NCBI RefSeq assembly: GCF_016907975.1
Contig: NZ_JAFBCY010000003.1
Location: 1-64,000 of the forward strand
Reading direction: 5' to 3'
Length of the DNA stretch: 64,000 bases
Source of the DNA: Methylopila capsulata
Lineage (GTDB): Bacteria > Pseudomonadota > Alphaproteobacteria > Rhizobiales > Methylopilaceae
The notes under the pieces were generated by a model, which was not told where the DNA came from, made no database searches, and saw only the letters and a list, made by a program, of their open reading frames with translations. The position numbers and the translations under genes are program-made. Positions 1-64,000 of the stretch are shown here, in pieces (the first letter of the stretch is position 1; each line of letters starts with the position of its first letter).

Positions 1-95
1 ATCGCCGCCGTCAGAGACGTCTTGCCATGGTCAACATGACCAATCGTCCCAATGTTGCAATGCGGCTTCGTCCGCGCGAACTTTTCCTTGGCCAT
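1..95 (-). CDS. tuf: Elongation factor Tu, N-terminal fragment
   Basis: Translation from the ATG at 95 gives [20 protein letters not shown] and continues into [12 protein letters not shown], the conserved EF-Tu N-terminus with the GHVDHGKT P-loop of the GTPase domain. The gene runs off the left edge after about 31 codons. EF-Tu delivers aminoacyl-tRNA to the ribosome in the cytoplasm. An AGGA element lies 8 nt upstream of the start. Two tRNA genes (Tyr, Gly) sit upstream on the same strand, as in the classical tufB operon of other proteobacteria. The identity is secure; whether this is one of two tuf copies cannot be told. Confidence 0.97.
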
Positions 96-141
96 CAGCG
101 GTATCCTGCGTGAAGTCTCGTGTTTGGCGAGAAGCGACGCT

Positions 142-170
142 CCTCTAGGCGGGTTTCGCTCGTTTCACAA
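142..170 (-). promoter_or_regulatory. Candidate sigma70-type promoter for tuf
   Basis: On the minus strand TTGTGA (165-170) and TAGAGG (142-147) are separated by exactly 17 nt, about 45 nt upstream of the tuf start. The -10 element is imperfect, so this is a pattern match only. Readthrough from the upstream tRNA genes could also supply tuf mRNA. Confidence 0.35.
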
Positions 171-342
171 GCGGTAAAAACGCGGCCGTTTCAACGACGG
201 CACGCAGCCCCCATGCCGTACGCCGCAAAATAGCGAAAGCCTCCCCCGCTCAGCCTTGGATCTTGGGACGGCGGCGGCTGTCCTAGCGAGGCCTGAGATT
301 GGGTTTCCCCACCCTCAGGCCGAACGGCTCAGGCTGGAGGAT

Positions 343-416
343 TGGAGCGGGTGAAGGGAATCGAACCCTCGTATTCAGCTTGGAAGGCTGCTGCTCTACC
401 ATTGAGCTACACCCGC
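343..416 (-). tRNA. tRNA-Gly (anticodon TCC)
   Basis: The minus strand folds as a 74-nt tRNA. It begins GCGGGTGTAGCTC, has TCC in a seven-base anticodon loop (CTTCCAA), a GGTTCGATTCC T-arm, a discriminator T and an encoded CCA end. It lies 17 nt from tRNA-Tyr and upstream of tuf, so the three are probably one transcript. Confidence 0.96.
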
Positions 417-433
417 GCGAGAGGGCCGGTGGA

Positions 434-518
434 TGGTGGAGGGGGTTGGATTTGAACCAACGTAGGCTGAGCCAACGGATTTACAGTCCGTCCCCTTTAA
501 CCACTCGGGCACCCCTCC
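434..518 (-). tRNA. tRNA-Tyr (anticodon GTA)
   Basis: An 85-nt minus-strand type II tRNA with a long variable arm. It begins GGAGGGGTGCCCGAGTGG, has anticodon loop CTGTAAA (GTA), T-arm GGTTCAAATCC and an encoded CCA. The long variable arm together with the GTA anticodon marks tRNA-Tyr. Confidence 0.96.
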
Positions 519-696
519 ACAGTCCGGCCCGTAGGCTCATCGCCTGCGGGACGATGCGAGCCGCGGCGCATCCCAGGACGCAACGCGTTTCGCGGCGCTG
601 CTTTTGCGGGGCGGAGGCCGCGGTGTCAACCGGAAAACATGTCTCCATCCCCAACCGCCGGGCGACGAGCGCCCGACATACCGGCCGCCGCCGACG

Positions 697-3600
697 TCAG
701 GCCGCCTCGACCGCCACCACCCCGGGCACCGTTCGCAGCGCGCCCGCGATCTGGGGCGACACGCGGTAGCGGCCGGGGAGCCGGATCTCGACTTCGGTCT
801 CGCCCTCCTCGAGCATCAACACCACCGCGACCTCCCCGTCGCCGCCGGGCTCGAGCCGCTTGGCCAACGCGTCCATCGGGTCCGGCGCCCGCATGAAGAC
901 CCGCACCGACCGCTGCAGCTTCTCGGCGGCGCGGTCGAGCGGCTCGACGCTTTCCAGGCGCAACCGGACTTCGTCGCCTTCCACCGCGGCGCTGACCGAG
1001 ACGATCACCGGTGTGTTGGGCTCCAGCAGGTCCCGATGCTTGGCGAGCCCCTCGGAAAAGATCACGGCCTCGTAGTGGCCCGTCGGATCGGACAGCATGA
1101 TGACGCCCATGCGATTGCCCGATTTGGTCTTGCGTTCCTGCCGGGCGAGCACGGTGGCGGCGAGCCTCCCCGCCGTGGCGCCCTGTTTCGCCGCCGCGAC
1201 GAAGTCGGCATAGCTGCGTACCCGCAGCTTCGCGAGCAATGGCTTGTAGTCGTCGAGCGGATGGCCGGAGAGGAAGAAGCCGACCGAATCGTACTCGCGC
1301 TTCAGGCGCTCGCCGGTCGACCAGCTCTCGTGCGGCGACGGGCGGATGGGGTCAGCCGAACCGCCGAACATGTCGTGCTGGCCGACCGCCGCCGAATCGC
1401 GGGTGCGCGAGGCGACGCCCATGATGCCCTCGACGCAGGCGAGCGCCCGCGCCCGGTCCGGCTCCAGCGCGTCCAGCGCCCCGGCCTGAATCAGGCTCTC
1501 CAGCGCCCGTTTGGGCAGCGCCTTGGCGTCGAGCCGCCGGGCGAAGTCCGGCAGATCCGCGAAGCGCTTGGCGCGACTCGCGGCGACCAACCCTTCCACC
1601 GCCTGGCCGCCGACGCCCTTCAGCGCCGCCAGCGCATAGAGAATCGCGCCGTCGTCCACGTCGAAAGCGACGGCGGAGCGGTTGACGCACGGCGGCTTCA
1701 CCGGGATGCCGAGGCGGATCGCCTCCTGGCGGAACTCGGCCAGCTTGTCGGTCGAACCCATATCGAGGGTCATCGAGGCCGCCAGGAACTCTACGGGGTA
1801 ATTCGCCTTGAGATAGGCGGTCTGGTAGGCGACGAGCGCATAGGCCGCCGCGTGGCTTTTGTTGAAGCCGTAGTCCGCGAACTTCGCGAGCAGGTCGAAG
1901 ATCGTCGAGGAATCCGCCTTGCCGATGCCGTTGTCGACGCAGCCGGTCACGAAGCGCTCGCGCTGGGCGTCCATTTCGGCGCGGATCTTCTTGCCCATCG
2001 CCCGGCGCAGCAGGTCGGCCTCGCCCAGGGAGTACCCGGCGAGCGACTGCGCCGTCTGCATCACCTGCTCCTGGTAGATGATGACGCCGAAAGTCTCGCC
2101 CAGGATCGGCTCGAGCTTGGGGTGCGGATACTCCGGCCGCTCCTGGCCGTGTTTGCGGGCGCAGTAGACCGGGATGTTGGCCATCGGGCCCGGCCGATAG
2201 AGCGCGACCAGCGCGATGATGTCCTCGAACCGGTCCGGCTTCATGTCGGCGAGCGCGCGCCGCATACCCGCGCTTTCCAGCTGGAACACGCCGACCGTCT
2301 CGCCGCGCGAAAGCATGGCGTAGGTGTCGGCGTCGTCGAGCGGGATCTTGTCGAGCTCGACAGTCACCCCGCGCCGTTTCAGCAGGTTCACGGCGGTCGT
2401 GAGCGTCGTCAGCGTCTTGAGCCCAAGGAAGTCGAACTTCACAAGGCCCGCCGGCTCGACCCACTTCATGTTGAACTGGGTGACCGGCATGTCGGAGCGG
2501 GGATCGCGGTAGAGCGGCACCAGCTCCGACAGCGGACGGTCGCCGATCACGATGCCGGCTGCATGGGTCGAGGCGTGGCGGTAGAGCCCCTCGAGCTTGA
2601 GCGCGATGTCGAGCATGCGCCCGACCTTCTCGTCCTCCTCGCGCGCTTCAGACAGCTTGGGCTCGTCGGCCACCGCTTGCTTCAGCGTGACAGGGTTGGC
2701 CGGGTTCTGCGGCACGAGCTTGCAGAGCTTGTCGATCTGACCGTAGGGCATTTCCAGCACGCGGCCGACGTCTCGCATCACGCCGCGGGCCTGCAGGGTG
2801 CCGAAGGTGATGATCTGCGCGACGCGGTCGAGGCCGTAGCGCGCCTGGACGTAGCGGATCACCTCTTCGCGGCGGTCCTGGCAAAAGTCGATGTCGAAGT
2901 CCGGCATCGACACGCGCTCGGGATTCAGGAAGCGCTCGAACAGCAGGCCGAACCTGAGCGGGTCGAGGTCGGTGATGGTGAGGGAATAGGCGACGAGCGA
3001 ACCTGCGCCCGATCCGCGGCCGGGCCCGACCGGGATGCCCTGGTCCTTGGCCCACTTGATGAAGTCGGCGACGATCAGGAAGTAGCCCGGAAACTTCATG
3101 CGCTCGATGACGCCGAGCTCGAAGTCGAGCCGGCGCTCGTAGGTCGCGACGTCGAGCTCCGGCGCTGGGCCATGTGCCGCGAGGCGGGCGGCGAGGCCGT
3201 CGACCGCTTGTCGCCGGAGTTCGGCTGCCTCGTCCACGACGCCGTCGCCGACCGTGAAACGCGGCAGGATCGGCTTCATGGTGCGCGGGCGATAGGCGCA
3301 GCGCCGCGCGATCTCGACGGTGTTGGCGGTCGCCTCCGGCAGATCGGCGAACAGCCGCACCATCTCCGCGCGGGACTTCAGGTTGTGGTCGGCCGTGAAC
3401 TGGCGACGCTCGCTCTCCGCCAGAACGCGGCCTTCGGCGAGACAGATCAGCGCGTCATGGGCCTCGTGATCGCTGCGTTCCGCAAAGCGCGCGCCGTTGG
3501 TCGCGACGATCGGAATCCCTTGGGCGTAGGCGAGGTCGACCAGCGCCCCTTCCACCGCCCGCTCGTTCGCGGTGCCGTGGCGCTGGAGCTCGACGTAGAG

Positions 3601-4137
3601 GCCGTCGCCGTAGAGCGCCGCCAGCGTCTGCAACCGCGCCGCGGCGACGTCGTCGGCGCCTTCCAGCAGCATGCGGTCCACAGGGCCTTCGGGGCCGCCG
3701 CTCAGCGCGATCAGCCCGTCGCGGTGCGCCTCCAGCATGGCGAGGGTCGCGTGCGGGCCTTCGTTGACGTCGCTTTCGAGGAAGGCGCGGCTGCCGAGCG
3801 CCATCAGGTTGCGATAGCCGGCCTCAGAGCGCGCCAGCAGCACGATGAGCGGCCGGCCGGCGTCCTTCATCGGACGACCGGAGCGCTCCTCGCGGTCGCC
3901 GAACTCGACGTCGAGCGCCATGCCGATGATCGGCTGCACGCCGGCTGACGAGAGCTTCTCGGAAAACTCCAGCGCGCCGAACAGGTTGTCGTCGGTGAGC
4001 GCGATCGCCGGCATGTGGTCGGCCTTCGCCGCGGCGGCGATCTTCGCGACCGTCAGCGCGCCTTCGAGCAGCGAGAAGGACGAGCGCACATGAAGATGGA
4101 CGAAGCCGAGATCGCCCTTCAGTCCGCCGTCGGCCAT
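697..4137 (-). CDS. dnaE: DNA polymerase III subunit alpha (replicative)
   Basis: This 1146-residue protein is the catalytic subunit of the replicative polymerase. The order is an N-terminal PHP domain (HLHVRSSFSLLEG from about residue 14), the polymerase core with the acidic motif PDFDIDF near residue 415, the finger region, a helix-hairpin-helix stretch, and a C-terminal OB-fold (near residue 1000). Length and the FVHLH start fit housekeeping DnaE1 rather than the shorter mutagenic DnaE2/ImuC. The ATG at 4137 follows a good GGGGAGG ribosome site. A 40-codon ORF with a LexA-like promoter ends 106 nt upstream on the same strand, so some dnaE transcription could start there. No imuA or imuB gene is nearby. 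Confidence 0.97.
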   Translation of the reverse strand: MADGGLKGDLGFVHLHVRSSFSLLEGALTVAKIAAAAKADHMPAIALTDDNLFGALEFSEKLSSAGVQPIIGMALDVEFGDREERSGRPMKDAGRPLIVLLARSEAGYRNLMALGSRAFLESDVNEGPHATLAMLEAHRDGLIALSGGPEGPVDRMLLEGADDVAAARLQTLAALYGDGLYVELQRHGTANERAVEGALVDLAYAQGIPIVATNGARFAERSDHEAHDALICLAEGRVLAESERRQFTADHNLKSRAEMVRLFADLPEATANTVEIARRCAYRPRTMKPILPRFTVGDGVVDEAAELRRQAVDGLAARLAAHGPAPELDVATYERRLDFELGVIERMKFPGYFLIVADFIKWAKDQGIPVGPGRGSGAGSLVAYSLTITDLDPLRFGLLFERFLNPERVSMPDFDIDFCQDRREEVIRYVQARYGLDRVAQIITFGTLQARGVMRDVGRVLEMPYGQIDKLCKLVPQNPANPVTLKQAVADEPKLSEAREEDEKVGRMLDIALKLEGLYRHASTHAAGIVIGDRPLSELVPLYRDPRSDMPVTQFNMKWVEPAGLVKFDFLGLKTLTTLTTAVNLLKRRGVTVELDKIPLDDADTYAMLSRGETVGVFQLESAGMRRALADMKPDRFEDIIALVALYRPGPMANIPVYCARKHGQERPEYPHPKLEPILGETFGVIIYQEQVMQTAQSLAGYSLGEADLLRRAMGKKIRAEMDAQRERFVTGCVDNGIGKADSSTIFDLLAKFADYGFNKSHAAAYALVAYQTAYLKANYPVEFLAASMTLDMGSTDKLAEFRQEAIRLGIPVKPPCVNRSAVAFDVDDGAILYALAALKGVGGQAVEGLVAASRAKRFADLPDFARRLDAKALPKRALESLIQAGALDALEPDRARALACVEGIMGVASRTRDSAAVGQHDMFGGSADPIRPSPHESWSTGERLKREYDSVGFFLSGHPLDDYKPLLAKLRVRSYADFVAAAKQGATAGRLAATVLARQERKTKSGNRMGVIMLSDPTGHYEAVIFSEGLAKHRDLLEPNTPVIVSVSAAVEGDEVRLRLESVEPLDRAAEKLQRSVRVFMRAPDPMDALAKRLEPGGDGEVAVVLMLEEGETEVEIRLPGRYRVSPQIAGALRTVPGVVAVEAA

Positions 4138-4243
4138 CGCGCGCCTCCCCTCATGTCGTCGCGCTCATCCTACTCCGACGCGATCGCCGGCGCGCCCCGG
4201 GAGGCGAAGGTCTCCACAGGCCAGGGCCAGGCCGCCCTCCCCG

Positions 4244-4366
4244 TCAGACCGCTCCGAAGGCGTCCGCCCAAAGCACCAGCGCGCCGAAGAAGGCCATGAC
4301 GGAGCCGAGCTCGATCGCGCCGCCTACTATCCCTAGCACCAAGTTCCAACCGCCGGTCCGGTCCAT
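4244..4366 (-). CDS. Small single-span membrane protein, candidate SOS-induced peptide
   Basis: A 40-residue ORF not recognised as a named family. It begins MDRTGGWNLVLGIVGG and has one hydrophobic stretch from about residue 8 to 36, with a glutamate inside it and a Trp-Ala-Asp near the end. Support for it being real: GGGAG lies 7 nt before the ATG, and directly upstream is a TTGACC/AAAATA promoter overlapped by a LexA-type repeat. Tiny inner-membrane proteins are known products of SOS regulons in alphaproteobacteria (for example Caulobacter SidA), but no sequence similarity to SidA is claimed. It is codirectional with dnaE. It could also be a chance ORF with a leader role for dnaE. Confidence 0.5.
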   Translation of the reverse strand: MDRTGGWNLVLGIVGGAIELGSVMAFFGALVLWADAFGAV

Positions 4367-4393
4367 GACGTACTCCCGTTCTGGACTTGTTAT

Positions 4394-4427
4394 GTTCCTA
4401 TTTTGTTTCTTCTCCACAGCAGGTCAA
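4394..4427 (-). promoter_or_regulatory. Promoter with overlapping LexA-like operator
   Basis: On the minus strand, TTGACC (4422-4427) and AAAATA (4399-4404) are 17 nt apart. On the plus strand, GTTC (4394-4397), seven bases, then GTTT (4405-4408) reproduces the alphaproteobacterial LexA direct repeat GTTC-N7-GTTC with one mismatch, lying across the -10 element where it would repress. The predicted transcription start is about 25 nt before the ATG of the 40-codon ORF at 4366. The promoter core is well formed; LexA binding is inferred. Confidence 0.5.
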
Positions 4428-4711
4428 GCGCTTTCGCACAGCCTTGGGGAGCCGGCGGTCGGGGTGGTTAAGGAAGAGGGCGAAACGCCCGGCCGCAGGT
4501 TAACCCGCAGGGGCGCGCGGACGTCAAACTGAGCGCACGGCGGCCAGCTCGCCTGTGGATCGGAGCTGAAGCGCGACCCGAGACGCTCGCCAAGTCGGGC
4601 GCCTCAGCATGAGGAGGTCCCGCGCTCGTTCGACAGGCCCGACGCGCGAGCCTCTCGACCCAAACGCTGGCCGTCGCGAAACCTGCGCGTGGGCCGCGCC
4701 CGCTTAACGCC
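4428..4711. other. Intergenic region without a recognisable gene
   Basis: Between the LexA-like promoter and the end of lolD. Reading both strands shows no ORF with coding character, no strong hairpin followed by T residues, and no repeat of the families seen elsewhere in the window. Confidence 0.5.
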
Positions 4712-5455
4712 TCAGACTTCGACCAGCACCCCGTCGCGCAGGGTCACGCGGCGGTCGAGCGTCGCGGCGAGGTCGAGATTGTGGGTCGCGACCATGGCGG
4801 AGAGGCCCGAGGCGCGGGCGAGCGCCGTCAGCGTCTGGAACACGTGCGCCGAGGTGGTCGGGTCGAGGTTGCCGGTCGGTTCGTCCGCGAACAGCAGGCG
4901 CGGCGCGTTGGCGACGGCGCGGGCGATCGCGACGCGCTGCTGCTCGCCGCCGGAGAGCTCCGCCGGGCGGTGCGTCAGGCGTTTGCCGAGCCCGAGGTAG
5001 CCGAGCAGATCTTCCGCCCGGCTCTTCGCCTCGGCGGGGGCGAGGCCGCGGATCAGCTGCGGCATCACCACATTCTCGAGCGCGGAGAACTCCGGCAGCA
5101 GGTGGTGGAACTGGTAGACGAAGCCGATCTGGTTACGGCGGATCGCGGTGCGGGCGTCGTCGGACAGGCCCGAGGTCGGCTCGCCGTCGAGGAAGACCTC
5201 GCCGCTGTCCGGACGCTCCAGCAGTCCGGCGACGTGCAGCAGCGTCGACTTGCCCGTGCCCGAGGGCGCGATCAGCGCGATCGATTCGCCCGCGTTCATC
5301 ACCATCGAGGCGCCGGCCAGCACCTCGAGGGTCGCCTCGCCCTGGCGGTAGCGCCGCACGACGCCGTCGAGCACCAGCAGCGGCGGGCGCTCCTCATAGG
5401 CCCCCCCGGGGCCGCCGTCGTCCTGCGGATCGGTGTGGGTGTCGACGTCGCTCAT
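4712..5455 (-). CDS. lolD: Lipoprotein-releasing ABC transporter ATP-binding protein
   Basis: A 247-residue cytoplasmic ATPase that powers release of lipoproteins from the inner membrane. Walker A reads APSGTGKST near residue 59, with Ala where Gly is usual; the signature is [14 protein letters not shown] and Walker [13 protein letters not shown]. It follows lolC directly, and their stop and start overlap as ATGA, so the two are translationally coupled. An acidic N-terminal tail of about 25 residues (many Asp, Glu, Gly) precedes the ABC fold. The proS-lolC-lolD order is common in this bacterial order. Confidence 0.94.
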
Positions 5456-6747
5456 TCGTAGCGCAGCGCCTCAACGGGATCGAGCTTGGCCGCGCGCCAG
5501 GAGGGATACAGCGTGGCGAGCACCGACAGCGCGAGCGCCATCAGCACCACGGTCGCGGTCTCGCGCAGGTTGGGGTCCGCCGGCAGCTGGCTGAGGAAAT
5601 AGACCTCGGGCGCGAACAGCTCGGTCCCGGTGAGATAGGCCATGAAGGCGCGGATGGCCTCGATGTTCACGCACACGATCATGCCGAGGGCGAATCCCGC
5701 CAGCGTGCCGACCACGCCGATGCTGGCCCCCGTGATCAGGAATATCCGCATCACCGACCCGCTGGTCGCGCCCATGGTGCGCAGGATCGCGATGTCACGC
5801 CCCTTGTCCTTCACCAGCATGATCAGGCCGGAGATGATGTTGAGCGCGGCCACCAGCACGATCAGCGTGAGGATCAGGAACATCACGTTCCGCTCCACCT
5901 CCAGCGCCGAGAAGAAGGTCTTGTTGCGGTCGCGCCAGTCCAGCAGGTAGACGGCGCGGCCGGCGGCGGCCTGCAGCTCGGGCTTGACCTTGTCGATGGC
6001 GTCGGGGTCGTCGAGGTAGATCTCCATCGAGGAGACGTCGTCCTCGCGGTTGAAATAGGCCTGCGCCTCGGCGAGCGGCATGAAGACGATGGCCGCGTCG
6101 TACTCCGACATGCCGATCTCGAAGATCGCCGCCACGCGGTAGCCCTTGATGCGCGGCGTCACGCCCATGGGCGTTACCGCGCCGCGCGGGGTGACGAGCG
6201 AGATGGTGTCGCCGGCGCGCACGCCGAGCTGCTCCGCGAGGCGGCGGCCGATCAGCAGCCCCTCCCCGTCGTCGAAGCCTTCCAGCGTGCCCTCGCGGAT
6301 GGTGCGCGAGACCAGCGGCAGCTTGCCCAGCTCCTGCGCGCGCACGCCCCGCACCAGCACGCCGCCCGACGCGGAGGGCGACGACACCAGCGCCTGCCCC
6401 TCCACCTGGGGAATGACGTACTTCACGCCGTCGACCTTCCCCAGCCGGTCGGCCAGCGCGAGGTAGTCCGTCAGAGGCCCGTCGATGGGCTGCACCACGG
6501 CGTGGCCGTTGATGCCGAGGATCTTGGACATGAGCTCGGTGCGGAAGCCGTTCATCACCGCCATCACGATGATCAGGGTTGCGACGCCAAGCGTGATGCC
6601 GAGGAAGGAGAAGCCCGCGATGACCGAGATGAAGCCCTCGCGGCGGCGGGCGCGGAGATAGCGTCCCGCGATCAGCCACTCGAAACGGGCGAAGGGCCGC
6701 GTCGCGCCGGGCGCGGCTCCGTCGGCGGCGTCGCGGGCGTCCGTCAT
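5452..6747 (-). CDS. lolC: Lipoprotein-releasing ABC transporter permease (LolC/LolE/LolF type)
   Basis: A 431-residue inner-membrane permease of the MacB/FtsX superfamily. There is one transmembrane helix near residue 45, a large periplasmic domain (about 65-285), and three C-terminal helices within the FtsX domain (about 290-420) ending in [18 protein letters not shown], the typical family C-terminus. Only one permease gene sits beside lolD, which fits the single-permease LolF arrangement reported for many alphaproteobacteria rather than the LolC/LolE pair of E. coli. The gene starts 8 nt after proS ends. Confidence 0.92.
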
Positions 6748-6755
6748 CCGGGGCG

Positions 6756-8081
6756 TCAGCTCGCGGTCAGCGCGTTGAGGGCGGCGTCGACGCTCAGCTG
6801 CTCGGGCGCGCCCGGGCCGCGGCGCTTCAGCTCCACCACGCCGTTCGCAAGGCCCTTCGGCCCGACGACGAGGCGCCAGGGCAGGCCGATGAGGTCCATG
6901 GTCGCGAACTTCGCGCCGGCCCGGTCGTCGGTGTCGTCGTAGAGCACGTCGATGCCCTGCCCTTTGAGCTTGGCGTAGAGGTCTTCGCAGGCCGCGTCGC
7001 AGTTCGAATCGCCGGGCTTGAGGTTCACGAGCCCGACCTTGAACGGCGCGACCGTATCCGGCCAGATGATTCCGGCGTCGTCATGGCCGGCCTCGATGAT
7101 CGCGGCGGCGAGCCGCGACGGGCCGATGCCGTAGGAGCCCATGTGGACGGGAACGTCCTTGCCGTCGGGGCCGGTGACCTTGGCGCCCATGGGCTCGGAG
7201 TATTTCGTTCCGAAGTAGAAGATGTGGCCGACCTCGATGCCGCGGGCCGAAAGCCGGCTCGCCTCCGGCGTCTCGGCGAACTTCGCCTCGTCGTGCATCT
7301 CCTCGGTGGCGGCGTAGAGGCTCGTCCACTTGTCCACGATCGCCTGCAGGCCCGCCGCGTCGTCGAAGTCGACGTCGAGGCCCGGCGTGTCGAAGCTCAG
7401 ATAATCCTCATGGCAGAACACGGCGCTCTCGCCGGTTTTCGCCAGGATGATGAACTCGTGGGAGAGGTCGCCGCCGATCGGGCCGGTGTCGGCCGCCATC
7501 GGGATCGCCTTCAGGCCGAGCCGCGCAAAGGTGCGGAGGTAGGCCGTGAACATGCGGTTGTAGGAGGTGCGGGCGGCCTCCTTGTCCAGGTCGAAGGAGT
7601 AGGCGTCCTTCATCAGGAACTCGCGCGAGCGCATCACGCCGAAGCGGGGCCGCACCTCGTCCCGGAACTTCCACTGGATATGGTAGAGGTTCTTCGGCAG
7701 GTCCTTGTAGGAGCGCACGCTCGACCGGAAGATCTCGGTGATCATCTCCTCGTTGGTCGGACCGTACAGCATCTCCCGGTCGTGCCGGTCCTTGATGCGC
7801 AGCATCTCCTTGCCGTAGGCGTCGTAGCGCCCGCTTTCGCGCCACAGATCGGCGAGCTGGATGGTGGGCATCATCAGCTCGATCGCGCCGGCCCGGTCCT
7901 GCTCCTCGCGGATCACGTGGCAGATGTTGTTCAGGACCTTCAACCCGAGCGGCAGCCAGGCGTAGATGCCGGCGGCCTCCTGCCGGATCATTCCCGCCCG
8001 CAGCATCAGGCGGTGGGAGACGATCTCCGCCTCCTTGGGCGCGTCGCGCAGGATGGGCATGAAGTAACGGCTGAGGCGCAT
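6756..8081 (-). CDS. proS: Prolyl-tRNA synthetase, short form without editing insertion
   Basis: A 441-residue class II aminoacyl-tRNA synthetase charging tRNA-Pro. [19 protein letters not shown] is the usual start of the alphaproteobacterial form; a longer in-frame extension to 8405 lacks family character and was discarded. Class II motif 1 and 2 regions ([36 protein letters not shown]) and motif 3 ([13 protein letters not shown]) are present. Its length shows that the cis-editing INS domain of E. coli ProRS is absent, as usual in this class. It heads the proS-lolC-lolD unit. Confidence 0.95.
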
Positions 8082-8497
8082 GACGTCCGACGGCTCCGGG
8101 AGAGGACGCGGGCGAAGCGGCAAATCGCACGCCCGCGCGACGGCCGGAACGAAACCCGATGCCCCCGCAAAACACAAGCCGCGACGTCGCCGCGTCGCCC
8201 TCTCCGCCGATTTCGTTGATTTCCGAGCGCGCGCGCACCGGATTTCGGACCGCGAACTTTTGGCTCTTTTTTTCGGCGCCAGATGCACAAATAGGTGACA
8301 ACCCGTCGCAGGCGCGCTACGGTCTCGACATAACAAAGGGCCGCCCGGCGACGTTGCCACGCTGGGCCAAACAGCGGTCCAAGTCTTGGGAGGATGTCCG
8401 TTCATCGCGTCTTCGACGCGTTAAACGGTCGACAAGCGCCGAAGTCCCGCACCGCTCGCGGCGCGTCGACCTAGAACGGGCTCGGAAGAGAAACTCC
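8082..8497. other. Intergenic region upstream of proS
   Basis: No ORF here has coding character. The stretch should contain the proS promoter on the minus strand, but no convincing -35/-10 pair is visible. On the plus strand it leads into a T-tailed hairpin at 8498-8528, so a short plus-strand RNA ending there is possible but has no other support. Confidence 0.4.
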
Positions 8498-8528
8498 AAA
8501 AAAGCAGGGCGCAGGCTCTGCTTTTTTT
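8498..8528. terminator. Bidirectional rho-independent terminator
   Basis: AAAAAAGCAG (8498-8507) pairs with CTGCTTTTTT (8518-8527) around a 10-nt loop. Both strands carry a T run after the stem, so it can stop transcription either way. On the minus strand it could end the transcript coming from mce and DUF1467 (DUF1467 stops at 9020) before proS; on the plus strand no gene precedes it. Confidence 0.7.
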
Positions 8529-8630
8529 ATTTGCGCGGGTGGCGGCCGGGCGCGCGGCGGCCTCGACGCCGAACGCGCCGTCATGGCTCAGAACGCCCGA
8601 TCCCTGCACCGACGACAGCCCGCGCAACGC

Positions 8631-8720
8631 CGTCATGATCCGGCTTGACCGGACCATCCACGTCCGGCGTCGAGCGCTGCGTCCAAGATGACCCCTCCGG
8701 TCGAGCCGGAGGAGAGGGGT
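8631..8720. repeat. Palindromic intergenic repeat, TCCGG-cTTGA-CCGGA type
   Basis: TCCGGCTTGACCGGACCATC near the left end and CTCCGG-tcga-CCGGAG near the right end are short inverted repeats. Almost the same element lies at 37080-37167 between urtA and urtB. A partial inverted copy follows at 8939-8992. The element is noncoding and probably forms stem-loops in transcripts. Confidence 0.75.
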
Positions 8721-8743
8721 CAGAAAAGCAACGCGCGGGCCTT

Positions 8744-8872
8744 CCCTTCTCCCCTTGCGGGAGAAGGTGGCGCGCAGCGCCGGATGAGGGGTCGTCCGGA
8801 ACATCCTGAACGCCGACGAGGGCGTCCCGGACGACCCCTCACCCTTACCCTCTCCCGCAGGGGGAGAGGGGG
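8744..8872. repeat. Long palindromic repeat, CTTCTCCC...GGGAGAGGG type
   Basis: The left part (CCCTTCTCCCCTTGCGGGAG, then GGATGAGGGGTCGTCCGG) is complementary to the right part (CCGGACGACCCCTCACCC, then CTCTCCCGCAGGGGGAGAGG), giving a long interrupted hairpin. A related element lies at 60485-60632, and an element of similar composition at 46441-46614. Confidence 0.7.
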
Positions 8873-8938
8873 ACCACAACGGCGAGCGTTATCTTCAAGG
8901 TCAACAGTCTCGCTCCGCCGACGTCGGAGAGGGATCCT

Positions 8939-8992
8939 CAGGTCAAGCCGGAGGACCACAGTCTCGGGCGGGCCGGACCATCGCACCGCCAC
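8939..8992. repeat. Partial inverted copy of the TCCGG repeat
   Basis: GGTCAAGCCGGAGGACCACA followed by GGGCCGGACCATC matches, in reverse complement, parts of the elements at 8631-8720 and 37080-37167. It ends 27 nt before the stop of the DUF1467 gene. Confidence 0.55.
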
Positions 8993-9019
8993 GCGTCTCC
9001 GGTCGCGAGGAGACGCGTC

Positions 9020-9298
9020 CTAAACCTGCTCGAACTTGGGGAAGAACGGCACGTCGTCGAGCGTGAAATGGTTTTGGGTCAGCAGCCAGAACACGAACAG
9101 GAACACGCCGGTGGCGGCAAGCGTGGTGAGGCCGATGATGCGCCAGCCGCGGGGTCGGATCGGGGCGCTGGGTTCGGTGCCGGGGATCACCTCGCCGGCG
9201 TCGAGCTGGGTGCGCATGCCGAACGGCAGGATCGCGAACAGCGTGATCCACCAGATCACGAAGTAGATCGCCGCCCAGCTGACCAGCGGGAAGATCAC
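9020..9298 (-). CDS. DUF1467 family membrane protein
   Basis: A 92-residue protein with two hydrophobic segments (about residues 5-26 and 52-73) joined by a polar loop containing FGMRTQLDAGEVIPGTEPSA and ending in a Phe/Pro-rich tail. This matches the DUF1467 family, which occurs directly after methylmalonyl-CoA epimerase in many Hyphomicrobiales. Function unknown; presumably an inner-membrane protein. The start overlaps the mce stop by 4 nt, so the two are probably translated together. Confidence 0.88.
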   Translation of the reverse strand: MIFPLVSWAAIYFVIWWITLFAILPFGMRTQLDAGEVIPGTEPSAPIRPRGWRIIGLTTLAATGVFLFVFWLLTQNHFTLDDVPFFPKFEQV

Positions 9299-9699
9299 GC
9301 CTGCTCGAGCTCCACCAGGGTGCCCAGCATGTCCTTCGGATGGAGGAACAGCACCGGCTTGCCGTGGGCGCCGATCTTCGGCTCGCCGGAGCCCAGCACG
9401 CGCGCGCCCTTGGCCTTCAGCTGATCGCGGGCGACCAGAATGTCATCCACCTCGTAGCAGACGTGGTGGATGCCGCCGGCGGGCGCGCGGTCGAGGAAGG
9501 CCTGGATCGGCGAGTTCTCGCCGAGCGGGGCGAGCAGCTCGATCTTGGTGTTGGGCAGTTCGATGAACACCACCGTCACGCCGTGGTCGGGCTCGTCGGC
9601 GGCGGGCGTCACCGTCGCGCCCAGCGTGTCGCGGTAGACCGCGGTCGCGGCCTCGAGGTCCGGCACGGCGATGGCGACGTGGTTCAGGCGGCCGATCAT
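9295..9699 (-). CDS. mce: Methylmalonyl-CoA epimerase
   Basis: A 134-residue VOC-fold metalloenzyme that interconverts (R)- and (S)-methylmalonyl-CoA in propionyl-CoA metabolism. It begins MIGRLNHVAIAVPDLEAA and contains GIHHVCYEVDDI and the C-terminal FLHPKDMLGTLVELEQ, the typical His and Glu metal-ligand regions. The ATG at 9699 is preceded by GGAG with good spacing. A further 25 in-frame codons upstream come from a palindromic repeat and were excluded. No mutase gene is in the window. Confidence 0.93.
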   Translation of the reverse strand: MIGRLNHVAIAVPDLEAATAVYRDTLGATVTPAADEPDHGVTVVFIELPNTKIELLAPLGENSPIQAFLDRAPAGGIHHVCYEVDDILVARDQLKAKGARVLGSGEPKIGAHGKPVLFLHPKDMLGTLVELEQA

Positions 9700-9710
9700 C
9701 TGCTTCGCTC

Positions 9711-9825
9711 CGTCGTCCCGGGGACGCGGCGGAGCCGCGAACAGCCGGGATTCGTGATCAGGATCAAGCGTCACGCGCCGGCGGTCGATCCCGGCTCTCC
9801 GCTCACGCTTCGGCCGGGATGACGC
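9711..9825. repeat. Palindromic intergenic repeat, GTC(A/G)TCCCGG...CCGGGATGAC type
   Basis: The left end CGTCGTCCCGGGGACGCGGC and the right end GGCCGGGATGACG are near inverted copies, with internal CCGGGATTCGTGATC and GGTCGATCCCGGCTC pairing. The same type is at 32050-32159. It fills most of the gap between rnj and mce and could form a stem-loop in their shared mRNA. Confidence 0.7.
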
Positions 9826-9854
9826 GCGTGGCGCAAACGCTCCCTAGCGCCCGC

Positions 9855-11519
9855 TCATACCCCCACCACGCTGACGTGGCATATTGGCTTTTTGCCCCAT
9901 ACGGTCTGCAGCTCGCCGCGGACGGCGCGCTCGATCGCCTTCTCGACCAGGCCGGCGTCGCGGCGCTTCTGGCGCGACAGGCCGTCGAGACAGTCCAGCA
10001 CCGTGTCGCGCAGCACCTCGGGCATCAGGGTGCCCTCGTCGTCGCGCGGCGGCAGGCCGGTGAAGCGGATCGAGACCTCGCCCGCCACTTCGCCGCGCTC
10101 GTTGAAGCCGACCGCGATCGACACAACGCCCGCGAAGGCGAGCTTGCGGCGCTCGGGAATGGTCTGCTCGGTCGCGTAGATCATCACGCGGCCGTCCTTG
10201 AGCATCCGCCCGGTGGGGACGTTGTCGACGATCTCGACCGGGCCGCCGGCGAGCCGCACGATGTCGCCGTTGCGGACCCGCACGACCTTCGGCACGCCGA
10301 CAGACTTCGCGAACTCCGCGTGGCCGTCGAGGTGGACCTCTTCGCCGTGCACCGGCACCAGCGCCTGCGGCTTGATCCAGCCGTAGAGCATGGCGAGCTC
10401 CTCCTGCCGGGGATGGCCGGAGACGTGGACGAAGTGGGTGCGGTCGGTGATGACGTCCGCGCCGCCCTCGACGAGTTTGTTGATGATGCGGCCGACCGCC
10501 TTCTCGTTGCCGGGGATGGCGCGCGAGGAGAAGATCACCCGGTCGCCCTTGGCCAACGTGACCTCCGGGTGGTCGCCCTCGGCGACGCGGGCGAGGGCCG
10601 CGCGCGGCTCGCCCTGGCTGCCGGTCATGAGCGCGACGACCTTGTTGCGCGGCAGGTAGCCGAAGGCGTCGGGGCTTAGGAAGTCGGGAACGCCCTCGAG
10701 ATAGCCGAGCTCACGGGCGACGTCGGTGGCGCGCGCCATGGCGCGGCCGACCAGCACAACCTGGCGGTCGGCGGCGAGCGCCGCGTCGGCGACCGCGCGC
10801 AGGCGGCCGACGTTGGAGGCGAAGGTGGTGACGGCGACGCGGCCGGGCGCGGACTTGATCAGGCCGGCGAGGCTCTCCGCGACCTCGGACTCGGACCGCG
10901 AGATGCCTTCGCGCAGGGCGTTGGTCGAATCGCCGACGATCGCGGCGACGCCCTCCTCGCCGATGGCGCGGAACCGCGCCTCGTCGGTGGGACGGCCGAG
11001 CACGGGCGTGCGGTCGATCTTCCAGTCGCCGGTGTGGACCACCGTGCCGGCCGGCGTGCGGATCGCGAGCGCGGTCGATTCCGGGATCGAGTGCGCGACG
11101 GAGATCAGCTCGACGTCGAACGGCCCGATGGGGAAGCGCGAGCCTTCGGCCACCACGCGCACGTCGATCTTCGGGGCGTCGCGCTCGGCGGAGCGCTTGG
11201 CGGCCAGGAGGCCGGCCGCGAAGGGCGTGGCGTAGACCGGGCACTTCAGCTGCGGCCAGAGGTCGAGCAGCGCGCCGTAGTGGTCCTCATGGGCGTGGGT
11301 GAGGATGATCGCCTCGAGCGCCCCGCCCTGCGCCTTGGCGAAGCGGATGTCCGGCATGATCAGGTCGACGCCGGGCGTCGTGACCTGATCGCCGAAGGTG
11401 ACGCCGCAGTCGACCATCAGCCAACGCCGCTTGCGACCCTCGCCGAAGCCGTAGAGGCCGGCATTCATGCCTATCTCCCCGACGCCGCCGAGGGGAACGA
11501 AAACCAGATCCTGCGCCAT
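9855..11519 (-). CDS. rnj: Ribonuclease J
   Basis: A 554-residue metallo-beta-lactamase/beta-CASP nuclease for RNA processing and decay. The zinc motif THAHEDH lies at residues 74-80, followed by HTGDWKID near residue 175, the beta-CASP region, and a C-terminal domain. The ATG at 11519 is chosen because it follows an AGGGCGGGA ribosome site and lies 8 nt after the birA stop; an upstream in-frame start at 11561 would overlap birA by more than 30 nt. It lies in the conserved birA-rnj-mce order. Confidence 0.94.
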   Translation of the reverse strand: MAQDLVFVPLGGVGEIGMNAGLYGFGEGRKRRWLMVDCGVTFGDQVTTPGVDLIMPDIRFAKAQGGALEAIILTHAHEDHYGALLDLWPQLKCPVYATPFAAGLLAAKRSAERDAPKIDVRVVAEGSRFPIGPFDVELISVAHSIPESTALAIRTPAGTVVHTGDWKIDRTPVLGRPTDEARFRAIGEEGVAAIVGDSTNALREGISRSESEVAESLAGLIKSAPGRVAVTTFASNVGRLRAVADAALAADRQVVLVGRAMARATDVARELGYLEGVPDFLSPDAFGYLPRNKVVALMTGSQGEPRAALARVAEGDHPEVTLAKGDRVIFSSRAIPGNEKAVGRIINKLVEGGADVITDRTHFVHVSGHPRQEELAMLYGWIKPQALVPVHGEEVHLDGHAEFAKSVGVPKVVRVRNGDIVRLAGGPVEIVDNVPTGRMLKDGRVMIYATEQTIPERRKLAFAGVVSIAVGFNERGEVAGEVSIRFTGLPPRDDEGTLMPEVLRDTVLDCLDGLSRQKRRDAGLVEKAIERAVRGELQTVWGKKPICHVSVVGV

Positions 11520-11527
11520 TCCCGCCC

Positions 11528-12319
11528 TTATTCCCGGACCGTCGCTGCGGTTCCGAAGCAAACCTCGCCAGCACTTACTGTGACAAGCGTTCCATCTGCG
11601 CCTCGTAGCACGAGGCGGCCGTCGTCATCGATCTTTTCGAACACGCCGCGCGCAATGCGGGCGCCCAGATCGACGGTCACCGTCGATCCCAGGCCCGCCG
11701 CGCGCGCCATCCAGCCTTTGCGCACCTGCGCGAAGCCGCGCCCGTCGTCCCATGTGTCGAACCACGTCGCGAAGGCGTCCGTCAACGCGACGAAGAGCTG
11801 CTCGGCCGTCGTGTCGTCGCCCCGGGCCGTAAGCGAGGCCGCCGGATAGGGCAAGCCCTCGGGCGCGGACGCCACGTTGACGCCGATCCCGACCGCGATC
11901 GCGACCCGTCCCGGCGCCGACGTGTCGGCCTCGAGCAGGATCCCCGCGAGCTTCGCGCCGTCGACGATCACGTCGTTCGGCCATTTGAGCTCGGGCCGTG
12001 TGGTGGGAGAGCCCAGCGAGGGCGCGACGGCGCGCAGCGCCTGCTCCAGCGCGAGACCCGCCACGAATCCGAGCGTGGCGGCCGTCTGGGCGGGAACGCC
12101 AAGCGTCGCGCCGAAGCTCGCCGCCAGATTCCCGCGCCCCGTGGACCACGCCCTCCCCCGCCGCCCGCGCCCCGCCGTCTGGGCCCGCGCCACGACCCAG
12201 GCCGGGCCGCGGCCCTCGCGGGCGAGCGCCAGCGCCTCGGCGTTGGTGGAGCCGACCGTGTCGTAGGCGTGCAGCGCTTGGCCGGCGGAGATTGCGCGGG
12301 GGCCCAGGGCGAAGGTCAC
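11528..12319 (-). CDS. birA: Biotin--[acetyl-CoA-carboxylase] ligase
   Basis: A 263-residue biotin protein ligase with the catalytic domain and a short C-terminal domain, without the N-terminal DNA-binding domain of E. coli BirA, so it should not act as a repressor. YDTVGSTNAEAL near residue 22, GRGRRGRAWST near residue 55 and KWPNDV near residue 113 are the family's biotin/ATP-binding motifs. The GTG start at 12319 overlaps the stop of the upstream gene as TAGTG and has GAGG 10 nt before it; a TTG seven codons upstream is less likely. Confidence 0.92.
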   Translation of the reverse strand: MTFALGPRAISAGQALHAYDTVGSTNAEALALAREGRGPAWVVARAQTAGRGRRGRAWSTGRGNLAASFGATLGVPAQTAATLGFVAGLALEQALRAVAPSLGSPTTRPELKWPNDVIVDGAKLAGILLEADTSAPGRVAIAVGIGVNVASAPEGLPYPAASLTARGDDTTAEQLFVALTDAFATWFDTWDDGRGFAQVRKGWMARAAGLGSTVTVDLGARIARGVFEKIDDDGRLVLRGADGTLVTVSAGEVCFGTAATVRE

Positions 12320-12720
12320 TAGTTCGCCGCCTCGACCCAACCCGGAACGAGCAACGCGTTGCCGGCGAACAGGACGGCGGCGATGACGAGGAGTAGCGCC
12401 CGCGCCCAGCCGGCGGCGCCATCACGAAGAGCCAAGCCGGCGCTCGCTATCGCCAGAAGGCTCGGCGCAAAAACGAACGCGTTCCAGAGAAGATCGGACC
12501 GTCCCGGAACGGTCGGTTCAAAGCCCGTGATCGGATTGAAAAGCGAGAGCGATAGGAAGGCCGCGACGACGAGAACTCTCGCAGCGACGCGGAACCTCGG
12601 CCCCGTGAAAGCTAGCCCAAGCAGGCTGAGCGCCGCCTGGAAGCTCAGCACGCTCTGCACCCAGACGACATGCTGCCAGACGCGCGCCTGTCCGTCGTAA
12701 GCCAGCGCGACCAGCTCCAT
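12319..12720 (-). CDS. Small four-helix membrane protein, unknown
   Basis: A 133-residue protein not recognised. It has four hydrophobic segments (about residues 15-40, 44-62, 76-96 and 103-124) with the motif NPITGFEPTVPGRSDLLWN between helices 2 and 3. The ATG at 12720 has GAGG five bases upstream. It lies between nuoN (49 nt upstream) and birA (1-nt TAGTG overlap), where relatives usually have birA directly after nuoN. It may be a lineage-specific insertion; no function is assigned. Confidence 0.7.
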   Translation of the reverse strand: MELVALAYDGQARVWQHVVWVQSVLSFQAALSLLGLAFTGPRFRVAARVLVVAAFLSLSLFNPITGFEPTVPGRSDLLWNAFVFAPSLLAIASAGLALRDGAAGWARALLLVIAAVLFAGNALLVPGWVEAAN

Positions 12721-12769
12721 CGTCACCTCGCGGCCTCCCGGCGCGACAGGCGAGGGCTCAGCTCTCACC

Positions 12770-14206
12770 TCAGAACAGCGACTGCGCCGCGGCGCCGGCG
12801 GCGGCGGTTAGCGGGCCGGGGTAGACGAAGTAAAGCAGCGTGAAGCCGCCCGCGATGGTCAGCACAGCCTTGCCGCCGAAGCTCATCGGCTCGAAGGCCA
12901 CCGTCGGCTCGTCGAAGTAGATGATCTTGACGATGCGCAGGTAGTAGAACGCGCCCACAACCGAGAGCACGAAGCCTGCGACCGCGAGCGGGTAGAGCCC
13001 CGCGTTCACTGCGGCATAGAATACGTAGAACTTCGCGAAGAAGCCGGCGAGCGGCGGGATGCCGGCGAGCGAGAACAGGATCATCGCCAGCACGAAGGCC
13101 ATGGCCGGCTTGGTGCGCGACAGCCCTGCGAGGTCGGAGATGCTCTCGACGTAGGTTCCGTCCTTGAGCCGCATGGAGAGGATGCAGGCGAAGGCGCCGA
13201 GCGTCATGGCGACGTAGATCGCAAGGTAGATCATGACGCCGCGGACGCCCTCGGGCGTGCCGGCGGCGAGGCCCACCAGCGCGTAGCCCATGTGGCCGAT
13301 CGAAGAGTAGGCCATCAGGCGCTTGAGGTTCTTCTGGCCGATCGCCGCGAAGGAGCCGAGCGCCATCGAGGCGAGCGCCACGAACACCACCACCTGCCGC
13401 CACTCGCTCGTGACGGAGGGGAACGCCTCCATGATCACGCGCACGAACATCGCCATGCCGGCGACCTTGGTGGCGGAGGCGAAGAAGGCGGTGATCGGCG
13501 TCGGCGCGCCCTCGTAGACGTCCGGCGTCCACATGTGGAACGGCACCGCGGAGACCTTGAACGCGAAGCCCGAGATCAGGAACACCACGCCGAAGATCAG
13601 CCCAAGCGACGCCTCGCCGCCTTTCAGCGCCTCCGCGATGTCGGCGAAGCCGACCGCGCCGGTGTAGCCATAGACCAGCGACGCGCCGTAGAGCAGCATG
13701 CCGGACGACAGCGCGCCGAGCACGAAGTACTTGAGGCCGGCCTCGGTGGAGCGCTCGTCGTCGCGGTTGATGGCGGCGATCACGTAGAGCGCGAGGCTCT
13801 GCAGCTCGAGGCCGAGGTAGAGCGCGATCAGGTCGTGCGCCGAGATCATCAGCGCCATGCCGAGCGTCGAGAGCACCACCAGGATGGCGTATTCGAAGCG
13901 GGCGAACTTGAGCCGCTCCATGTAGTCGAACGAGAGCAGCAGCGCCGCGTAGGCGCCGATGAAGGCGACGATCTTCATGAACCGCGCGAAGCCGTCCAGC
14001 ACGAAGCTGCCGCCGAAGGTGACGGCGTCCGGCGCAACGACCACGGCGACGCCGGCCGCCGCCAGCAACGCCAGCGCAAGGCCGTTGATCAGCTGCGTCG
14101 AACGATCGCCCATGACGGCGCCGATGAGCACGAGCGCGAGCGACCCGACCGCGAGGATGATCTCCGGCAGCGCAGGCGCAAGGGCGGGGAAAGCTGTGGC
14201 GTCCAT
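12770..14206 (-). CDS. nuoN: NADH-quinone oxidoreductase subunit N
   Basis: A 478-residue antiporter-like membrane subunit of complex I, about 14 helices, contributing to proton translocation. Family segments include [40 protein letters not shown] (with the key Lys and His) and [16 protein letters not shown]. It is the last gene of the nuo operon and is separated from nuoM by a 181-nt gap holding a palindromic repeat. Confidence 0.97.
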
Positions 14207-14258
14207 GGTGGTCAGCAGCCTCGATCGAAGTTTCGCTGGCGCGTCGCGACGCGCACGC

Positions 14259-14347
14259 CGTCATGCCCGGCGAAGCCGGGTATCCACGAGGTGGACGTCA
14301 GGCGGCGCCCGAAGTCGCGGATACCCCCGCGAAGGCGCGGGCATGAC
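14259..14347. repeat. Palindromic intergenic repeat, GTCATGCCCG...CGGGCATGAC type
   Basis: CGTCATGCCCGGCGAAGCCG at the left is inverted at the right as GCGCGGGCATGACG, with GGTATCCACGA and GCGGATACC pairing inside. The same type is at 25694-25782 and a truncated copy at 31641-31685. It lies between nuoM and nuoN and may modulate mRNA stability within the operon. Confidence 0.75.
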
Positions 14348-14387
14348 GTGGAGGAGATGACCGCGCCGTCGCGCATCCGACGCCGCA

Positions 14388-15902
14388 TCACTGCCCCACC
14401 AGCGCGGCGGCCTTGCCGGCGCTCTCGATGGCGGCGGTGGTCTGCTGGAGCAGGCCGCCGATGGAGGCGGCGGAGAAGTCGATCACCGGCGCCGGCCACA
14501 CGCCGAACAGGATGGTCAGGACCACCAGCGGCGCGAGCAGCACGATCTCCCGACGCGACAGGTCCGGGATGCCCGCCAGGTCCGGCTTTTCCAGCGCGCC
14601 GAGCACGACGCGGCGGTAGAGCCAGAGGGCGTAGCCGGCCGACAGGATCACGCCCGTGGTGGCGATCAGCGCGACCCAGGTGTTGGCCCGGAACGAGCCC
14701 ATCAGCGTGAGGAACTCGCCCACGAAGCCGGAGGTGCCGGGCAGGCCGACGTTCGCCATGGTGAAGACGAGGAAGGCCGCGGCGTACCACGGCATGCGGT
14801 TCACGAGGCCGCCGAAGGCCTTGATCTCGCGGGTGTGCAGCCGGTCGTAGACCACGCCGACGCAGAGGAACAGCGCGCCCGACACCACGCCGTGGCTGAT
14901 CATCTGGAACACCGCGCCCTGCACGCCCTGCTCGTTCAGCGCGAAGATGCCCATGGTGACGAAGCCCATGTGCGCGACCGAGGAGTAGGCGATCAGCTTC
15001 TTCACGTCCTCCTGCATCAGCGCGACCAGCGAGGTGTAGACGATCGCGACGACGGACAGCGTGAACACGAAGGGCGCGAAGTACTCGCTCGCCAGCGGGA
15101 ACATCGGCAGCGAGAACCGCAGGAAGCCGTAGCCGCCCATCTTCAGCAGGATGCCGGCCAGGATGACCGAGCCCGCGGTCGGCGCCTCCACGTGCGCGTC
15201 CGGCAGCCAGGTGTGGACCGGCCACATCGGCATCTTCACCGCGAAGGAGGCGAAGAAGCCGAGCCACAGCCAGGTCTGCATCTCGGGCGAGAACTTGTAG
15301 GCGAGCAGCGCCACGATGTCAGTGGTGCCGGCGGTCCCGTACATCGCGAGGATGCCGACGAGCATCAGCAGCGAGCCGAGCAGCGTGTAGAGGAAGAACT
15401 TGAAGCTAGCGTAGACCCGGCGCTTGCCGCCCCAGATGCCGATGATGAGGAACATCGGGATCAGGCCGGCTTCGAAGAACAGGTAGAACAGCACGAGGTC
15501 GAGCGCGGAGAACACGCCGATCATCAGCGTTTCGAGCACGAGGAAGGCGATCATGTACTCCTTCACCCGGTGGGTGATGGAGGTCCAGGACGCCAGGATG
15601 CAGAACGGCATCAGGAAGGCCGTCAGCACCACGAAGGGCGCCGAGATGCCGTCCACGCCGAGCTTGTAGTTGATCGAGGAGCCGAGCCATTCGGCCTGCT
15701 CGACGAACTGGAAGCCGGGCTCGGCGAGATCGAACTTCGCCCACAGCACGAGTGAGACGACGAAGTTCAGCACCGTCGTCCAGAGCGCGACGTGCTTGAC
15801 GTTGCGCAGGCTCGCCTCGTCCGTCCCGCGGATCATCAGCAGGAAGAAGACGCCGACCAGCGGCAGGAACGTCAGCAGCGAAAGGATGGGCCAGCCGGTC
15901 AT
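14388..15902 (-). CDS. nuoM: NADH-quinone oxidoreductase subunit M
   Basis: A 504-residue antiporter-like proton-pumping subunit. Visible family segments are [43 protein letters not shown] (conserved Lys and HTWLPDAH) and [15 protein letters not shown]. The usual membrane-embedded Glu is in the FFEAGLIP helix. It starts 4 nt after the nuoL stop. Length is normal. Confidence 0.97.
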
Positions 15903-15906
15903 AGCC

Positions 15907-18015
15907 TCACAGCCCCCGCATCAGGAACCAGGTGAAGAGGGCCGCGACGCCGATGAGCATCGCGAAGGCGTAGTGGTAGACGTAGCCGGTCTGCAGGCGG
16001 ACGACGCGGTTGGTGACGTCGATCACGCGGGCCGAGATCCCGTCCGGGCCGAGCCCGTCGATGATCCGCCCGTCGCCGGTCTTCCAGAGGAAGCGGCCGA
16101 TCCACTTGGCAGGGCGCACGAAGATCAGGTCGTAGAGCTCGTCGAAGTACCACTTGTTGAGCAGGAACTGGTAGATCAGCTCGTGCCGGCGCGCGAGCGC
16201 CGCCGGGATGCCGGGGCTCTTCACGTAGAACAGCCAGGCCACGGAGAAGCCGACCACCATCATCACGAACGGCGAGTACACCACCCAGGCCGGAACCTCG
16301 TGCATGTGGTGCAGGATCTCGTTGTGCTCGCCGGTGAACAGCGCGCCGTTCCAGAAGTCGTCGTACTTCTCGCCGATGAAGCGCGACTTGAACACGAGGC
16401 CGGCGAACAGCGCGCCGATGGCGAGCACCAGCAGCGGCACCGTCATGAAGCGCGGGCTCTCCTGCACGTGGCTCATGGTCTCGAGCGACGCCCGCGGCTC
16501 GCCGTGGAACGTCAGGAAGATCAGGCGCCAGGAGTAGAACGAGGTCAGCAGCGCCGCGAGCACGGTCAGCGTGAAGGCGTAGAGGCCCGCGCTGGTGTGC
16601 GCGGCGTAGGCGGCCTCGATCACGGCGTCCTTCGAGAAGTAGCCGGCGGTCAGCGGGAAGCCGGTCAGCGCCAGCGTGCCGATCACCATCATCCAGTAGG
16701 TCAGCGGGATCAGCCGGCGCAGGCCGCCCATCTTCCGCATGTCCTGCTCGTGGTGCATCGCGTGGATGACCGAGCCGCTGCCGAGGAACAGCAGCGCCTT
16801 GAAGAAGGCGTGGGTGAAGAGGTGGAACACCGCGACGCCATAGGCCCCGACCCCGAGCGCCACGAACATGTAGCCGAGCTGCGAGCAGGTCGAATAGGCG
16901 ATGACGCGCTTGATGTCGTTCTGGACCAGACCGACCGTCGCCGCGAAGATCGCGGTCGTCGCGCCGACGATCGTCACCACGGTCAGCGCGTCCGGCGCGT
17001 GCTCGAACAGCGGGGACATGCGCGCAACGAGCACGATGCCCGCCGTCACCATGGTGGCGGCGTGGATCAGCGCTGAGACCGGCGTCGGGCCCTCCATCGC
17101 GTCCGGCAGCCAGGTGTGCAGGCCGAGCTGGGCCGACTTGCCCATCGCGCCCATGAACAGCAGCAGGCAGATGACGGTGAGCGCGTGCCAGTCGTGGCCG
17201 AGGAAGTGGATCGTCTTCTCCGCGGCGCCCGGCGCGTCGGCGAAGATGGTCGCGAACTGCACGCTGTCGAAGATGACGTAGGTCGCGAAGATGCCGAGCA
17301 GGAAGCCGAAGTCGCCGACGCGGTTGACCACGAAGGCCTTGATGGCGGCGGCGTTGGCGGAGGGCTTCTGGTACCAGAAGCCGATCAGCAGGTAGCTCGC
17401 GAGGCCGACGCCCTCCCAGCCGAAGAACAGCTGCACGAGATTGTCCGCCGTCACCAGCATGAGCATCATGAAGGTGAAGAGCGAGAGGTAGCCGAAGAAC
17501 CGCGGACGGTGCGGATCCTCGTGCATGTAGCCGATCGAATAGAGGTGCACGAGCGCCGACACCGAGGTGACGACGACAAGCATCACCGCCGTCAGCGTGT
17601 CGACGCGGAACGCCCAGTCGATCGCGAGGCTGCCCGAGGTGATCCAGCGCAGCACGGTGACGTGCGCGTCGTTGCCCGACAGGCCGACGTCGATGAAGGC
17701 GATCCACGACAGCGCCGCCGACACCATCAGCAGGCCGGTCGTGATCAGCTCCGCGAGCCGCGAGCCCTGCGCCGCCGGCTCGACCGGGCCGTGGCCGTGG
17801 TCGTCATGCCCGTGGTCGTCGTGGCCATGCGCGTCATGGGCGTGAGAGTCATGCGCCTGCGCGTCGTGATGGCCGGCGTGGCCATGGTCGTGCGCGTGGT
17901 GGAACGCATCGAGGGGGCCGACCGCGCCGGGGTTGCGCCGGCGCGCGCCCGCGAGCGCGACGATCCCTGCGAGGATCGCGCCGAGAAGGGGGAGAAAGAC
18001 GATCAGATGGTACAT
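15907..18015 (-). CDS. nuoL: NADH-quinone oxidoreductase subunit L, with His-rich loop
   Basis: A 702-residue distal proton-pumping subunit with the long lateral helix at the C-terminus. [31 protein letters not shown] and [18 protein letters not shown] are diagnostic. An unusual histidine-rich segment at residues 39-75 (16 His in 37 residues, with many Asp and Gly) lies between the first two helices. Such a patch could bind metal or be a variable loop; it is encoded by imperfect short repeats at 17788-17901. The gene is about 45 residues longer than typical because of it. Confidence 0.97.
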
Positions 18016-18044
18016 CAGCGGTCTGTCGGAGGCTTAAAAGCCCC

Positions 18045-18353
18045 TCACCCCTTCATCCGGTTGATGTCTTCGACCGCGATCGTGCCGCGGTTGCGGAAGT
18101 AGACGACGAGGATCGCGAGGCCGATGGCGGCCTCGGCGGCCGCGACGGTGAGCACGAACAGCGCGAACACCTGGCCCTTGAGATCGCCGATGTGCGTGGA
18201 GAACGCCACCAGGTTGATGTTGACGCCAAGCAGGATCAGCTCGATCGACATCAGGATGACGATGACGTTCTTGCGGTTCAGGAAGATGCCGAGCACGCCG
18301 AGCGTGAACAGGATCGCCGCGACCGTGAGGTAATGTCCGAGCGCGATCGCCAT
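18045..18353 (-). CDS. nuoK: NADH-quinone oxidoreductase subunit K
   Basis: A 102-residue, three-helix membrane subunit. [21 protein letters not shown] carries the conserved membrane glutamate of helix 2, and [13 protein letters not shown] the second in helix 3. Length is standard. It starts 2 nt after nuoJ ends. Confidence 0.97.
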
Positions 18354-18355
18354 GG

Positions 18356-18985
18356 TCAGACCCCCGTCTCCGAAAGGCCCTGGCCCGGGCGCACCTTGAC
18401 GACCTCGATCGCGGTCGCGGGACTGCGGGCGACCTGGGCGGCGATGTCCTGGCGCTTCACGCCGACGCGGCGCTCGCGCAGCGTCAGCACGATCGCGCCG
18501 ATCATGGCGGTCAGCAGCACGAGGCCGGCGGCCTGGAACAGCAGCAGGTGGTCGGTGTAGAGCACGCGGCCGAGCGCCTCGGCGTTGGTGACGTCGGTCG
18601 GGATCGGCGCCTTCGCGACCACCGTGTGCGGCGCGCCGCCGACGCCCCAGGTCCCGACCACCAGCACCAGCTCGACCAGCACGATCAGCCCCACCAGCGC
18701 GCCGATCGGCAGGTACTGCAGGAAGCCGTCGCGCAGCTCGGCGAAGTCCACGTCCAGCATCATGGTCACGAACATGAACAGCACCGCGACGGCGCCGACG
18801 TAGACCACGACCAGGATCATCGCCAGGAACTCGGCGCCCATGAGAACGAACAGGCCGGCCGCGTTCACGAAGGCGAGGATGAGGAAAAGCACCGAATGCA
18901 CGGGATTCTTTGACGAAATCACCATGAACGCAGATGCGACGGCGACGCCCGCGAACAGGTAAAAGAACAGCGCGGCCATACTCAT
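18356..18985 (-). CDS. nuoJ: NADH-quinone oxidoreductase subunit J
   Basis: A 209-residue, five-helix membrane subunit. The conserved segment [21 protein letters not shown] (around residue 55) forms the flexible helix 3 of the E-channel. A C-terminal tail of about 40 polar residues follows the last helix. A second ATG two codons in is equally possible as the start. It lies between nuoI (52-nt gap) and nuoK. Confidence 0.97.
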
Positions 18986-19037
18986 GCGCGGAATTCCTTG
19001 CGCGGAAGATCAGAGCGACGGGTCGGCATCGGTCGCC

Positions 19038-19526
19038 TCACCGGTACGGCGCGTCGAGCGCGATGCGGCGCGCGATCTCGCGCTCCCAGCGGTCGCCGTT
19101 CGCGAGCAGGCGCTCCTTGTCGTAGTAGAGCTCCTCGCGGGTCTCGGTCGCGAACTCGAAATTCGGACCCTCGACGATCGCGTCCACCGGGCAGGCCTCC
19201 TGGCAGAAGCCGCAGTAGATGCACTTCACCATGTCGATGTCGTAGCGGGTCGTGCGGCGCGTGCCGTCGTTGCGGCGCGGGCCGGCCTCGATCGTGATGG
19301 CCTGCGCCGGGCAGATCGCCTCGCACAGCTTGCACGCGATGCAGCGCTCCTCGCCGTTGGGATAGCGGCGCAGGACGTGCTCTCCCCGGAAGCGCGGCGA
19401 GATCGCGCCCTTCTCGAAGGGGTAGTTGATGGTCGCCTTCGGCCGGAAGAAGTAGCGCATCGACAGAAAAAACGCCGACACGAACTCCTTCAGGAACAGC
19501 GAGCGGGCCGCTTGATCGAGCCGCAT
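19038..19526 (-). CDS. nuoI: NADH-quinone oxidoreductase subunit I, 2[4Fe-4S] protein
   Basis: A 162-residue peripheral-arm subunit carrying clusters N6a and N6b. The two ferredoxin motifs are [12 protein letters not shown] and [12 protein letters not shown], about residues 62-113. The N-terminal amphipathic [17 protein letters not shown] anchors it to the membrane arm. In this operon it follows two extra small membrane-protein genes rather than nuoH directly. Confidence 0.97.
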
Positions 19527-19556
19527 CTCAACCCTCGTTTCGTTTGCGAGCCGTCA

Positions 19557-19790
19557 TCAGCCCGCCAGCAATTCCGCCGCCACGTAGCCCACGACCGCGA
19601 TCTCCACGATCGTCGTGACGATGACGATCGGACCGGCGAGCCGGCGGATCGTCGTGAACTTCCTGGCGTCCTCGGGGGACGCCGTCTCGATCTGCCGGTC
19701 GACCCCGGCGTTGATCGCCTTCGCGCCGAGCCAGCCCAGCAACGCGCCGACGGCCGCTCCCAGAACGGCGCCGGCCAGTCCCGGCGTCAT
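19557..19790 (-). CDS. 77-residue two-helix membrane protein in nuo operon (second of a pair)
   Basis: Not recognised. Two hydrophobic segments: residues 4-22, a Gly/Ala-rich stretch with GxxxG spacing (AGAVLGAAVGALLGWLG), and residues 52-75. A polar loop between them contains DRQIETASPEDARKFTTIRR. Its ATG overlaps the stop of the preceding 77-residue gene as ATGA, and it ends 30 nt before nuoI. The two neighbours have the same length and layout and may be diverged paralogues. A role with complex I is suggested only by position. Confidence 0.75.
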   Translation of the reverse strand: MTPGLAGAVLGAAVGALLGWLGAKAINAGVDRQIETASPEDARKFTTIRRLAGPIVIVTTIVEIAVVGYVAAELLAG

Positions 19791-20020
19791 CCGCCGAGAT
19801 ATCCGCCGAGCGCCGCCCCGCCGACGGCGCCCCCGACCGCGAACAGGCCCGGAAACACGATGGCGTAGACTTGCCGGGTCGGGCCCTCGAGCAGGTCCGG
19901 CCGCCGGATGCCGCCGCGGCGCCGTTGCTGCTCCAGCACGCGCGGCAGCGCCACGCGTCCGAACAGCATGCCGAGCGCCAGCCCCAGCATGAGGCCCACG
20001 AGGCCCCCGACGAAGGTCAC
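19787..20020 (-). CDS. 77-residue two-helix membrane protein in nuo operon (first of a pair)
   Basis: Not recognised. It starts with GTG at 20020, overlapping the nuoH stop as GTGA, and ends in an ATGA overlap with the next small gene. Residues 4-21 ([18 protein letters not shown]) and 53-76 (a glycine-rich segment ending [11 protein letters not shown]) are hydrophobic; the loop between is basic ([14 protein letters not shown]). A much longer ORF reading through nuoH in this frame is a shadow. Overlap at both ends argues for translation coupled to nuoH. Confidence 0.72.
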
Positions 20021-21024
20021 GGCGCCCACCCCGTGAACTGCAGCACCGCCGCCACGATCACGACCATCGCGAGCGAGATCGGCAGGAACACCTTCCAGCC
20101 GAGTCGCATCAGCTGGTCGTAGCGGTAGCGCGGCACGAAGGCCTTCACCATGGCGAACATGAAGAACACCAGGCACATCTTCCCGACGAACCAGAACACG
20201 CCGGGAATCCAGGTGAAGGGCGCGAACGGGATCGGCGACAGCCAGCCGCCGAGGAACAGGATCGTCGTCAGCGCGCACATGGTCATGATGGCCACGTACT
20301 CGCCGAGCATGAACAGCAGGTACGGCGTCGAGGCGTACTCGGTCATGAAGCCCGCCACGAGCTCCGACTCCGCTTCCGGCAGGTCGAACGGCGGCCGGTT
20401 GGTCTCGGCCAGCGCCGAGATGAAGAACACCACGAACATCGGGAACAGCGGCAGCCAGTACCAACCGAACACGCCGGCGGCGGTGTCCTGGGCGCGCACG
20501 ATGTCGGAGAGGTTCAGCGAGCCGACGCAGAGCAGCACGCAGATGATCACGAAGCCGATCGAGACCTCGTAGGACACCATCTGCGCGGCCGAGCGCAGGG
20601 CGCCGAGGAACGGGTACTTCGAGTTCGACGCCCAGCCGCCCATGATGACGCCGTAGACGCCGAGCGACGAGATCGCGAACACATAGAGGATTCCGACGTT
20701 GAGATCCGCGATCGCCCAGCCGTCCGCGAGCGGGATCACCGCCCAGGCGCCGAGCGCGAGGAAGCAGGTCACCAGCGGCGCGAGCAGGAACACGCCCTTG
20801 TTCGCGCTGGACGGGATCACCGGCTCCTTCAGCACGAACTTGAGCAGGTCGGCGAAGGACTGGAACAGGCCGAACGGTCCGACCACGTTGGGACCGCGGC
20901 GGAGCTGCACCGCCGCCCAGACCTTGCGGTCCGCCAGCAGGATGTAGGCGATGAACACGAGCAGCGCGACGAGCAGCGCGACGCTCTGGAGCAGGATCAG
21001 CAGGATCTGGAGAACGGTGTCCAC
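20017..21024 (-). CDS. nuoH: NADH-quinone oxidoreductase subunit H
   Basis: A 335-residue membrane subunit forming the quinone-binding chamber with NuoB and NuoD. Diagnostic parts are [23 protein letters not shown] near residue 30, the [22 protein letters not shown] loop near residue 215 with the conserved acidic residues, and [13 protein letters not shown] near the end. The GTG start at 21024 lies 3 nt after the nuoG stop codon. Confidence 0.97.
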
Positions 21025-21027
21025 GAC

Positions 21028-23100
21028 TTACTCCGCCGCCTGCGCGAGCGACCCGCGCTTGAGCGCGCTCATCTCGGCCATGATGGCCGAAGCGCGCGCG
21101 ATCGGGTTCGTCAGGTGGAAATCGGCGACGGCGTTGACGAAGGCGTCGCCCGAGAGCGCGCCGCCTGCGTGGCCCGACAGGTCCGCCGGCTCGCCGGCGG
21201 CGATCTCGTCGACCGCCGCGAAGTGCGGATGCGCCGCGTAGAGCGCGGCCCGCAGCTGCGGCAGCGAGTCGTAGGGCAGCCGCGCGCCGACGGCGTCGGA
21301 GAGCGCACGCAGGATCGCCCAGTCCTCGCGGCCTTCGCCGGGCGGGAAGGTCGCGCGGTTCGCGACCTGCACGCGGCCTTCGGTGTTCACGTAGGTACCG
21401 GACTTCTCGACATAGGCCGCGCCGGGCAGGATGACGTCGGCGCGGTGCGCGCCACGGTCGCCGTGAGTGCCGAGGTAGACCACGAAGGCGCCGGGAGCGA
21501 CCTCGATCTCGTCCGCGCCCAGCAGGAAGGCCACGTCGAGCGCGCCGGGCGCCGCCATCTCGGCGGCGGTCTTGCCCCCCTGCCCCGGCGTGAAGCCGAG
21601 GTCGAGCGCGCCGACGCGTGAGGCCGCGGCGTGCAGCACCGACAGGCCGTTCCAGCCCGCGGCGACGTTTGCGCCGGACGCCAACTTGGAGGCCGCGGCG
21701 AGCACGGCGAGGCCGTCTTCCCGCGCCAGCGCGCCGGCGCCGACGATGACGAGCGGCCGCGCGGCCTTGGCGAGGATCTCGGCGAAGCCGCTCTTGCCCT
21801 CGACGATCTCGGTCAGCGAGCCCGTGCCCGCGCCGAGGTGCTCGGCGCCGTAGGTCAGGTCCGCGCGCTCGCCCACGAGACCGACGCGGACCTCGCCGAG
21901 GCGCCAGCGCTTGCGGATGCGGGCGTTCAGCACCGGCGCCTCGAGGCGCGGGTTGGTCCCGATCAGCAGGATCGCGTCGGCCTGGTCGACGCCGGCGATG
22001 GTGGCGTTGAACAGATAGCTCGCGCGGCCGAGCGAGGGATCGAGCGCCGAGCCGTCCTGGCGGCAGTCGAGGTTGATCACCCCGAGCCGGCCGAACAGAT
22101 CCTTAAGCGCGAAGATCTCCTCCACCGCCGCCAGATCGCCGACGATCGCGCCCACGCGGGCCTTGTCCGCCGCCTTGATCTTCGCGGCGACATGGCCGAG
22201 CGCCTCGGGCCAGGAGGCCGGCCGGAGGCGACCGTTCTCACGCACGTAAGGGCGGTCGAGCCGCTGGGTGCGCAGGCCGTCCCAGATGAAGCGGGTCTTG
22301 TCGGAGATCCACTCCTCGTTCACGTCCTCGTTCGTGCGCGGCAGGATGCGCATGACCTCGCGGCCGCGGGCGTCGACGCGGATCGCCGAGCCCAGCGCGT
22401 CCATCACGTCGATCGACTCGGTCTTGCTGAGCTCCCACGGCCGCGCCTGGAAGGCGTAGGGCTTCGAGGTCAGCGCGCCGACCGGGCAGAGGTCAATGAC
22501 GTTGCCCTGAAGCTCCGACGACATGGCGGATTCCAAGTAGGTCGTGATCTCCATGTCCTCGCCGCGGCCGATGGCGCCGATCTCGGCGCAGCCGGCGACT
22601 TCCGCCACGAAGCGGACGCAGCGGGTGCAATGGATGCAGCGCGTCATCGTCGTCTTGACGAGCGGGCCGATGTACTTGTCCTCGACCGCGCGCTTGTTCT
22701 CGTGGAAGCGCGAGCCCGAGACGCCGTAGGCCATGGCCTGGTCCTGCAGGTCGCACTCGCCGCCCTGATCGCAGATCGGGCAGTCCAGCGGGTGGTTGAT
22801 GAGCAGGAACTCCATCACCCCCTCGCGCGCCTTCTTCACCATCGGCGAACGGGTGGAGACCACCGGCGGCTCGCCGTTCGGGCCGGGACGCAGGTCGCGC
22901 ACGCCCATGGCGCAGGAGGCCACCGGCTTCGGCGGTCCGCCCTTCACCTCGACGAGGCACATCCGGCAGTTGCCGGCGATCGACAGCCGCTCATGGAAGC
23001 AGAAGCGCGGAATCTCGGCCCCCGCGGCCTCGCAGGCCTGCAGGATGGTGTAGTCGGCCGGGACATCGACCTCGGCGCCGTCGACGATGAGTTTGGTCAT
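21028..23100 (-). CDS. nuoG: NADH-quinone oxidoreductase subunit G
   Basis: A 690-residue iron-sulfur subunit. Order: [2Fe-2S] ferredoxin domain ([20 protein letters not shown], about residues 33-52), the His-ligated 4Fe-4S region ([18 protein letters not shown], near residue 100), the [10 protein letters not shown] 4Fe-4S motif near residue 145, then a molybdopterin-oxidoreductase-like domain without cofactor. The ATG at 23100 overlaps the stop of the upstream small secreted-protein gene as ATGA and follows GGGGGA. An alternative start 13 codons upstream lies inside that gene and was rejected. Confidence 0.96.
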
Positions 23101-23438
23101 AAACCCGTCCCCCTTCGCGACGCTCGCATCACCTGGCAATCTTGAAATGGCGTGGGATTTAGTCCAACGCCATCCTTTACCAGAATGCTATTTACATCCA
23201 GAAATTCGACAACAAGCTTTAAGTGCATCCGATCACACTTGATGATCGCATTACCTTCAATTGAACTCGGAATTTCCAGGTAGCAATAGCTACCATTGTA
23301 TTCCGCATGAGGTATCGCATCAGAAATGACCAGCCGCGAACTTCCATTCTCGGAGCAATACTCCCGCGCAAGCGCAAACGCTGGCAACGAAAGCCAAGCT
23401 TGAAAGAGGCATCCCACAAGAGCGGCGTACCGAAACAT
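23097..23438 (-). CDS. Small secreted cysteine-rich protein inserted between nuoF and nuoG
   Basis: A 113-residue protein not recognised. A signal peptide spans residues 1-24 (hydrophobic core, then FALA before Arg). The mature part has four cysteines at residues 28, 52, 68 and 101, suggesting two periplasmic disulfides. The DNA from about 23130 to 23400 is much richer in A and T than the surrounding nuo genes, and codon use differs, as expected of a transferred gene. It starts 6 nt after the nuoF stop and its stop overlaps the nuoG start as ATGA, so it is embedded in the operon. Confidence 0.72.
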
Positions 23439-23444
23439 CGCCCC

Positions 23445-24746
<1,302 letters not shown>

Positions 24747-24750
24747 GGCG

Positions 24751-25677
24751 TCACGCTCCCTTGTCGGACGGCTTCGCGGCGGACGGCGTTCCCTCGCCGG
24801 AAGGCTGCGTCTCGCCTTTGGACTCACCCTTGGCGGCGCCGCTGTTCCAGGCGGGCTGGCCTTCGCGGCGGCTGCGGTCGCTGGTGCGCGCCTGGACCGG
24901 CGCGGCGTCCTGCGTCTTGCCGTCCGCGGCGGCTTCGGCGTCGCCCTTGCCCTTCGCGGCCTGGGCCTCGGGGCGCGAACCCTCGGCGGGTCGCCCCGCG
25001 CTGTCGGCTTCGGTGGCGTCTCCCGAAGCCTCGTCGGCGAACCGGCTCTTCCACGCGCCCACCACCGAACCATCGTAGAGGCTTTCGTCCGTCAGCGAGG
25101 TGTCGCCGCCGAGCGGCGCGGAGCACGAGCGGCCGGTCTGCGAACCGGTCTTCACCGGACGGCCGGCGCGCAGGTCCTCGAGCAGAGCCTCGAAGCTCTC
25201 CGGCGTGAGGTCTTCGTAGTAGTCGAAATTGATCTGGACCATCGGCGCGTTGGAGCAAGCGCCGAGGCACTCGACCTCGAGCCAGCTCAGCTTGCCGTCG
25301 GCGGTCACGTGGTTCTGCTCGCCGATGTGCGTCTTGCAGACGTCCTTGAGCGCGTTCGCGCCGCGCAGCGCGCATGGGGTCGTGCCGCAGAGCTGGACGA
25401 AGTGCTCGCCGACCGGGCGCAGATTGAACATCGTGTAGAAGGTCGCGACCTCCATCACGCGGATGGTCGGCATGCCGAGCATCTCGGCGATGCGCCGGAT
25501 CGCGGGCTCCGGCAGCCAGCCGCCGTGCTGCTCCTGCGCGCGCCACAGCAGCGGGATCACGGCCGAGGCCTGCCGGCCTTCCGGATACTTGGCGATCTGC
25601 CCTTCCGCCCACTGCAGGTTGTCCTGCGTGAAGGCGAAATCTGCGGGCTGGACCTCGGCGAGACGGCGGACGGACAT
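24751..25677 (-). CDS. nuoE: NADH-quinone oxidoreductase subunit E with long C-terminal tail
   Basis: A 308-residue subunit carrying the [2Fe-2S] cluster N1a. The thioredoxin-like core is at about residues 1-160: [10 protein letters not shown] supplies the first Cys pair and [13 protein letters not shown] the second. After residue 165 the protein becomes a low-complexity tail of about 140 residues rich in Ala, Glu, Gly, Lys and Ser. Many alphaproteobacterial NuoE proteins have an extension, but this one is long; its role is unknown. The stop is 4 nt before nuoF. Confidence 0.95.
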
Positions 25678-25693
25678 CAGGCCATTCCCTCAA

Positions 25694-25782
25694 CGTCATG
25701 CCCGGACGCAGTCCGGGTATCCACGACTTCCCGAAGCCGCGGCGTGTCCAAGTCGTGGATGCCCGCAAGGGCGGGCATGACG
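25694..25782. repeat. Palindromic intergenic repeat, GTCATGCCCG...CGGGCATGAC type
   Basis: CGTCATGCCCGGACGCAGTC at the left and GGGCGGGCATGACG at the right are inverted copies; internal TATCCACGACTT pairs with AAGTCGTGGAT. It is the same family as 14259-14347 and lies between nuoD and nuoE inside the operon. Confidence 0.8.
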
Positions 25783-25801
25783 GCGCGTGCGTGACGGAGC
25801 C

Positions 25802-26986
25802 TCACCGGTCCACCTCGCCGAACACGATGTCGAGCGAGCCGAGGATCGCGGAGACGTCGGCCAGCATGTTGCCGCGGCACAGGTGGTCCATGGCGGAGAG
25901 ATGCGCGAAGCCGGGCGCCCGGATCTTGCAGCGGTACGGCTTGTTGGTGCCGTCGGAGACGAGGTAGACGCCGAACTCGCCCTTGGGCGCCTCGACGGCG
26001 GCGTAGACCTCGCCCTCGGGCACGCGGTAGCCCTCGGTGTAGAGCTTGAAGTGGTGGATGAGCGCCTCCATCGAGCGCTTCATCTCGCCGCGCTTCGGGG
26101 GCGCCACCTTGCCGTCGAGCGTCGCGATCGGCCCGCGCTCGGTCTTCAGGCGCGCGCAGCACTGCTGCATGATGTGGGCCGACTGGCGCATCTCCTCCAT
26201 GCGGATGAGATAGCGGTCGTAGCAGTCGCCGTTCTTGCCGATCGGGATGTCGAAGTCGAGATCGGCGTAGCACTCGTAGGGCTGCGACTTGCGCAGGTCC
26301 CACGCCGCGCCGGAGCCGCGCACCATCACGCCGGAGAAGCCCCACTCCCACGCCTCATGCAGCGGCACCACGCCGATGTCGACATTGCGCTGCTTGAAGA
26401 TGCGGTTCTCGGTGAGGAGCTGGTCGATGTCGTCCAGCGCCTTGTAGAAGCCGACGCACCAGTGGGCGATGTCCTCGACGAGCTGGTCGGGCAGGTCCTG
26501 ATGCACGCCGCCCGGCCGGAAATAGGCCGCGTGCATGCGCGAGCCCGACGCCCGCTCATAGAACACCATCAGCTTCTCGCGCTCCTCGAAGCCCCACAGC
26601 GGGGGCGTCAGCGCGCCGACGTCCATCGCCTGCGTGGTGACGTTGAGGAGGTGGGAGAGGATGCGGCCGATCTCGCTGTAGAGCACGCGGATCAGCTGCG
26701 CGCGCATCGGGATCTCGACGCCGAGCAGGCGCTCGGTGGCGAGGCAGAACGCGTGCTCCTGGTTCATCGGCGCGACGTAGTCGAGCCGGTCGAAATAGGG
26801 CATCGCCTGCAGGTAGGTCTTGGCCTCGATCAGCTTCTCGGTGCCGCGGTGAAGCAGGCCGATGTGCGGATCGACGCGCTCGACCACCTCGCCGTCGAGC
26901 TCCAGCACCAGGCGCAGCACGCCGTGGGCCGCGGGATGCTGCGGACCGAAGTTGATCGTGAAGTTGCGGATGTCCTGCTCAGCCAC
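25802..26986 (-). CDS. nuoD: NADH-quinone oxidoreductase subunit D
   Basis: A 394-residue 49-kDa-type subunit forming the quinone pocket with Nuo[22 protein letters not shown] near residue 14, [13 protein letters not shown] near residue 67 and the C-terminal [18 protein letters not shown] are characteristic. The start is GTG at 26986, overlapping the GFA-family gene by 8 nt. NuoC and NuoD are separate proteins here, but an unrelated gene lies between them. Confidence 0.96.
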
Positions 26987-27410
26987 CGGCCTGCTCCTGC
27001 CCGCTCACGCGGGCGATGAACTCGGCGCCCGTGAGCTTGGCCGTGTCATCGGCGAAGCTGTAGAGCGCGGGCTTGTCGTCGATGAAGATCTCTTCCGCGA
27101 AGGCGATGCCCGACGGATCGTCGAACGCCTGCAGCGAAGCGACGACGGCGGAGCCGTCCTGCATGCGCCAGAACAGGCTCGAGCCGCAGGTTCCACAGAA
27201 CACCCTCTCGCCGTAGCCGGACGACGCAAACGCACGCAGCGCGCCCTCGTCTTCGATCGCCAGCTCCTCGACCGGTACGGTCATGAAGACGCCGCCGCTC
27301 CAGCGCCGGCACATGCTGCAATGGCAGACGTCCATGTGCGCCGCGGCCTTCGCGGAGAAGCGCACGGCGCCGCAGAGACAGCCGCCGGTCCGCGCTGTCA
27401 TGTCAGACAT
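26979..27410 (-). CDS. GFA-family (CENP-V/GFA domain) zinc protein between nuoC and nuoD
   Basis: A 143-residue protein with the CENP-V/GFA zinc fold. CLCGAV at residues 11-16, CHCSMC at 29-34 and [10 protein letters not shown] at 72-81 give the seven-cysteine pattern expected for two zinc ions. Members have been linked to glutathione-formaldehyde adduct formation, but most are uncharacterised, so no reaction is assigned. The ATG at 27410 has AGGGAG upstream. The gene overlaps nuoD's start by 8 nt and so is presumably cotranscribed and coupled with it, which is unusual for a nuo operon. Confidence 0.88.
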
Positions 27411-27510
27411 GCGCGCGCTCCCTCGGACGGCCGGGGGCGTCGCTTGAAAAGCCCCGCCTCGCAGAGGCACTTGCCGGATACGCGCTCGCCAGCCGCCATC
27501 GCCTCGTCCC

Positions 27511-28131
27511 TCAGTTCGGCTGCTTCGCCTTCTCGTCGCCGGGCAGCACGTAGTCCGTGCCTTCCCAGGGCGAGAGGAAGTCGAAGTTGCGGAACTCCTG
27601 GTTCAGGCGGACCGGCTCGTAGACCACCCGCTTGGACTCGTCGTCGTAGCGCACCTCGACGAAGCCGGTGAGCGGGAAGTCCTTGCGCAGGGGGTAGCCG
27701 TCGAAGCCGTAGTCCGTCAGCAGGCGGCGGAGGTCGGGGTGGCCGGAAAACAGCACGCCATAGAGGTCGTACGCCTCGCGCTCGAACCACAGCGCGCCGG
27801 GGAAAATCTCGGTGATCGACGGCACAGGCGTCTCGTCGTTCGCCTCGAGCTTCACGCGGACGCGCAGGTTCTTCGCCGGCGACAGCAGATGGTAGACCAC
27901 GTCGAACCGCTTTTCGCGCGACGGATAGTCCGCCCCGCAGACGTCGACGAAGCAGATGAAGCGGCACGCGGGATCGTCGCGCAGGAAGGTCGTCACCTCG
28001 ACGATCCGGGCGGCGTCGGTCTTCAGCGTCAGTTCGCCGAAAGCGACCGACGTGGAGACGATCGCGGAGCCGAGCCCCTGGGCGATGTGGGCTGCCAGCG
28101 TCTCGAGGACGTCGTGGGGAGAAGTGCTCAT
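27511..28131 (-). CDS. nuoC: NADH-quinone oxidoreductase subunit C
   Basis: A 206-residue 30-kDa-type subunit of the peripheral arm. [45 protein letters not shown] (about residues 112-156) contains the family signature ERE-x-DxxG and the GHPDLRR motif; only its parts are cited as evidence. The ATG at 28131 gives the normal length. It ends 100 nt before the GFA-family gene's start. Confidence 0.96.
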
Positions 28132-28141
28132 GGCTCCGCCC

Positions 28142-28711
28142 TCACCGCTCGATCGTGCCGATGCGGCGAATCTTCTTCTGCAGGAGCAGAACGCCGTAGA
28201 GCAGCGCCTCCGCGGTCGGCGGGCAGCCCGGGACATAGATGTCCACCGGCACCACGCGGTCGCAACCGCGCACCACGGCGTAGGAGTAGTGGTAGTAGCC
28301 GCCGCCGTTGGCGCAGGAGCCCATGGAGATGACGTAGCGCGGCTCCGGCATCTGATCGTAGACCTTGCGGAGCGCGGGAGCCATCTTGTTGGTCAGCGTG
28401 CCGGCGACGATCATCACGTCCGACTGCCGCGGACTGGCGCGCGGCGCAAAGCCGAAGCGCTCCACGTCGTAGCGTGGCATCGAGACCTGCATCATCTCCA
28501 CGGCGCAGCACGCCAGGCCGAAGGTCATCCACATCAGCGAGCCGGTGCGGGCCCAGGTGATGAGGTCCTCGGCCGAGGTGACGAGGAAGCCCTTGTCGGA
28601 GAGCTCGGCGTTCACCTCGCGGAAGAAGCGGTCGTCGTGGCCGATCGGCCGGCCGGAGGCGTCGACGAGGCCCTTGGGGGCGTCGGCGACCAGGGTCTGG
28701 TTCGCGGTCAT
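28142..28711 (-). CDS. nuoB: NADH-quinone oxidoreductase subunit B
   Basis: A 189-residue PSST-type subunit holding cluster N2, the last electron carrier before quinone. The tandem cysteines are in [12 protein letters not shown] near residue 63; the other ligands are in [19 protein letters not shown] and [14 protein letters not shown]. It starts 4 nt after the nuoA stop. Confidence 0.97.
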
Positions 28712-28715
28712 CGGA

Positions 28716-29081
28716 TCAATCCCACTCGAGGGCGCCCTTGCGCCACTCGTAGACGAAGCCGATCGTCAGAACGCCGAGGAAGGCCATCATCGACCAGAAG
28801 CCGAACAGGCCGACCTCCTTGAACGCGACCGCCCAGGGGAACAGGAACGCGACCTCGAGGTCGAAGATGATGAACAGGATCGCGACGAGATAGAACCGCA
28901 CGTCGAACTTCATGCGCGCGTCGTCGAAGGCGTTGAAGCCGCACTCGTAGGCCGAGAGCTTCTCGGGATCCGGGTTCTGGTAGGCGATCAGGAACGGCGA
29001 GGCCAGAAGCGCGACGCCGACGACCAGCGCCACAGCGAGAAAAATGACGAGAGGCAGGTAGTCGGCCAACAGGTTCGTCAT
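28716..29081 (-). CDS. nuoA: NADH-quinone oxidoreductase subunit A
   Basis: A 121-residue, three-helix membrane subunit and the first gene of the operon. [20 protein letters not shown] after helix 1 and [13 protein letters not shown] in helix 2 are the conserved signatures. The start [10 protein letters not shown] at 29081 gives the family length; a 25-codon upstream extension is not conserved in character. Confidence 0.97.
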
Positions 29082-29192
29082 CGCGCGCCTGAACCTTCCA
29101 TCTGTGTCGAAGACCGGGCGAGACAGCGCCGCGGCCCACGATCCAAGCTTGAACATGCGCCAAATCGGCGCGCGTCGCTCCGCACATCGGGA

Positions 29193-29221
29193 GCCTTAGA
29201 CCCGTGCCACTTTAGGCGCAA
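29193..29221 (-). promoter_or_regulatory. Candidate promoter of the nuo operon
   Basis: TTGCGC (29216-29221) and TAAGGC (29193-29198) on the minus strand are 17 nt apart and about 110 nt upstream of nuoA. It is the best -35/-10 pair seen in the region, but both hexamers deviate from consensus. Confidence 0.35.
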
Positions 29222-29316
29222 GACGTCCGCGGGTCCGAAACGTAACAATTCCAAACTCGAAGGTCGGCGGAGTTGTCCCCCAGCGGAAAACCTCTTGTCG
29301 GACGTAGGCTTTACGT

Positions 29317-29348
29317 AAAAAAAAGCGCGCCGGATCGGCGCGCCTTTT
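29317..29348. terminator. Rho-independent terminator after the cell wall hydrolase gene
   Basis: GCGCGCC (29325-29331) pairs with GGCGCGC (29337-29343) around a 5-nt loop, flanked by eight A residues on the left and TTTT on the right. Read on the minus strand the hairpin ends in eight T residues, 36 nt past the stop at 29384. It also isolates the nuo operon promoter from upstream transcription. Confidence 0.85.
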
Positions 29349-29383
29349 CAACATCCCAACGATAGATAACTCCTATCGATTGA

Positions 29384-30346
29384 TCAGCGTCCGCCTTCCG
29401 AAGCGGCGATCAGGTCCTCGATCGAGCGGGCCTTCTGCCGGGGCGCGGGCCTCGGCTCAGGAGTGATCGAAACCGGCCCGGCCGAGGCCATGACGGGCGC
29501 TTCGTCGAGCCTCACCGTCCGGCGAGGCGCCTCATAGGCCGGTTCGGGCCGCACCTCGTAGACGGGCTCGCGGCGGGCCTGGACGACGGGCTCGTCACGC
29601 GGATCGTAGATCGCCTGCGGGCGCACCGACGGCTCGCGGCGCGGCTCCAGCCTGGCTTCGCGCCAGGTCGGCTCCGGCGCGGCGCGACGGGCCGCCGGCG
29701 GCTGGTAGCCGAAGGTCTCCACGTCGCGGACCGCCGTCCGGGCCGGCCGCGCGTCGGCCACCACGATCGGCCGCTCGCGCACTGGCCGCGACGGCGACCA
29801 GATGTTCGACGCGGTCAGGCTGCCCGCGGCCGCCATCTGCTGGCGCATCACGTCGTCCTGCGAGGCCATGACCAGTTCGGGCTTGCGCTTCTCGTAGAAC
29901 GAGTTGCCGCCGGCGACCGCGACGTAATGCATGTTCCGGTAGGGAAACCGGTACCCGGCGGTGTGGAAGAACATCGACTTCCGGCCCACGCGGGGGTGCC
30001 GGGCGCCGGACAGCACGGCCTCCGCCATGCGGAAGGCGCGCGGGCGGCCGCTGTCGGTCATCCGCTTGGTGAGCACGCCGGGGGCGAACTGGTTGGGCTG
30101 GCCGACGACGCCGCAGACCGTGCGGGGATAGCGCCCCGACTCCTTGCGGTTCATGACCACCGTGCCGACGGCGAGCATGCCGTCGTCGCTCGACCGGTTC
30201 GACTCGAAGTACATGACTCGGGCCATGCACTCGCGGTCGCTGAGGCTCACGCGCCGCAGTTTGGACGTGGAGCCGCAGCCGGCGACAAAGAGGGGCAGAA
30301 GAACGAGCGCGAAGACTCTCGCCCGTCGTTCGAAAACGCTACGCAT
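29384..30346 (-). CDS. SleB-like cell wall hydrolase, lipoprotein
   Basis: A 320-residue protein. The signal peptide ends in LFVAGC, a lipobox, so it is probably a lipoprotein. A hydrolase_2 (SleB/CwlJ-type) domain covers about residues 32-150: MARVMYFESNRSSDDGMLAV holds the likely catalytic Glu, followed by VMNRKESGRYPRTVCGVV and FHTAGYRFPYRN. Residues 185-320 are a Pro/Arg/Glu-rich disordered tail. It likely cuts peptidoglycan. A GTG four codons upstream (30358) is an alternative start; neither has a strong ribosome site. Confidence 0.85.
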   Translation of the reverse strand: MRSVFERRARVFALVLLPLFVAGCGSTSKLRRVSLSDRECMARVMYFESNRSSDDGMLAVGTVVMNRKESGRYPRTVCGVVGQPNQFAPGVLTKRMTDSGRPRAFRMAEAVLSGARHPRVGRKSMFFHTAGYRFPYRNMHYVAVAGGNSFYEKRKPELVMASQDDVMRQQMAAAGSLTASNIWSPSRPVRERPIVVADARPARTAVRDVETFGYQPPAARRAAPEPTWREARLEPRREPSVRPQAIYDPRDEPVVQARREPVYEVRPEPAYEAPRRTVRLDEAPVMASAGPVSITPEPRPAPRQKARSIEDLIAASEGGR

Positions 30347-30527
30347 ACCGATACTCACACGCTTCGAAGCCGGCCGGGCCCCCGTGACCGCTCGGCAACG
30401 CTCCTCGACTGTCTCTAAAGAAGCCTGCGGGGAGTCATCAAAGACTTAACGACTCGACCGAATCCGCGAACGCTGCACGGATAAGTGCGCCGATGCGCCG
30501 TTTGCGGCGCCGAATGGCTGGGTCGCG

Positions 30528-30552
30528 CCTACGCCGGTTTCCCCGGCGTAGG
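30528..30552. repeat. Perfect 10-bp inverted repeat upstream of aldo/keto reductase
   Basis: CCTACGCCGG (30528-30537), five bases, then CCGGCGTAGG (30543-30552). It lies 62 nt before the reductase start and may be an operator or a stem in the leader. No T run follows, so it is not a standard terminator. Confidence 0.55.
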
Positions 30553-30614
30553 CCACGCCCTATCGTGCCGCCGCCCGCGCCGACTTGGCGGGGCGAAGGA
30601 TCGGGAGACCCGCC

Positions 30615-31595
30615 ATGGACTACGTGAAGCTCGGCCGGACCGGCCTCGAGGTCTCGCGCATCGTGCTCGGCTGCATGACCTACGGCGTTCCGGACCGCGG
30701 CAACCACGCCTGGACCCTGCCCGAGGACGAAAGCCGCCCCTTCCTCGCCAAGGCGCTCGATCTCGGCATCACCACCTTCGACACCGCGAACAGCTACTCC
30801 GACGGCACCTCCGAGGAGATCGTGGGCCGCGCCCTGAAGGACTACGTCGCCCGCGATGAGGTGGTGATCGCCACCAAGGTCTACTTCCCCATGAGCAAGG
30901 GTCCGAACGGCGGCGGGCTGTCGCGCAAGGCGATCTTCGCCTCGATCGACGCCAGCCTGAAGCGGCTCGGCACCGACTTCGTCGACCTCTACCAGATCCA
31001 CCGCTGGGACTACGGCACGCCGATCGAGGAGACGATGGAGGCGCTGCACGACGTGGTGAAGGCCGGCAAGGTCCGGTACCTCGGCGCCTCGTCCATGTAC
31101 GCGTGGCAGTTCGCCAAGGCGCTTTCGACGTCGCGGCTGAACGGCTGGACCGAGTTCGTCTCCATGCAGAACCAGCTGAACCTGCTCTACCGCGAGGAGG
31201 AGCGCGAGATGCTGCCGCTCTGCGCCGACGAAGGGGTCGGCGTGCTGCCGTGGAGCCCCCTCGCCCGCGGCCGGCTGACCCGCGAGGCCGGCGCGTCGAG
31301 CGGCCGGCAGGAGACCGACGCGGTGGGCAAGTCGCTGTTCGGGGCCACGGAGGCCGCCGACGCGAAGGTGATCGACGCGGTGGGCCAGATCGCGAAGGCG
31401 CGCGGCGTGCCGCGGGCGCAGGTCGCGCTGGCCTGGGTGCTCGAGAAGGAGGAGGTGACCGCGCCGATCATCGGCGCCTCGAAGCCGCACCATCTCGAGG
31501 ACGCCGTGGCCGCGCTGTCGCTGGACCTCACCTCCGAGGAGATCGAGGCGCTGGAGGCGCCCTATACGCCGCACGCCGTGGCGGGCTTTTCCTGA
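30615..31595 (+). CDS. Aldo/keto reductase
   Basis: A 326-residue cytoplasmic NADPH-dependent oxidoreductase with a TIM barrel. FDTANSYSDG (catalytic Asp and Tyr, about residues 56-65), ATKVYFP (Lys near residue 90) and YQIHRWD (His near residue 131) complete the DYKH tetrad. The C-terminal IIGASKPHHLEDAV binds the nicotinamide cofactor phosphate. The ATG at 30615 follows GGGAG. It resembles the AKR11/13-like bacterial group; the substrate is unknown. It stands alone on the plus strand. Confidence 0.9.
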   Translation: MDYVKLGRTGLEVSRIVLGCMTYGVPDRGNHAWTLPEDESRPFLAKALDLGITTFDTANSYSDGTSEEIVGRALKDYVARDEVVIATKVYFPMSKGPNGGGLSRKAIFASIDASLKRLGTDFVDLYQIHRWDYGTPIEETMEALHDVVKAGKVRYLGASSMYAWQFAKALSTSRLNGWTEFVSMQNQLNLLYREEEREMLPLCADEGVGVLPWSPLARGRLTREAGASSGRQETDAVGKSLFGATEAADAKVIDAVGQIAKARGVPRAQVALAWVLEKEEVTAPIIGASKPHHLEDAVAALSLDLTSEEIEALEAPYTPHAVAGFS

Positions 31596-31640
31596 GCGCT
31601 CGCCAGGAACCGTCGGGCTGAGGTGAACTTCGGGCTCAGG

Positions 31641-31685
31641 CGAACACGCCGTCATGCCCGGCGACGCGGGCGTGACGGCGTGTCG
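31641..31685. repeat. Truncated GTCATGCCCG repeat
   Basis: ACGCCGTCATGCCCGGCGAC followed by GCGGGCGTGACGGCGTGT: the two ends of the family seen at 14259-14347, joined without the middle. It sits 12 nt from the fmdB stop and may act as the convergent hairpin between the reductase and fmdB. Confidence 0.65.
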
Positions 31686-31697
31686 CCGGACAGGCCG

Positions 31698-32033
31698 TCA
31701 GTGGCTGATCATCCAGGGCCGCGCGTTCGGGAAGCTCTTGGCGGCCGGCGGCTGCGCGGCGACCGCGGCCGGCGTCTTCAGGCCGCGGCCGGAGCAGCAG
31801 CCGCAACCGGGAGCGTGGCTCTTCGAGCTCTTCGGCGCATGCGACGAGCGCTCGTTGGTGGCCATGGCGATGCGGCGGGCGGGATCCATGCCGGCGAGCG
31901 CGGGCGCGGTCAGCATGACCCGCGGGGCCTCGTCGCCGCAGAGCGGGCAGGCGTGCGGATCCTGGAAAGCCGCCATCGGGCGCAGCGCGGTGAAGGGGCC
32001 GCAGTCGTCGCAGGCGTATTCGTAGACGGGCAT
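31698..32033 (-). CDS. fmdB: FmdB-family zinc ribbon protein
   Basis: A 111-residue protein. The N-terminal zinc ribbon MPVYEYACDDCGPF...HACPLCGD (Cys 8, 11, 29, 32) is typical of FmdB, first described as a putative regulator of the formamidase gene in Methylophilus. A second cysteine cluster, CGCC, is near residue 77, then an Ala/Pro-rich tail. It follows fmdA on the same strand after a 160-nt gap holding a palindromic repeat, so it is probably the last gene of the urt-fmd operon. Confidence 0.9.
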   Translation of the reverse strand: MPVYEYACDDCGPFTALRPMAAFQDPHACPLCGDEAPRVMLTAPALAGMDPARRIAMATNERSSHAPKSSKSHAPGCGCCSGRGLKTPAAVAAQPPAAKSFPNARPWMISH

Positions 32034-32049
32034 TTGAAATCTCCCAGAG

Positions 32050-32159
32050 CGTCATCCCGGACAAGCGGCGGAGCCGCGCCGATCCGGGATCGTTTTTCGA
32101 GAGAGCGCCTTTCCGGGAAACGATCCCGGCTCGCAGCTTGCGCTACGGCCGGGATGACG
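32050..32159. repeat. Palindromic intergenic repeat, GTCATCCCGG...CCGGGATGAC type
   Basis: CGTCATCCCGGACAAGCGGC and GCTACGGCCGGGATGACG are inverted ends; GATCCGGGATCGTTT and AAACGATCCCGGCT pair inside. It lies between fmdA and fmdB and belongs with 9711-9825. Confidence 0.8.
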
Positions 32160-32193
32160 GCTGCTTCCTCGGCCGCAGCGCTGAAACCGCCGT

Positions 32194-33423
32194 TCAGAGG
32201 TCCGGCGCGATCGGCATCTGGATCGAGCCGTCGATGAACTTCACCGGGCCGGCCGCGGTCGGGTTGATGTCGAACTCGAAGATCTTGGTCGGCAGCCACA
32301 GCGTGGCGCAGGCGTTCGGGATGTCGACGACGCCCGAGATGTGGCCCTGCACCGGGGCGGTGCCGAGGATCGAGTAGGCCTGTGCGCCGGAGTAGCCGAA
32401 CTTCTTCAGATACTCGATGGCGTTGAGGCAGGCCTGGCGGTAGGCGACGCCGACGTCGAGGTAGTGCTGCTCGCCGTACTCGTCGACCGAGATGCCCTCG
32501 AAGATCAGGTAGTCGTCGTACTTCGGGGTGATCACCGACGGCTTGAAGATCGGGTTCTTGATCCCGTACTTCGACATGCCGTCCTTGATGACGTCGACCT
32601 TGAGATGCAGCCAGCCGGCCATCTCGATCGCGCCGCAGAAGGTGATCTCGCCGTCGCCCTGGCTGAAATGCAGGTCGCCCATCGAGAGGCCGCCGCCCGG
32701 CACGTAGACGGGGAAGTAGATCTTGGAGCCGCGCGACAGATCCTTGATGTCGCAGTTGCCGCCATGCTCACGCGGCGGAACGGTGCGCACGGCTTCGGCC
32801 GCGGCCGCGGCCTTCGCGTCGCCGGTCAGCCGGCCCATGTGCGCGGTCGGCGCGAACGGCACGGTGCCGACCGCCGGCACGCGGTCCTTGTGCTTCTCGA
32901 CGAACGGGATCTCACGGTCGTTCCATGTCTTGAGCAGCTTCGGATCCGGCAGGCAGCCGATCAGGCCGGGATGGATCAGGCCGGGGAAGCGCACGCCGGG
33001 GATGTGGCGCGACTTGGTGAACATGCCCTCGAAGTCCCAGATCGACTTCTGCGCCGAGGGGTAGTGGTCGGTCAGGAAACCGCCGCCGTTGTTCTTCGAG
33101 AAGAAGCCGTTGAAGCCCCACTGGCTCTCGGCCTTGGCGCCGATGTCGAGCAGGTCGACGACCAGCAGGTCGCCCGGCTCCGCGCCCTCGACGCCGATCG
33201 GGCCCGACAGGAAGTGGACGATCGAGAGGTCGATGTCGCGCACGTCCGAGGCGTCGTCGTTGTTTTTGACGAAGCCGCCGGTCCAGTCGTAGGTCTCGAT
33301 CAGGAAGTCGTCGCCGGGCTTCACCCAGGCCACGATCGGGATGTCCGGGTGCCAGCGGTTGTGCACCATGTCGTTATCGTAGGCCGACTGGGTCAGGTCG
33401 ACCTTGATCAGCGTTTCGGTCAT
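32194..33423 (-). CDS. fmdA: Formamidase
   Basis: A 409-residue amidohydrolase of the acetamidase/formamidase family that splits formamide (and often short amides) to ammonia and formate. The N-terminal part (ETLIKVDLTQSAYDNDMVHNRW), GDLLVVDLLDIG near residue 105 and the PPREHGGNCDIKDLSRGS segment near residue 225, with conserved acidic, His and Cys residues, match FmdA. The ATG is at 33423. It follows urtE by 59 nt, so uptake and hydrolysis genes form one unit. Confidence 0.95.
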   Translation of the reverse strand: MTETLIKVDLTQSAYDNDMVHNRWHPDIPIVAWVKPGDDFLIETYDWTGGFVKNNDDASDVRDIDLSIVHFLSGPIGVEGAEPGDLLVVDLLDIGAKAESQWGFNGFFSKNNGGGFLTDHYPSAQKSIWDFEGMFTKSRHIPGVRFPGLIHPGLIGCLPDPKLLKTWNDREIPFVEKHKDRVPAVGTVPFAPTAHMGRLTGDAKAAAAAEAVRTVPPREHGGNCDIKDLSRGSKIYFPVYVPGGGLSMGDLHFSQGDGEITFCGAIEMAGWLHLKVDVIKDGMSKYGIKNPIFKPSVITPKYDDYLIFEGISVDEYGEQHYLDVGVAYRQACLNAIEYLKKFGYSGAQAYSILGTAPVQGHISGVVDIPNACATLWLPTKIFEFDINPTAAGPVKFIDGSIQMPIAPDL

Positions 33424-33482
33424 CTGGCAGCTCCCCTTTTTCAGTTTGTGCGTGGCGTGCGCAAGGCGCGGTCTGGCGCGGC

Positions 33483-34172
33483 TTACACCGACAGGTACTT
33501 GGACACCTGAGCCTCATCGACGTCCGCGCGCTGGGCGTCGTGGACGATCTCGCCGTTCTCGACGACCAGCACCCGGTCGGCGACGTCGAGGGCGAAGCTC
33601 AGCACCTGTTCGGAGACCACGATCGACAGGCCGCGGTCGTCGCGGATGCGGCGGAGCGTGCGGGCCATCTCGCGGATGATCGACGGCTGGATGCCCTCGG
33701 TCGGCTCGTCCAGCAGCAGCACCTTCGGCTTGGTGGCGAGCGCGCGGGCGATGGCGAGCTGCTGCTGCTGGCCGCCGGAGAGGTTGCCGGCGCGGCGCCC
33801 CTTCATCTCCAGCAGCACGGGGAACAGCTCGTAGATGTCGTCGGGCACCTTGCGGTCGCCGGAGGCGACGAGGCCGGTCTCGATGTTCTCCTTCACCGTC
33901 ATGGTGGAGAACACCATGCGGCCCTGCGGCACGTAGGCGACGCCCTTCTTCACCCGCTGGTGGCTCTTGAGGCCGTTGATGTCCTCGCCGCCGAGCCGGA
34001 TCGAGCCCGCCGTGGTCGGGAGGATGCCCATCATGGCCTTCATCAGCGTGGTCTTGCCCATGCCGTTGCGGCCCATGATCGCGACGATCTCGTTCGGCGC
34101 GACCTTGAAGTTCATGCCATGGAGCACTTCGCTCTGGCCGTAGGCGACGCGCAGGGATTCGACGTCCAGCAT
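33483..34172 (-). CDS. urtE: Urea/short-chain amide ABC transporter ATP-binding protein UrtE
   Basis: A 229-residue LivF-like ATPase. Walker A is GRNGMGKTT near residue 36, signature LSGGQQQQLAIARAL, Walker B VLLLDEPTEGIQPSI. The ATG at 34172 (MLDVESLRVAYGQSEVLHGM) gives the family length; the longer frame reads into urtD. It pairs with UrtD at the inner membrane. The C-terminus AQVSKYLSV is typical of UrtE. Confidence 0.93.
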   Translation of the reverse strand: MLDVESLRVAYGQSEVLHGMNFKVAPNEIVAIMGRNGMGKTTLMKAMMGILPTTAGSIRLGGEDINGLKSHQRVKKGVAYVPQGRMVFSTMTVKENIETGLVASGDRKVPDDIYELFPVLLEMKGRRAGNLSGGQQQQLAIARALATKPKVLLLDEPTEGIQPSIIREMARTLRRIRDDRGLSIVVSEQVLSFALDVADRVLVVENGEIVHDAQRADVDEAQVSKYLSV

Positions 34173-34183
34173 CGCTTCGCTCC

Positions 34184-34942
34184 TCAATGGCCGAGATAGA
34201 CTTCGACGACCTTGGGATCGGTCTTCACCTTCTGCATGGACCCTTCCGAAAGGATCTTGCCCTGGTGGAGCACCGTCACCTTGTGCGCGATGTCTTCGAC
34301 GAACTTCATGTCGTGCTCGATGACGAGCACCGAGCGGTTCTTGATGATGGTGTTGAGCAGCTCGGCGGTCTTGATGCGCTCGCTCACGCTCATGCCGGCG
34401 ACCGGCTCGTCCAGCATCAGCAGCTCCGGGTCCTGGATCAGCAGCATGCCGATTTCGAGCCACTGCTTCTGGCCGTGGCTCAGGAACGCCGCGCGCTCGT
34501 GCAGCTTGTCCTTGAGGAAGATGATCTCGGAGACCTCCTCCACCCGGTCCCGCACCGCCTGGTCGCGCTTGAAGGTCAGCGCGCCCCAGACCGAGCGGCC
34601 CTTCGGGTAGGAGATCTCGAGGTTCTCGAAGATAGTCAGGTCGTCGTAAATCGACGGCGTCTGGAACTTGCGGCCGACGCCCGAGAGCACGATCTGGCTC
34701 TCGCTCATCTTGGTGAGCTCCGCCCCGCGGAAGCGGATGGAGCCGGCGGTCGCCTTGGTCTTCCCGCAGATGAGGTCGAGCACCGTGGTCTTGCCGGCCC
34801 CATTGGGGCCGATGATCACGCGGATCTCGTTCTCGTCCACGTAGAACGACAGGTCGTTCACCGCCTTGAAGCCGTCGAAGGAGACGGTGAGGGCCTCGAC
34901 CGCGAGCAGGTAGTCCTTGGGAGGGGTTCCGATGGTGGTCAC
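34184..34942 (-). CDS. urtD: Urea/short-chain amide ABC transporter ATP-binding protein UrtD
   Basis: A 252-residue LivG-like ATPase. Walker A is GPNGAGKTT, Walker B LLMLDEPVAGMS; the signature is LSHGQKQWLEIGMLL, the variant seen in UrtD. DLSFYVDENEIRVIIGPNG is also characteristic. GTG start at 34942 with GAGGA upstream. It follows urtC by 10 nt. Confidence 0.94.
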   Translation of the reverse strand: MTTIGTPPKDYLLAVEALTVSFDGFKAVNDLSFYVDENEIRVIIGPNGAGKTTVLDLICGKTKATAGSIRFRGAELTKMSESQIVLSGVGRKFQTPSIYDDLTIFENLEISYPKGRSVWGALTFKRDQAVRDRVEEVSEIIFLKDKLHERAAFLSHGQKQWLEIGMLLIQDPELLMLDEPVAGMSVSERIKTAELLNTIIKNRSVLVIEHDMKFVEDIAHKVTVLHQGKILSEGSMQKVKTDPKVVEVYLGH

Positions 34943-34952
34943 GGGGCGGTCC

Positions 34953-36098
34953 TCACTCGGCGGGGGCGGTGGAGGCCGCCTGCTTGGCGACGTCGTCGCC
35001 CTGGTGCTTAGGGCGCAGCTTCAGAGCCCGGTCGATCGGCGGCTGGACGTAGTCGTTCCAGATGCCCGCGAGGCCGTTCGGGAAGGCGAGCACCACCGCG
35101 ATGAACAGGCCGCCGAGGCCGAGCAGCCAGAGCTCCGGGAAGCTCTCGGACAGGCTGGTCTTGGCGAAGTTGACCGCGAGCGTCCCGTAGATCGCGCCGA
35201 ACAGCGACATCCGCCCGCCGACGGCGGTGAAGATCACCATCTCGATCGAGGGCACGATGCCGACCAGCGAGGGCGACATGAAGCCGACCTGCAGGGTGAA
35301 CATCGCGCCGCCGAGCGCCGCGAACACGCCGGCGAGGCAGAACACGAAGATCTGGAAGTTGGCGACGGAGTAGCCGGAGAACCGTACGCGGTCCTCCTTC
35401 TCGCGCATCGCCACCAGGATGCGGCCGAGCTTCGAAGCGCGGACGAACAGCGCGAGGCCGACCACGCTCAGCAGGAGAACGACGTTCACGAAGTAGAGGA
35501 TGAACTTCGCGCTGTCGGTGCGAATGTCCCAGCCGTGCAGCGTGCGCAGGTCGGTGATGCCGTTGACGCCGCCGGTGTAGCCCTGCTGCCCGATGATCAG
35601 GATGGTCGCGATCGCCGCGATCGCCTGGGTGATGATCGCGAAGTACACGCCCGACACGCGGCGCTTGAACATCGCCGAGCCGATCACGAAGGCGAAGAAC
35701 GCCGGCACCAGGATGATCAGCAGGATCGTCAGCGGCAGCGAGTGGAACGGCTGCCAGAAGTACGGAAGCTCGGTGATCTGGTTCCAGTCCATGAAGTCCG
35801 GGATGCCGGGCGTGGACTGGATCTTGGTGTTCTCGACCGACGAGGCCTCGAGCTTGAGGTACATCGCCATGCCGTAGCCGCCGAGCGCGAAGAACACGCC
35901 CTGGCCGAGCGACAGGATGCCGCCGTAGCCCCAGCACAGCACCAGGCCGACCGCCACGAAGGCGTAGGTCAGGTACTTGCCGACGAGGTTCAACCGGAAC
36001 CCGTCGAGCAGGGCGGGAAAGACGATGAGCAGGAGGGCTGCGACGACCGCCAGGGCGAGCATGTCCCGGCGGTTGAGGAAGGAGGGCGCGGTCTTCAT
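34953..36098 (-). CDS. urtC: Urea/short-chain amide ABC transporter permease UrtC
   Basis: A 381-residue LivM-like inner-membrane permease with about ten helices. LCWGYGGILSLGQGVFFALGGYGMAMYLK near residue 53 and MREKEDRVRFSGYSVANFQIFVF near residue 235 (EAA-like coupling region) match UrtC; short parts only are cited. The MKTAPSFLNRRDM start at 36098 is 14 nt after the urtB stop. Confidence 0.94.
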   Translation of the reverse strand: MKTAPSFLNRRDMLALAVVAALLLIVFPALLDGFRLNLVGKYLTYAFVAVGLVLCWGYGGILSLGQGVFFALGGYGMAMYLKLEASSVENTKIQSTPGIPDFMDWNQITELPYFWQPFHSLPLTILLIILVPAFFAFVIGSAMFKRRVSGVYFAIITQAIAAIATILIIGQQGYTGGVNGITDLRTLHGWDIRTDSAKFILYFVNVVLLLSVVGLALFVRASKLGRILVAMREKEDRVRFSGYSVANFQIFVFCLAGVFAALGGAMFTLQVGFMSPSLVGIVPSIEMVIFTAVGGRMSLFGAIYGTLAVNFAKTSLSESFPELWLLGLGGLFIAVVLAFPNGLAGIWNDYVQPPIDRALKLRPKHQGDDVAKQAASTAPAE

Positions 36099-36112
36099 CT
36101 GGGTGTCGCTCC

Positions 36113-37039
36113 TCAGCGCCGGACTTTGAGGGTGAAGAGGCCCTGCGGCCGCAGCATCAGGATGGCGACGACGGTCAGCAGCGTGATGACCTTGGCCATC
36201 GAGCCCGAAAGGAAGAATTCGAGGGTCGACTGCGTCTGCGAGATCGAGAAGGCCGAAGCGATAGTGCCGAGCAGGCTGGTCGCGCCGCCGAAGACGACGA
36301 TCAGGAAGGTGTCGACGATGTAGAGCTGGCCGGAGGTCGGGCCGGTCGAGCCGATCATCGTGAAGGCGGAGCCCGCGACGCCCGCGATGCCGCAGCCGAG
36401 GCCGAAGGTCAGGCGATCGACCTTCTCGGTGTCGATGCCGACGGCGCCGGCCATGACCCGGTTCTGCACGACCGCGCGGACCTGCTGTCCCCAGCGCGAC
36501 TTGTACATGAGCAGCGCCACCGTGACCGTGATCAGCGTCGTCAGGCACATGACGAAGACGCCGTTGATCGGCACCTCGATGACGTCCGTCACCGGAAGCG
36601 AGCCGAGCAGCCAGTCCGGCAGCACCACGCCGACCTCGCGCGGGCCGAAAACGGACCGGTAGGTCTGCTGAAGAATGAGGCTGAGGCCCCAGGTCGCGAG
36701 CAGCGTGTCCAGCGGACGCTTGTAGAGCCGTTTGATCAGCGTCCACTCCACCAGCATTCCGAGCGCCCCGGACGCGACGAACGCGAGCGCCATGGCCACG
36801 AAGAAGTAGGCCGGGAACAGCGACGGCAGCTGCGCCTGGAAGAACTCCGAGCAGAAGTAGGTGACGTAGGCCCCGAGGATCATGAACTCGCCGTGGGCCA
36901 TGTTGATCACGCCCATCTGCCCAAAGATGATCGCAAGGCCGAGAGCCATAAGAACGTAGACGGAAAACAGGATCAGGCCGGCGAAGCCCTGCATCGCGAA
37001 GATCGCGCCGAGATCGCCAAGAGAGTAGTCGCCGAGCAT
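36113..37039 (-). CDS. urtB: Urea/short-chain amide ABC transporter permease UrtB
   Basis: A 308-residue LivH-like permease. ALGLAIIFGQMGVINMAHGE near residue 31 and TEKVDRLTFGLGCGIAGVAG near residue 205 are the conserved core. Compared with some UrtB proteins there is no long N-terminal periplasmic region. It is separated from urtA by 179 nt containing a palindromic repeat. Confidence 0.93.
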   Translation of the reverse strand: MLGDYSLGDLGAIFAMQGFAGLILFSVYVLMALGLAIIFGQMGVINMAHGEFMILGAYVTYFCSEFFQAQLPSLFPAYFFVAMALAFVASGALGMLVEWTLIKRLYKRPLDTLLATWGLSLILQQTYRSVFGPREVGVVLPDWLLGSLPVTDVIEVPINGVFVMCLTTLITVTVALLMYKSRWGQQVRAVVQNRVMAGAVGIDTEKVDRLTFGLGCGIAGVAGSAFTMIGSTGPTSGQLYIVDTFLIVVFGGATSLLGTIASAFSISQTQSTLEFFLSGSMAKVITLLTVVAILMLRPQGLFTLKVRR

Positions 37040-37079
37040 GAGCTTTCTCCGCTTCCGGACGCATCTTCAAGGAAACGGG

Positions 37080-37167
37080 CGTCATGGTCCGGCTTGACCG
37101 GACCATCCATGTCGGGCCTGGATCGCCACGCCCGGCGTGGGTCCTCCGGTCGAGCCGGAGGACGACG
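37080..37167. repeat. Palindromic intergenic repeat, TCCGG-cTTGA-CCGGA type
   Basis: Near-identical ends to the element at 8631-8720: TCCGGCTTGACCGGACCATC at the left and CCTCCGGTCGAGCCGGAGGA at the right. Placed between urtA and urtB, it could reduce downstream expression or protect the urtA mRNA, as REP-like hairpins do after binding-protein genes. Confidence 0.8.
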
Positions 37168-37218
37168 CCGCGTTTGAGGGAAGCGGGAGCGCAGACCGTC
37201 AGGCCGCGCCCCGCAACC

Positions 37219-38481
37219 TCACTGGTAGCCCTTCGGGAAGGGGTTCGGCTCGATCAGCTCGGGGCTCTCGTAGACCACCTTGAACTGGCCGTCCTTCTGG
37301 GCGAGGCCGATGCGGGTCTTGGACCAGAGGTGGTGGTTCGCGTGGACCTTGACGTAGCCTTCCGGCGCCTTGGTGAACTCGATGCCCTCAGAGGCCACGG
37401 CGATCTTGTCGACGTCGAAGGAGCCCGCCTTCTCGACGGTCATCTTCCAGATCCACGGGCCGAGATAGGCGGCCTGCGTCACGTCGCCGATGACGGTCTT
37501 CTCGCCCCACATCTTCTTGAACGCCGCGACGAACTCCTTGTTGTTCGGGTTGTCGAGCGACTGGAAGTACTTCATGCACGAGTAGGCGCCGGCGATGTTG
37601 TCGCCGCCGATGCCGTCGATCTCGTCCTCGGTGACCGAGATCGTGATCAGGGTCTGCTTCTCGAGGTTGATGCCGGCGGCCTTCAGCTGCTTGTAGAACG
37701 CCACGTTCGACCCGCCGACCACGTCGGTGAAGATCACGTCCGGCTTGGTCAGCTTGAGCTTGTTGATGACCGAGTTGAACTGGGTGTGGCCGAGCGGGAA
37801 GTACTCCTCGCCGACGACCTTGGTGCCCGTCAGGTGATTCTCGATGTGCTTGCGCGCGATCTTGTTCGACGTGCGCGGCCAGATGTAGTCCGAACCGATG
37901 AAGTAGAAGGTCTTGGCGCCCTTCTCCTTCACGACCCAGTTGATCGACTCGAGGATCTGCTGGGTGGCTTCCTGGCCGGTGTAGATGACGTTCTTCGACT
38001 GCTCGAGGCCTTCGTAGAACGTCGGGTAGTACAGCATGCCGTTGTACTGCTCGATCACCGGCAGCACGGCCTTGCGGGAGGCGGAGGTCCAGCAGCCCAT
38101 GATGGCCGCGACCTTGTCCTGCACGAGCAGCTTCTTGGCCTTCTCGGCGAAGGTCGGCCAGTCGGACGCGCCGTCTTCCTGGATGAACTTGATCTTGCGG
38201 CCGAGCACGCCGCCCATCTCGTTGATCTGCGCGATCGCGAGCTTCTCGGCCTGGATCGAGCCGGTCTCGGAAATCGCCATCGTGCCGGTGGCGGAATGCA
38301 GGATGCCGACCGTCACCTCGGTGTCCGTCACCGCGAGGCCGGTGGTGTTGACCGCGGCCGTCGCCGGCGTCTGCGCGAACGCCGTCTTCGGCATCATCCC
38401 GGCGAAAGGCGCCGCCGCCATGCCCATCAAGAGCTTGCGGCGGAGCGGCGAATGAAATCCCGTCTTGTCGTCGCGCGACAT
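37219..38481 (-). CDS. urtA: Urea/short-chain amide ABC transporter substrate-binding protein
   Basis: A 420-residue periplasmic binding protein. The N-terminus has a Tat-like signal (PLRRKLLMGMAAAPFAGM, residues 12-29) ending near AFAQ. VTVGILHSATGTMAISETG starts the mature type I fold, with GCWTSASRKAVLPVIEQYNG and YYPTFYEGLEQSKNVIYTGQ characteristic of UrtA/FmdD; short parts are cited. A GGAG ribosome site lies 7 nt before the ATG. It is the first gene of the urtABCDE-fmdAB unit and divergent from the fused sensor kinase. Confidence 0.95.
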   Translation of the reverse strand: MSRDDKTGFHSPLRRKLLMGMAAAPFAGMMPKTAFAQTPATAAVNTTGLAVTDTEVTVGILHSATGTMAISETGSIQAEKLAIAQINEMGGVLGRKIKFIQEDGASDWPTFAEKAKKLLVQDKVAAIMGCWTSASRKAVLPVIEQYNGMLYYPTFYEGLEQSKNVIYTGQEATQQILESINWVVKEKGAKTFYFIGSDYIWPRTSNKIARKHIENHLTGTKVVGEEYFPLGHTQFNSVINKLKLTKPDVIFTDVVGGSNVAFYKQLKAAGINLEKQTLITISVTEDEIDGIGGDNIAGAYSCMKYFQSLDNPNNKEFVAAFKKMWGEKTVIGDVTQAAYLGPWIWKMTVEKAGSFDVDKIAVASEGIEFTKAPEGYVKVHANHHLWSKTRIGLAQKDGQFKVVYESPELIEPNPFPKGYQ

Positions 38482-38535
38482 CAGCGTCTCCGTCAGTCAC
38501 CCGGCTCGTCGGCGAGCCCCCGAATGCCGGAGAGA

Positions 38536-38553
38536 CTGCGGTTTGTTCCGCAG
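38536..38553. promoter_or_regulatory. Small hairpin in the urtA leader
   Basis: CTGCGG (38536-38541), TTTGTT, CCGCAG (38548-38553) is a perfect 6-bp inverted repeat between the putative operator and the urtA start. It could be part of a second operator or a leader stem. Confidence 0.4.
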
Positions 38554-38561
38554 CGCAGCAT

Positions 38562-38579
38562 ATACGTCGGTTGACGTAT
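38562..38579. promoter_or_regulatory. Candidate operator ATACGTC-N4-GACGTAT
   Basis: A perfect 7-bp inverted repeat with a 4-nt spacer, in the divergent gap between urtA and the kinase gene, 80 nt before the urtA start. On the minus strand it is followed by TATATGCTG, a plausible -10 region, so a bound protein would sit at about -35. LuxR/NarL-type regulators bind such dyads, and one is encoded just downstream of the kinase. Binding is inferred, not shown. Confidence 0.45.
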
Positions 38580-38748
38580 GTCGGTCGCGCCGCCGCCGGC
38601 CCTAGGCTGCACGACGCTTGTCCGCCGCTCCCGTGATTGGGACTTGATCAGGACGGCCAATTTCTTGCATGCCACGTTCGGACGTCGGCCTGGGCCCGGC
38701 GACGAGGGGATGCACAAGCGACATGGCCATCGGCCCCAGGCGGACGGC

Positions 38749-41700
38749 ATGACCGGGCGGCAGCGCATCGTGCCTGCGCGGCGCCAATACAACCAATGGG
38801 TCGCCGACGAGACGCTCGAGGATTACGCGCTCCGCTTCACCGCGAAGAGCGCGCGCCGCTGGTCGTCCGTGCGCGTCGGCAACACCGCGCTCGGGGCCGT
38901 GTCCTTCCTCGCGCTCGAGGCGATCGGGGGCGCCATCACGCTGAGCTACGGCTTCGACAACGCGGTCGTCGCGACGCTGGTCGTCAGCGTGCTGCTGCTG
39001 CTGACCGGGCTTCCCATCGCCTATTACGCCGCCCGCGACGGCGTCGACATCGACCTCCTCACCCGCGGCGCCGGCTTCGGCTACGTCGGCTCGACCGTGA
39101 CGTCGCTGATCTACGCCTCCTTCACCTTCCTGCTGTTCGCGATCGAAGCCGTGATCATGGCGCTCGCGCTGGAGCTCTGCCTCGGGGTGCCGCTGGCGCT
39201 GGGCTACGTCATCAGCGCGCTCGTCGTGCTGCCGATCGTCACGCACGGCATCAACTGGATCAGCCGCTTCCAGCTCTGGACCCAGCCGATCTGGCTCGTG
39301 CTGCATCTGACCCCGATCGTGTTCATCGCCTTTCAGGACACCTCGGCCTTCGCCGACTGGACGGCGTTCCAGGGGACGAGCCCGAACGGCGGAGCGCTGA
39401 ACCTGATCGCCTTCGGCGCGGCGAGCTCGGTGGTGTTCGCGCTGATCGCCCAGATCGGCGAGCAGGTCGACATCCTGCGGTTCATGCCTGCGAAGACTCG
39501 GGAAAACCGGCTGGCGTGGTGGTCGTCGCTGCTCGCCTCCGGCGCCGGCTGGATCGTGCCCGGCGCCCTCAAGCTCCTGCTGGGCTCGTTTCTGGCCGTG
39601 CTCGCGCTCAACCACGGCGTCCCGGCCGAGCGCGCGAGCGAGCCGACCCAGATGTACGACGTCGCCTTCGGCTACGTGACCTCGTCGCCGCAGTTCGCGC
39701 TGGCGCTCACCGGCGTCTTCGTCGTGCTGTCGCAGCTCAAGATCAACGTGACCAACGCCTACGCCGGCTCGATCGCCTGGTCGAACTTCTTCTCGCGGCT
39801 GACGCACGCCCATCCCGGACGAATCGTCTGGCTGGTGTTCAACGTGGCGATCGCCCTCATCCTGATGGAGGCGGGCATCTACAAGACGCTTGAGCACACG
39901 CTCGGGCTCTACTCGATCGTCGCCGTCGCATGGGTCGGCGCGCTGGTGGCCGATCTCGCCGTGAACAAGCCGCTCGGCCTGTCGCCGCCGCGGATCGAGT
40001 TCAAGCGCGCGCACCTCTACGACGTGAACCCGGTCGGCGTCGGCGCCATGACGCTCGCGACCCTCGCCGCATTCCTCGCCTATTCCGGCGCCTGCGGCCT
40101 CACCGCCAAGGCGCTCGCCCCTTTCGTCGCGCTCGGCGTCGCCTTCGTGACGGCGCCCCTGATCGCCGCCGCGACCCGCGGCAAGTTCTATCTTGCCCGA
40201 AAGCCGCGGGCGCACTGGCGCCTCCAGCCGACGCTGCGCTGCTCGATTTGCGAGCACGGCTTCGAGTCCGAGGACATGGCGCACTGCCCGGTCTACTCCG
40301 GCCCGATCTGCTCGCTCTGCTGCTCGCTCGACGCGCGCTGCCGCGACGGCTGCAAGCCGCACGCCCGCCTCTCCAGCCAGGTGGTGGGCGCCTTGACCGC
40401 CGTGCTTCCCGCCTGGGCGGTCGGAGGCCTGAATTCGCGCGCGGGGCACTACGTCGGCGTGATGACGTTGCTGGGCGGCGCGCTCACGCTGGTGCTGCTC
40501 ATCGTCTACGTCCAGGCGGCGGCCGAAGCGCCCGAGCAGACCACCGTGATCGGCGGCGCGCTCTCCGCCGTCTTCCTCATCCTGATGATGATCGCCGGCA
40601 TCGCCGCCTGGCTGTTCGTGCTGGCGCATGAGAGCCGGGAGATCGCGCAGGACGAATCGGGCCGGCAGACGGCGCTCCTGATGAAGGAGATCGAGGCCCA
40701 CAAGCGCACCGACGCCGCGCTCCAGCGGGCGAAGGAGGTGGCGGAGGCCGCGAACGTCGCGAAGAGCCGCTATGTGGTGGGCATCAGCCACGAGCTCCGG
40801 ACGCCGCTCAACGCCGTCATGGGCTACGCCCAGCTGCTCGACGCCGACGAAACGCTGCCGCCCCGCGGCCAGAAGGGCGTGCGGGTGATCCGCCGCTCGG
40901 CCGAGCACCTTTCCGGCCTGATCGACGGCCTGCTCGACATCTCCAAGGTCGAGGCCGGCCGACTGGAGCTCGCCCGCAACGAGGTCCGCACCCGCGACTT
41001 CCTCGACCAGCTCGCCGACATGTTCCGCCTCCAGGCCAACGCCAAGGGGCTCGAGTTCCGGTTCGACGGCGCCGAGCGGCTGCCGGCGGTGGTGCGCTGC
41101 GACGAGAAGCGCGTGCGGCAGATCCTGATCAATCTGCTGTCGAACGCCGTGAAGTTCACCGACGCGGGCCATGTCGCGCTGCGGGTCTCCTACCGCAGCC
41201 AGATCGCGGAGTTCACGGTCACCGACACGGGGGCCGGCATCCGGGTCTCCGACCGCGAGCGGATCTTCGAGCCCTTCGAGCGGGGCGAGGCGACGCGCGC
41301 CAAGCTCCAGCCCGGGATGGGGCTCGGGCTCACGATTACGAAGCTGCTGGTCGAGATCATGGGCGGCGACCTGACGCTCGAGAGCGTCGAGGGCGCCGGC
41401 AGCACCTTCCGGGTGAAGCTGATGCTCTCCCAGGTGGCCGCGCCGCGCCCCTCCCCCGCCCCGCAGGCGCGCGCGGTGGGCTACGAGGGTCCGCGCAAGC
41501 TGGTGCTGGTGATCGACGACGACGGCGACCACCGCGAGCTGATGCGCGAGGCGCTGGAGCCGATCGGCTTCAATGTGATCGCCGCCCCCGACGGCGTGGC
41601 GGCCCTGACGCTGGTCGACGAATGCCGGCCGGACCTGTTCCTGCTCGACGTCTCGATGCCCGGAATGTCGGGCTGGGACGTCGCGCGCAGGCTGCGCGAG

Positions 41701-42120
41701 ACCGGGCATGTGGCGCCGATCCTGATGATGTCGGCGAACATCGGGGACTTCGCGTTGAAAGCGGTCGAAACGCCGGACCACGACGGCGCCCTTCCGAAGC
41801 CCTGCGACCTCGGCGCCCTGCTTCGCCAGGTCGAGACGCTGCTCGACCTCGTCTTCGTCTACGACGCGCCGCCTCCGGCCGCGCCCCCGGCGCGGGCGAA
41901 GCCCGAACTGCCCGGTCCCCGGCATGTGGGCGATCTGCGGAGGCTCGGCGAGATGGGCTACGTCCGTGGGATCGAGGCGAAGCTGGCGGAGCTCGAGCAG
42001 GTCGAGCCCGGGGTCGCGCCCTTCGTCGCCGAGGCGCGGGAGCGGCTTCGGGCGTTCGACATGAACGGCTACATGGCGCTGCTCGGGACCCGTGCGCCGG
42101 AGGAGACCGCCGATGGCTGA
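38749..42120 (+). CDS. NCS1 transporter-like hybrid sensor histidine kinase
   Basis: A 1123-residue fusion. Residues about 15-490 form an NCS1 (purine/cytosine/allantoin permease-like) transporter domain starting YNQWVADETLEDYALRFTA. Residues 498-535 are a segment with eight cysteines in CxxC, CPVY and CSLCC arrangement. Then two to three more helices, a HisKA domain with SHELRTPLN (His 681), an HATPase (NLLSNAVKF near residue 795; GMGLGLTI), a receiver domain with LLDVSMPGMSG (Asp 967), and a helical C-terminal region. The ATG at 38749 follows AGGCGG; a longer upstream frame lacks support. Divergence from urt-fmd suggests it senses an amide, urea or related N compound. Confidence 0.88.
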   Translation: MTGRQRIVPARRQYNQWVADETLEDYALRFTAKSARRWSSVRVGNTALGAVSFLALEAIGGAITLSYGFDNAVVATLVVSVLLLLTGLPIAYYAARDGVDIDLLTRGAGFGYVGSTVTSLIYASFTFLLFAIEAVIMALALELCLGVPLALGYVISALVVLPIVTHGINWISRFQLWTQPIWLVLHLTPIVFIAFQDTSAFADWTAFQGTSPNGGALNLIAFGAASSVVFALIAQIGEQVDILRFMPAKTRENRLAWWSSLLASGAGWIVPGALKLLLGSFLAVLALNHGVPAERASEPTQMYDVAFGYVTSSPQFALALTGVFVVLSQLKINVTNAYAGSIAWSNFFSRLTHAHPGRIVWLVFNVAIALILMEAGIYKTLEHTLGLYSIVAVAWVGALVADLAVNKPLGLSPPRIEFKRAHLYDVNPVGVGAMTLATLAAFLAYSGACGLTAKALAPFVALGVAFVTAPLIAAATRGKFYLARKPRAHWRLQPTLRCSICEHGFESEDMAHCPVYSGPICSLCCSLDARCRDGCKPHARLSSQVVGALTAVLPAWAVGGLNSRAGHYVGVMTLLGGALTLVLLIVYVQAAAEAPEQTTVIGGALSAVFLILMMIAGIAAWLFVLAHESREIAQDESGRQTALLMKEIEAHKRTDAALQRAKEVAEAANVAKSRYVVGISHELRTPLNAVMGYAQLLDADETLPPRGQKGVRVIRRSAEHLSGLIDGLLDISKVEAGRLELARNEVRTRDFLDQLADMFRLQANAKGLEFRFDGAERLPAVVRCDEKRVRQILINLLSNAVKFTDAGHVALRVSYRSQIAEFTVTDTGAGIRVSDRERIFEPFERGEATRAKLQPGMGLGLTITKLLVEIMGGDLTLESVEGAGSTFRVKLMLSQVAAPRPSPAPQARAVGYEGPRKLVLVIDDDGDHRELMREALEPIGFNVIAAPDGVAALTLVDECRPDLFLLDVSMPGMSGWDVARRLRETGHVAPILMMSANIGDFALKAVETPDHDGALPKPCDLGALLRQVETLLDLVFVYDAPPPAAPPARAKPELPGPRHVGDLRRLGEMGYVRGIEAKLAELEQVEPGVAPFVAEARERLRAFDMNGYMALLGTRAPEETADG

Positions 42121-43024
42121 GGGCGCGCCCATCGTCGTGCTGGTCGTCGACGACAGCCCGGAGACGCTCGGGATGCTCACCGAAGCGCTCGAGCGCGCCT
42201 CCTGGACGGTGCTGGTCGCGCCGGGAGGCGCGGAGGCCCTGCGGGTGGTCGACCGCGTGACGCCCGATGTCGTGCTGATGGACGCGGTAATGCCGGAGAT
42301 GGACGGCTTCGAGGCCTGCCGACGCCTGAAGCGGCGGCCGGACATGGCGCATGTCCCGGTGATCTTCATGACCGGCCTGCGCGAGACCGGCCACATCGTC
42401 CAGGGCCTGGAGGCGGGCGGCGTCGACTACGTCGCCAAGCCCGTGGCGCTGGACGAGATGATGGCGCGCATCCGCGTCCACATCGGCAACGCGCGGCTCT
42501 CCAGCAGCGCCCGGGCGGCGCTCGACACCACGGGACGCTATCTGCTGGCTGCGGGCGAAGACGGCCGGCTGCGCTGGGCGACGCCGCAGGCGGGGCGGCT
42601 GCTCGCCCGCGCCTTCTCGGGATTCGACCAGGATACGTTCGATCTGCCGGAGCCGGTGCGGGCCTGGCTCGCTGCGCGCGTCGCCGGCCGCACCGAACAG
42701 CCCTCGGCGCCTCTCGCCGGGGACGGCCCGGCCCAGCTCACGCTCGCCTTCGTCGGGCGCACAGAGCGGGGCGAGACGCTGTTGCGGGTGACCGAGGAGG
42801 CGCCGTCGGGCGAGTGGCCGACGCTGCGCGCGAAGCTCGGCCTTACGGCGCGCGAGGCCGAGGTGCTGCTCTGGATCGCGCGCGGCAAGGCCAACCGCGA
42901 CATCGCCGAGATTCTCGGCATGAGCCCGCGCACGGTGAACAAGCACCTCGAGCAGATCTACGTGAAGCTCGGCGTGGAGAACCGCGCCGGCGCGGCAGCG
43001 ATCGCCGTCCGCACGCTGGGCTGA
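42113..43024 (+). CDS. LuxR-family response regulator
   Basis: A 303-residue regulator. Residues 7-120 are a receiver domain with VLMDAVMPEMDG (phosphoacceptor Asp 57) and the conserved FMTG and Lys (AKPV) positions. Residues about 125-235 form a linker not recognised as a domain. Residues about 243-295 are a LuxR helix-turn-helix (LTAREAEVLLWIARGKANRD, then RTVNKHLEQIYVKLGV). The start overlaps the kinase stop by 8 nt and has GGAGGAG upstream, so the pair is coupled. It is the likely output of the fused sensor. Confidence 0.92.
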   Translation: MAEGAPIVVLVVDDSPETLGMLTEALERASWTVLVAPGGAEALRVVDRVTPDVVLMDAVMPEMDGFEACRRLKRRPDMAHVPVIFMTGLRETGHIVQGLEAGGVDYVAKPVALDEMMARIRVHIGNARLSSSARAALDTTGRYLLAAGEDGRLRWATPQAGRLLARAFSGFDQDTFDLPEPVRAWLAARVAGRTEQPSAPLAGDGPAQLTLAFVGRTERGETLLRVTEEAPSGEWPTLRAKLGLTAREAEVLLWIARGKANRDIAEILGMSPRTVNKHLEQIYVKLGVENRAGAAAIAVRTLG

Positions 43025-43153
43025 CACGCGGGCCGCGGCGGGAAGACCGCGCGAAACGTCTTGGAAAAACGGGGGCGGTCGAAGCGCAGACCACGCGTCC
43101 GGCAATCTCGAAGCCGGCGTCCAGAGCCCTGTCACAGCTGCTGGAAAAATACT

Positions 43154-43230
<77 letters not shown>

Positions 43231-43375
43231 AAATCGGGGCGCGCCCCGATCAAGTGACGCGGTTGGTACGGGACCCCGCCGAGGCTGTCAAGCAGCCCCG
43301 GAGCGGTTTCACGTCAGGGCTGGGGAAAAGGTCAGCGTGGTTTCCGCAGCCCTCGCGTCGGGGCTTAGGCCCAAC

Positions 43376-43405
43376 GAAAAAGGGCCCGGCGTCGGCCGGG
43401 CCCTT
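43376..43405 (-). terminator. Rho-independent terminator of the DAHP synthase gene
   Basis: AAGGGCCCGGC (43380-43390) and GCCGGGCCCTT (43395-43405) form a perfect 11-bp stem with a 4-nt loop. On the minus strand the stem ends in TTTTT, 6 nt past the gene's stop codon. Confidence 0.93.
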
Positions 43406-43410
43406 CGGTC

Positions 43411-44796
43411 TCATTCCGCTGCGGCCACCTGCCGTGGCCCGCGGGCGAGTCGCTCCGTCTTGAGCTGCTCCGCCACCAGGAAGGCCAGCTCGATCGCCTG
43501 CTCGGCGTTGAGCCGCGGGTCGCAGTGTGTGTGGTAGCGCGAGTGCAGGTCCGCGTCGGAGATGGCGCGGGCGCCGCCCGTGCACTCCGTCACGTTCTTG
43601 CCGGTCATCTCGATGTGGATGCCGCCGGCGTAGGAGCCCTCGGCGCGATGCACGTCGAAGAACGCCTTCACCTCTGCGAGGATGCGGTCGAACGGCCGGG
43701 TCTTGTAGCCCGACGCGGCCTTGATGGTGTTGCCGTGCATGGGATCGCACGACCACACCACGTTGCGGCCTTCCGTCTTGGTCGCGCGCACCAGCCCCGG
43801 CAGGTGGTCGAACACCTTGTCGTGGCCGAAGCGGGCGATCAGCGTCAGTCGGCCGGGCTCGTTGTCGGGGTCCAGCGCCTCGATCAGCCGCATCAGCTCG
43901 TCCGGCTTCAGCGAGGGGCCGCACTTCAGGCCGATCGGGTTCTTGATGCCGCGGAAGTACTCCACATGGGCATGGTCGAGCTGGCGGGTGCGGTCGCCGA
44001 TCCAGATCATGTGGCCGGAGGTCGCGTACCAGTCGCCGGTGGTGCTGTCGACGCGGGTCAGCGCCTGCTCGTAGCCGAGCAGCAGCGCCTCGTGGCTCGT
44101 GAAGAAGTCGGTCGTGCGCAGCTCAGGATGCGACTCCGGGTCGATGCCGCAGGCGCGCATGAAGTCGAGCGACTCCGCGATCCGGTCCGCCACTTCGCGG
44201 TAGCGGCTGGACTGGGGGCTCTCCTTCACGAAGCCCAGCATCCACTGGTGCACGAAGTCGAGGTTGGCGTAGCCGCCGTTCGCGAACGCGCGCAGCAGGT
44301 TCAGCGTCGCCGCCGACTGGCGGTAGGCCTCGAGCTGGCGGCGCGGGTCGGGGATGCGCGACTCCGGCGTCGCGTCGGTTCCGTTGATGATGTCGCCGCG
44401 ATAGATCGGCAGCTCGACGCCGTCGACGACCTCGGTCGGCGACGAGCGGGGCTTGGCGAACTGGCCCGCGATGCGGCCGACCTTCACCACCGGCGAGGCG
44501 GCGGCGTAGGTCAGCACCACCGCCATCTGCAGCAGCACGCGGAAGAAATCGCGGATGTTGTCGGCCGAATGCTCGGCGAAGCTCTCGGCGCAGTCGCCGC
44601 CCTGCAGGAGGAAGGCCTCGCCCTTCGCGACCTTGGCGAGCTGCCGCTTCAGCTTCCGCGCCTCGCCGGCGAACACGAGCGGGGGAAAGGTCGCGAGCTG
44701 GCTCTCCACCGCCGTCAGCGCGGCCGCGTCGGGATAGGTCGGGGCCTGGACGATGGGCATGTCACGCCAGGTCGAGGGGGTCCAACGCTCGGACAT
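43411..44796 (-). CDS. 3-deoxy-7-phosphoheptulonate synthase, class II
   Basis: A 461-residue enzyme condensing phosphoenolpyruvate and erythrose 4-phosphate, the first step of aromatic amino acid synthesis. [12 protein letters not shown] near residue 72, [16 protein letters not shown] near residue 107, [15 protein letters not shown], and SCDPMHGNT with the metal ligands near residue 360 define the class II (plant-type) family. The ATG at 44796 has GGAG 8 nt upstream; a GTG three codons earlier is possible. It is monocistronic with its own terminator. Confidence 0.96.
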
Positions 44797-44933
44797 TGTC
44801 TTCACTCCACGTGCCGGAAGCGGCCCGGCCGGCGACCGCCTTCGGTCGTCCGCGCGTCATATGGCCGCTCGTGCGGCGGGCTTCTAGCACCCCCCCGGCG
44901 TTTAGACCACCTGCGGTGCGCGCAGGCCGGCCT

Positions 44934-46394
44934 TCAGCTTTCGACGGAGACCGGGTCCAGCGTGTCCCGCAGCGGCCGCCGGGGCATGGCCACGAGACAG
45001 GCGAGCGCGACCGCGGTCGTGCCGATCGCGATGAAGAACGCGATGCGGAAGTTCGCCGGGTCGATCGCGACTCCGCGCGCGGCGGCCCCGCCCTCTTCCG
45101 GCCCAAGCCCCGCGCCCAGCACCGCCGCGCCGAGGATCGCGACGCCGGCCGCCGAGCCGAGCGAGCGCATGAAGGCGAGCAGCGCGGTCGCGGCGCCCAG
45201 GTCGTGGCGGCCCACCGCGTTCTGGACGCTGACGGTCGTGGTCGGGAACATGGTGCCGACGCCGAAGCCGTAGACGCAGAGCAGCGCCTCCGACAGCCAG
45301 AACGACCGAAGGTCGAGGGTGGCGGCGAGCGCGGCCAGCATGACGATCGCGAGCGAGAGGCCGGCCATCGCCGGGGCCTTGTAGCGGCGGGCCTTCACGA
45401 GGAAGCGCGCGGCCGTCATGGCGCCGAGCACGGTGCCGATCGCGAGACCCACAAGGCCGAGGGCGGCAATGTCCGGGCGGAAGCCGGCGATGGTCTCGAA
45501 GTAGATCGGGACCAGCGTCGAGAGGCCGAGATGGCCGAGGACGCCGAAGAACACGGTCGCCACGCCGAAGGCGACCACCGGGTCCTTCAGCACGCCCAGC
45601 GGAATCAGCGGCTCGGCGAAGGTCCAGAGCCGGACCGCGAACAGCACGGCGCCGACGGCCGCCGCCGCGGCGAGGCCGAGCACGGCCGGAGACGACCAGT
45701 CGCCGCTGGTGCGCCCGATGGAGAGCGCGAGCATGGCGAGAGACGTCGCGGCCACCACGAGACCCGCGCCCGCCACGTCGAGCCGGTGCGACTTCGGCCG
45801 GAACGGCAGGTCGCGCAGCGGCGCGTTCATGACGAACAGCGCCGCGAGGCCAAGCGGAATGTTGACCCAGAAGATCAGCGACCAGTGCAGGTGCTCGGCG
45901 AAGGCGCCGCCGACGATCGGCCCCGCGACGCCGGACACCGCCCACATGCCGGAGATGTAGGCGGCGTAATTGCCGCGCTGCTTCGGCGGCACGATGTCGC
46001 CGATCACGGTCTGGGCGAGCGCCATCAGCCCGCCGCCGCCCAGGCCTTGCAGGGCGCGGCCGGCGATCAGCACGGGAAGATTGGGCGCCAGCGCGCACAC
46101 GACGGACGCCGCCATGAAGATGGAGACGGCGGCGATGATGACGGGGTGGCGGCCATAGACGTCCGCGAGCTTGCCGTAGAGCGGGGTGACGGCGGTCGCC
46201 GTGACGAGATAGGCCGACACGACCCAGGGCAGGTACTCGGCGTGGCCGAGCGTCTCGCCGATGGTCGTCATGGCCGGCGCGACGATGGTCTGGTCGAGGG
46301 CTGCGAGCAGCATCGCCGTCAGCACGCCGACAATGATCTGCCGGCGGCGACGGTCGTCGATCGGAACGTCAGCCGGGGGGCGCGAGCCGTCCAT
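44934..46394 (-). CDS. MFS drug exporter, EmrB/QacA (DHA2) family
   Basis: A 486-residue, 14-helix proton antiporter. LLAALDQTIVAPAMTTIGE (helix 1 with the conserved Asp), WVVSAYLVTATAVTPLYGKL, then ADVYGRHPVI (motif A) and WSLIFWVNIPLGLAALFVM (motif of helix 6) are typical of DHA2. It probably exports lipophilic drugs or metabolites across the inner membrane; the substrate is unknown. No membrane-fusion partner or regulator gene is adjacent. Confidence 0.92.
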   Translation of the reverse strand: MDGSRPPADVPIDDRRRRQIIVGVLTAMLLAALDQTIVAPAMTTIGETLGHAEYLPWVVSAYLVTATAVTPLYGKLADVYGRHPVIIAAVSIFMAASVVCALAPNLPVLIAGRALQGLGGGGLMALAQTVIGDIVPPKQRGNYAAYISGMWAVSGVAGPIVGGAFAEHLHWSLIFWVNIPLGLAALFVMNAPLRDLPFRPKSHRLDVAGAGLVVAATSLAMLALSIGRTSGDWSSPAVLGLAAAAAVGAVLFAVRLWTFAEPLIPLGVLKDPVVAFGVATVFFGVLGHLGLSTLVPIYFETIAGFRPDIAALGLVGLAIGTVLGAMTAARFLVKARRYKAPAMAGLSLAIVMLAALAATLDLRSFWLSEALLCVYGFGVGTMFPTTTVSVQNAVGRHDLGAATALLAFMRSLGSAAGVAILGAAVLGAGLGPEEGGAAARGVAIDPANFRIAFFIAIGTTAVALACLVAMPRRPLRDTLDPVSVES

Positions 46395-46440
46395 CAGGCG
46401 CGGTCACGAGCGAGCGCGGGAAACCCTCCTCGCGCCGTCA

Positions 46441-46614
46441 GGCGTGGGGAGAGTGGCCCCGGTCGCCGAGCGGGGTCGGGTGGGGACGCCAACGCTGTTC
46501 TTGCGGCGTTGGCCCTTGCAGGGGGCCCGTATCGGACAGGCGTCGAACTCCATGCTGCGGCCCACCCCACCCGGCCGGCTTCGCCGTCCACCCTCCCCTG
46601 GGACAGGGGAGGGA
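46441..46614. repeat. GC-rich inverted-repeat element between MFS gene and gor
   Basis: The left part GGGGTCGGGTGGGGACGCC and the right part CCCACCCCACCCGGC and CACCCTCCCCTGGGACAGGG are broadly complementary, similar in composition to the elements at 8744-8872 and 60485-60632. No ORF here has coding character. Confidence 0.5.
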
Positions 46615-46635
46615 TAGCGCCGCCCGAAAGACCGC

Positions 46636-47997
46636 TCACGACGGCGTCCACTTGGTGCGGAGCGTCACGAGTTCTTCGGCGGCGCTCGGATGCAGCGCGA
46701 CGGTGTCGTCGAAATCGGCCTTGGTCGCGCCCATCTTCACGGCGACCGCCGCGAGCTGGATCATCTCGGCGGCCGCCTCGCCCACGACGTGGACGCCGAG
46801 CACGCGGTCGGTGGCCGCGTCCACCACGATCTTCATCAGCACCTTCTCGTCGCGGCCCGAGAGCGTCGCCTTCATGGCGCGGAACCGCGTCTTGTAGATG
46901 TCGACCTCTCCGAACTTCTCGCGCGCCTGCGCTTCGGTCAGGCCGACTACCCCGACCTCCGGCGTCGCGAAGACCGCCGTCGCCACGTTCGTGTAGTCGA
47001 CCGCCGTCGGCTTGTGTCCGAACACGGTGTCCGCGAAGGCGTGGCCCTCCCGGATCGCGACGGGGGTCAGGTTGAGACGATCGGTGACGTCGCCCACGGC
47101 GTAGATCGAAGGCACGTTGGTGCAGGACGAGGCGTCCACCATGATCGCGCCGTGGCGGTCGCGCATCACGCGCGTGGCGTCAAGGCCGAGATCGACGGTC
47201 AACGGCGCGCGGCCGATCGCGAGCATCACCTGGTCCACGTCGAGCGTGACTCCGGCCTTGGTCGTGACGCGCTTCGCGCCGTCGACGGCGGCGACCTCGG
47301 CGATCTCGTCCTCCAGCAGCAGCGTCACGCCGCGCTTCTTCAGGCCCTCGGCGACTTCGTCGCGCACATCCTCATCAAACCCGCGCAACAGCTTGTCGCC
47401 GCGATGAATGAGCGTCACGTCCACGCCGAGACCCGCGAAAATTCCGGCGAACTCGATCGCTATGTAGCCGCCACCATTAACCACGATTCTTCTCGGAAAT
47501 TCAGGAAGATCGAAGGCTTCGCTGGACGAAATCGTTAACTCCGCACCGGGGAAGTCGCCGCGGGTCGCGCCGCCGCCGGCGGCGATCAGGATGACGCCCG
47601 CCGTCACCTCGGTTCCGTCCGCGAGCCGCACGGCGTGATCGCCCGTGACGACGGCGCGCTGCTTGTGGATCGCGACGCCCGCCTTCAGCAGATTCGCCTC
47701 ATAGATCCCCGACAGCCGGGTGACCTCGGCCTCCTTGGCGGCGACGAGCCGCTCCCATGAGAAGGTGGGTTCAGGGACGCTCCAGCCGAAGCCCGCGGCG
47801 TCCTCGAATTCGTCGGCGAAGCGGCTGGCGTAGACGTAGAGCTTCTTCGGCACGCAGCCGCGGACCACGCAGGTGCCGCCGATGCGGTACTCCTCGGCGA
47901 TCGCGACCCTCGCCCCGTAACCGGCCGCGATCCTCGCCGCGCGCACGCCGCCCGATCCAGCTCCGATCACGAAGAGATCGACGTCGTAGTCCGCCAT
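46636..47997 (-). CDS. gor: Glutathione-disulfide reductase
   Basis: A 453-residue NADPH-dependent FAD disulfide reductase. DLFVIGAGSGGVRAAR binds FAD, GGTCVVRGCVPKKL holds the redox-active cysteine pair near residue 45, GGGYIAIEFAGIFAGLG starts the NADPH domain near residue 175, and the C-terminal VALHPSAAEELVT carries the catalytic His-Glu. The ATG at 47997 gives the family length. It keeps glutathione reduced in the cytoplasm. Divergent from tctC. Confidence 0.95.
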   Translation of the reverse strand: MADYDVDLFVIGAGSGGVRAARIAAGYGARVAIAEEYRIGGTCVVRGCVPKKLYVYASRFADEFEDAAGFGWSVPEPTFSWERLVAAKEAEVTRLSGIYEANLLKAGVAIHKQRAVVTGDHAVRLADGTEVTAGVILIAAGGGATRGDFPGAELTISSSEAFDLPEFPRRIVVNGGGYIAIEFAGIFAGLGVDVTLIHRGDKLLRGFDEDVRDEVAEGLKKRGVTLLLEDEIAEVAAVDGAKRVTTKAGVTLDVDQVMLAIGRAPLTVDLGLDATRVMRDRHGAIMVDASSCTNVPSIYAVGDVTDRLNLTPVAIREGHAFADTVFGHKPTAVDYTNVATAVFATPEVGVVGLTEAQAREKFGEVDIYKTRFRAMKATLSGRDEKVLMKIVVDAATDRVLGVHVVGEAAAEMIQLAAVAVKMGATKADFDDTVALHPSAAEELVTLRTKWTPS

Positions 47998-48190
47998 CGC
48001 AGTGCTCCCTGCCCGCTCGTCGCCGCCCCGCCGCAATAGGCGGATGCTCGGGACCGGGCAAGATGGGAAGCGGGTGGACGAGCGACAACTTCAAGCTCGA
48101 CATCACAGCTCCGCGATTGCAACGTTCGCGACGAACGGTCGCGGCGCGAAGCCCATCGGCCGAAGCAAGACGCCTCGCCCGGAGACGCAG

Positions 48191-49153
48191 ATGCCCGTTT
48201 CGCCTCGCCGCCTGTTTGGAGCCGCCGCAGTCCTCGTCATGGTCGCGACCGGCGGCTCCGCCCTCGCCGCGAACCTCAAGATCATCGCCCCCGCCTCCCC
48301 CGGCGGCGGCTGGGACCAGACCGCCCGCGCCATGCAGCAGGCGATGCAGGGCGAGAAGATCGCGGGCTCCGTCCAGGTCGAGAACGTGCCGGGCGCCGGC
48401 GGCACCATCGGCCTCGCGCAGTTCGCGAACCGCGCCAAGGGCGATCCGCACCAGCTCATCGTCGGCGGCTACGTGATGGTGGGCGCGATCATCATGAACG
48501 ACGCGCCGGTGACGCTCGACGCGGTCACCCCGCTCGCCCGCCTCACCGGCGAGTACGAGGCGATCGTGGTGGCGACCGACTCGCCCATCAAGACGATCGG
48601 CGAGGTGATCGCGAAGCTGAAAGCGGATCCGGGATCAGTGTCCTGGGGCGGAGGCTCGGCCGGCGGCACGGACCACATCGCGGCCGGCCTCATCGCCAAG
48701 GCGGTCGGCGTCGACCCCACCAAGGTCAACTACATCCCGTTTTCCGGCGGCGGCGAGTCGCTCGCGGCCGTGCTCGGCGGCCAGACCACGGTCGGCGTCT
48801 CAAGCTACGGCGAGTTCGACGCGCAGGTGAAGTCCGGCAAGCTCCGCGTGCTCGCGATCACGGCGCCGGAGCGCGTGCCGGGCATCGACGCGCCCACCAT
48901 GAAGGAGAGCGGCGTCGACGTGGAGGTGCAGAACTGGCGCATGGTCGCCGGCCCGCCGGGGCTGACGCCCGAGGGCAAGGCCGAGATCCTCAAGGCCATC
49001 GACGACATGGCGAAGACCAAGACCTGGCAGGACACGTTGAAGACCAAGGGCTGGACCGACACCTATCTCGCGGGCGACGCCTTCACGGCGGAGCTCAAGG
49101 AGGACATCGCCAAGGCGCACATCGTGCTGCGCGACATCGGGCTGGCGGAGTGA
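48191..49153 (+). CDS. tctC: Tripartite tricarboxylate transporter substrate-binding protein
   Basis: A 320-residue periplasmic protein of the TctC/Bug family. Signal peptide residues 1-27. [32 protein letters not shown] and [20 protein letters not shown] are the family's ligand-binding loops. The ATG at 48191 follows GGAG. It is first of tctC-tctB-tctA. The ligand could be a tri- or dicarboxylate; Bug proteins vary widely. Confidence 0.92.
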
Positions 49154-49629
49154 GCGCCCCGCAGGAAGGCTCCGGCCGCAAGCTCGGGGCGATCGTCGTC
49201 GCGGTCGCGCTGATCGCGGTGGCGGGGATCGTGGCGGCGGACGCGATCCGCCTGGGCACGGTGCGCACCTTCGGCCCCGGCATCGGCCCGCGGGCGTTTC
49301 CGTGGGCGATCGCGATCGGCCTCGCGCTGCTCGGGCTCGCGAACCTCGTCGTCGCGCTCAAGGGCAAGGCCGTCGAGACCGCGCCGGTGGAGATGGGGCC
49401 GGCGCTCTGGGTGATCGGCGGCCTCGTCGGCCAGATCGCGCTGCTGTCGTTCGCAGGCTTCTCGATCGCGACCGGGGTGCTGTTCGGCATGACGGCCCGC
49501 GGCTTCGGGCGCGGCCCGCTGTGGCTGACGATCCCGATCGGGGCCGCGCTGTCGTTCGTGCTCTACGTGATATTCACCAAGGCCCTGGCGCTCACGCTGC
49601 CGGCGGGTCCGCTCGAAAAGCTGGTCTGA
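49150..49629 (+). CDS. tctB: Tripartite tricarboxylate transporter small membrane subunit
   Basis: A 159-residue protein with four hydrophobic helices. The first loop [19 protein letters not shown] and the third-helix region fit TctB. GTG start overlaps the tctC stop as GTGA, indicating translational coupling. Confidence 0.9.
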
Positions 49630-49639
49630 GGAGCGACCG

Positions 49640-51145
49640 ATGGACGCCTTCGTCTCGCTCGCCGGCGGCCTCGCGGTCGCGTTGCAGCCCATGAACTTGG
49701 CTTTCTGCCTGATCGGCGTGACGCTCGGCACCGCCGTCGGCGTGCTCCCCGGCATCGGGCCGGCGCTCACCGTCGCGCTGCTGCTGCCCGTCACCTTCAA
49801 GCTCGACCCGGCAGGCTCGCTGATCATGTTCGCCGGCATCTACTACGGCGGCATGTACGGCGGCTCGACCTCGTCGATCCTGCTCAACACGCCCGGCGAA
49901 AGCTCGTCGATCGTCACTGCCCTCGAAGGCAACCTGATGGCCCGCTCGGGTCGCGGCGGGCCGGCGCTCGCGACCGCCGCCATCGGCTCCTTCGTCGCCG
50001 GCGCCATCGCGACGCTCGGCCTCGCGCTGCTCGCGCCTTACGTCGTCAGCGTGGCGCTGGCGTTCTGGCCGGCGGACTACTTCTCGCTGATGATCCTCGC
50101 CTTCGCGACTGTGTCCGCAGCCTTCGGCGACTCGGCGCTGAGGGGGCTCACCAGCCTGTTCCTCGGCCTCGCGCTCGGCCTCGTCGGCATCGACCTGATG
50201 TCCGGCCAGGCGCGGCTCGACTTCGGCGTGCCGGACCTGCTCGACGGCGTCGAGGTGACGACCGCGGCCGTCGCGCTGTTCGCCATCGGCGAGACGCTGT
50301 TCGTGGTCTCGCGCAAGGGCGCGGCCGACGAGACCATCGAGCCGATCAAGGGCTCGCTCTGGATGACGCGCGAGGACTGGGCGCGCTCGTGGAAGCCGTG
50401 GCTGCGCGGCACGGCCTTCGGCTTCCCCATCGGCGCCATGCCGGCGGGCGGCGCCGAGATCCCCACCTTCCTCAGCTACGCCACGGAGCGGCGGCTGACC
50501 AAGCACCCGGAGGAGTTCGGCAAGGGCGCGATCGAGGGCGTGGCGGGGCCGGAGGCCGCGAACAACGCCTCCGCCGCCGGCACGCTCGTGCCGCTGCTGA
50601 CGCTCGGCCTGCCGACCTCCGCCACCGCCGCCATCATGCTGGCGGGCTTCCAGCAGTACGGCCTGAACCCCGGCCCGCTGCTGTTCGCGGCCAAGCCCGA
50701 CCTCGTCTGGGGCCTGATCGCCAGCCTGTTCGTGGCGAACGCGCTGTTGCTGATCCTCAACCTGCCGCTGATCGGGCTGTGGGTGCGGCTGCTCTCGATC
50801 CCGCGGCCGTGGCTCTACGGCGGCATCCTGGTGTTCGCGACTCTCGGGACGCTGGGCGCAAACCCCTCGCTGTTCGAGCTGGGCTCTCTTCTGGCGCTCG
50901 GCCTGCTGGGCTTCGGCCTGCGCGTGTTCGGCTATCCCATCGCGCCGGTCGTGATCGGCCTCATCCTCGGGCCCATGGCCGAAGTGCAGCTCCGCCGCGC
51001 GCTCGCCATCAGCCAGAACGACTGGAGCGTGCTGATCACCTCGCCCATCTCCGCCGTGCTGCTGACGATCGCGGCGCTCGCGGTGATCCTGCCGATCGTG
51101 CTGAAGACCCGCGAAAAGGGCATCACCTTCGGCGAGGACGACTGA
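49640..51145 (+). CDS. tctA: Tripartite tricarboxylate transporter large permease
   Basis: A 501-residue, roughly 12-helix permease. [21 protein letters not shown] near residue 32, [22 protein letters not shown] near residue 70 and the matching second repeat [23 protein letters not shown] near residue 305 are the TctA signatures (short parts cited). It starts 10 nt after tctB with GAGGAG upstream, and ends 4 nt from the convergent SDR gene. Confidence 0.95.
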
Positions 51146-51149
51146 CGCC

Positions 51150-51884
51150 TCAGCCCTTGGTGCGGAGCGTCGAACGGCCGCCGTCGACGCCGAACACCTG
51201 GCCGGTGATCCAGGAGGCCTCCTCCGACAGCAGGAAGGCGCCGAGCGCCGCGACGTCCTCCGGCCGGCCGAGCCGCGGCAGGGCGTGCATCGCGGCGATG
51301 GCGGCGGACATCTGGTCCGACCCGGTCAGGGGCGCGGCGAGCGGCGTCTCGGTGAGCGAAGGCGCCACCGCGTTGACGCGGATCTTGGGCGCAAGCTCCG
51401 CGCCGAGCGCCCGGACGAGGCCCTCGACCGCCCCCTTCGCCATCGCGACCGAGGCGTGGTTGGCGAAGCCCTGCTGGGCCGCGACGGTGGAGAACAGCAG
51501 CACGGCCGGCGTCCCCGTGGCGCGCTTCAACGCGGAGAGCGCCGCCTGCACAGCCTTCGCCGCGCCCAGCGCGTTCAGGCGGAAGTCGGTTACGAAGTCG
51601 TCGGTCGTGAGCTTGGCCAGCGGCTTCAGGTTGATGGTGCCGACGGCGTAGGCCAGCCCGCCCAGCGCGCCCTCGCCGGCCGCCTCCACGGTCGCGCGCC
51701 CGAAGGTCTCGTCATCCAGCACGTCCCCCGCCGTGAAGGTCGCGCCGAGCTCTGCGGCCAGCGCCGCGAGCTTGCCCTCGTCACGGCCCGCGAGATGCAG
51801 CGCGACCCCTCGCCCATGAAGCGCCCGCGCGAGCGCCGATCCGACGCCGCCCGCGCCGCCGTAGATGAGCGTCCTGTCCGTCAT
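51150..51884 (-). CDS. Short-chain dehydrogenase/reductase
   Basis: A 244-residue Rossmann-fold oxidoreductase. The N-terminal cofactor loop reads [15 protein letters not shown], a variant of TGxxxGx[24 protein letters not shown] carries the Ser; the usual YxxxK tyrosine position appears as HASVAMAK, so the catalytic Tyr may be missing or shifted. C-terminal [17 protein letters not shown] is typical. AGGAG precedes the ATG at 51884. Substrate unknown. Confidence 0.87.
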
Positions 51885-51964
51885 GCCGTCTCCTAAGGTC
51901 CGAGGTGTCGCCCCGGTCGTTACGAGACCCACGACTGCGCGGTTCAAACGAGGGAGATCCGCCT

Positions 51965-52138
51965 GTGCCCAAGGGCGTCGCGAAATCCGACCTGCCGACC
52001 AAGACCTGCGCGGCCTGCGAGCGCCCATTCGCCTGGCGGAAGAAGTGGGCGAAGGACTGGGAGGCGGTGCGCTACTGCTCAGAGCGCTGCCGGAGGACGG
52101 GAGCGAGCGCGAAGGGCGGCGTGAAAGCGCTCGGCTGA
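51965..52138 (+). CDS. DUF2256 zinc-ribbon protein
   Basis: A 57-residue protein with GTG start, GGGAG 8 nt upstream. [20 protein letters not shown] then [10 protein letters not shown] is the DUF2256 signature with four cysteines in CxxC...CxxxC arrangement, suggesting a structural zinc site. Function unknown. It is divergent from the SDR and convergent with the mocA fusion gene. Confidence 0.87.
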
Positions 52139-52148
52139 CCTGCGGACT

Positions 52149-53759
52149 TCAGCCGCCCGCCCTGAGCGCGCTCAGCGCCTCGGGCGTGTCGACGTCGAGC
52201 AGCACGCCGGCGTCCTCGACCTCGACCTCGCGCACCGCCTCGACATTCGTTCCGAGCAGGTGCCGGCCGCCGACGTCGCCCTCGACCGCCTGAAGCTCGT
52301 CGAAGAAGCGTCGGCCCCACAGCACCGGGTTGCCTCGCTTTCCCGCGCGCACGGGCAGCACGACGTGCGCCCCCGCCGCGGGATCGAACGCCTTGGCGAG
52401 CTGCGCGACGAGGGCCGACGACACCCGCGGCATGTCGCCCAGCATGACGAGCGCGCCGTCGACGCCGGGCGCGAGCGCCGAGAGCCCGGCCTTGAGAGAG
52501 GTCGACAGGCCGTCCGCGAAGGCCGGGTTTTCGACGAAGCGCACGGGAAGGCCCGAGAGCGCGCGCTCGACCTCGGCGCGCTGGTGACCGACCACGACCA
52601 CAACCTCCGACAGCTTAGCGCCCACCGCCGCCTCGACCGCGTGGCGCACGAGCGCGCGGCCTTCGACCACCTCGAGCAGCTTGTTCGGGCCGCCCATGCG
52701 GCTCGAGCGCCCCGCCGCGAGCACGAGACCTGCGATCTTCGCCCGGCCCTCCTCGCGGATGGCGCGCGGCTGCGGGCGGGAGACGATCTCCATCAGCAGG
52801 CCGCCGACGCCCATGCCCGTCAGGTCGTCGCCGCTGACGGCGAGGCCCGCGAGCAGGCGGTTCAGCACCCAGTCGAAGCCGTTCTCCTTCGGGCTTCGGG
52901 CGCAGCCCGGCGCGCCGATCACCGGCGCTTCGCCGATCCGGCCAAGCAGCAGCAGGTTGCCCGGATCGACCGGCATGCCGAGCCGGTCGACCGCCCCGCC
53001 GATGGTCTCGATCGCCACCGGCACCACGTCGCGGCGGTCGGTGATGGCGGAGGCTCCGAACACGATCACCAGCTCGGGCTGAAAGCGCGACAGCTCGACG
53101 AGCGCGCGGGCGAGGCTCGCTTCGTCGTGGGGCACGCGAAGTTCAGCGACAACGCGCGCGCCCGCGGGCGCAAGCCGGCGCTCCAGCGTGGCGATGGTCT
53201 TGTCGACGACTTTGGGCGCGAGGCCGGGCAGCAGCGTCGAGACCACGCCCACGCGGCTAAGCGCGAAGGGCGCCAGCCGGACGAGCGGCCCCCGCGCCCG
53301 CGCGGCGCCCTCCGCGCGGGCGACCACGGCCTCGTCGAGCGCGAACGGGATGATCTTGACGGTCGCGACCATGGCGTCGGCTGCGACGGCGGCGTGCTCG
53401 GCCAGGGTCGCGAAGGTGACGTCCTCGTCGATCCGGTTGAGCGCGTCGACGCCGGCGCGGTCCACCACGAGCACGCCCGCGCGTTCGGCGAACAGGTTGG
53501 CGCGGCCGGTGAACGGCGCGTCGACGCGCACCCCCTCGCCCACCAGCGCCCGCGCGATCCGATGAGCCGCCTCGTTCTCGGGCACGTCGTCGGTCCCGAG
53601 CGCCGCCACCACGATCTCGCTGACGCCCGCTCGACTGAGTTCCGCCACGTCGGCGAGGGTCACCACCGCGCCCTTCTTGAGCACGAAACCGTCGGCGCGG
53701 ATCGCGTGCGCGGCGACCGAGCCGACGGCCTTCTCGACAGCGACAGAACCGAACTTCAC
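52149..53759 (-). CDS. Molybdopterin-binding / molybdenum cofactor cytidylyltransferase fusion
   Basis: A 536-residue two-domain protein. Residues 1-335 resemble a MoeA/MoaB-type molybdopterin-binding domain (VIFGASAITDRRDVVP; a conserved GAPGCARSPKENGFDWVLNR). Residues about 345-536 are a MobA/MocA-like nucleotidyltransferase: AGLVLAAGRSSRMGGPNKLL holds the nucleotide loop and LGDMPRVSS the metal Asp. MocA adds CMP to the cofactor for xanthine dehydrogenase-type enzymes. GTG start overlaps the upstream gene as GTGA. Confidence 0.87.
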   Translation of the reverse strand: MKFGSVAVEKAVGSVAAHAIRADGFVLKKGAVVTLADVAELSRAGVSEIVVAALGTDDVPENEAAHRIARALVGEGVRVDAPFTGRANLFAERAGVLVVDRAGVDALNRIDEDVTFATLAEHAAVAADAMVATVKIIPFALDEAVVARAEGAARARGPLVRLAPFALSRVGVVSTLLPGLAPKVVDKTIATLERRLAPAGARVVAELRVPHDEASLARALVELSRFQPELVIVFGASAITDRRDVVPVAIETIGGAVDRLGMPVDPGNLLLLGRIGEAPVIGAPGCARSPKENGFDWVLNRLLAGLAVSGDDLTGMGVGGLLMEIVSRPQPRAIREEGRAKIAGLVLAAGRSSRMGGPNKLLEVVEGRALVRHAVEAAVGAKLSEVVVVVGHQRAEVERALSGLPVRFVENPAFADGLSTSLKAGLSALAPGVDGALVMLGDMPRVSSALVAQLAKAFDPAAGAHVVLPVRAGKRGNPVLWGRRFFDELQAVEGDVGGRHLLGTNVEAVREVEVEDAGVLLDVDTPEALSALRAGG

Positions 53760-54442
53760 GCCCGGCGCTCCTCGGGACGGCGTAGCGCCGCGACGACTTC
53801 GGCGAGGATCGCGACTGCGATCTCCGCGGGACTGGCCGCGCCGATGGACAAGCCAATCGGCGCCCGCACGCGGTCGAGTGCTTCCTCGGACGCGCCGGCC
53901 GCGGCGAGACGGTCCCGCCGCGCCGCGTGGGTCTTCCGGGAGCCAAGCGCGCCCACGTAGAAGCAGCCGGCGTCGAGCGCGGCCTTCAGCGCGGGGTCAT
54001 CGATCTTCGGGTCATGGGTCAACGCCGCGAAGGCGGTGAACGGGTCGAGCGCCAGCCCGGGCAGCACGACGTCCGGCCACTCCGCCCTGAGGTCCACGCC
54101 CGGGAAGCGCTCGGAGGTCGCGAAGGCGGTGCGCGGGTCGACGATCGCCACGGCGAAGCCGACCGCCGCCGCCATCGGCGCCAGCGCCTGCGAGATGTGG
54201 ACCGCGCCGGTGACGACCATGCGCGGGGCGGGAACGTGGGCGGTCAGAAACCAGCGCGCGCCGTGCGCCTCGACGACGCCGCTCCGGCCGGAGCGGAGCG
54301 CCGCGCGGATCTCCGCCTCGAGCGGATCGCCCGCGGGGTCCCGCACAAGCCGCTGGGCGCCGCCGGGAAGCTCGGTGACGACCACGGCTGCGCGGCGGGA
54401 GGCGCGCGCCGCGTTGAGCTCGGCGAGAAGCTCGAGCCTCAT
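53756..54442 (-). CDS. XdhC family protein, Rossmann-domain part
   Basis: A 228-residue protein. The C-terminal XdhC Rossmann domain is clear: MVVTGAVHISQALAPMA, AIVDPR, ALTHDPKIDDPAL, and GALGSRKTHAARRDRL. The N-terminal 80 residues contain PGGAQRLVRDPAGDP, which fits a short XdhC-like lead domain. XdhC binds and inserts molybdenum cofactor into xanthine-dehydrogenase-type enzymes. It overlaps the LysE gene (ATGA) upstream and the MocA fusion (GTGA) downstream. Confidence 0.85.
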   Translation of the reverse strand: MRLELLAELNAARASRRAAVVVTELPGGAQRLVRDPAGDPLEAEIRAALRSGRSGVVEAHGARWFLTAHVPAPRMVVTGAVHISQALAPMAAAVGFAVAIVDPRTAFATSERFPGVDLRAEWPDVVLPGLALDPFTAFAALTHDPKIDDPALKAALDAGCFYVGALGSRKTHAARRDRLAAAGASEEALDRVRAPIGLSIGAASPAEIAVAILAEVVAALRRPEERRA

Positions 54443-55071
54443 GCCTTGGCCGCCGCGAGCTTGACGCCGAGGCCGACGAGCAGGGATCCCGCGAGCCACC
54501 GCACCGCCCGCCCGCCGCCTCCGGACCGCTTCATCTTGCCCACGACGAACGACGCCGCGAGCACGGTGACGACGTCGGCCGAGGAGAAGGTCAGATTCAC
54601 GATCGTTCCAAGGATCAGGAACTGCGCCCACAGCGGGAAGGCGGCGGAGGGATCGACGAACTGCGGTAGGAAGGCGATGAAGAAGATCGCGACCTTGGGG
54701 TTCAGCAGCTCGACCAGCACGCTGTCGAGGAAGGCGCGGCGGCCGGACTTCGGCGCGGCGGCGGGCGTCGCGTCGGTCGCCTCCTTCGGCCGGCGGAACA
54801 TGCCGATCCCGAGCCAGATCAGATAGGCCGCGCCGGCGAACTTCAGCGCGAGATAGGCTTCCGGCACGTGCCGGAACACGGTCGACAGGCCCGCCGCGGC
54901 GGCGATGACGTGGGCGTAGCAGCCGATGTGGATGCCGAAGGCCGCCATGAAGCCGGCGCGCCGGCCCCGCGCCAGCGTCTGGGCGGCCGTGTAGAGCAGC
55001 GCAGGGCCGGGAAAGTAGGCGAAAAGCGCCGTCGCGACGGCGAAGGCGAGCAGCGTCTCGAGCGGCGGCAT
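54439..55071 (-). CDS. LysE/RhtB family exporter
   Basis: A 210-residue inner-membrane protein with about six helices. FAYFPGPALLYTAAQTLARG near residue 18 and LNPKVAIFFIAFLPQFVDPS near residue 120 are the family signatures. It probably exports an amino acid or similar small molecule. It is placed between two XdhC-type genes and overlaps the second by 4 nt, so it belongs to that operon although the functional link is unclear. Confidence 0.9.
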   Translation of the reverse strand: MPPLETLLAFAVATALFAYFPGPALLYTAAQTLARGRRAGFMAAFGIHIGCYAHVIAAAAGLSTVFRHVPEAYLALKFAGAAYLIWLGIGMFRRPKEATDATPAAAPKSGRRAFLDSVLVELLNPKVAIFFIAFLPQFVDPSAAFPLWAQFLILGTIVNLTFSSADVVTVLAASFVVGKMKRSGGGGRAVRWLAGSLLVGLGVKLAAAKA

Positions 55072-55072
55072 G

Positions 55073-55393
55073 TCAGGCGACCTTCTCCACGAAGACACGG
55101 ATGCGGCCGCCGCAGGACAGTCCGACGCGCCATGCGGTCTCGTCCGCCACCCCGAACTCCAGCATCCGCGGCGCGCCGTCGGCGATGACCTCGGCCGCCT
55201 CCGCGACCACGGCGCCCTCCACGCAGCCGCCGGAGACGGAGCCTTCGAAGCGGCCGTCGCCGTCGATGACCAGATGGCTGCCGACGGGGCGCGGCGCGGA
55301 GCCCCAGGTTTCGACGACGGTTGCGAGCGCGACGCCGCGGCCGGCGCGCGCCCACTCCTCCGCGATCGACAGCAGGTCGGCGCCGGGGGTCAT
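55073..55393 (-). CDS. XdhC/CoxI N-terminal domain protein
   Basis: A 106-residue protein comprising only the N-terminal XdhC_CoxI domain: VVETWGSAPRPVGSHLVID, GSVSGGCVEGAV and GLSCGGRIRVFVE. In many relatives this domain is fused to the Rossmann part; here it is a separate first gene of the cluster. It likely binds the molybdenum cofactor with its partner. Stop and next start are 1 nt apart. Confidence 0.88.
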   Translation of the reverse strand: MTPGADLLSIAEEWARAGRGVALATVVETWGSAPRPVGSHLVIDGDGRFEGSVSGGCVEGAVVAEAAEVIADGAPRMLEFGVADETAWRVGLSCGGRIRVFVEKVA

Positions 55394-55462
55394 GGGGAAG
55401 CCTTTCAGTACCTCAGAGCCATTCAGATAGCGCGCCCTGCGCCGGCTTGCGAGACGCCGGCG

Positions 55463-56281
55463 CTACTCCGTCTTCGGCGTCAGAGCGAGATCCTCCAGCA
55501 GGGCCCGCATCCGACGTTTGGCGTCGAGGCCCGTGACGTCGTCGCCGCCCTTCTCGACGGCCGCGAAGACCGTGGTGCGGCGGCCGCGGTCGACCCAGCC
55601 CACCGCCCAAGCTGTCTTCGCCCCGTCAGCCGGGCCGCACGCGCCCGTTTTCCAGGCGACCAGGCCGTCCGGGATCGAATCGTAGGGGATCACCTCGACC
55701 GTCCGCGCCTGAGACTCCGCCGACGTCGGCAGCTCTCCCCGCTTGAGGCGGGCGAGGAAATCCACCTGCTCGACCGGGCTGATGCGCGGCCCGCCCGGGC
55801 TTTCGCCCAACGCCATCCGTTCGATCGGGGTCGCGACGTCCGGCGCGCCGTAGCGCAGCGCCGAGAGCGACCTGCCGAAGGCGTCCGGTCCGATCCGCCG
55901 GGCGATCTCCTCGTAGACCCAGGGCACCGGCGTTCGGAACGCATCCTTGAGCGTCACGCCCTGCTCGGGCGGCATGCCCTCGCGACGGATTGGCGTGTTG
56001 GCGTCGGGCGCGAGGCCGCGGTCGAGCGCGATCACGGTGACGGGCACGTCGAAGGTCGCGCAGGGCGGAAGCCGATCGGCGCAGACCTGCGCGTCGGAGG
56101 TGCGCGGCTCGGCGCCGGGAGCCACGTCGCGCAGCGTGACGCAGGCGTCGACGCCGGCGAAGGCCCGCGCGTAGGCGGCGGCGAAATCGGACGCAGGGCC
56201 CTGCGGCGCCTCCTGCGCCTGCCCTGCGAGCGGGGCGCTCGCGAGGGCCAAGGCGATGATCAACGTCGAGCGATACGCCAT
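55463..56281 (-). CDS. Class D beta-lactamase-like protein lacking catalytic Ser and Lys
   Basis: A 272-residue secreted protein: signal peptide residues 1-23 (ending GQAQ). The fold resembles OXA enzymes: PCATFDVP at residues 73-80 lines up with the PASTFKIP active-site motif, giving Ala 75 for the nucleophilic Ser and Asp 78 for the Lys. PWVYEEIARRIGPDAFG, YGAPDV (YGN position), ISPVEQVDFLARLKRGELP and WKTGA (KTG box, residues 211-213) follow in order. Cys 47, 67, 74 and 215 may form disulfides. Hydrolysis of beta-lactams by the usual route seems impossible. The start MAYRSTL is at 56281. Confidence 0.72.
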   Translation of the reverse strand: MAYRSTLIIALALASAPLAGQAQEAPQGPASDFAAAYARAFAGVDACVTLRDVAPGAEPRTSDAQVCADRLPPCATFDVPVTVIALDRGLAPDANTPIRREGMPPEQGVTLKDAFRTPVPWVYEEIARRIGPDAFGRSLSALRYGAPDVATPIERMALGESPGGPRISPVEQVDFLARLKRGELPTSAESQARTVEVIPYDSIPDGLVAWKTGACGPADGAKTAWAVGWVDRGRRTTVFAAVEKGGDDVTGLDAKRRMRALLEDLALTPKTE

Positions 56282-56555
56282 GCTCAGTAAGTCGCCCCCT
56301 GCCGAACGGGCGCAGCCCGGCGCCCGCATCTTGCTGTGGCCGCCGATCCGCGCCACCCGCATCGTCCGATCACCCGATCCACATCGTCGAGCGGCGACGA
56401 TAACGTCCCGATTCAGCCCCGCCCAGAGCGTTTCGCTGCGAAGCGGGGCGCAATACGCCCACGCTGCATACGACGCCGCTGGGGAATCGGCTCAACGGTC
56501 CGACGGTTGTCCACGTGCAATCCGACATTTCAGCGGCCATGACGCGCTGCACGCG

Positions 56556-56584
56556 TTGTCGGCGCGCACGACCCGCGCTAGAAC
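56556..56584 (+). promoter_or_regulatory. Candidate promoter of the liv operon
   Basis: TTGTCG (56556-56561) and TAGAAC (56579-56584) are exactly 17 nt apart, 73 nt before the livH start. The rest of the 375-nt gap (56282-56656) shows no ORF with coding character; the first part should hold the promoter of the beta-lactamase-like gene. Confidence 0.35.
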
Positions 56585-56656
56585 TGCCTAAGACGCGCGC
56601 TCGCCTATCCGAAGGGCGCCGGCCGCCCGTGACCATGAGGGAACGACGCGAAGCGC

Positions 56657-57570
<914 letters not shown>

Positions 57571-57571
<1 letters not shown>

Positions 57572-58880
57572 TGGCGGACCCTCACGCCGGCGCCGGCGCG
57601 CCTTCCGTCTTCGCCGTCGCGTTCAAAGACGCGGCTTTCGCGGCGCTGGTCGCGCTCGGCCTCGCAGCCCCCATGCTCGGCCTCGTCACCGTCCAGACCC
57701 AGAGCGGCATCGAGCTCGAGCAGCACTGGGGCAAGGTCGCGATCGCGGTAGCGATCGTCTTCGCCGGACGCCTGCTGCTGAACCTCACGCTGTGGCGGCC
57801 CGGCCGGAAGAAGTCGCTGGGCTATGTGCCGCCGAAGGTCGAGGCCCGGCTCGCGCGCTTCGCCAAGTACCTCGCGCCGCTCGCCATCCTCGGCGCGGTG
57901 GTGATGCCGATGCTGCCCTTCACCGAGCGCTACGCGATCGACCTCGGCATCCTCGTGCTGACCTACGTGATGTTGGGCTGGGGCCTGAACATCGTCGTGG
58001 GCCTCGCAGGCCTGCTCGACCTCGGCTACGTCGCGTTCTACGCCGTCGGCGCCTACTCCTACGCCCTGCTCGCGCAGTATTTCGGCCTGTCGTTCTGGGT
58101 CTGCCTGCCGCTCGCCGGCATTCTCGCCGCCTTCTGGGGCGTGATCCTCGGCTTCCCCGTGCTGCGGCTGCGCGGCGACTACCTCGCGATCGTGACGCTC
58201 GCCTTCGGCGAGATCATCCGCATCGTGCTGCTGAACTGGTACTGGTTCACCGGCGGCCCGAACGGCATCTCCGGCATCCCGCGGCCGAGCTTCTTCGGGC
58301 TCGATTTCGACCGCGGCGACGACGGCTTCGCGGCCACCTTCGGCCTGACCTACTCGCCGCTGCACCGGATCGTGTTCCTGTACTATCTGATCCTGGCGCT
58401 CGCGCTGCTCACGAACGTCGTCACGATCCGGCTGCGCCGCCTCCCCATCGGCCGCGCCTGGGAGGCGCTGCGCGAGGACGAAATCGCCTGCCGGTCGCTC
58501 GGCATCAACACCGTCAACACCAAGCTCACGGCCTTCGCGCTCGGCGCGATGTTCGCGGGTTTCGCCGGCTCGTTCTTCGCGACGAGACAGGGCTTCATCA
58601 GCCCCGAAAGCTTCGTGTTCATGGAGAGCGCGCTGATCCTCGCGATCGTCGTGCTGGGCGGCATGGGCTCCCAGTTCGGCGTCGCGGTCGCGGCGGTGGT
58701 GATGATCGGCGGCTTCGAGCTGTTCCGCGAGTTCAGCGACTACCGCATGATCACCTTCGGGCTCGTCATGGTGCTGATCATGATCTGGCGCCCGCGCGGC
58801 CTGGTCTCGACGCGCAGCCCGTCGGTGTTCCTCAAGGAGAAGAAGGCGATCTCCGGCTCCCTCGTGCAGGAGGGCCACGG

Positions 58881-58884
<4 letters not shown>
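57571..58884 (+). CDS. livM: Branched-chain amino acid ABC transporter permease LivM
   Basis: A 437-residue permease with an N-terminal extension of about 120 residues before the core (two extra helices), as in E. coli LivM. LGWGLNIVVGLAGLLDLGYV near residue 130, GPNGISGIPRP, and GRAWEALREDEIACRSLGIN near residue 295 are characteristic. The ATG overlaps the livH stop, and the stop overlaps livG. Confidence 0.95.
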
Positions 58885-60466
<1,582 letters not shown>

Positions 60467-60484
60467 TGGCTTCGACGAAGGCGC

Positions 60485-60632
60485 AGGCTCCCCTCCCCCT
60501 TGCGAGGATGGGTTGGGGGTGGGGGTCGTTCAGGATGAGCCGCGGTCTGCGCCGCATCTCGACGCCTGACCTCGCCGCCCTTTCCGGCGCCACCCCCACC
60601 CCGGCCCTCCCCGCAAGGGGGAGGGAGAAGGA
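60485..60632. repeat. Long palindromic repeat, CTCCCCCTTGCG...CGCAAGGGGGAG type
   Basis: CTCCCCTCCCCCTTGCGAGG and, at the right, CCTCCCCGCAAGGGGGAGGG are inverted; GGGTTGGGGGTGGGGG and CCCCCACCCCGGCCC pair inside. The structure matches 8744-8872. It lies between livF and the DUF6867 gene within the operon. Confidence 0.75.
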
Positions 60633-60644
60633 AGGGCGCACGCC

Positions 60645-60992
60645 ATGGGCCTGATCTGGGAAATCTCGCTTTCCGAATTCCTGTTCGTGACCGTGTTCCT
60701 CGGCGGCGGCGCGGCGTGGCTCGCGGGCCGGGCCGTCGCGGGCTCCTGGGAGCCGGCGTGGAAGGTCGCGGCCTGGATGATCCCGCTCGCGGCGGCGGTG
60801 CGCTTCATCCATTACGCGCTGTTCAGCGGCAGCCTGCTGACGCTGCACTATTACGTCGTCGACCTTGCGGTCCTCGTCGTTCTGGCGCTCGCCGGGCACC
60901 GTGTGCGGCTCGTGCGGCAGATGACGCGGCAGTACGACTGGCTCTACGAGAGCGCCGGTCCCTTCGGCTGGCGCGCCAAGGCCGGCCGATGA
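60645..60992 (+). CDS. DUF6867-type small membrane protein of liv operons
   Basis: A 115-residue protein with three hydrophobic helices (about residues 10-30, 40-60 and 66-85) and a C-terminal RQMTRQYDWLYESAGPFGWR. This family is typically found between livF and the binding protein in Hyphomicrobiales. Function unknown, presumably tied to branched-chain amino acid transport. The ATG at 60645 follows GGAAGGGCGC. Confidence 0.82.
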   Translation: MGLIWEISLSEFLFVTVFLGGGAAWLAGRAVAGSWEPAWKVAAWMIPLAAAVRFIHYALFSGSLLTLHYYVVDLAVLVVLALAGHRVRLVRQMTRQYDWLYESAGPFGWRAKAGR

Positions 60993-61122
60993 CAAGATTC
61001 CGGCCGGCACTCACGCGATCGCTGCGTGACAGGCCGACGGCGACGCGCAATCAATGGACGGCGCGCGGGCGGCGAGATCCGCGGACGTCCGGAACAGCCT
61101 TTCGCATCAGGGGAGAATTCTC

Positions 61123-62223
61123 ATGAAGACGCGTCTTTCGGCCGGTCTGGTGACCGGTCTCGCGCTGGCGCTAGCGACGCCGGCCTATGCGGACGTCACG
61201 ATCGCGGTCGTGGGTCCGATGACCGGCTCCAACGCCGTCTATGGCGCGCAGATGCGCAACGGCGTCGAGCAGGCTGTCGCCGACATCAACGCCGCCGGCG
61301 GCGTCAACGGCGAGAAGCTGGTGCTGAAGGTCGGCGACGACGCCTGCGACCCGAAGCAGGCGGTCAACGTCGCGAACCAGATGGCCGGCGAAGGCGTCAA
61401 GTTCGTGGTCGGGCACTACTGCTCGGGCTCGTCGATCCCGGCCTCGGCGGTCTACGCCGAAGAGGACATCATCGAGATTTCGCCGGCCTCGACCAATCCG
61501 GTGTTCACCGACAAGCGCGCGGGACCGTCGATCTACCGCATCTGCGGCCGCGACGACCAGCAGGGCGCGGTCGCCGGCAAGTACATCGCCGAGAACTTCA
61601 AGGGCAAGAAGGTCGCGATCCTTCACGACAAGTCGGCCTACGGCAAGGGCATCGCCGACGAGACGCTGAAGGCGCTGCAGGCGGCCGGCGGCAAGGAGAC
61701 CCTCTACGAGGCGATCACCGCGGGCGAGAAGGACTACTCCGCTCTCGTCTCCAAGCTGAAGCAGGCCGGCGTCGAGGTCATCTATCTCGGCGGCTACCAC
61801 ACCGAAGGCGGCCTGCTCGTCCGCCAGTTGCGCGAGCAGGGCGTGAACGCGCCGCTGATCGGCGGCGACGCGCTCGCCACCAGCGACTTCTGGGCGATCA
61901 CCGGCAAGGCCGGCGAAGGCACCCTGTTCACCTTCCCGCCGGACCAGCGCAAGCTGCCCTCCGCGGCCGAGGTCGTCGCCAAGTTCAAGGCCAAGAACTT
62001 CGACCCGCAGGGCTACACGCTCTACAGCTACGCCGCCGTGCAGATCTACGCCGACGCGCTGAAGGCCGCGAAGGCTTCCGACACCGAGAAGGTGCTGGCG
62101 GAGATGAACAAGGCCGACTTCAAGACCATCGTCGGCGACGTGAAGTTCGACGAGAAGGGCGATCCGACCGTCGCCGGCTACGTGTTCTACGAGTTCAAGG
62201 ACGGCTCCTACGTCGAGAAGTGA
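61123..62223 (+). CDS. livK: Branched-chain amino acid ABC transporter substrate-binding protein
   Basis: A 366-residue periplasmic binding protein. The signal peptide ends at AYA near residue 23; DVTIAVVGPMTGSNAVYGAQ starts the mature type I fold; GHYCSGSSIPASAVYAEED and SPASTNPVFTDKRAGPSIYR are ligand-site loops. GGGGAG lies upstream of the ATG. It closes the operon before a strong terminator. Confidence 0.94.
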   Translation: MKTRLSAGLVTGLALALATPAYADVTIAVVGPMTGSNAVYGAQMRNGVEQAVADINAAGGVNGEKLVLKVGDDACDPKQAVNVANQMAGEGVKFVVGHYCSGSSIPASAVYAEEDIIEISPASTNPVFTDKRAGPSIYRICGRDDQQGAVAGKYIAENFKGKKVAILHDKSAYGKGIADETLKALQAAGGKETLYEAITAGEKDYSALVSKLKQAGVEVIYLGGYHTEGGLLVRQLREQGVNAPLIGGDALATSDFWAITGKAGEGTLFTFPPDQRKLPSAAEVVAKFKAKNFDPQGYTLYSYAAVQIYADALKAAKASDTEKVLAEMNKADFKTIVGDVKFDEKGDPTVAGYVFYEFKDGSYVEK

Positions 62224-62245
62224 CGTCGGCCGCCTGACCCTGTCG

Positions 62246-62272
62246 AGGCCCGCCTTCCGAGGCGGGCCTTTT
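62246..62272 (+). terminator. Rho-independent terminator after livK
   Basis: AGGCCCGCCT (62246-62255), TCCG loop, AGGCGGGCCT (62260-62269) form a perfect 10-bp stem followed by TTT and further T residues. It lies 23 nt after the livK stop. Confidence 0.93.
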
Positions 62273-62349
62273 CCTTTGGCCGAGGCTTCGTCCGCCTGCG
62301 GGCCGCAAGCGCCATTGCCAAGCGCGGCGAAGCGGGGAGAATGCGCGCC

Positions 62350-62745
62350 ATGTCGCACGCCCCCTCCCGTTCCGCGCTCCTCCTCGTCATCCTCGCCGGC
62401 CTCTACGGCGCCGCCGGCGTCGCGCTCGCGGCGGTCGCGGCGCACCGCCTGGACAGTCCCCTGCTTGGCGCCGCGTCGAACTTCCTGATGCTGAACGCCG
62501 CCGCGCTCGTCGCGCTGGCGGCGGCGGCCCACGCCTTCGCGGCCGGCGCCCGGCTCGGCGCGCCAGCCTGGGCGATCGCTCTCGGCACGCTGCTGTTCTG
62601 CGGCGACCTCACGCTGCGCGCGTTGAACGGCGCGAGCCCTTGGCCCATGGCCGCGCCGACCGGCGGGACGCTGATGATCCTCGGCTGGCTCGGCGTCGCG
62701 ATCGGCGCGGCTCTCGCCGCCGCCGGCCGGTCGCCGCGGGCGTGA
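62350..62745 (+). CDS. DUF423 family membrane protein
   Basis: A 131-residue protein with four hydrophobic helices. LAGLYGAAGVALAAVAAHRL near the N-terminus, ASNFLMLNAAALVALAAAAH in the middle, and FCGDLTLRALNGASPWPMAAPTGG before the last helix match DUF423 (short parts cited). GGGGAG lies 10 nt before the ATG at 62350; an ATG three codons earlier is too close to it. The stop overlaps the sugar-kinase start as GTGA. Confidence 0.83.
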   Translation: MSHAPSRSALLLVILAGLYGAAGVALAAVAAHRLDSPLLGAASNFLMLNAAALVALAAAAHAFAAGARLGAPAWAIALGTLLFCGDLTLRALNGASPWPMAAPTGGTLMILGWLGVAIGAALAAAGRSPRA

Positions 62746-63710
62746 GCGCGGCGACCGTAGCCGTTCTCGGCATCTTCGCCGCGGACCTGACCTTTCGCGC
62801 CCGCCGCCTGCCGCAGCTCGGCGAAACGCTGCTCGCCGAAGGGTTCGTCCTCGGGGCCGGCGGCAAGGGCTCGAACCAGGCGATCGCCGCCGCCAAGGCC
62901 GGCGCGGGCGCTGCGCTGATCACCCGGATCGGCGCCGACCCCTTCGCGGCGGTCGCGCGCGCGGAATGGGCGGCGACCGGCGTCGACGCCGGCTTCGTCG
63001 TCACGGACCGCGCCCGCCCGACCGGCGCGGCCTTCATCTTCGTTCAGTCCGACGGCGGCGAGAACGCCATCATCGTCGAGCCCGGCGCCGGAGGCGCGCT
63101 GTCGGCGGAGGACGTGGACGCCGCGCGCGGCGTCATCGCCGGGGCGCGCGTGTTCCTGACCCAGCTCGAACAGCCGATCGAAGCCGCGCGCGCGGGCCTC
63201 CGGATCGCCCGCAGAGCCGGCGTCGCGACACTGCTCAATCCCGCGCCCGCCGCGCCGCTCGACGACGACCTGCTGGCGCTGTGCGACTACCTCACGCCCA
63301 ATGAGAGCGAGGCGCGGGCGCTGACCGGCGTCGCCGTCGTCACCCTCGACGACGCGCGGCGGGCCGGCGACGCCTTGATCGCCCGCGGCGTGGGCTGCGC
63401 CGTCGTGACGCTCGGGGCGCGCGGCGCGCTCGTCCATGGGCCGGGCGTCTCCGAGATCGCGCCGGCGCTCGACGCCGGCCCCGTCGTCGAAACCACCGGC
63501 GCGGGCGACTGCTTCGCCGGCGCATTCGCCGCAGCGCTCGCCGAAGGCCGCCCGCCGCTGGACGCCGCCCGCTTCGGCTGCGCCGCCGCAGGCCTCTCGG
63601 TCACGCGGCCGGGCGCCGGGCGCTCGATGCCGACGCGCGCCGAGATCGACGCGCTGCTCGATCGCAAGCCCCGGCTTGCGCCGAAGCCTGGGCTTGCGCC
63701 CTGCGACTGA
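62742..63710 (+). CDS. rbsK: Ribokinase family sugar kinase
   Basis: A 322-residue PfkB-type kinase. GAGGKGSNQAIAAAKAGAGA near residue 38 is the family's N-terminal motif, VETTGAGDCFAGAFAAAL near residue 250 holds the catalytic Asp and anion hole, and TPNESEARALTG is typical of ribokinases. It phosphorylates ribose or a related sugar in the cytoplasm. GTG start overlaps the DUF423 stop. No sugar transporter or regulator is adjacent, so the substrate is inferred only. Confidence 0.9.
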   Translation: MSAATVAVLGIFAADLTFRARRLPQLGETLLAEGFVLGAGGKGSNQAIAAAKAGAGAALITRIGADPFAAVARAEWAATGVDAGFVVTDRARPTGAAFIFVQSDGGENAIIVEPGAGGALSAEDVDAARGVIAGARVFLTQLEQPIEAARAGLRIARRAGVATLLNPAPAAPLDDDLLALCDYLTPNESEARALTGVAVVTLDDARRAGDALIARGVGCAVVTLGARGALVHGPGVSEIAPALDAGPVVETTGAGDCFAGAFAAALAEGRPPLDAARFGCAAAGLSVTRPGAGRSMPTRAEIDALLDRKPRLAPKPGLAPCD

Positions 63711-63760
63711 ACGCCGTCTCGTGGCGCAACGTCGATCGACACAGCAGGACCACGCGAGCC

Positions 63761-64000
63761 ATGGCCGAGACCTCTTCCGCGCCGAGCCTTCTCGTCGAGC
63801 GCCGGGGCGCCGTCGCGCTGTTCACGCTCAACCGGCCGTCGCGCATCAACGCCTTCACGCCGGAGCTGCTCGCGGCGCTGGCCGCGGCCTTCGACGCGGC
63901 GGAGGCCGACGCTACGGTGCGCGCCATCGTGATCACCGGCGCCGGCCGCGGCTTCTGCTCGGGCCAGGACATCGGCCTGATCGCGACGCTCCCGCCCGAG
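63761..64000 (+). CDS. paaG: Enoyl-CoA hydratase/isomerase family protein, 5' part
   Basis: The first 80 codons of a crotonase-fold protein, cut by the window's right edge. VALFTLNRPSRINAFTPELL and VITGAGRGFCSGQDIG show the CoA-binding and oxyanion-hole strands. The SGQD motif resembles PaaG (epoxyphenylacetyl-CoA isomerase) and similar enzymes; the assignment to PaaG is tentative without the rest. Confidence 0.75.
   Translation, partial: MAETSSAPSLLVERRGAVALFTLNRPSRINAFTPELLAALAAAFDAAEADATVRAIVITGAGRGFCSGQDIGLIATLPPE

Follow-up and report, generated by a model that had tools for sequence, protein, structure and literature searches.

The window, the whole 64,000-nucleotide stretch of Methylopila capsulata DNA analysed here, carries seven minus-strand genes, urtABCDE-fmdAB, that are divergent from the gene of a large sensor kinase (Table 1). 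UrtA, UrtB, UrtC, UrtD, UrtE, FmdA, and FmdB each score over their NCBIfam cut-off, bearing out the complete operon claimed in the sequence-only reading, although the Urt models themselves cannot separate urea carriers from carriers of amides: UrtA, UrtB, UrtD, and UrtE of locus L037, which are urease-type, also pass. The kinase gene is taken to begin with the ATG at 38749, and most relatives likewise have a start codon just ahead of the GRQRI motif or its equivalent; a longer open reading frame from 38578 is probably over-extended. HisKA, HATPase_c, and receiver domains all exceed their Pfam cut-offs, identifying a hybrid histidine kinase, and the downstream gene, whose ATG lies 8 bases within the kinase gene and which overlaps the kinase stop, encodes a NarL/FixJ (LuxR-type) regulator with receiver and GerE domains. 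Both the kinase domains and the coupled LuxR regulator had been recognized from the sequence, and Pfam and the gene overlap support them. The regulator contains the helix SPRTVNKHLEQIY, which we take to be its recognition helix.

Table 1. Genes, domains, and candidate operator of the locus (positions in the window).
Feature	Position	Strand	Evidence
fmdB, FmdB-type zinc-ribbon protein (RPWMISH)	31698..32033	-	NF053663, TIGR02605 over cut-off
fmdA, formamidase	32194..33423	-	NF045496 744 bits (cut-off 500); PF03069
urtE, ABC ATPase	33483..34172	-	TIGR03410 336 bits (cut-off 285.8)
urtD, ABC ATPase	34184..34942	-	TIGR03411 373.8 bits (cut-off 304.1)
urtC, permease	34953..36098	-	TIGR03408 430 bits (cut-off 296.2)
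urtB, permease	36113..37039	-	TIGR03409 400.8 bits (cut-off 250.3)
urtA, substrate-binding protein	37219..38481	-	TIGR03407 539.7 bits (cut-off 492.75)
Candidate operator palindrome TACGTC-GGTT-GACGTA	38563..38578		dyad search, locus scan, genome scan
NCS1-fold hybrid sensor kinase (predicted fold), 1123 aa	38749..42120	+	Pfam kinase domains; AlphaFold2; Foldseek
NCS1-fold (LeuT-type) transporter-like domain (predicted)	38806..40198, ends approximate	+	AlphaFold2; Foldseek
Eight-cysteine finger CxxC-x11-C-x7-CxxCC-x5-C-x3-C, predicted two-zinc treble clef	40240..40353	+	invariant in relatives examined
Two further probable TM helices, into kinase core	40408..40626	+	model; hydrophobicity by eye
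HisKA domain (SHELRTPL)	40762..40959	+	PF00512 E 5.3e-16
HATPase_c domain	41101..41427	+	PF02518 E 6.3e-26
Receiver domain of hybrid kinase	41503..41832	+	PF00072 E 1.4e-21
LuxR/NarL-type response regulator	42113..43024	+	PF00072 + PF00196

The N-terminal half of the kinase had been called an NCS1 permease outright, a certainty that sequence comparison does not warrant because Pfam is blind to NCS1 here. The NCS1 family (PF02133) has no match in a Pfam scan of this single protein and exceeds its gathering score in none of the 31 kinase sensor halves scanned; a PDB sequence search with the single protein returned no NCS1 match, and a profile built from the kinases alone matched no PDB sequence. 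The label is instead settled by the fold model together with bridging stand-alone relatives. An AlphaFold2 model of the sensor half (mean pLDDT 77.7) matches CodB (7qoa, E 9.4e-11) and Mhp1 (2jln, 7.7e-10) in Foldseek, chains of these two proteins occupy ranks 1-5 of the PDB fold search, and they outrank the SSS structures, of which DUR3 stands at rank 6 and a sialic acid symporter at rank 8. The kinase resembles (E about 1e-23) a stand-alone protein that scores over the PF02133 cut-off; the stand-alone relative L077 does so with 29.1 bits against a cut-off of 23.5. A profile combining 5 kinases with 6 stand-alone relatives reaches CodB at 9.4e-20 and Mhp1 at 6.5e-15, matches to which the stand-alone rows contribute. 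The sensor domain is thus almost certain, on the strength of the model and the bridging relatives, to have the NCS1 fold.

The columns that align with the Mhp1 substrate pocket are strongly conserved among the kinases. The Gln121 column of Mhp1 is an invariant glutamate (Glu132), the Trp117 column is Phe or Leu, and Asn335 is aligned with Mhp1 Asn318. An invariant lysine, K330, aligns with Mhp1 Ser312, which we take to be a sodium ligand, and this column is K or R in the stand-alone relatives too. Gln234, Glu237, and Gln238 are claimed as conserved only, given that in TM6 a 6-residue gap can go in more than one place, which leaves the alignment to Mhp1 ambiguous there.

Between this domain and the kinase core the model places two extra helices (563-592 and 594-663), preceded by a segment with eight cysteines. 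All eight are kept, identically spaced, in 126 of the 127 relatives, with the remaining one (L114) ending before the segment, and in all 20 of a further set of loci described below. Among 101 genomes of the order the finger is confined to these kinases, and it belongs to no Pfam family. Its model (pLDDT 80.5) has no significant fold match in the PDB (best E 0.45), the top ranks being mostly zinc fingers. Invariance and constant spacing would also be expected if the segment were the kinase's main sensor, whether of redox state, of an iron-sulfur centre, or of zinc. We consider this very unlikely: by our own assignment the cysteines can be divided between two zinc sites of four each, the highest-ranking folds, though without significance, are structural zinc fingers, and a CxxC...CxxC version occurs in the stand-alone L077, which lacks a kinase. 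A structural zinc finger is the probable identity of the segment, so that of the earlier suggestion of metal binding with redox input, zinc survives as a prediction and the redox input is unsupported.

The same pairing of sensor and operon recurs across many bacteria. Co-occurrence in other genomes had been named beforehand as the point on which the link between kinase and operon could fail; all 123 judgeable kinase loci of 127 adjoin urea/amide genes (L076, L114, L137, and L151 lie at contig ends and were left unjudged; the non-kinase NCS1 matches L077-L082 were left out of the counts). These comprise 78 loci with a window-type urtA, 41 with a urease-type urtA, 3 with fmdA-amiS-fmdB, and 1 with amiE. 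At the 78, termed type A because their urtA match is nearer to that of the window, no FmdA is seen in 8, 7 of which were read over only 7 to 14 kb. The 80 named kinase loci are the best-scoring 80 of at least 594 matches. A further 20 loci, mostly divergent, were taken from 57 places for their low identity, second copy, or odd build rather than at random, and they too are linked to such genes (7 urt-fmd, 3 urt, 1 fmdA-amiS-fmdB, and 9 urease-linked). Methylorubrum aminovorans (L152) and Sinorhizobium fredii USDA 205 (L148) are among the carriers of such a locus. Kinase matches occur in 45 of the 199 genomes sampled from the order and 52 of 398 genomes of the phylum; a window-type urtA (E up to 1e-100) is found in 21 of the 199 sampled genomes, and the kinase in all 21. 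The urease-type Urt transporter does not need the kinase, since 84 of 106 genomes with a urease-type urtA have no adjacent copy.

A candidate target for the regulator lies in the divergent gap, where the palindrome, whose arms extend to ATACGTC/GACGTAT, begins 82 bases before the start codon of urtA. Scanning 38400-38800 for sigma-70 promoters gave no match. The inverted repeat in the gap had been noticed by eye before the motif search. A dyad search that named no motif, run on 87 regions (119 minus near-copies), recovered the TACGTC/gap-4 dyad in 39 against 0.0 in shuffles, a control that ignores the shared descent of the loci. At up to one mismatch the window holds a single match (0.04 expected), and the exact TACGTC-N4-GACGTA has its only copy in the genome at this site. 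Two one-mismatch palindromes elsewhere in the genome (C2:986389 and C2:1069088) lie near genes that appear by eye unrelated to urea or amides, and we take them as chance, since at up to two mismatches the genome holds 42 motif matches compared with 36 for the reversed control.

At that tolerance of two mismatches the motif is present in every one of the 41 first-set loci where the kinase adjoins a urease-type urt, and in 34 of the 78 type A loci, many of the others having variants. Among the further loci it occurs in 6 of 7 type A loci and in none of type B (0 of 3), of type C (0 of 1), or of the urease-linked group (0 of 9), 3 of these 9 having operons that start elsewhere than at the gap scanned. 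Even under a loose test, 9 of 118 regulator-bearing loci have no clear site. Nor was the motif found in any of 8 unlinked urt regions, possible targets in trans, which come from 8 of the 13 genomes that have both the kinase and an unlinked urease-type urtA. The site also covaries with the regulator. Where the recognition helix has N at the variable residue, the GACGTA half-site is present in 66 of 68 cases, and where it has D or T the half-site is absent in 36 of 40; adjusted for kinship the covariation is weak, with 2 of 3 independent pairs in favor, 0 against, and 1 showing no difference, and in the further loci, of the 9 N-type regulators whose locus has a palindrome, 3 lack the expected half-site. 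These comparisons point strongly to the 38563-38578 palindrome as the binding site of the regulator.

It might be argued that kinase and regulator have simply descended alongside the operon and have some other target, as many of the loci share ancestry. This seems extremely improbable, because the palindrome stays by urtA where the kinase lies kilobases distant (in all 11 loci with a urtA-kinase gap of more than 700 bases the best site is within 300 bases of urtA), is missing from all 32 urease-type urt operons examined from kinase-less genomes (taken, largely in rank order, from 71 such genomes with a urease-type urtA), and exists as a single exact copy in its own genome. Co-occurrence, palindrome, and recognition-helix covariation (which has exceptions) all suggest that the kinase-regulator pair very probably controls urtABCDE-fmdAB, as the sequence-only reading had proposed.

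What the kinase senses is suggested by its neighbors. The closest solved NCS1 structures transport cytosine and hydantoin, the stand-alone L077 adjoins hydantoinase A and B genes, and relatives of hydantoinase A/B (about 33% identical) occur at two, L098 and L104, of the 147 kinase loci, so the domain could sense a ring compound (hydantoin, allantoin, uracil, or cytosine) that yields urea when broken down, the operon being induced indirectly. We regard this as unlikely, given that the other 145 loci have no hydantoinase A/B match, that the genes found again and again beside the kinases are urt, fmdA, amiS, amiE, and urease, and that the Trp117 and Gln121 columns of Mhp1 are replaced as described above. 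The close pairing of kinase and urt operons would equally suit a domain that has no small ligand and reads transport flux or touches the Urt transporter as a co-sensor; this is unlikely too, because the pocket-aligned columns are strongly conserved and because the kinases of L218, L219, L220, L224, L086, and L073-L075 stand beside urease, amiE, or fmdA-amiS genes, and urtA has no match within about 8-10 kb each way. From the neighboring genes, then, urea or a small amide is the likely ligand of the NCS1 domain; of the ligands first suggested, an amide, with urea, is favored by the recurring partner genes, and a ureide or pyrimidine is less favored.

Thus, we propose that the divergent kinase and regulator form a dedicated two-component system in which the NCS1-fold domain would serve as the kinase's receptor (a transceptor). 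Binding of urea or a short-chain amide would set up a motion that the cysteine finger and the pair of TM helices after it relay to the HisKA core; phosphate would then reach the co-encoded LuxR-type regulator, possibly through the kinase's own receiver, and the regulator, on the 38563-38578 palindrome, would control urtABCDE-fmdAB, most likely as an activator. As a whole, this reading of a urea/short-chain-amide transceptor kinase controlling its neighbor operon is a probable one, built from sequence comparison and structure prediction. We lean, with less assurance, toward a broader view in which NCS1-fold transceptor kinases are widespread in proteobacteria as dedicated urea/small-amide receptors, rewired among operons of the urt-fmd, urt, urease, amidase, and formamidase-channel kinds, with the operator kept in most urt lineages, and signaling through a finger known to date from these kinases only.

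Few transporter-fused kinases have been characterized in the literature searched, and they are linked to histidine, acetate, pyruvate, and ammonium. Mhp1 and CodB have the fold predicted for the kinase sensor, including, for Mhp1, an asparagine at the Asn335 position, but they have no kinase and differ in the pocket columns (Gln121 to Glu132, Trp117 to Phe/Leu here). The Methylophilus short-chain amide/urea ABC system presumably goes by the gene name FmdDEF. That system is known here by its title (reference list of PMC10781810), and Bradyrhizobium japonicum blr0968-0973, a urt-like ABC operon that includes genes for formamidase and AmiE, was proposed as an amide carrier (PMC3098086); unlike at our locus, no kinase is mentioned in the cited parts of these sources. 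In Ectopseudomonas guguanensis G3, urtABCDE operon III with its hybrid histidine kinase and LuxR regulator is probably the same kind of locus, although that account, in the portion cited, uses generic names and does not discuss an NCS1 domain, finger, operator, or function (PMC13296017). Ks-Amt5 likewise uses a nitrogen transporter fold as the receptor of a fused histidine kinase and, according to a section heading, binds ammonium without translocation; it differs in having the Amt fold and another ligand (PMC5764959).

The SLC5-STAC kinases CbrA and CrbS/RpuS also fuse a LeuT-fold transporter to a histidine kinase, and in the passages cited CrbR is a LuxR-family regulator that acts via an inverted repeat, and K196 of CbrA fills the Na2 site, to be compared with the K330 that aligns here with Mhp1 Ser312 (PMC13022988, PMC5715377, PMC9100948). 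Here, however, the transporter is NCS1 rather than SLC5, the partners are urea/amide genes, and the eight-cysteine finger and two TM helices stand in the place of STAC, which a Pfam scan of 31 members did not turn up (a library that may have no STAC model). The locus adds another transporter family to the transporter-fused kinases, with a large natural series and a ready candidate operator, and it brings within reach of direct tests both the coupling of a transporter fold to kinase activity and the sensing of urea and formamide by soil bacteria.

The sequence-only reading described a urtABCDE-fmdAB operon divergent from a transporter-fused sensor kinase with a coupled LuxR-type regulator, and gene order together with NCBIfam and domain matches confirms that this arrangement is real. 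A gap of 267 bases separates the operon from the kinase, which has clear HisKA, HATPase_c and receiver domains. The kinase reading frame opens at 38578; its start was set at 38749, giving 1123 residues (the numbering used here), because a start codon lies just before GRQRI or its equivalent in most relatives. The ATG of the regulator falls inside the kinase gene.

Coordinates of features in the window and in related loci
Sequence	Feature	Coordinates	Strand	Remark
Window	Respiratory complex I subunit genes (Complex1_30kDa, Oxidored_q6, Oxidored_q4)	27511-29156		Unrelated to the kinase-operon finding
Window	urtA-urtE, fmdA, fmdB	31698-38481	minus	Each above its curated NCBIfam cut-off
Window	Palindrome TACGTC-GGTT-GACGTA	38563-38578		Predicted operator before urtA
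Window	NCS1-fold hybrid sensor kinase	38749-42120	plus	
Window	LuxR/NarL-type regulator	42113-43024	plus	
L094	AAA+ ClpB-like protein, ~340-350 residues	2479-3501		Between amiE and fmdA; AAA_2 and ClpB_D2-small
L108	AAA+ ClpB-like protein, ~340-350 residues	2721-3779		Between amiE and fmdA
L077	Region with a stand-alone NCS1 protein (CxxC...CxxC tail) and adjoining hydantoinase A and B	2296-10727		

The kinase keeps the company of urea and amide genes well beyond the window. Matches occur in 48 of 199 genomes of the order, 45 of them with the kinase (G031, G055 and G121 were left out for having weak non-kinase matches only). Neighbours were scored around all 46 matches at E <1e-100, window excluded (L031-L076), and around the best 80 of at least 594 relatives in a species-genome collection (L083-L162). 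With the window these make 127 loci, of which 78 have a window-type urtA (type A), 41 a urease-type urtA (type B) and 8 neither. In L073, L074 and L075 (type C), as in L235, formamidase lies downstream of the kinase with an AmiS/UreI channel and FmdB, and in L086 the kinase is divergent from the aliphatic amidase AmiE. Excluding four loci that end too early for their neighbours to be judged (L076, L114, L137, L151), urea/amide genes adjoin the kinase in 123/123 loci, drawn from a set with the best 80 of the at least 594 relatives; co-occurrence in other genomes, whose absence the sequence-only reading had counted towards refutation, is thus present. A phylum sample gave matches in 52 of 398 genomes, at 57 places, and 20 of these places, selected for divergence, as second copies or for an odd build, comprise seven type A, three type B, one type C and nine urease-linked (type D) loci. 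UreC or UreA was confirmed by HMM in six of these nine, and L218, L219, L220 and L224 have urease with no urtA match within the stretch. The ClpB-like proteins of L094 and L108 belong to urt-fmd operons of Zhongshania and Alcanivorax.

The type B operon looks like a urease-type urea transporter. Its UrtA is 35-40% identical to that of the window, and UreA and UreC genes lie within 14 and 6 of the 41 stretches, respectively. In L037, the sole type B locus scanned, UrtB has an N-terminal extension, and the cut-offs for urea transporters are passed by UrtA, B, D and E, but these models cannot separate urea from amide carriers because the window operon passes them too. Window-type urtA (E <=1e-100) is found in 21 of the 199 genomes, all 21 kinase-bearing. 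Urease-type urtA (E <=1e-120) is found in 106, with the kinase adjoining it in 22. Urease alpha is found in 127: every one of the 22 genomes with a type B kinase has it, as do 20 of the 21 of type A, the exception being G118. Urea use in general is thus not accompanied by the kinase. The 4.1-Mb genome of the window itself has three urease alpha genes (on C2, C3 and C4) and no urease-type urtA at E <=1e-120.

Exact inverted repeats were sought, with no motif named, in urtA-kinase intergenic regions against Markov shuffles, the window's repeat having been spotted by eye just before. TACGTC with a gap of 4 appeared in 39 of 87 regions (those left of 119 after near-copy removal) versus 0.0 expected. 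The window copy is the sole match at <=1 mismatch in the 64 kb (0.04 expected) and the single exact copy in the genome. At <=2 mismatches, the palindrome precedes urtA in 41/41 type B loci of the first set (29 exact) and in 34/78 of type A (17 exact), with fewer than one match per group in shuffles; many other type A loci, of Bradyrhizobium and Methylobacterium clades, have variants such as ATACGCAAGATTGCGTAT, and a few have no clear site. Among the further 20 loci it is found in 6/7 of type A, 0/3 of type B, 0/1 of type C and 0/9 of type D, where for L226, L229 and L230 the operon is reversed, so that the gap searched excludes its own promoter. The type B loci L227, L228 and L231 instead show palindromes that follow a TACG...CGTA pattern. 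Upstream of the kinase in the urease-linked L219 and L224 lies a palindrome-like sequence that differs again, TACGCC-N4-GGCGCA.

The palindrome goes with urtA. In all 11 loci with a urtA-kinase spacer above 700 bases (L042, L048, L056, L067, L113, L125, L141, L144, L147, L148, L159), the best site is <=300 bases away from the start of the aligned urtA and >=590 away from that of the kinase. At <=2 mismatches it is absent before urease-type urtA in kinase-less genomes (0/32; 32 of 71 genomes), and it is likewise absent before unlinked urease-type urtA in kinase-bearing genomes (0/8; 8 of 13). Type C loci have no palindrome of this kind, and their second protein differs: in L073 and L074 it has receiver, HisKA and HATPase domains and follows a shorter NCS1-finger kinase.

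The regulators vary at one residue of SPRTV-x-KHLE (N in 78, D in 28 and T in 12 of 118). A loose test gives a site in 108 rows; of these, N is accompanied by the half-site GACGTA in 66/68, and where the residue is D or T this half-site is missing in 36/40. On the tree the residue needs four changes only, T having two separate origins, and an independent-pair test yields three pairs (two the same way, none opposite, one without difference), which puts significance out of reach. In the further set the TC/GA half is kept with 6/9 N-type regulators having a palindrome, the exceptions being L227, L228 and L231. The covariation lends support without being universal. The proposed control of the urt-fmd operon by the kinase pair is supported by co-occurrence, the urtA-linked palindrome and the empty controls, and this predicted link is strong for sequence evidence alone.

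A FastTree phylogeny built from 126 sensors, rooted at the midpoint and having some long branches, nests type B in type A and shows type C as one branch; the type A/B label needs two changes, at least one forced by well-supported branches. If type A is ancestral, the partner operon was swapped, with the palindrome before the new partner in the first set.

The sensor half has the NCS1 fold, as had been proposed, with a sequence far from known transporters. Pfam gave no NCS1 match in the window kinase or in 31 sensor halves, and a PDB sequence search gave none with the single protein or a kinase-only profile. Against the AlphaFold2 model (mean pLDDT 77.7, pTM 0.77), CodB (Foldseek E 9.4e-11) and Mhp1 (7.7e-10) outrank other solved structures. 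Two stand-alone proteins match the sensor at E ~1e-23, and L077, the one tested, exceeds the PF02133 cut-off; a mixed profile of five kinases and six stand-alone relatives reaches CodB at 9.4e-20 and Mhp1 at 6.5e-15.

Eight cysteines occupy the same 38-residue span in 126/127 kinases (L114 is truncated; the set includes the best 80 of the at least 594 relatives), in 20/20 further loci and in 52 aligned kinases. This segment matches no Pfam family, and its profile finds 20 places in 101 genomes of the order, all within these kinase reading frames; a CxxC...CxxC version occurs in L077, which lacks a kinase. The model (pLDDT 80.5) is a hairpin, then a helix; none of its Foldseek matches is significant (best E 0.45), and zinc fingers (FmdE, RING, FYVE, PHD) are among the top-ranked ones. 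The simplest reading is a putative structural zinc finger, and the suggested redox input is not supported.

The recurring partners (urt-fmd, urease-type urt, urease, fmdA-amiS-fmdB, amiE alone; AmiE matches in 30/78 type A stretches) have H2N-C(=O)-X as their common chemistry: urea, formamide, acetamide. Of the amide, ureide or pyrimidine ligand first suggested, partner genes favour urea or a small amide, and a search confined to hydantoinase A/B found relatives within the stretches of 2/147 loci. This brackets the ligand without proving it. Those two loci, L098 and L104, have relatives ~33% identical to the hydantoinases of L077, which is among the nearest non-kinase relatives; L078 looks like L077, whose other strand encodes an AmiR_N/ANTAR regulator together with a binding protein of the Peripla_BP_5 (AmiC/UrtA-like) kind.

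Residue 132 is Glu in every one of the 122 type A-C kinases covering the column. It aligns with Mhp1 Gln121, column 128 with Trp117 and Asn335 with Asn318, Mhp1 residues of the pocket. Nine sensor columns set apart the main type B clade, among them 128 (Phe in 75/78 type A, the window having Leu; Leu in 38/41 type B) and 334, next to Asn335 (Thr in 78/78 type A, Met in 38/41 type B). This fits a ligand that may sit in the usual NCS1 site, shifted between amide- and urea-linked members. Amide carriage has been proposed for a urt-like operon adjoining formamidase (PMC3098086). Pseudomonas veronii Yu15, in which amiE, fmdAB and urtABCDE are clustered, is reported to grow with acetamide and formamide as nitrogen sources, a plasmid acetamidase operon also being present (PMC13209695).

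No description of an NCS1-kinase fusion was found among the open-access matches listed, a weak negative with subscription literature mostly outside the search. Nearest is a genome paper in which such a pair, adjoining a urtABCDE operon, is labelled HK and LuxR regulator (PMC13296017); in a kinase review the sole NCS1 mention is the title of a thesis among the references (PMC8399564). The association of transporter-kinase and urea/amide operon is itself real.

The invariant Lys330 of the kinase aligns with Mhp1 Ser312, presumably a sodium ligand, in a column that is K or R in stand-alone relatives too. In CbrA a lysine fills the Na2 site and transport needs proton motive force (PMC13022988), and the parallel between that lysine and Lys330 is suggestive.
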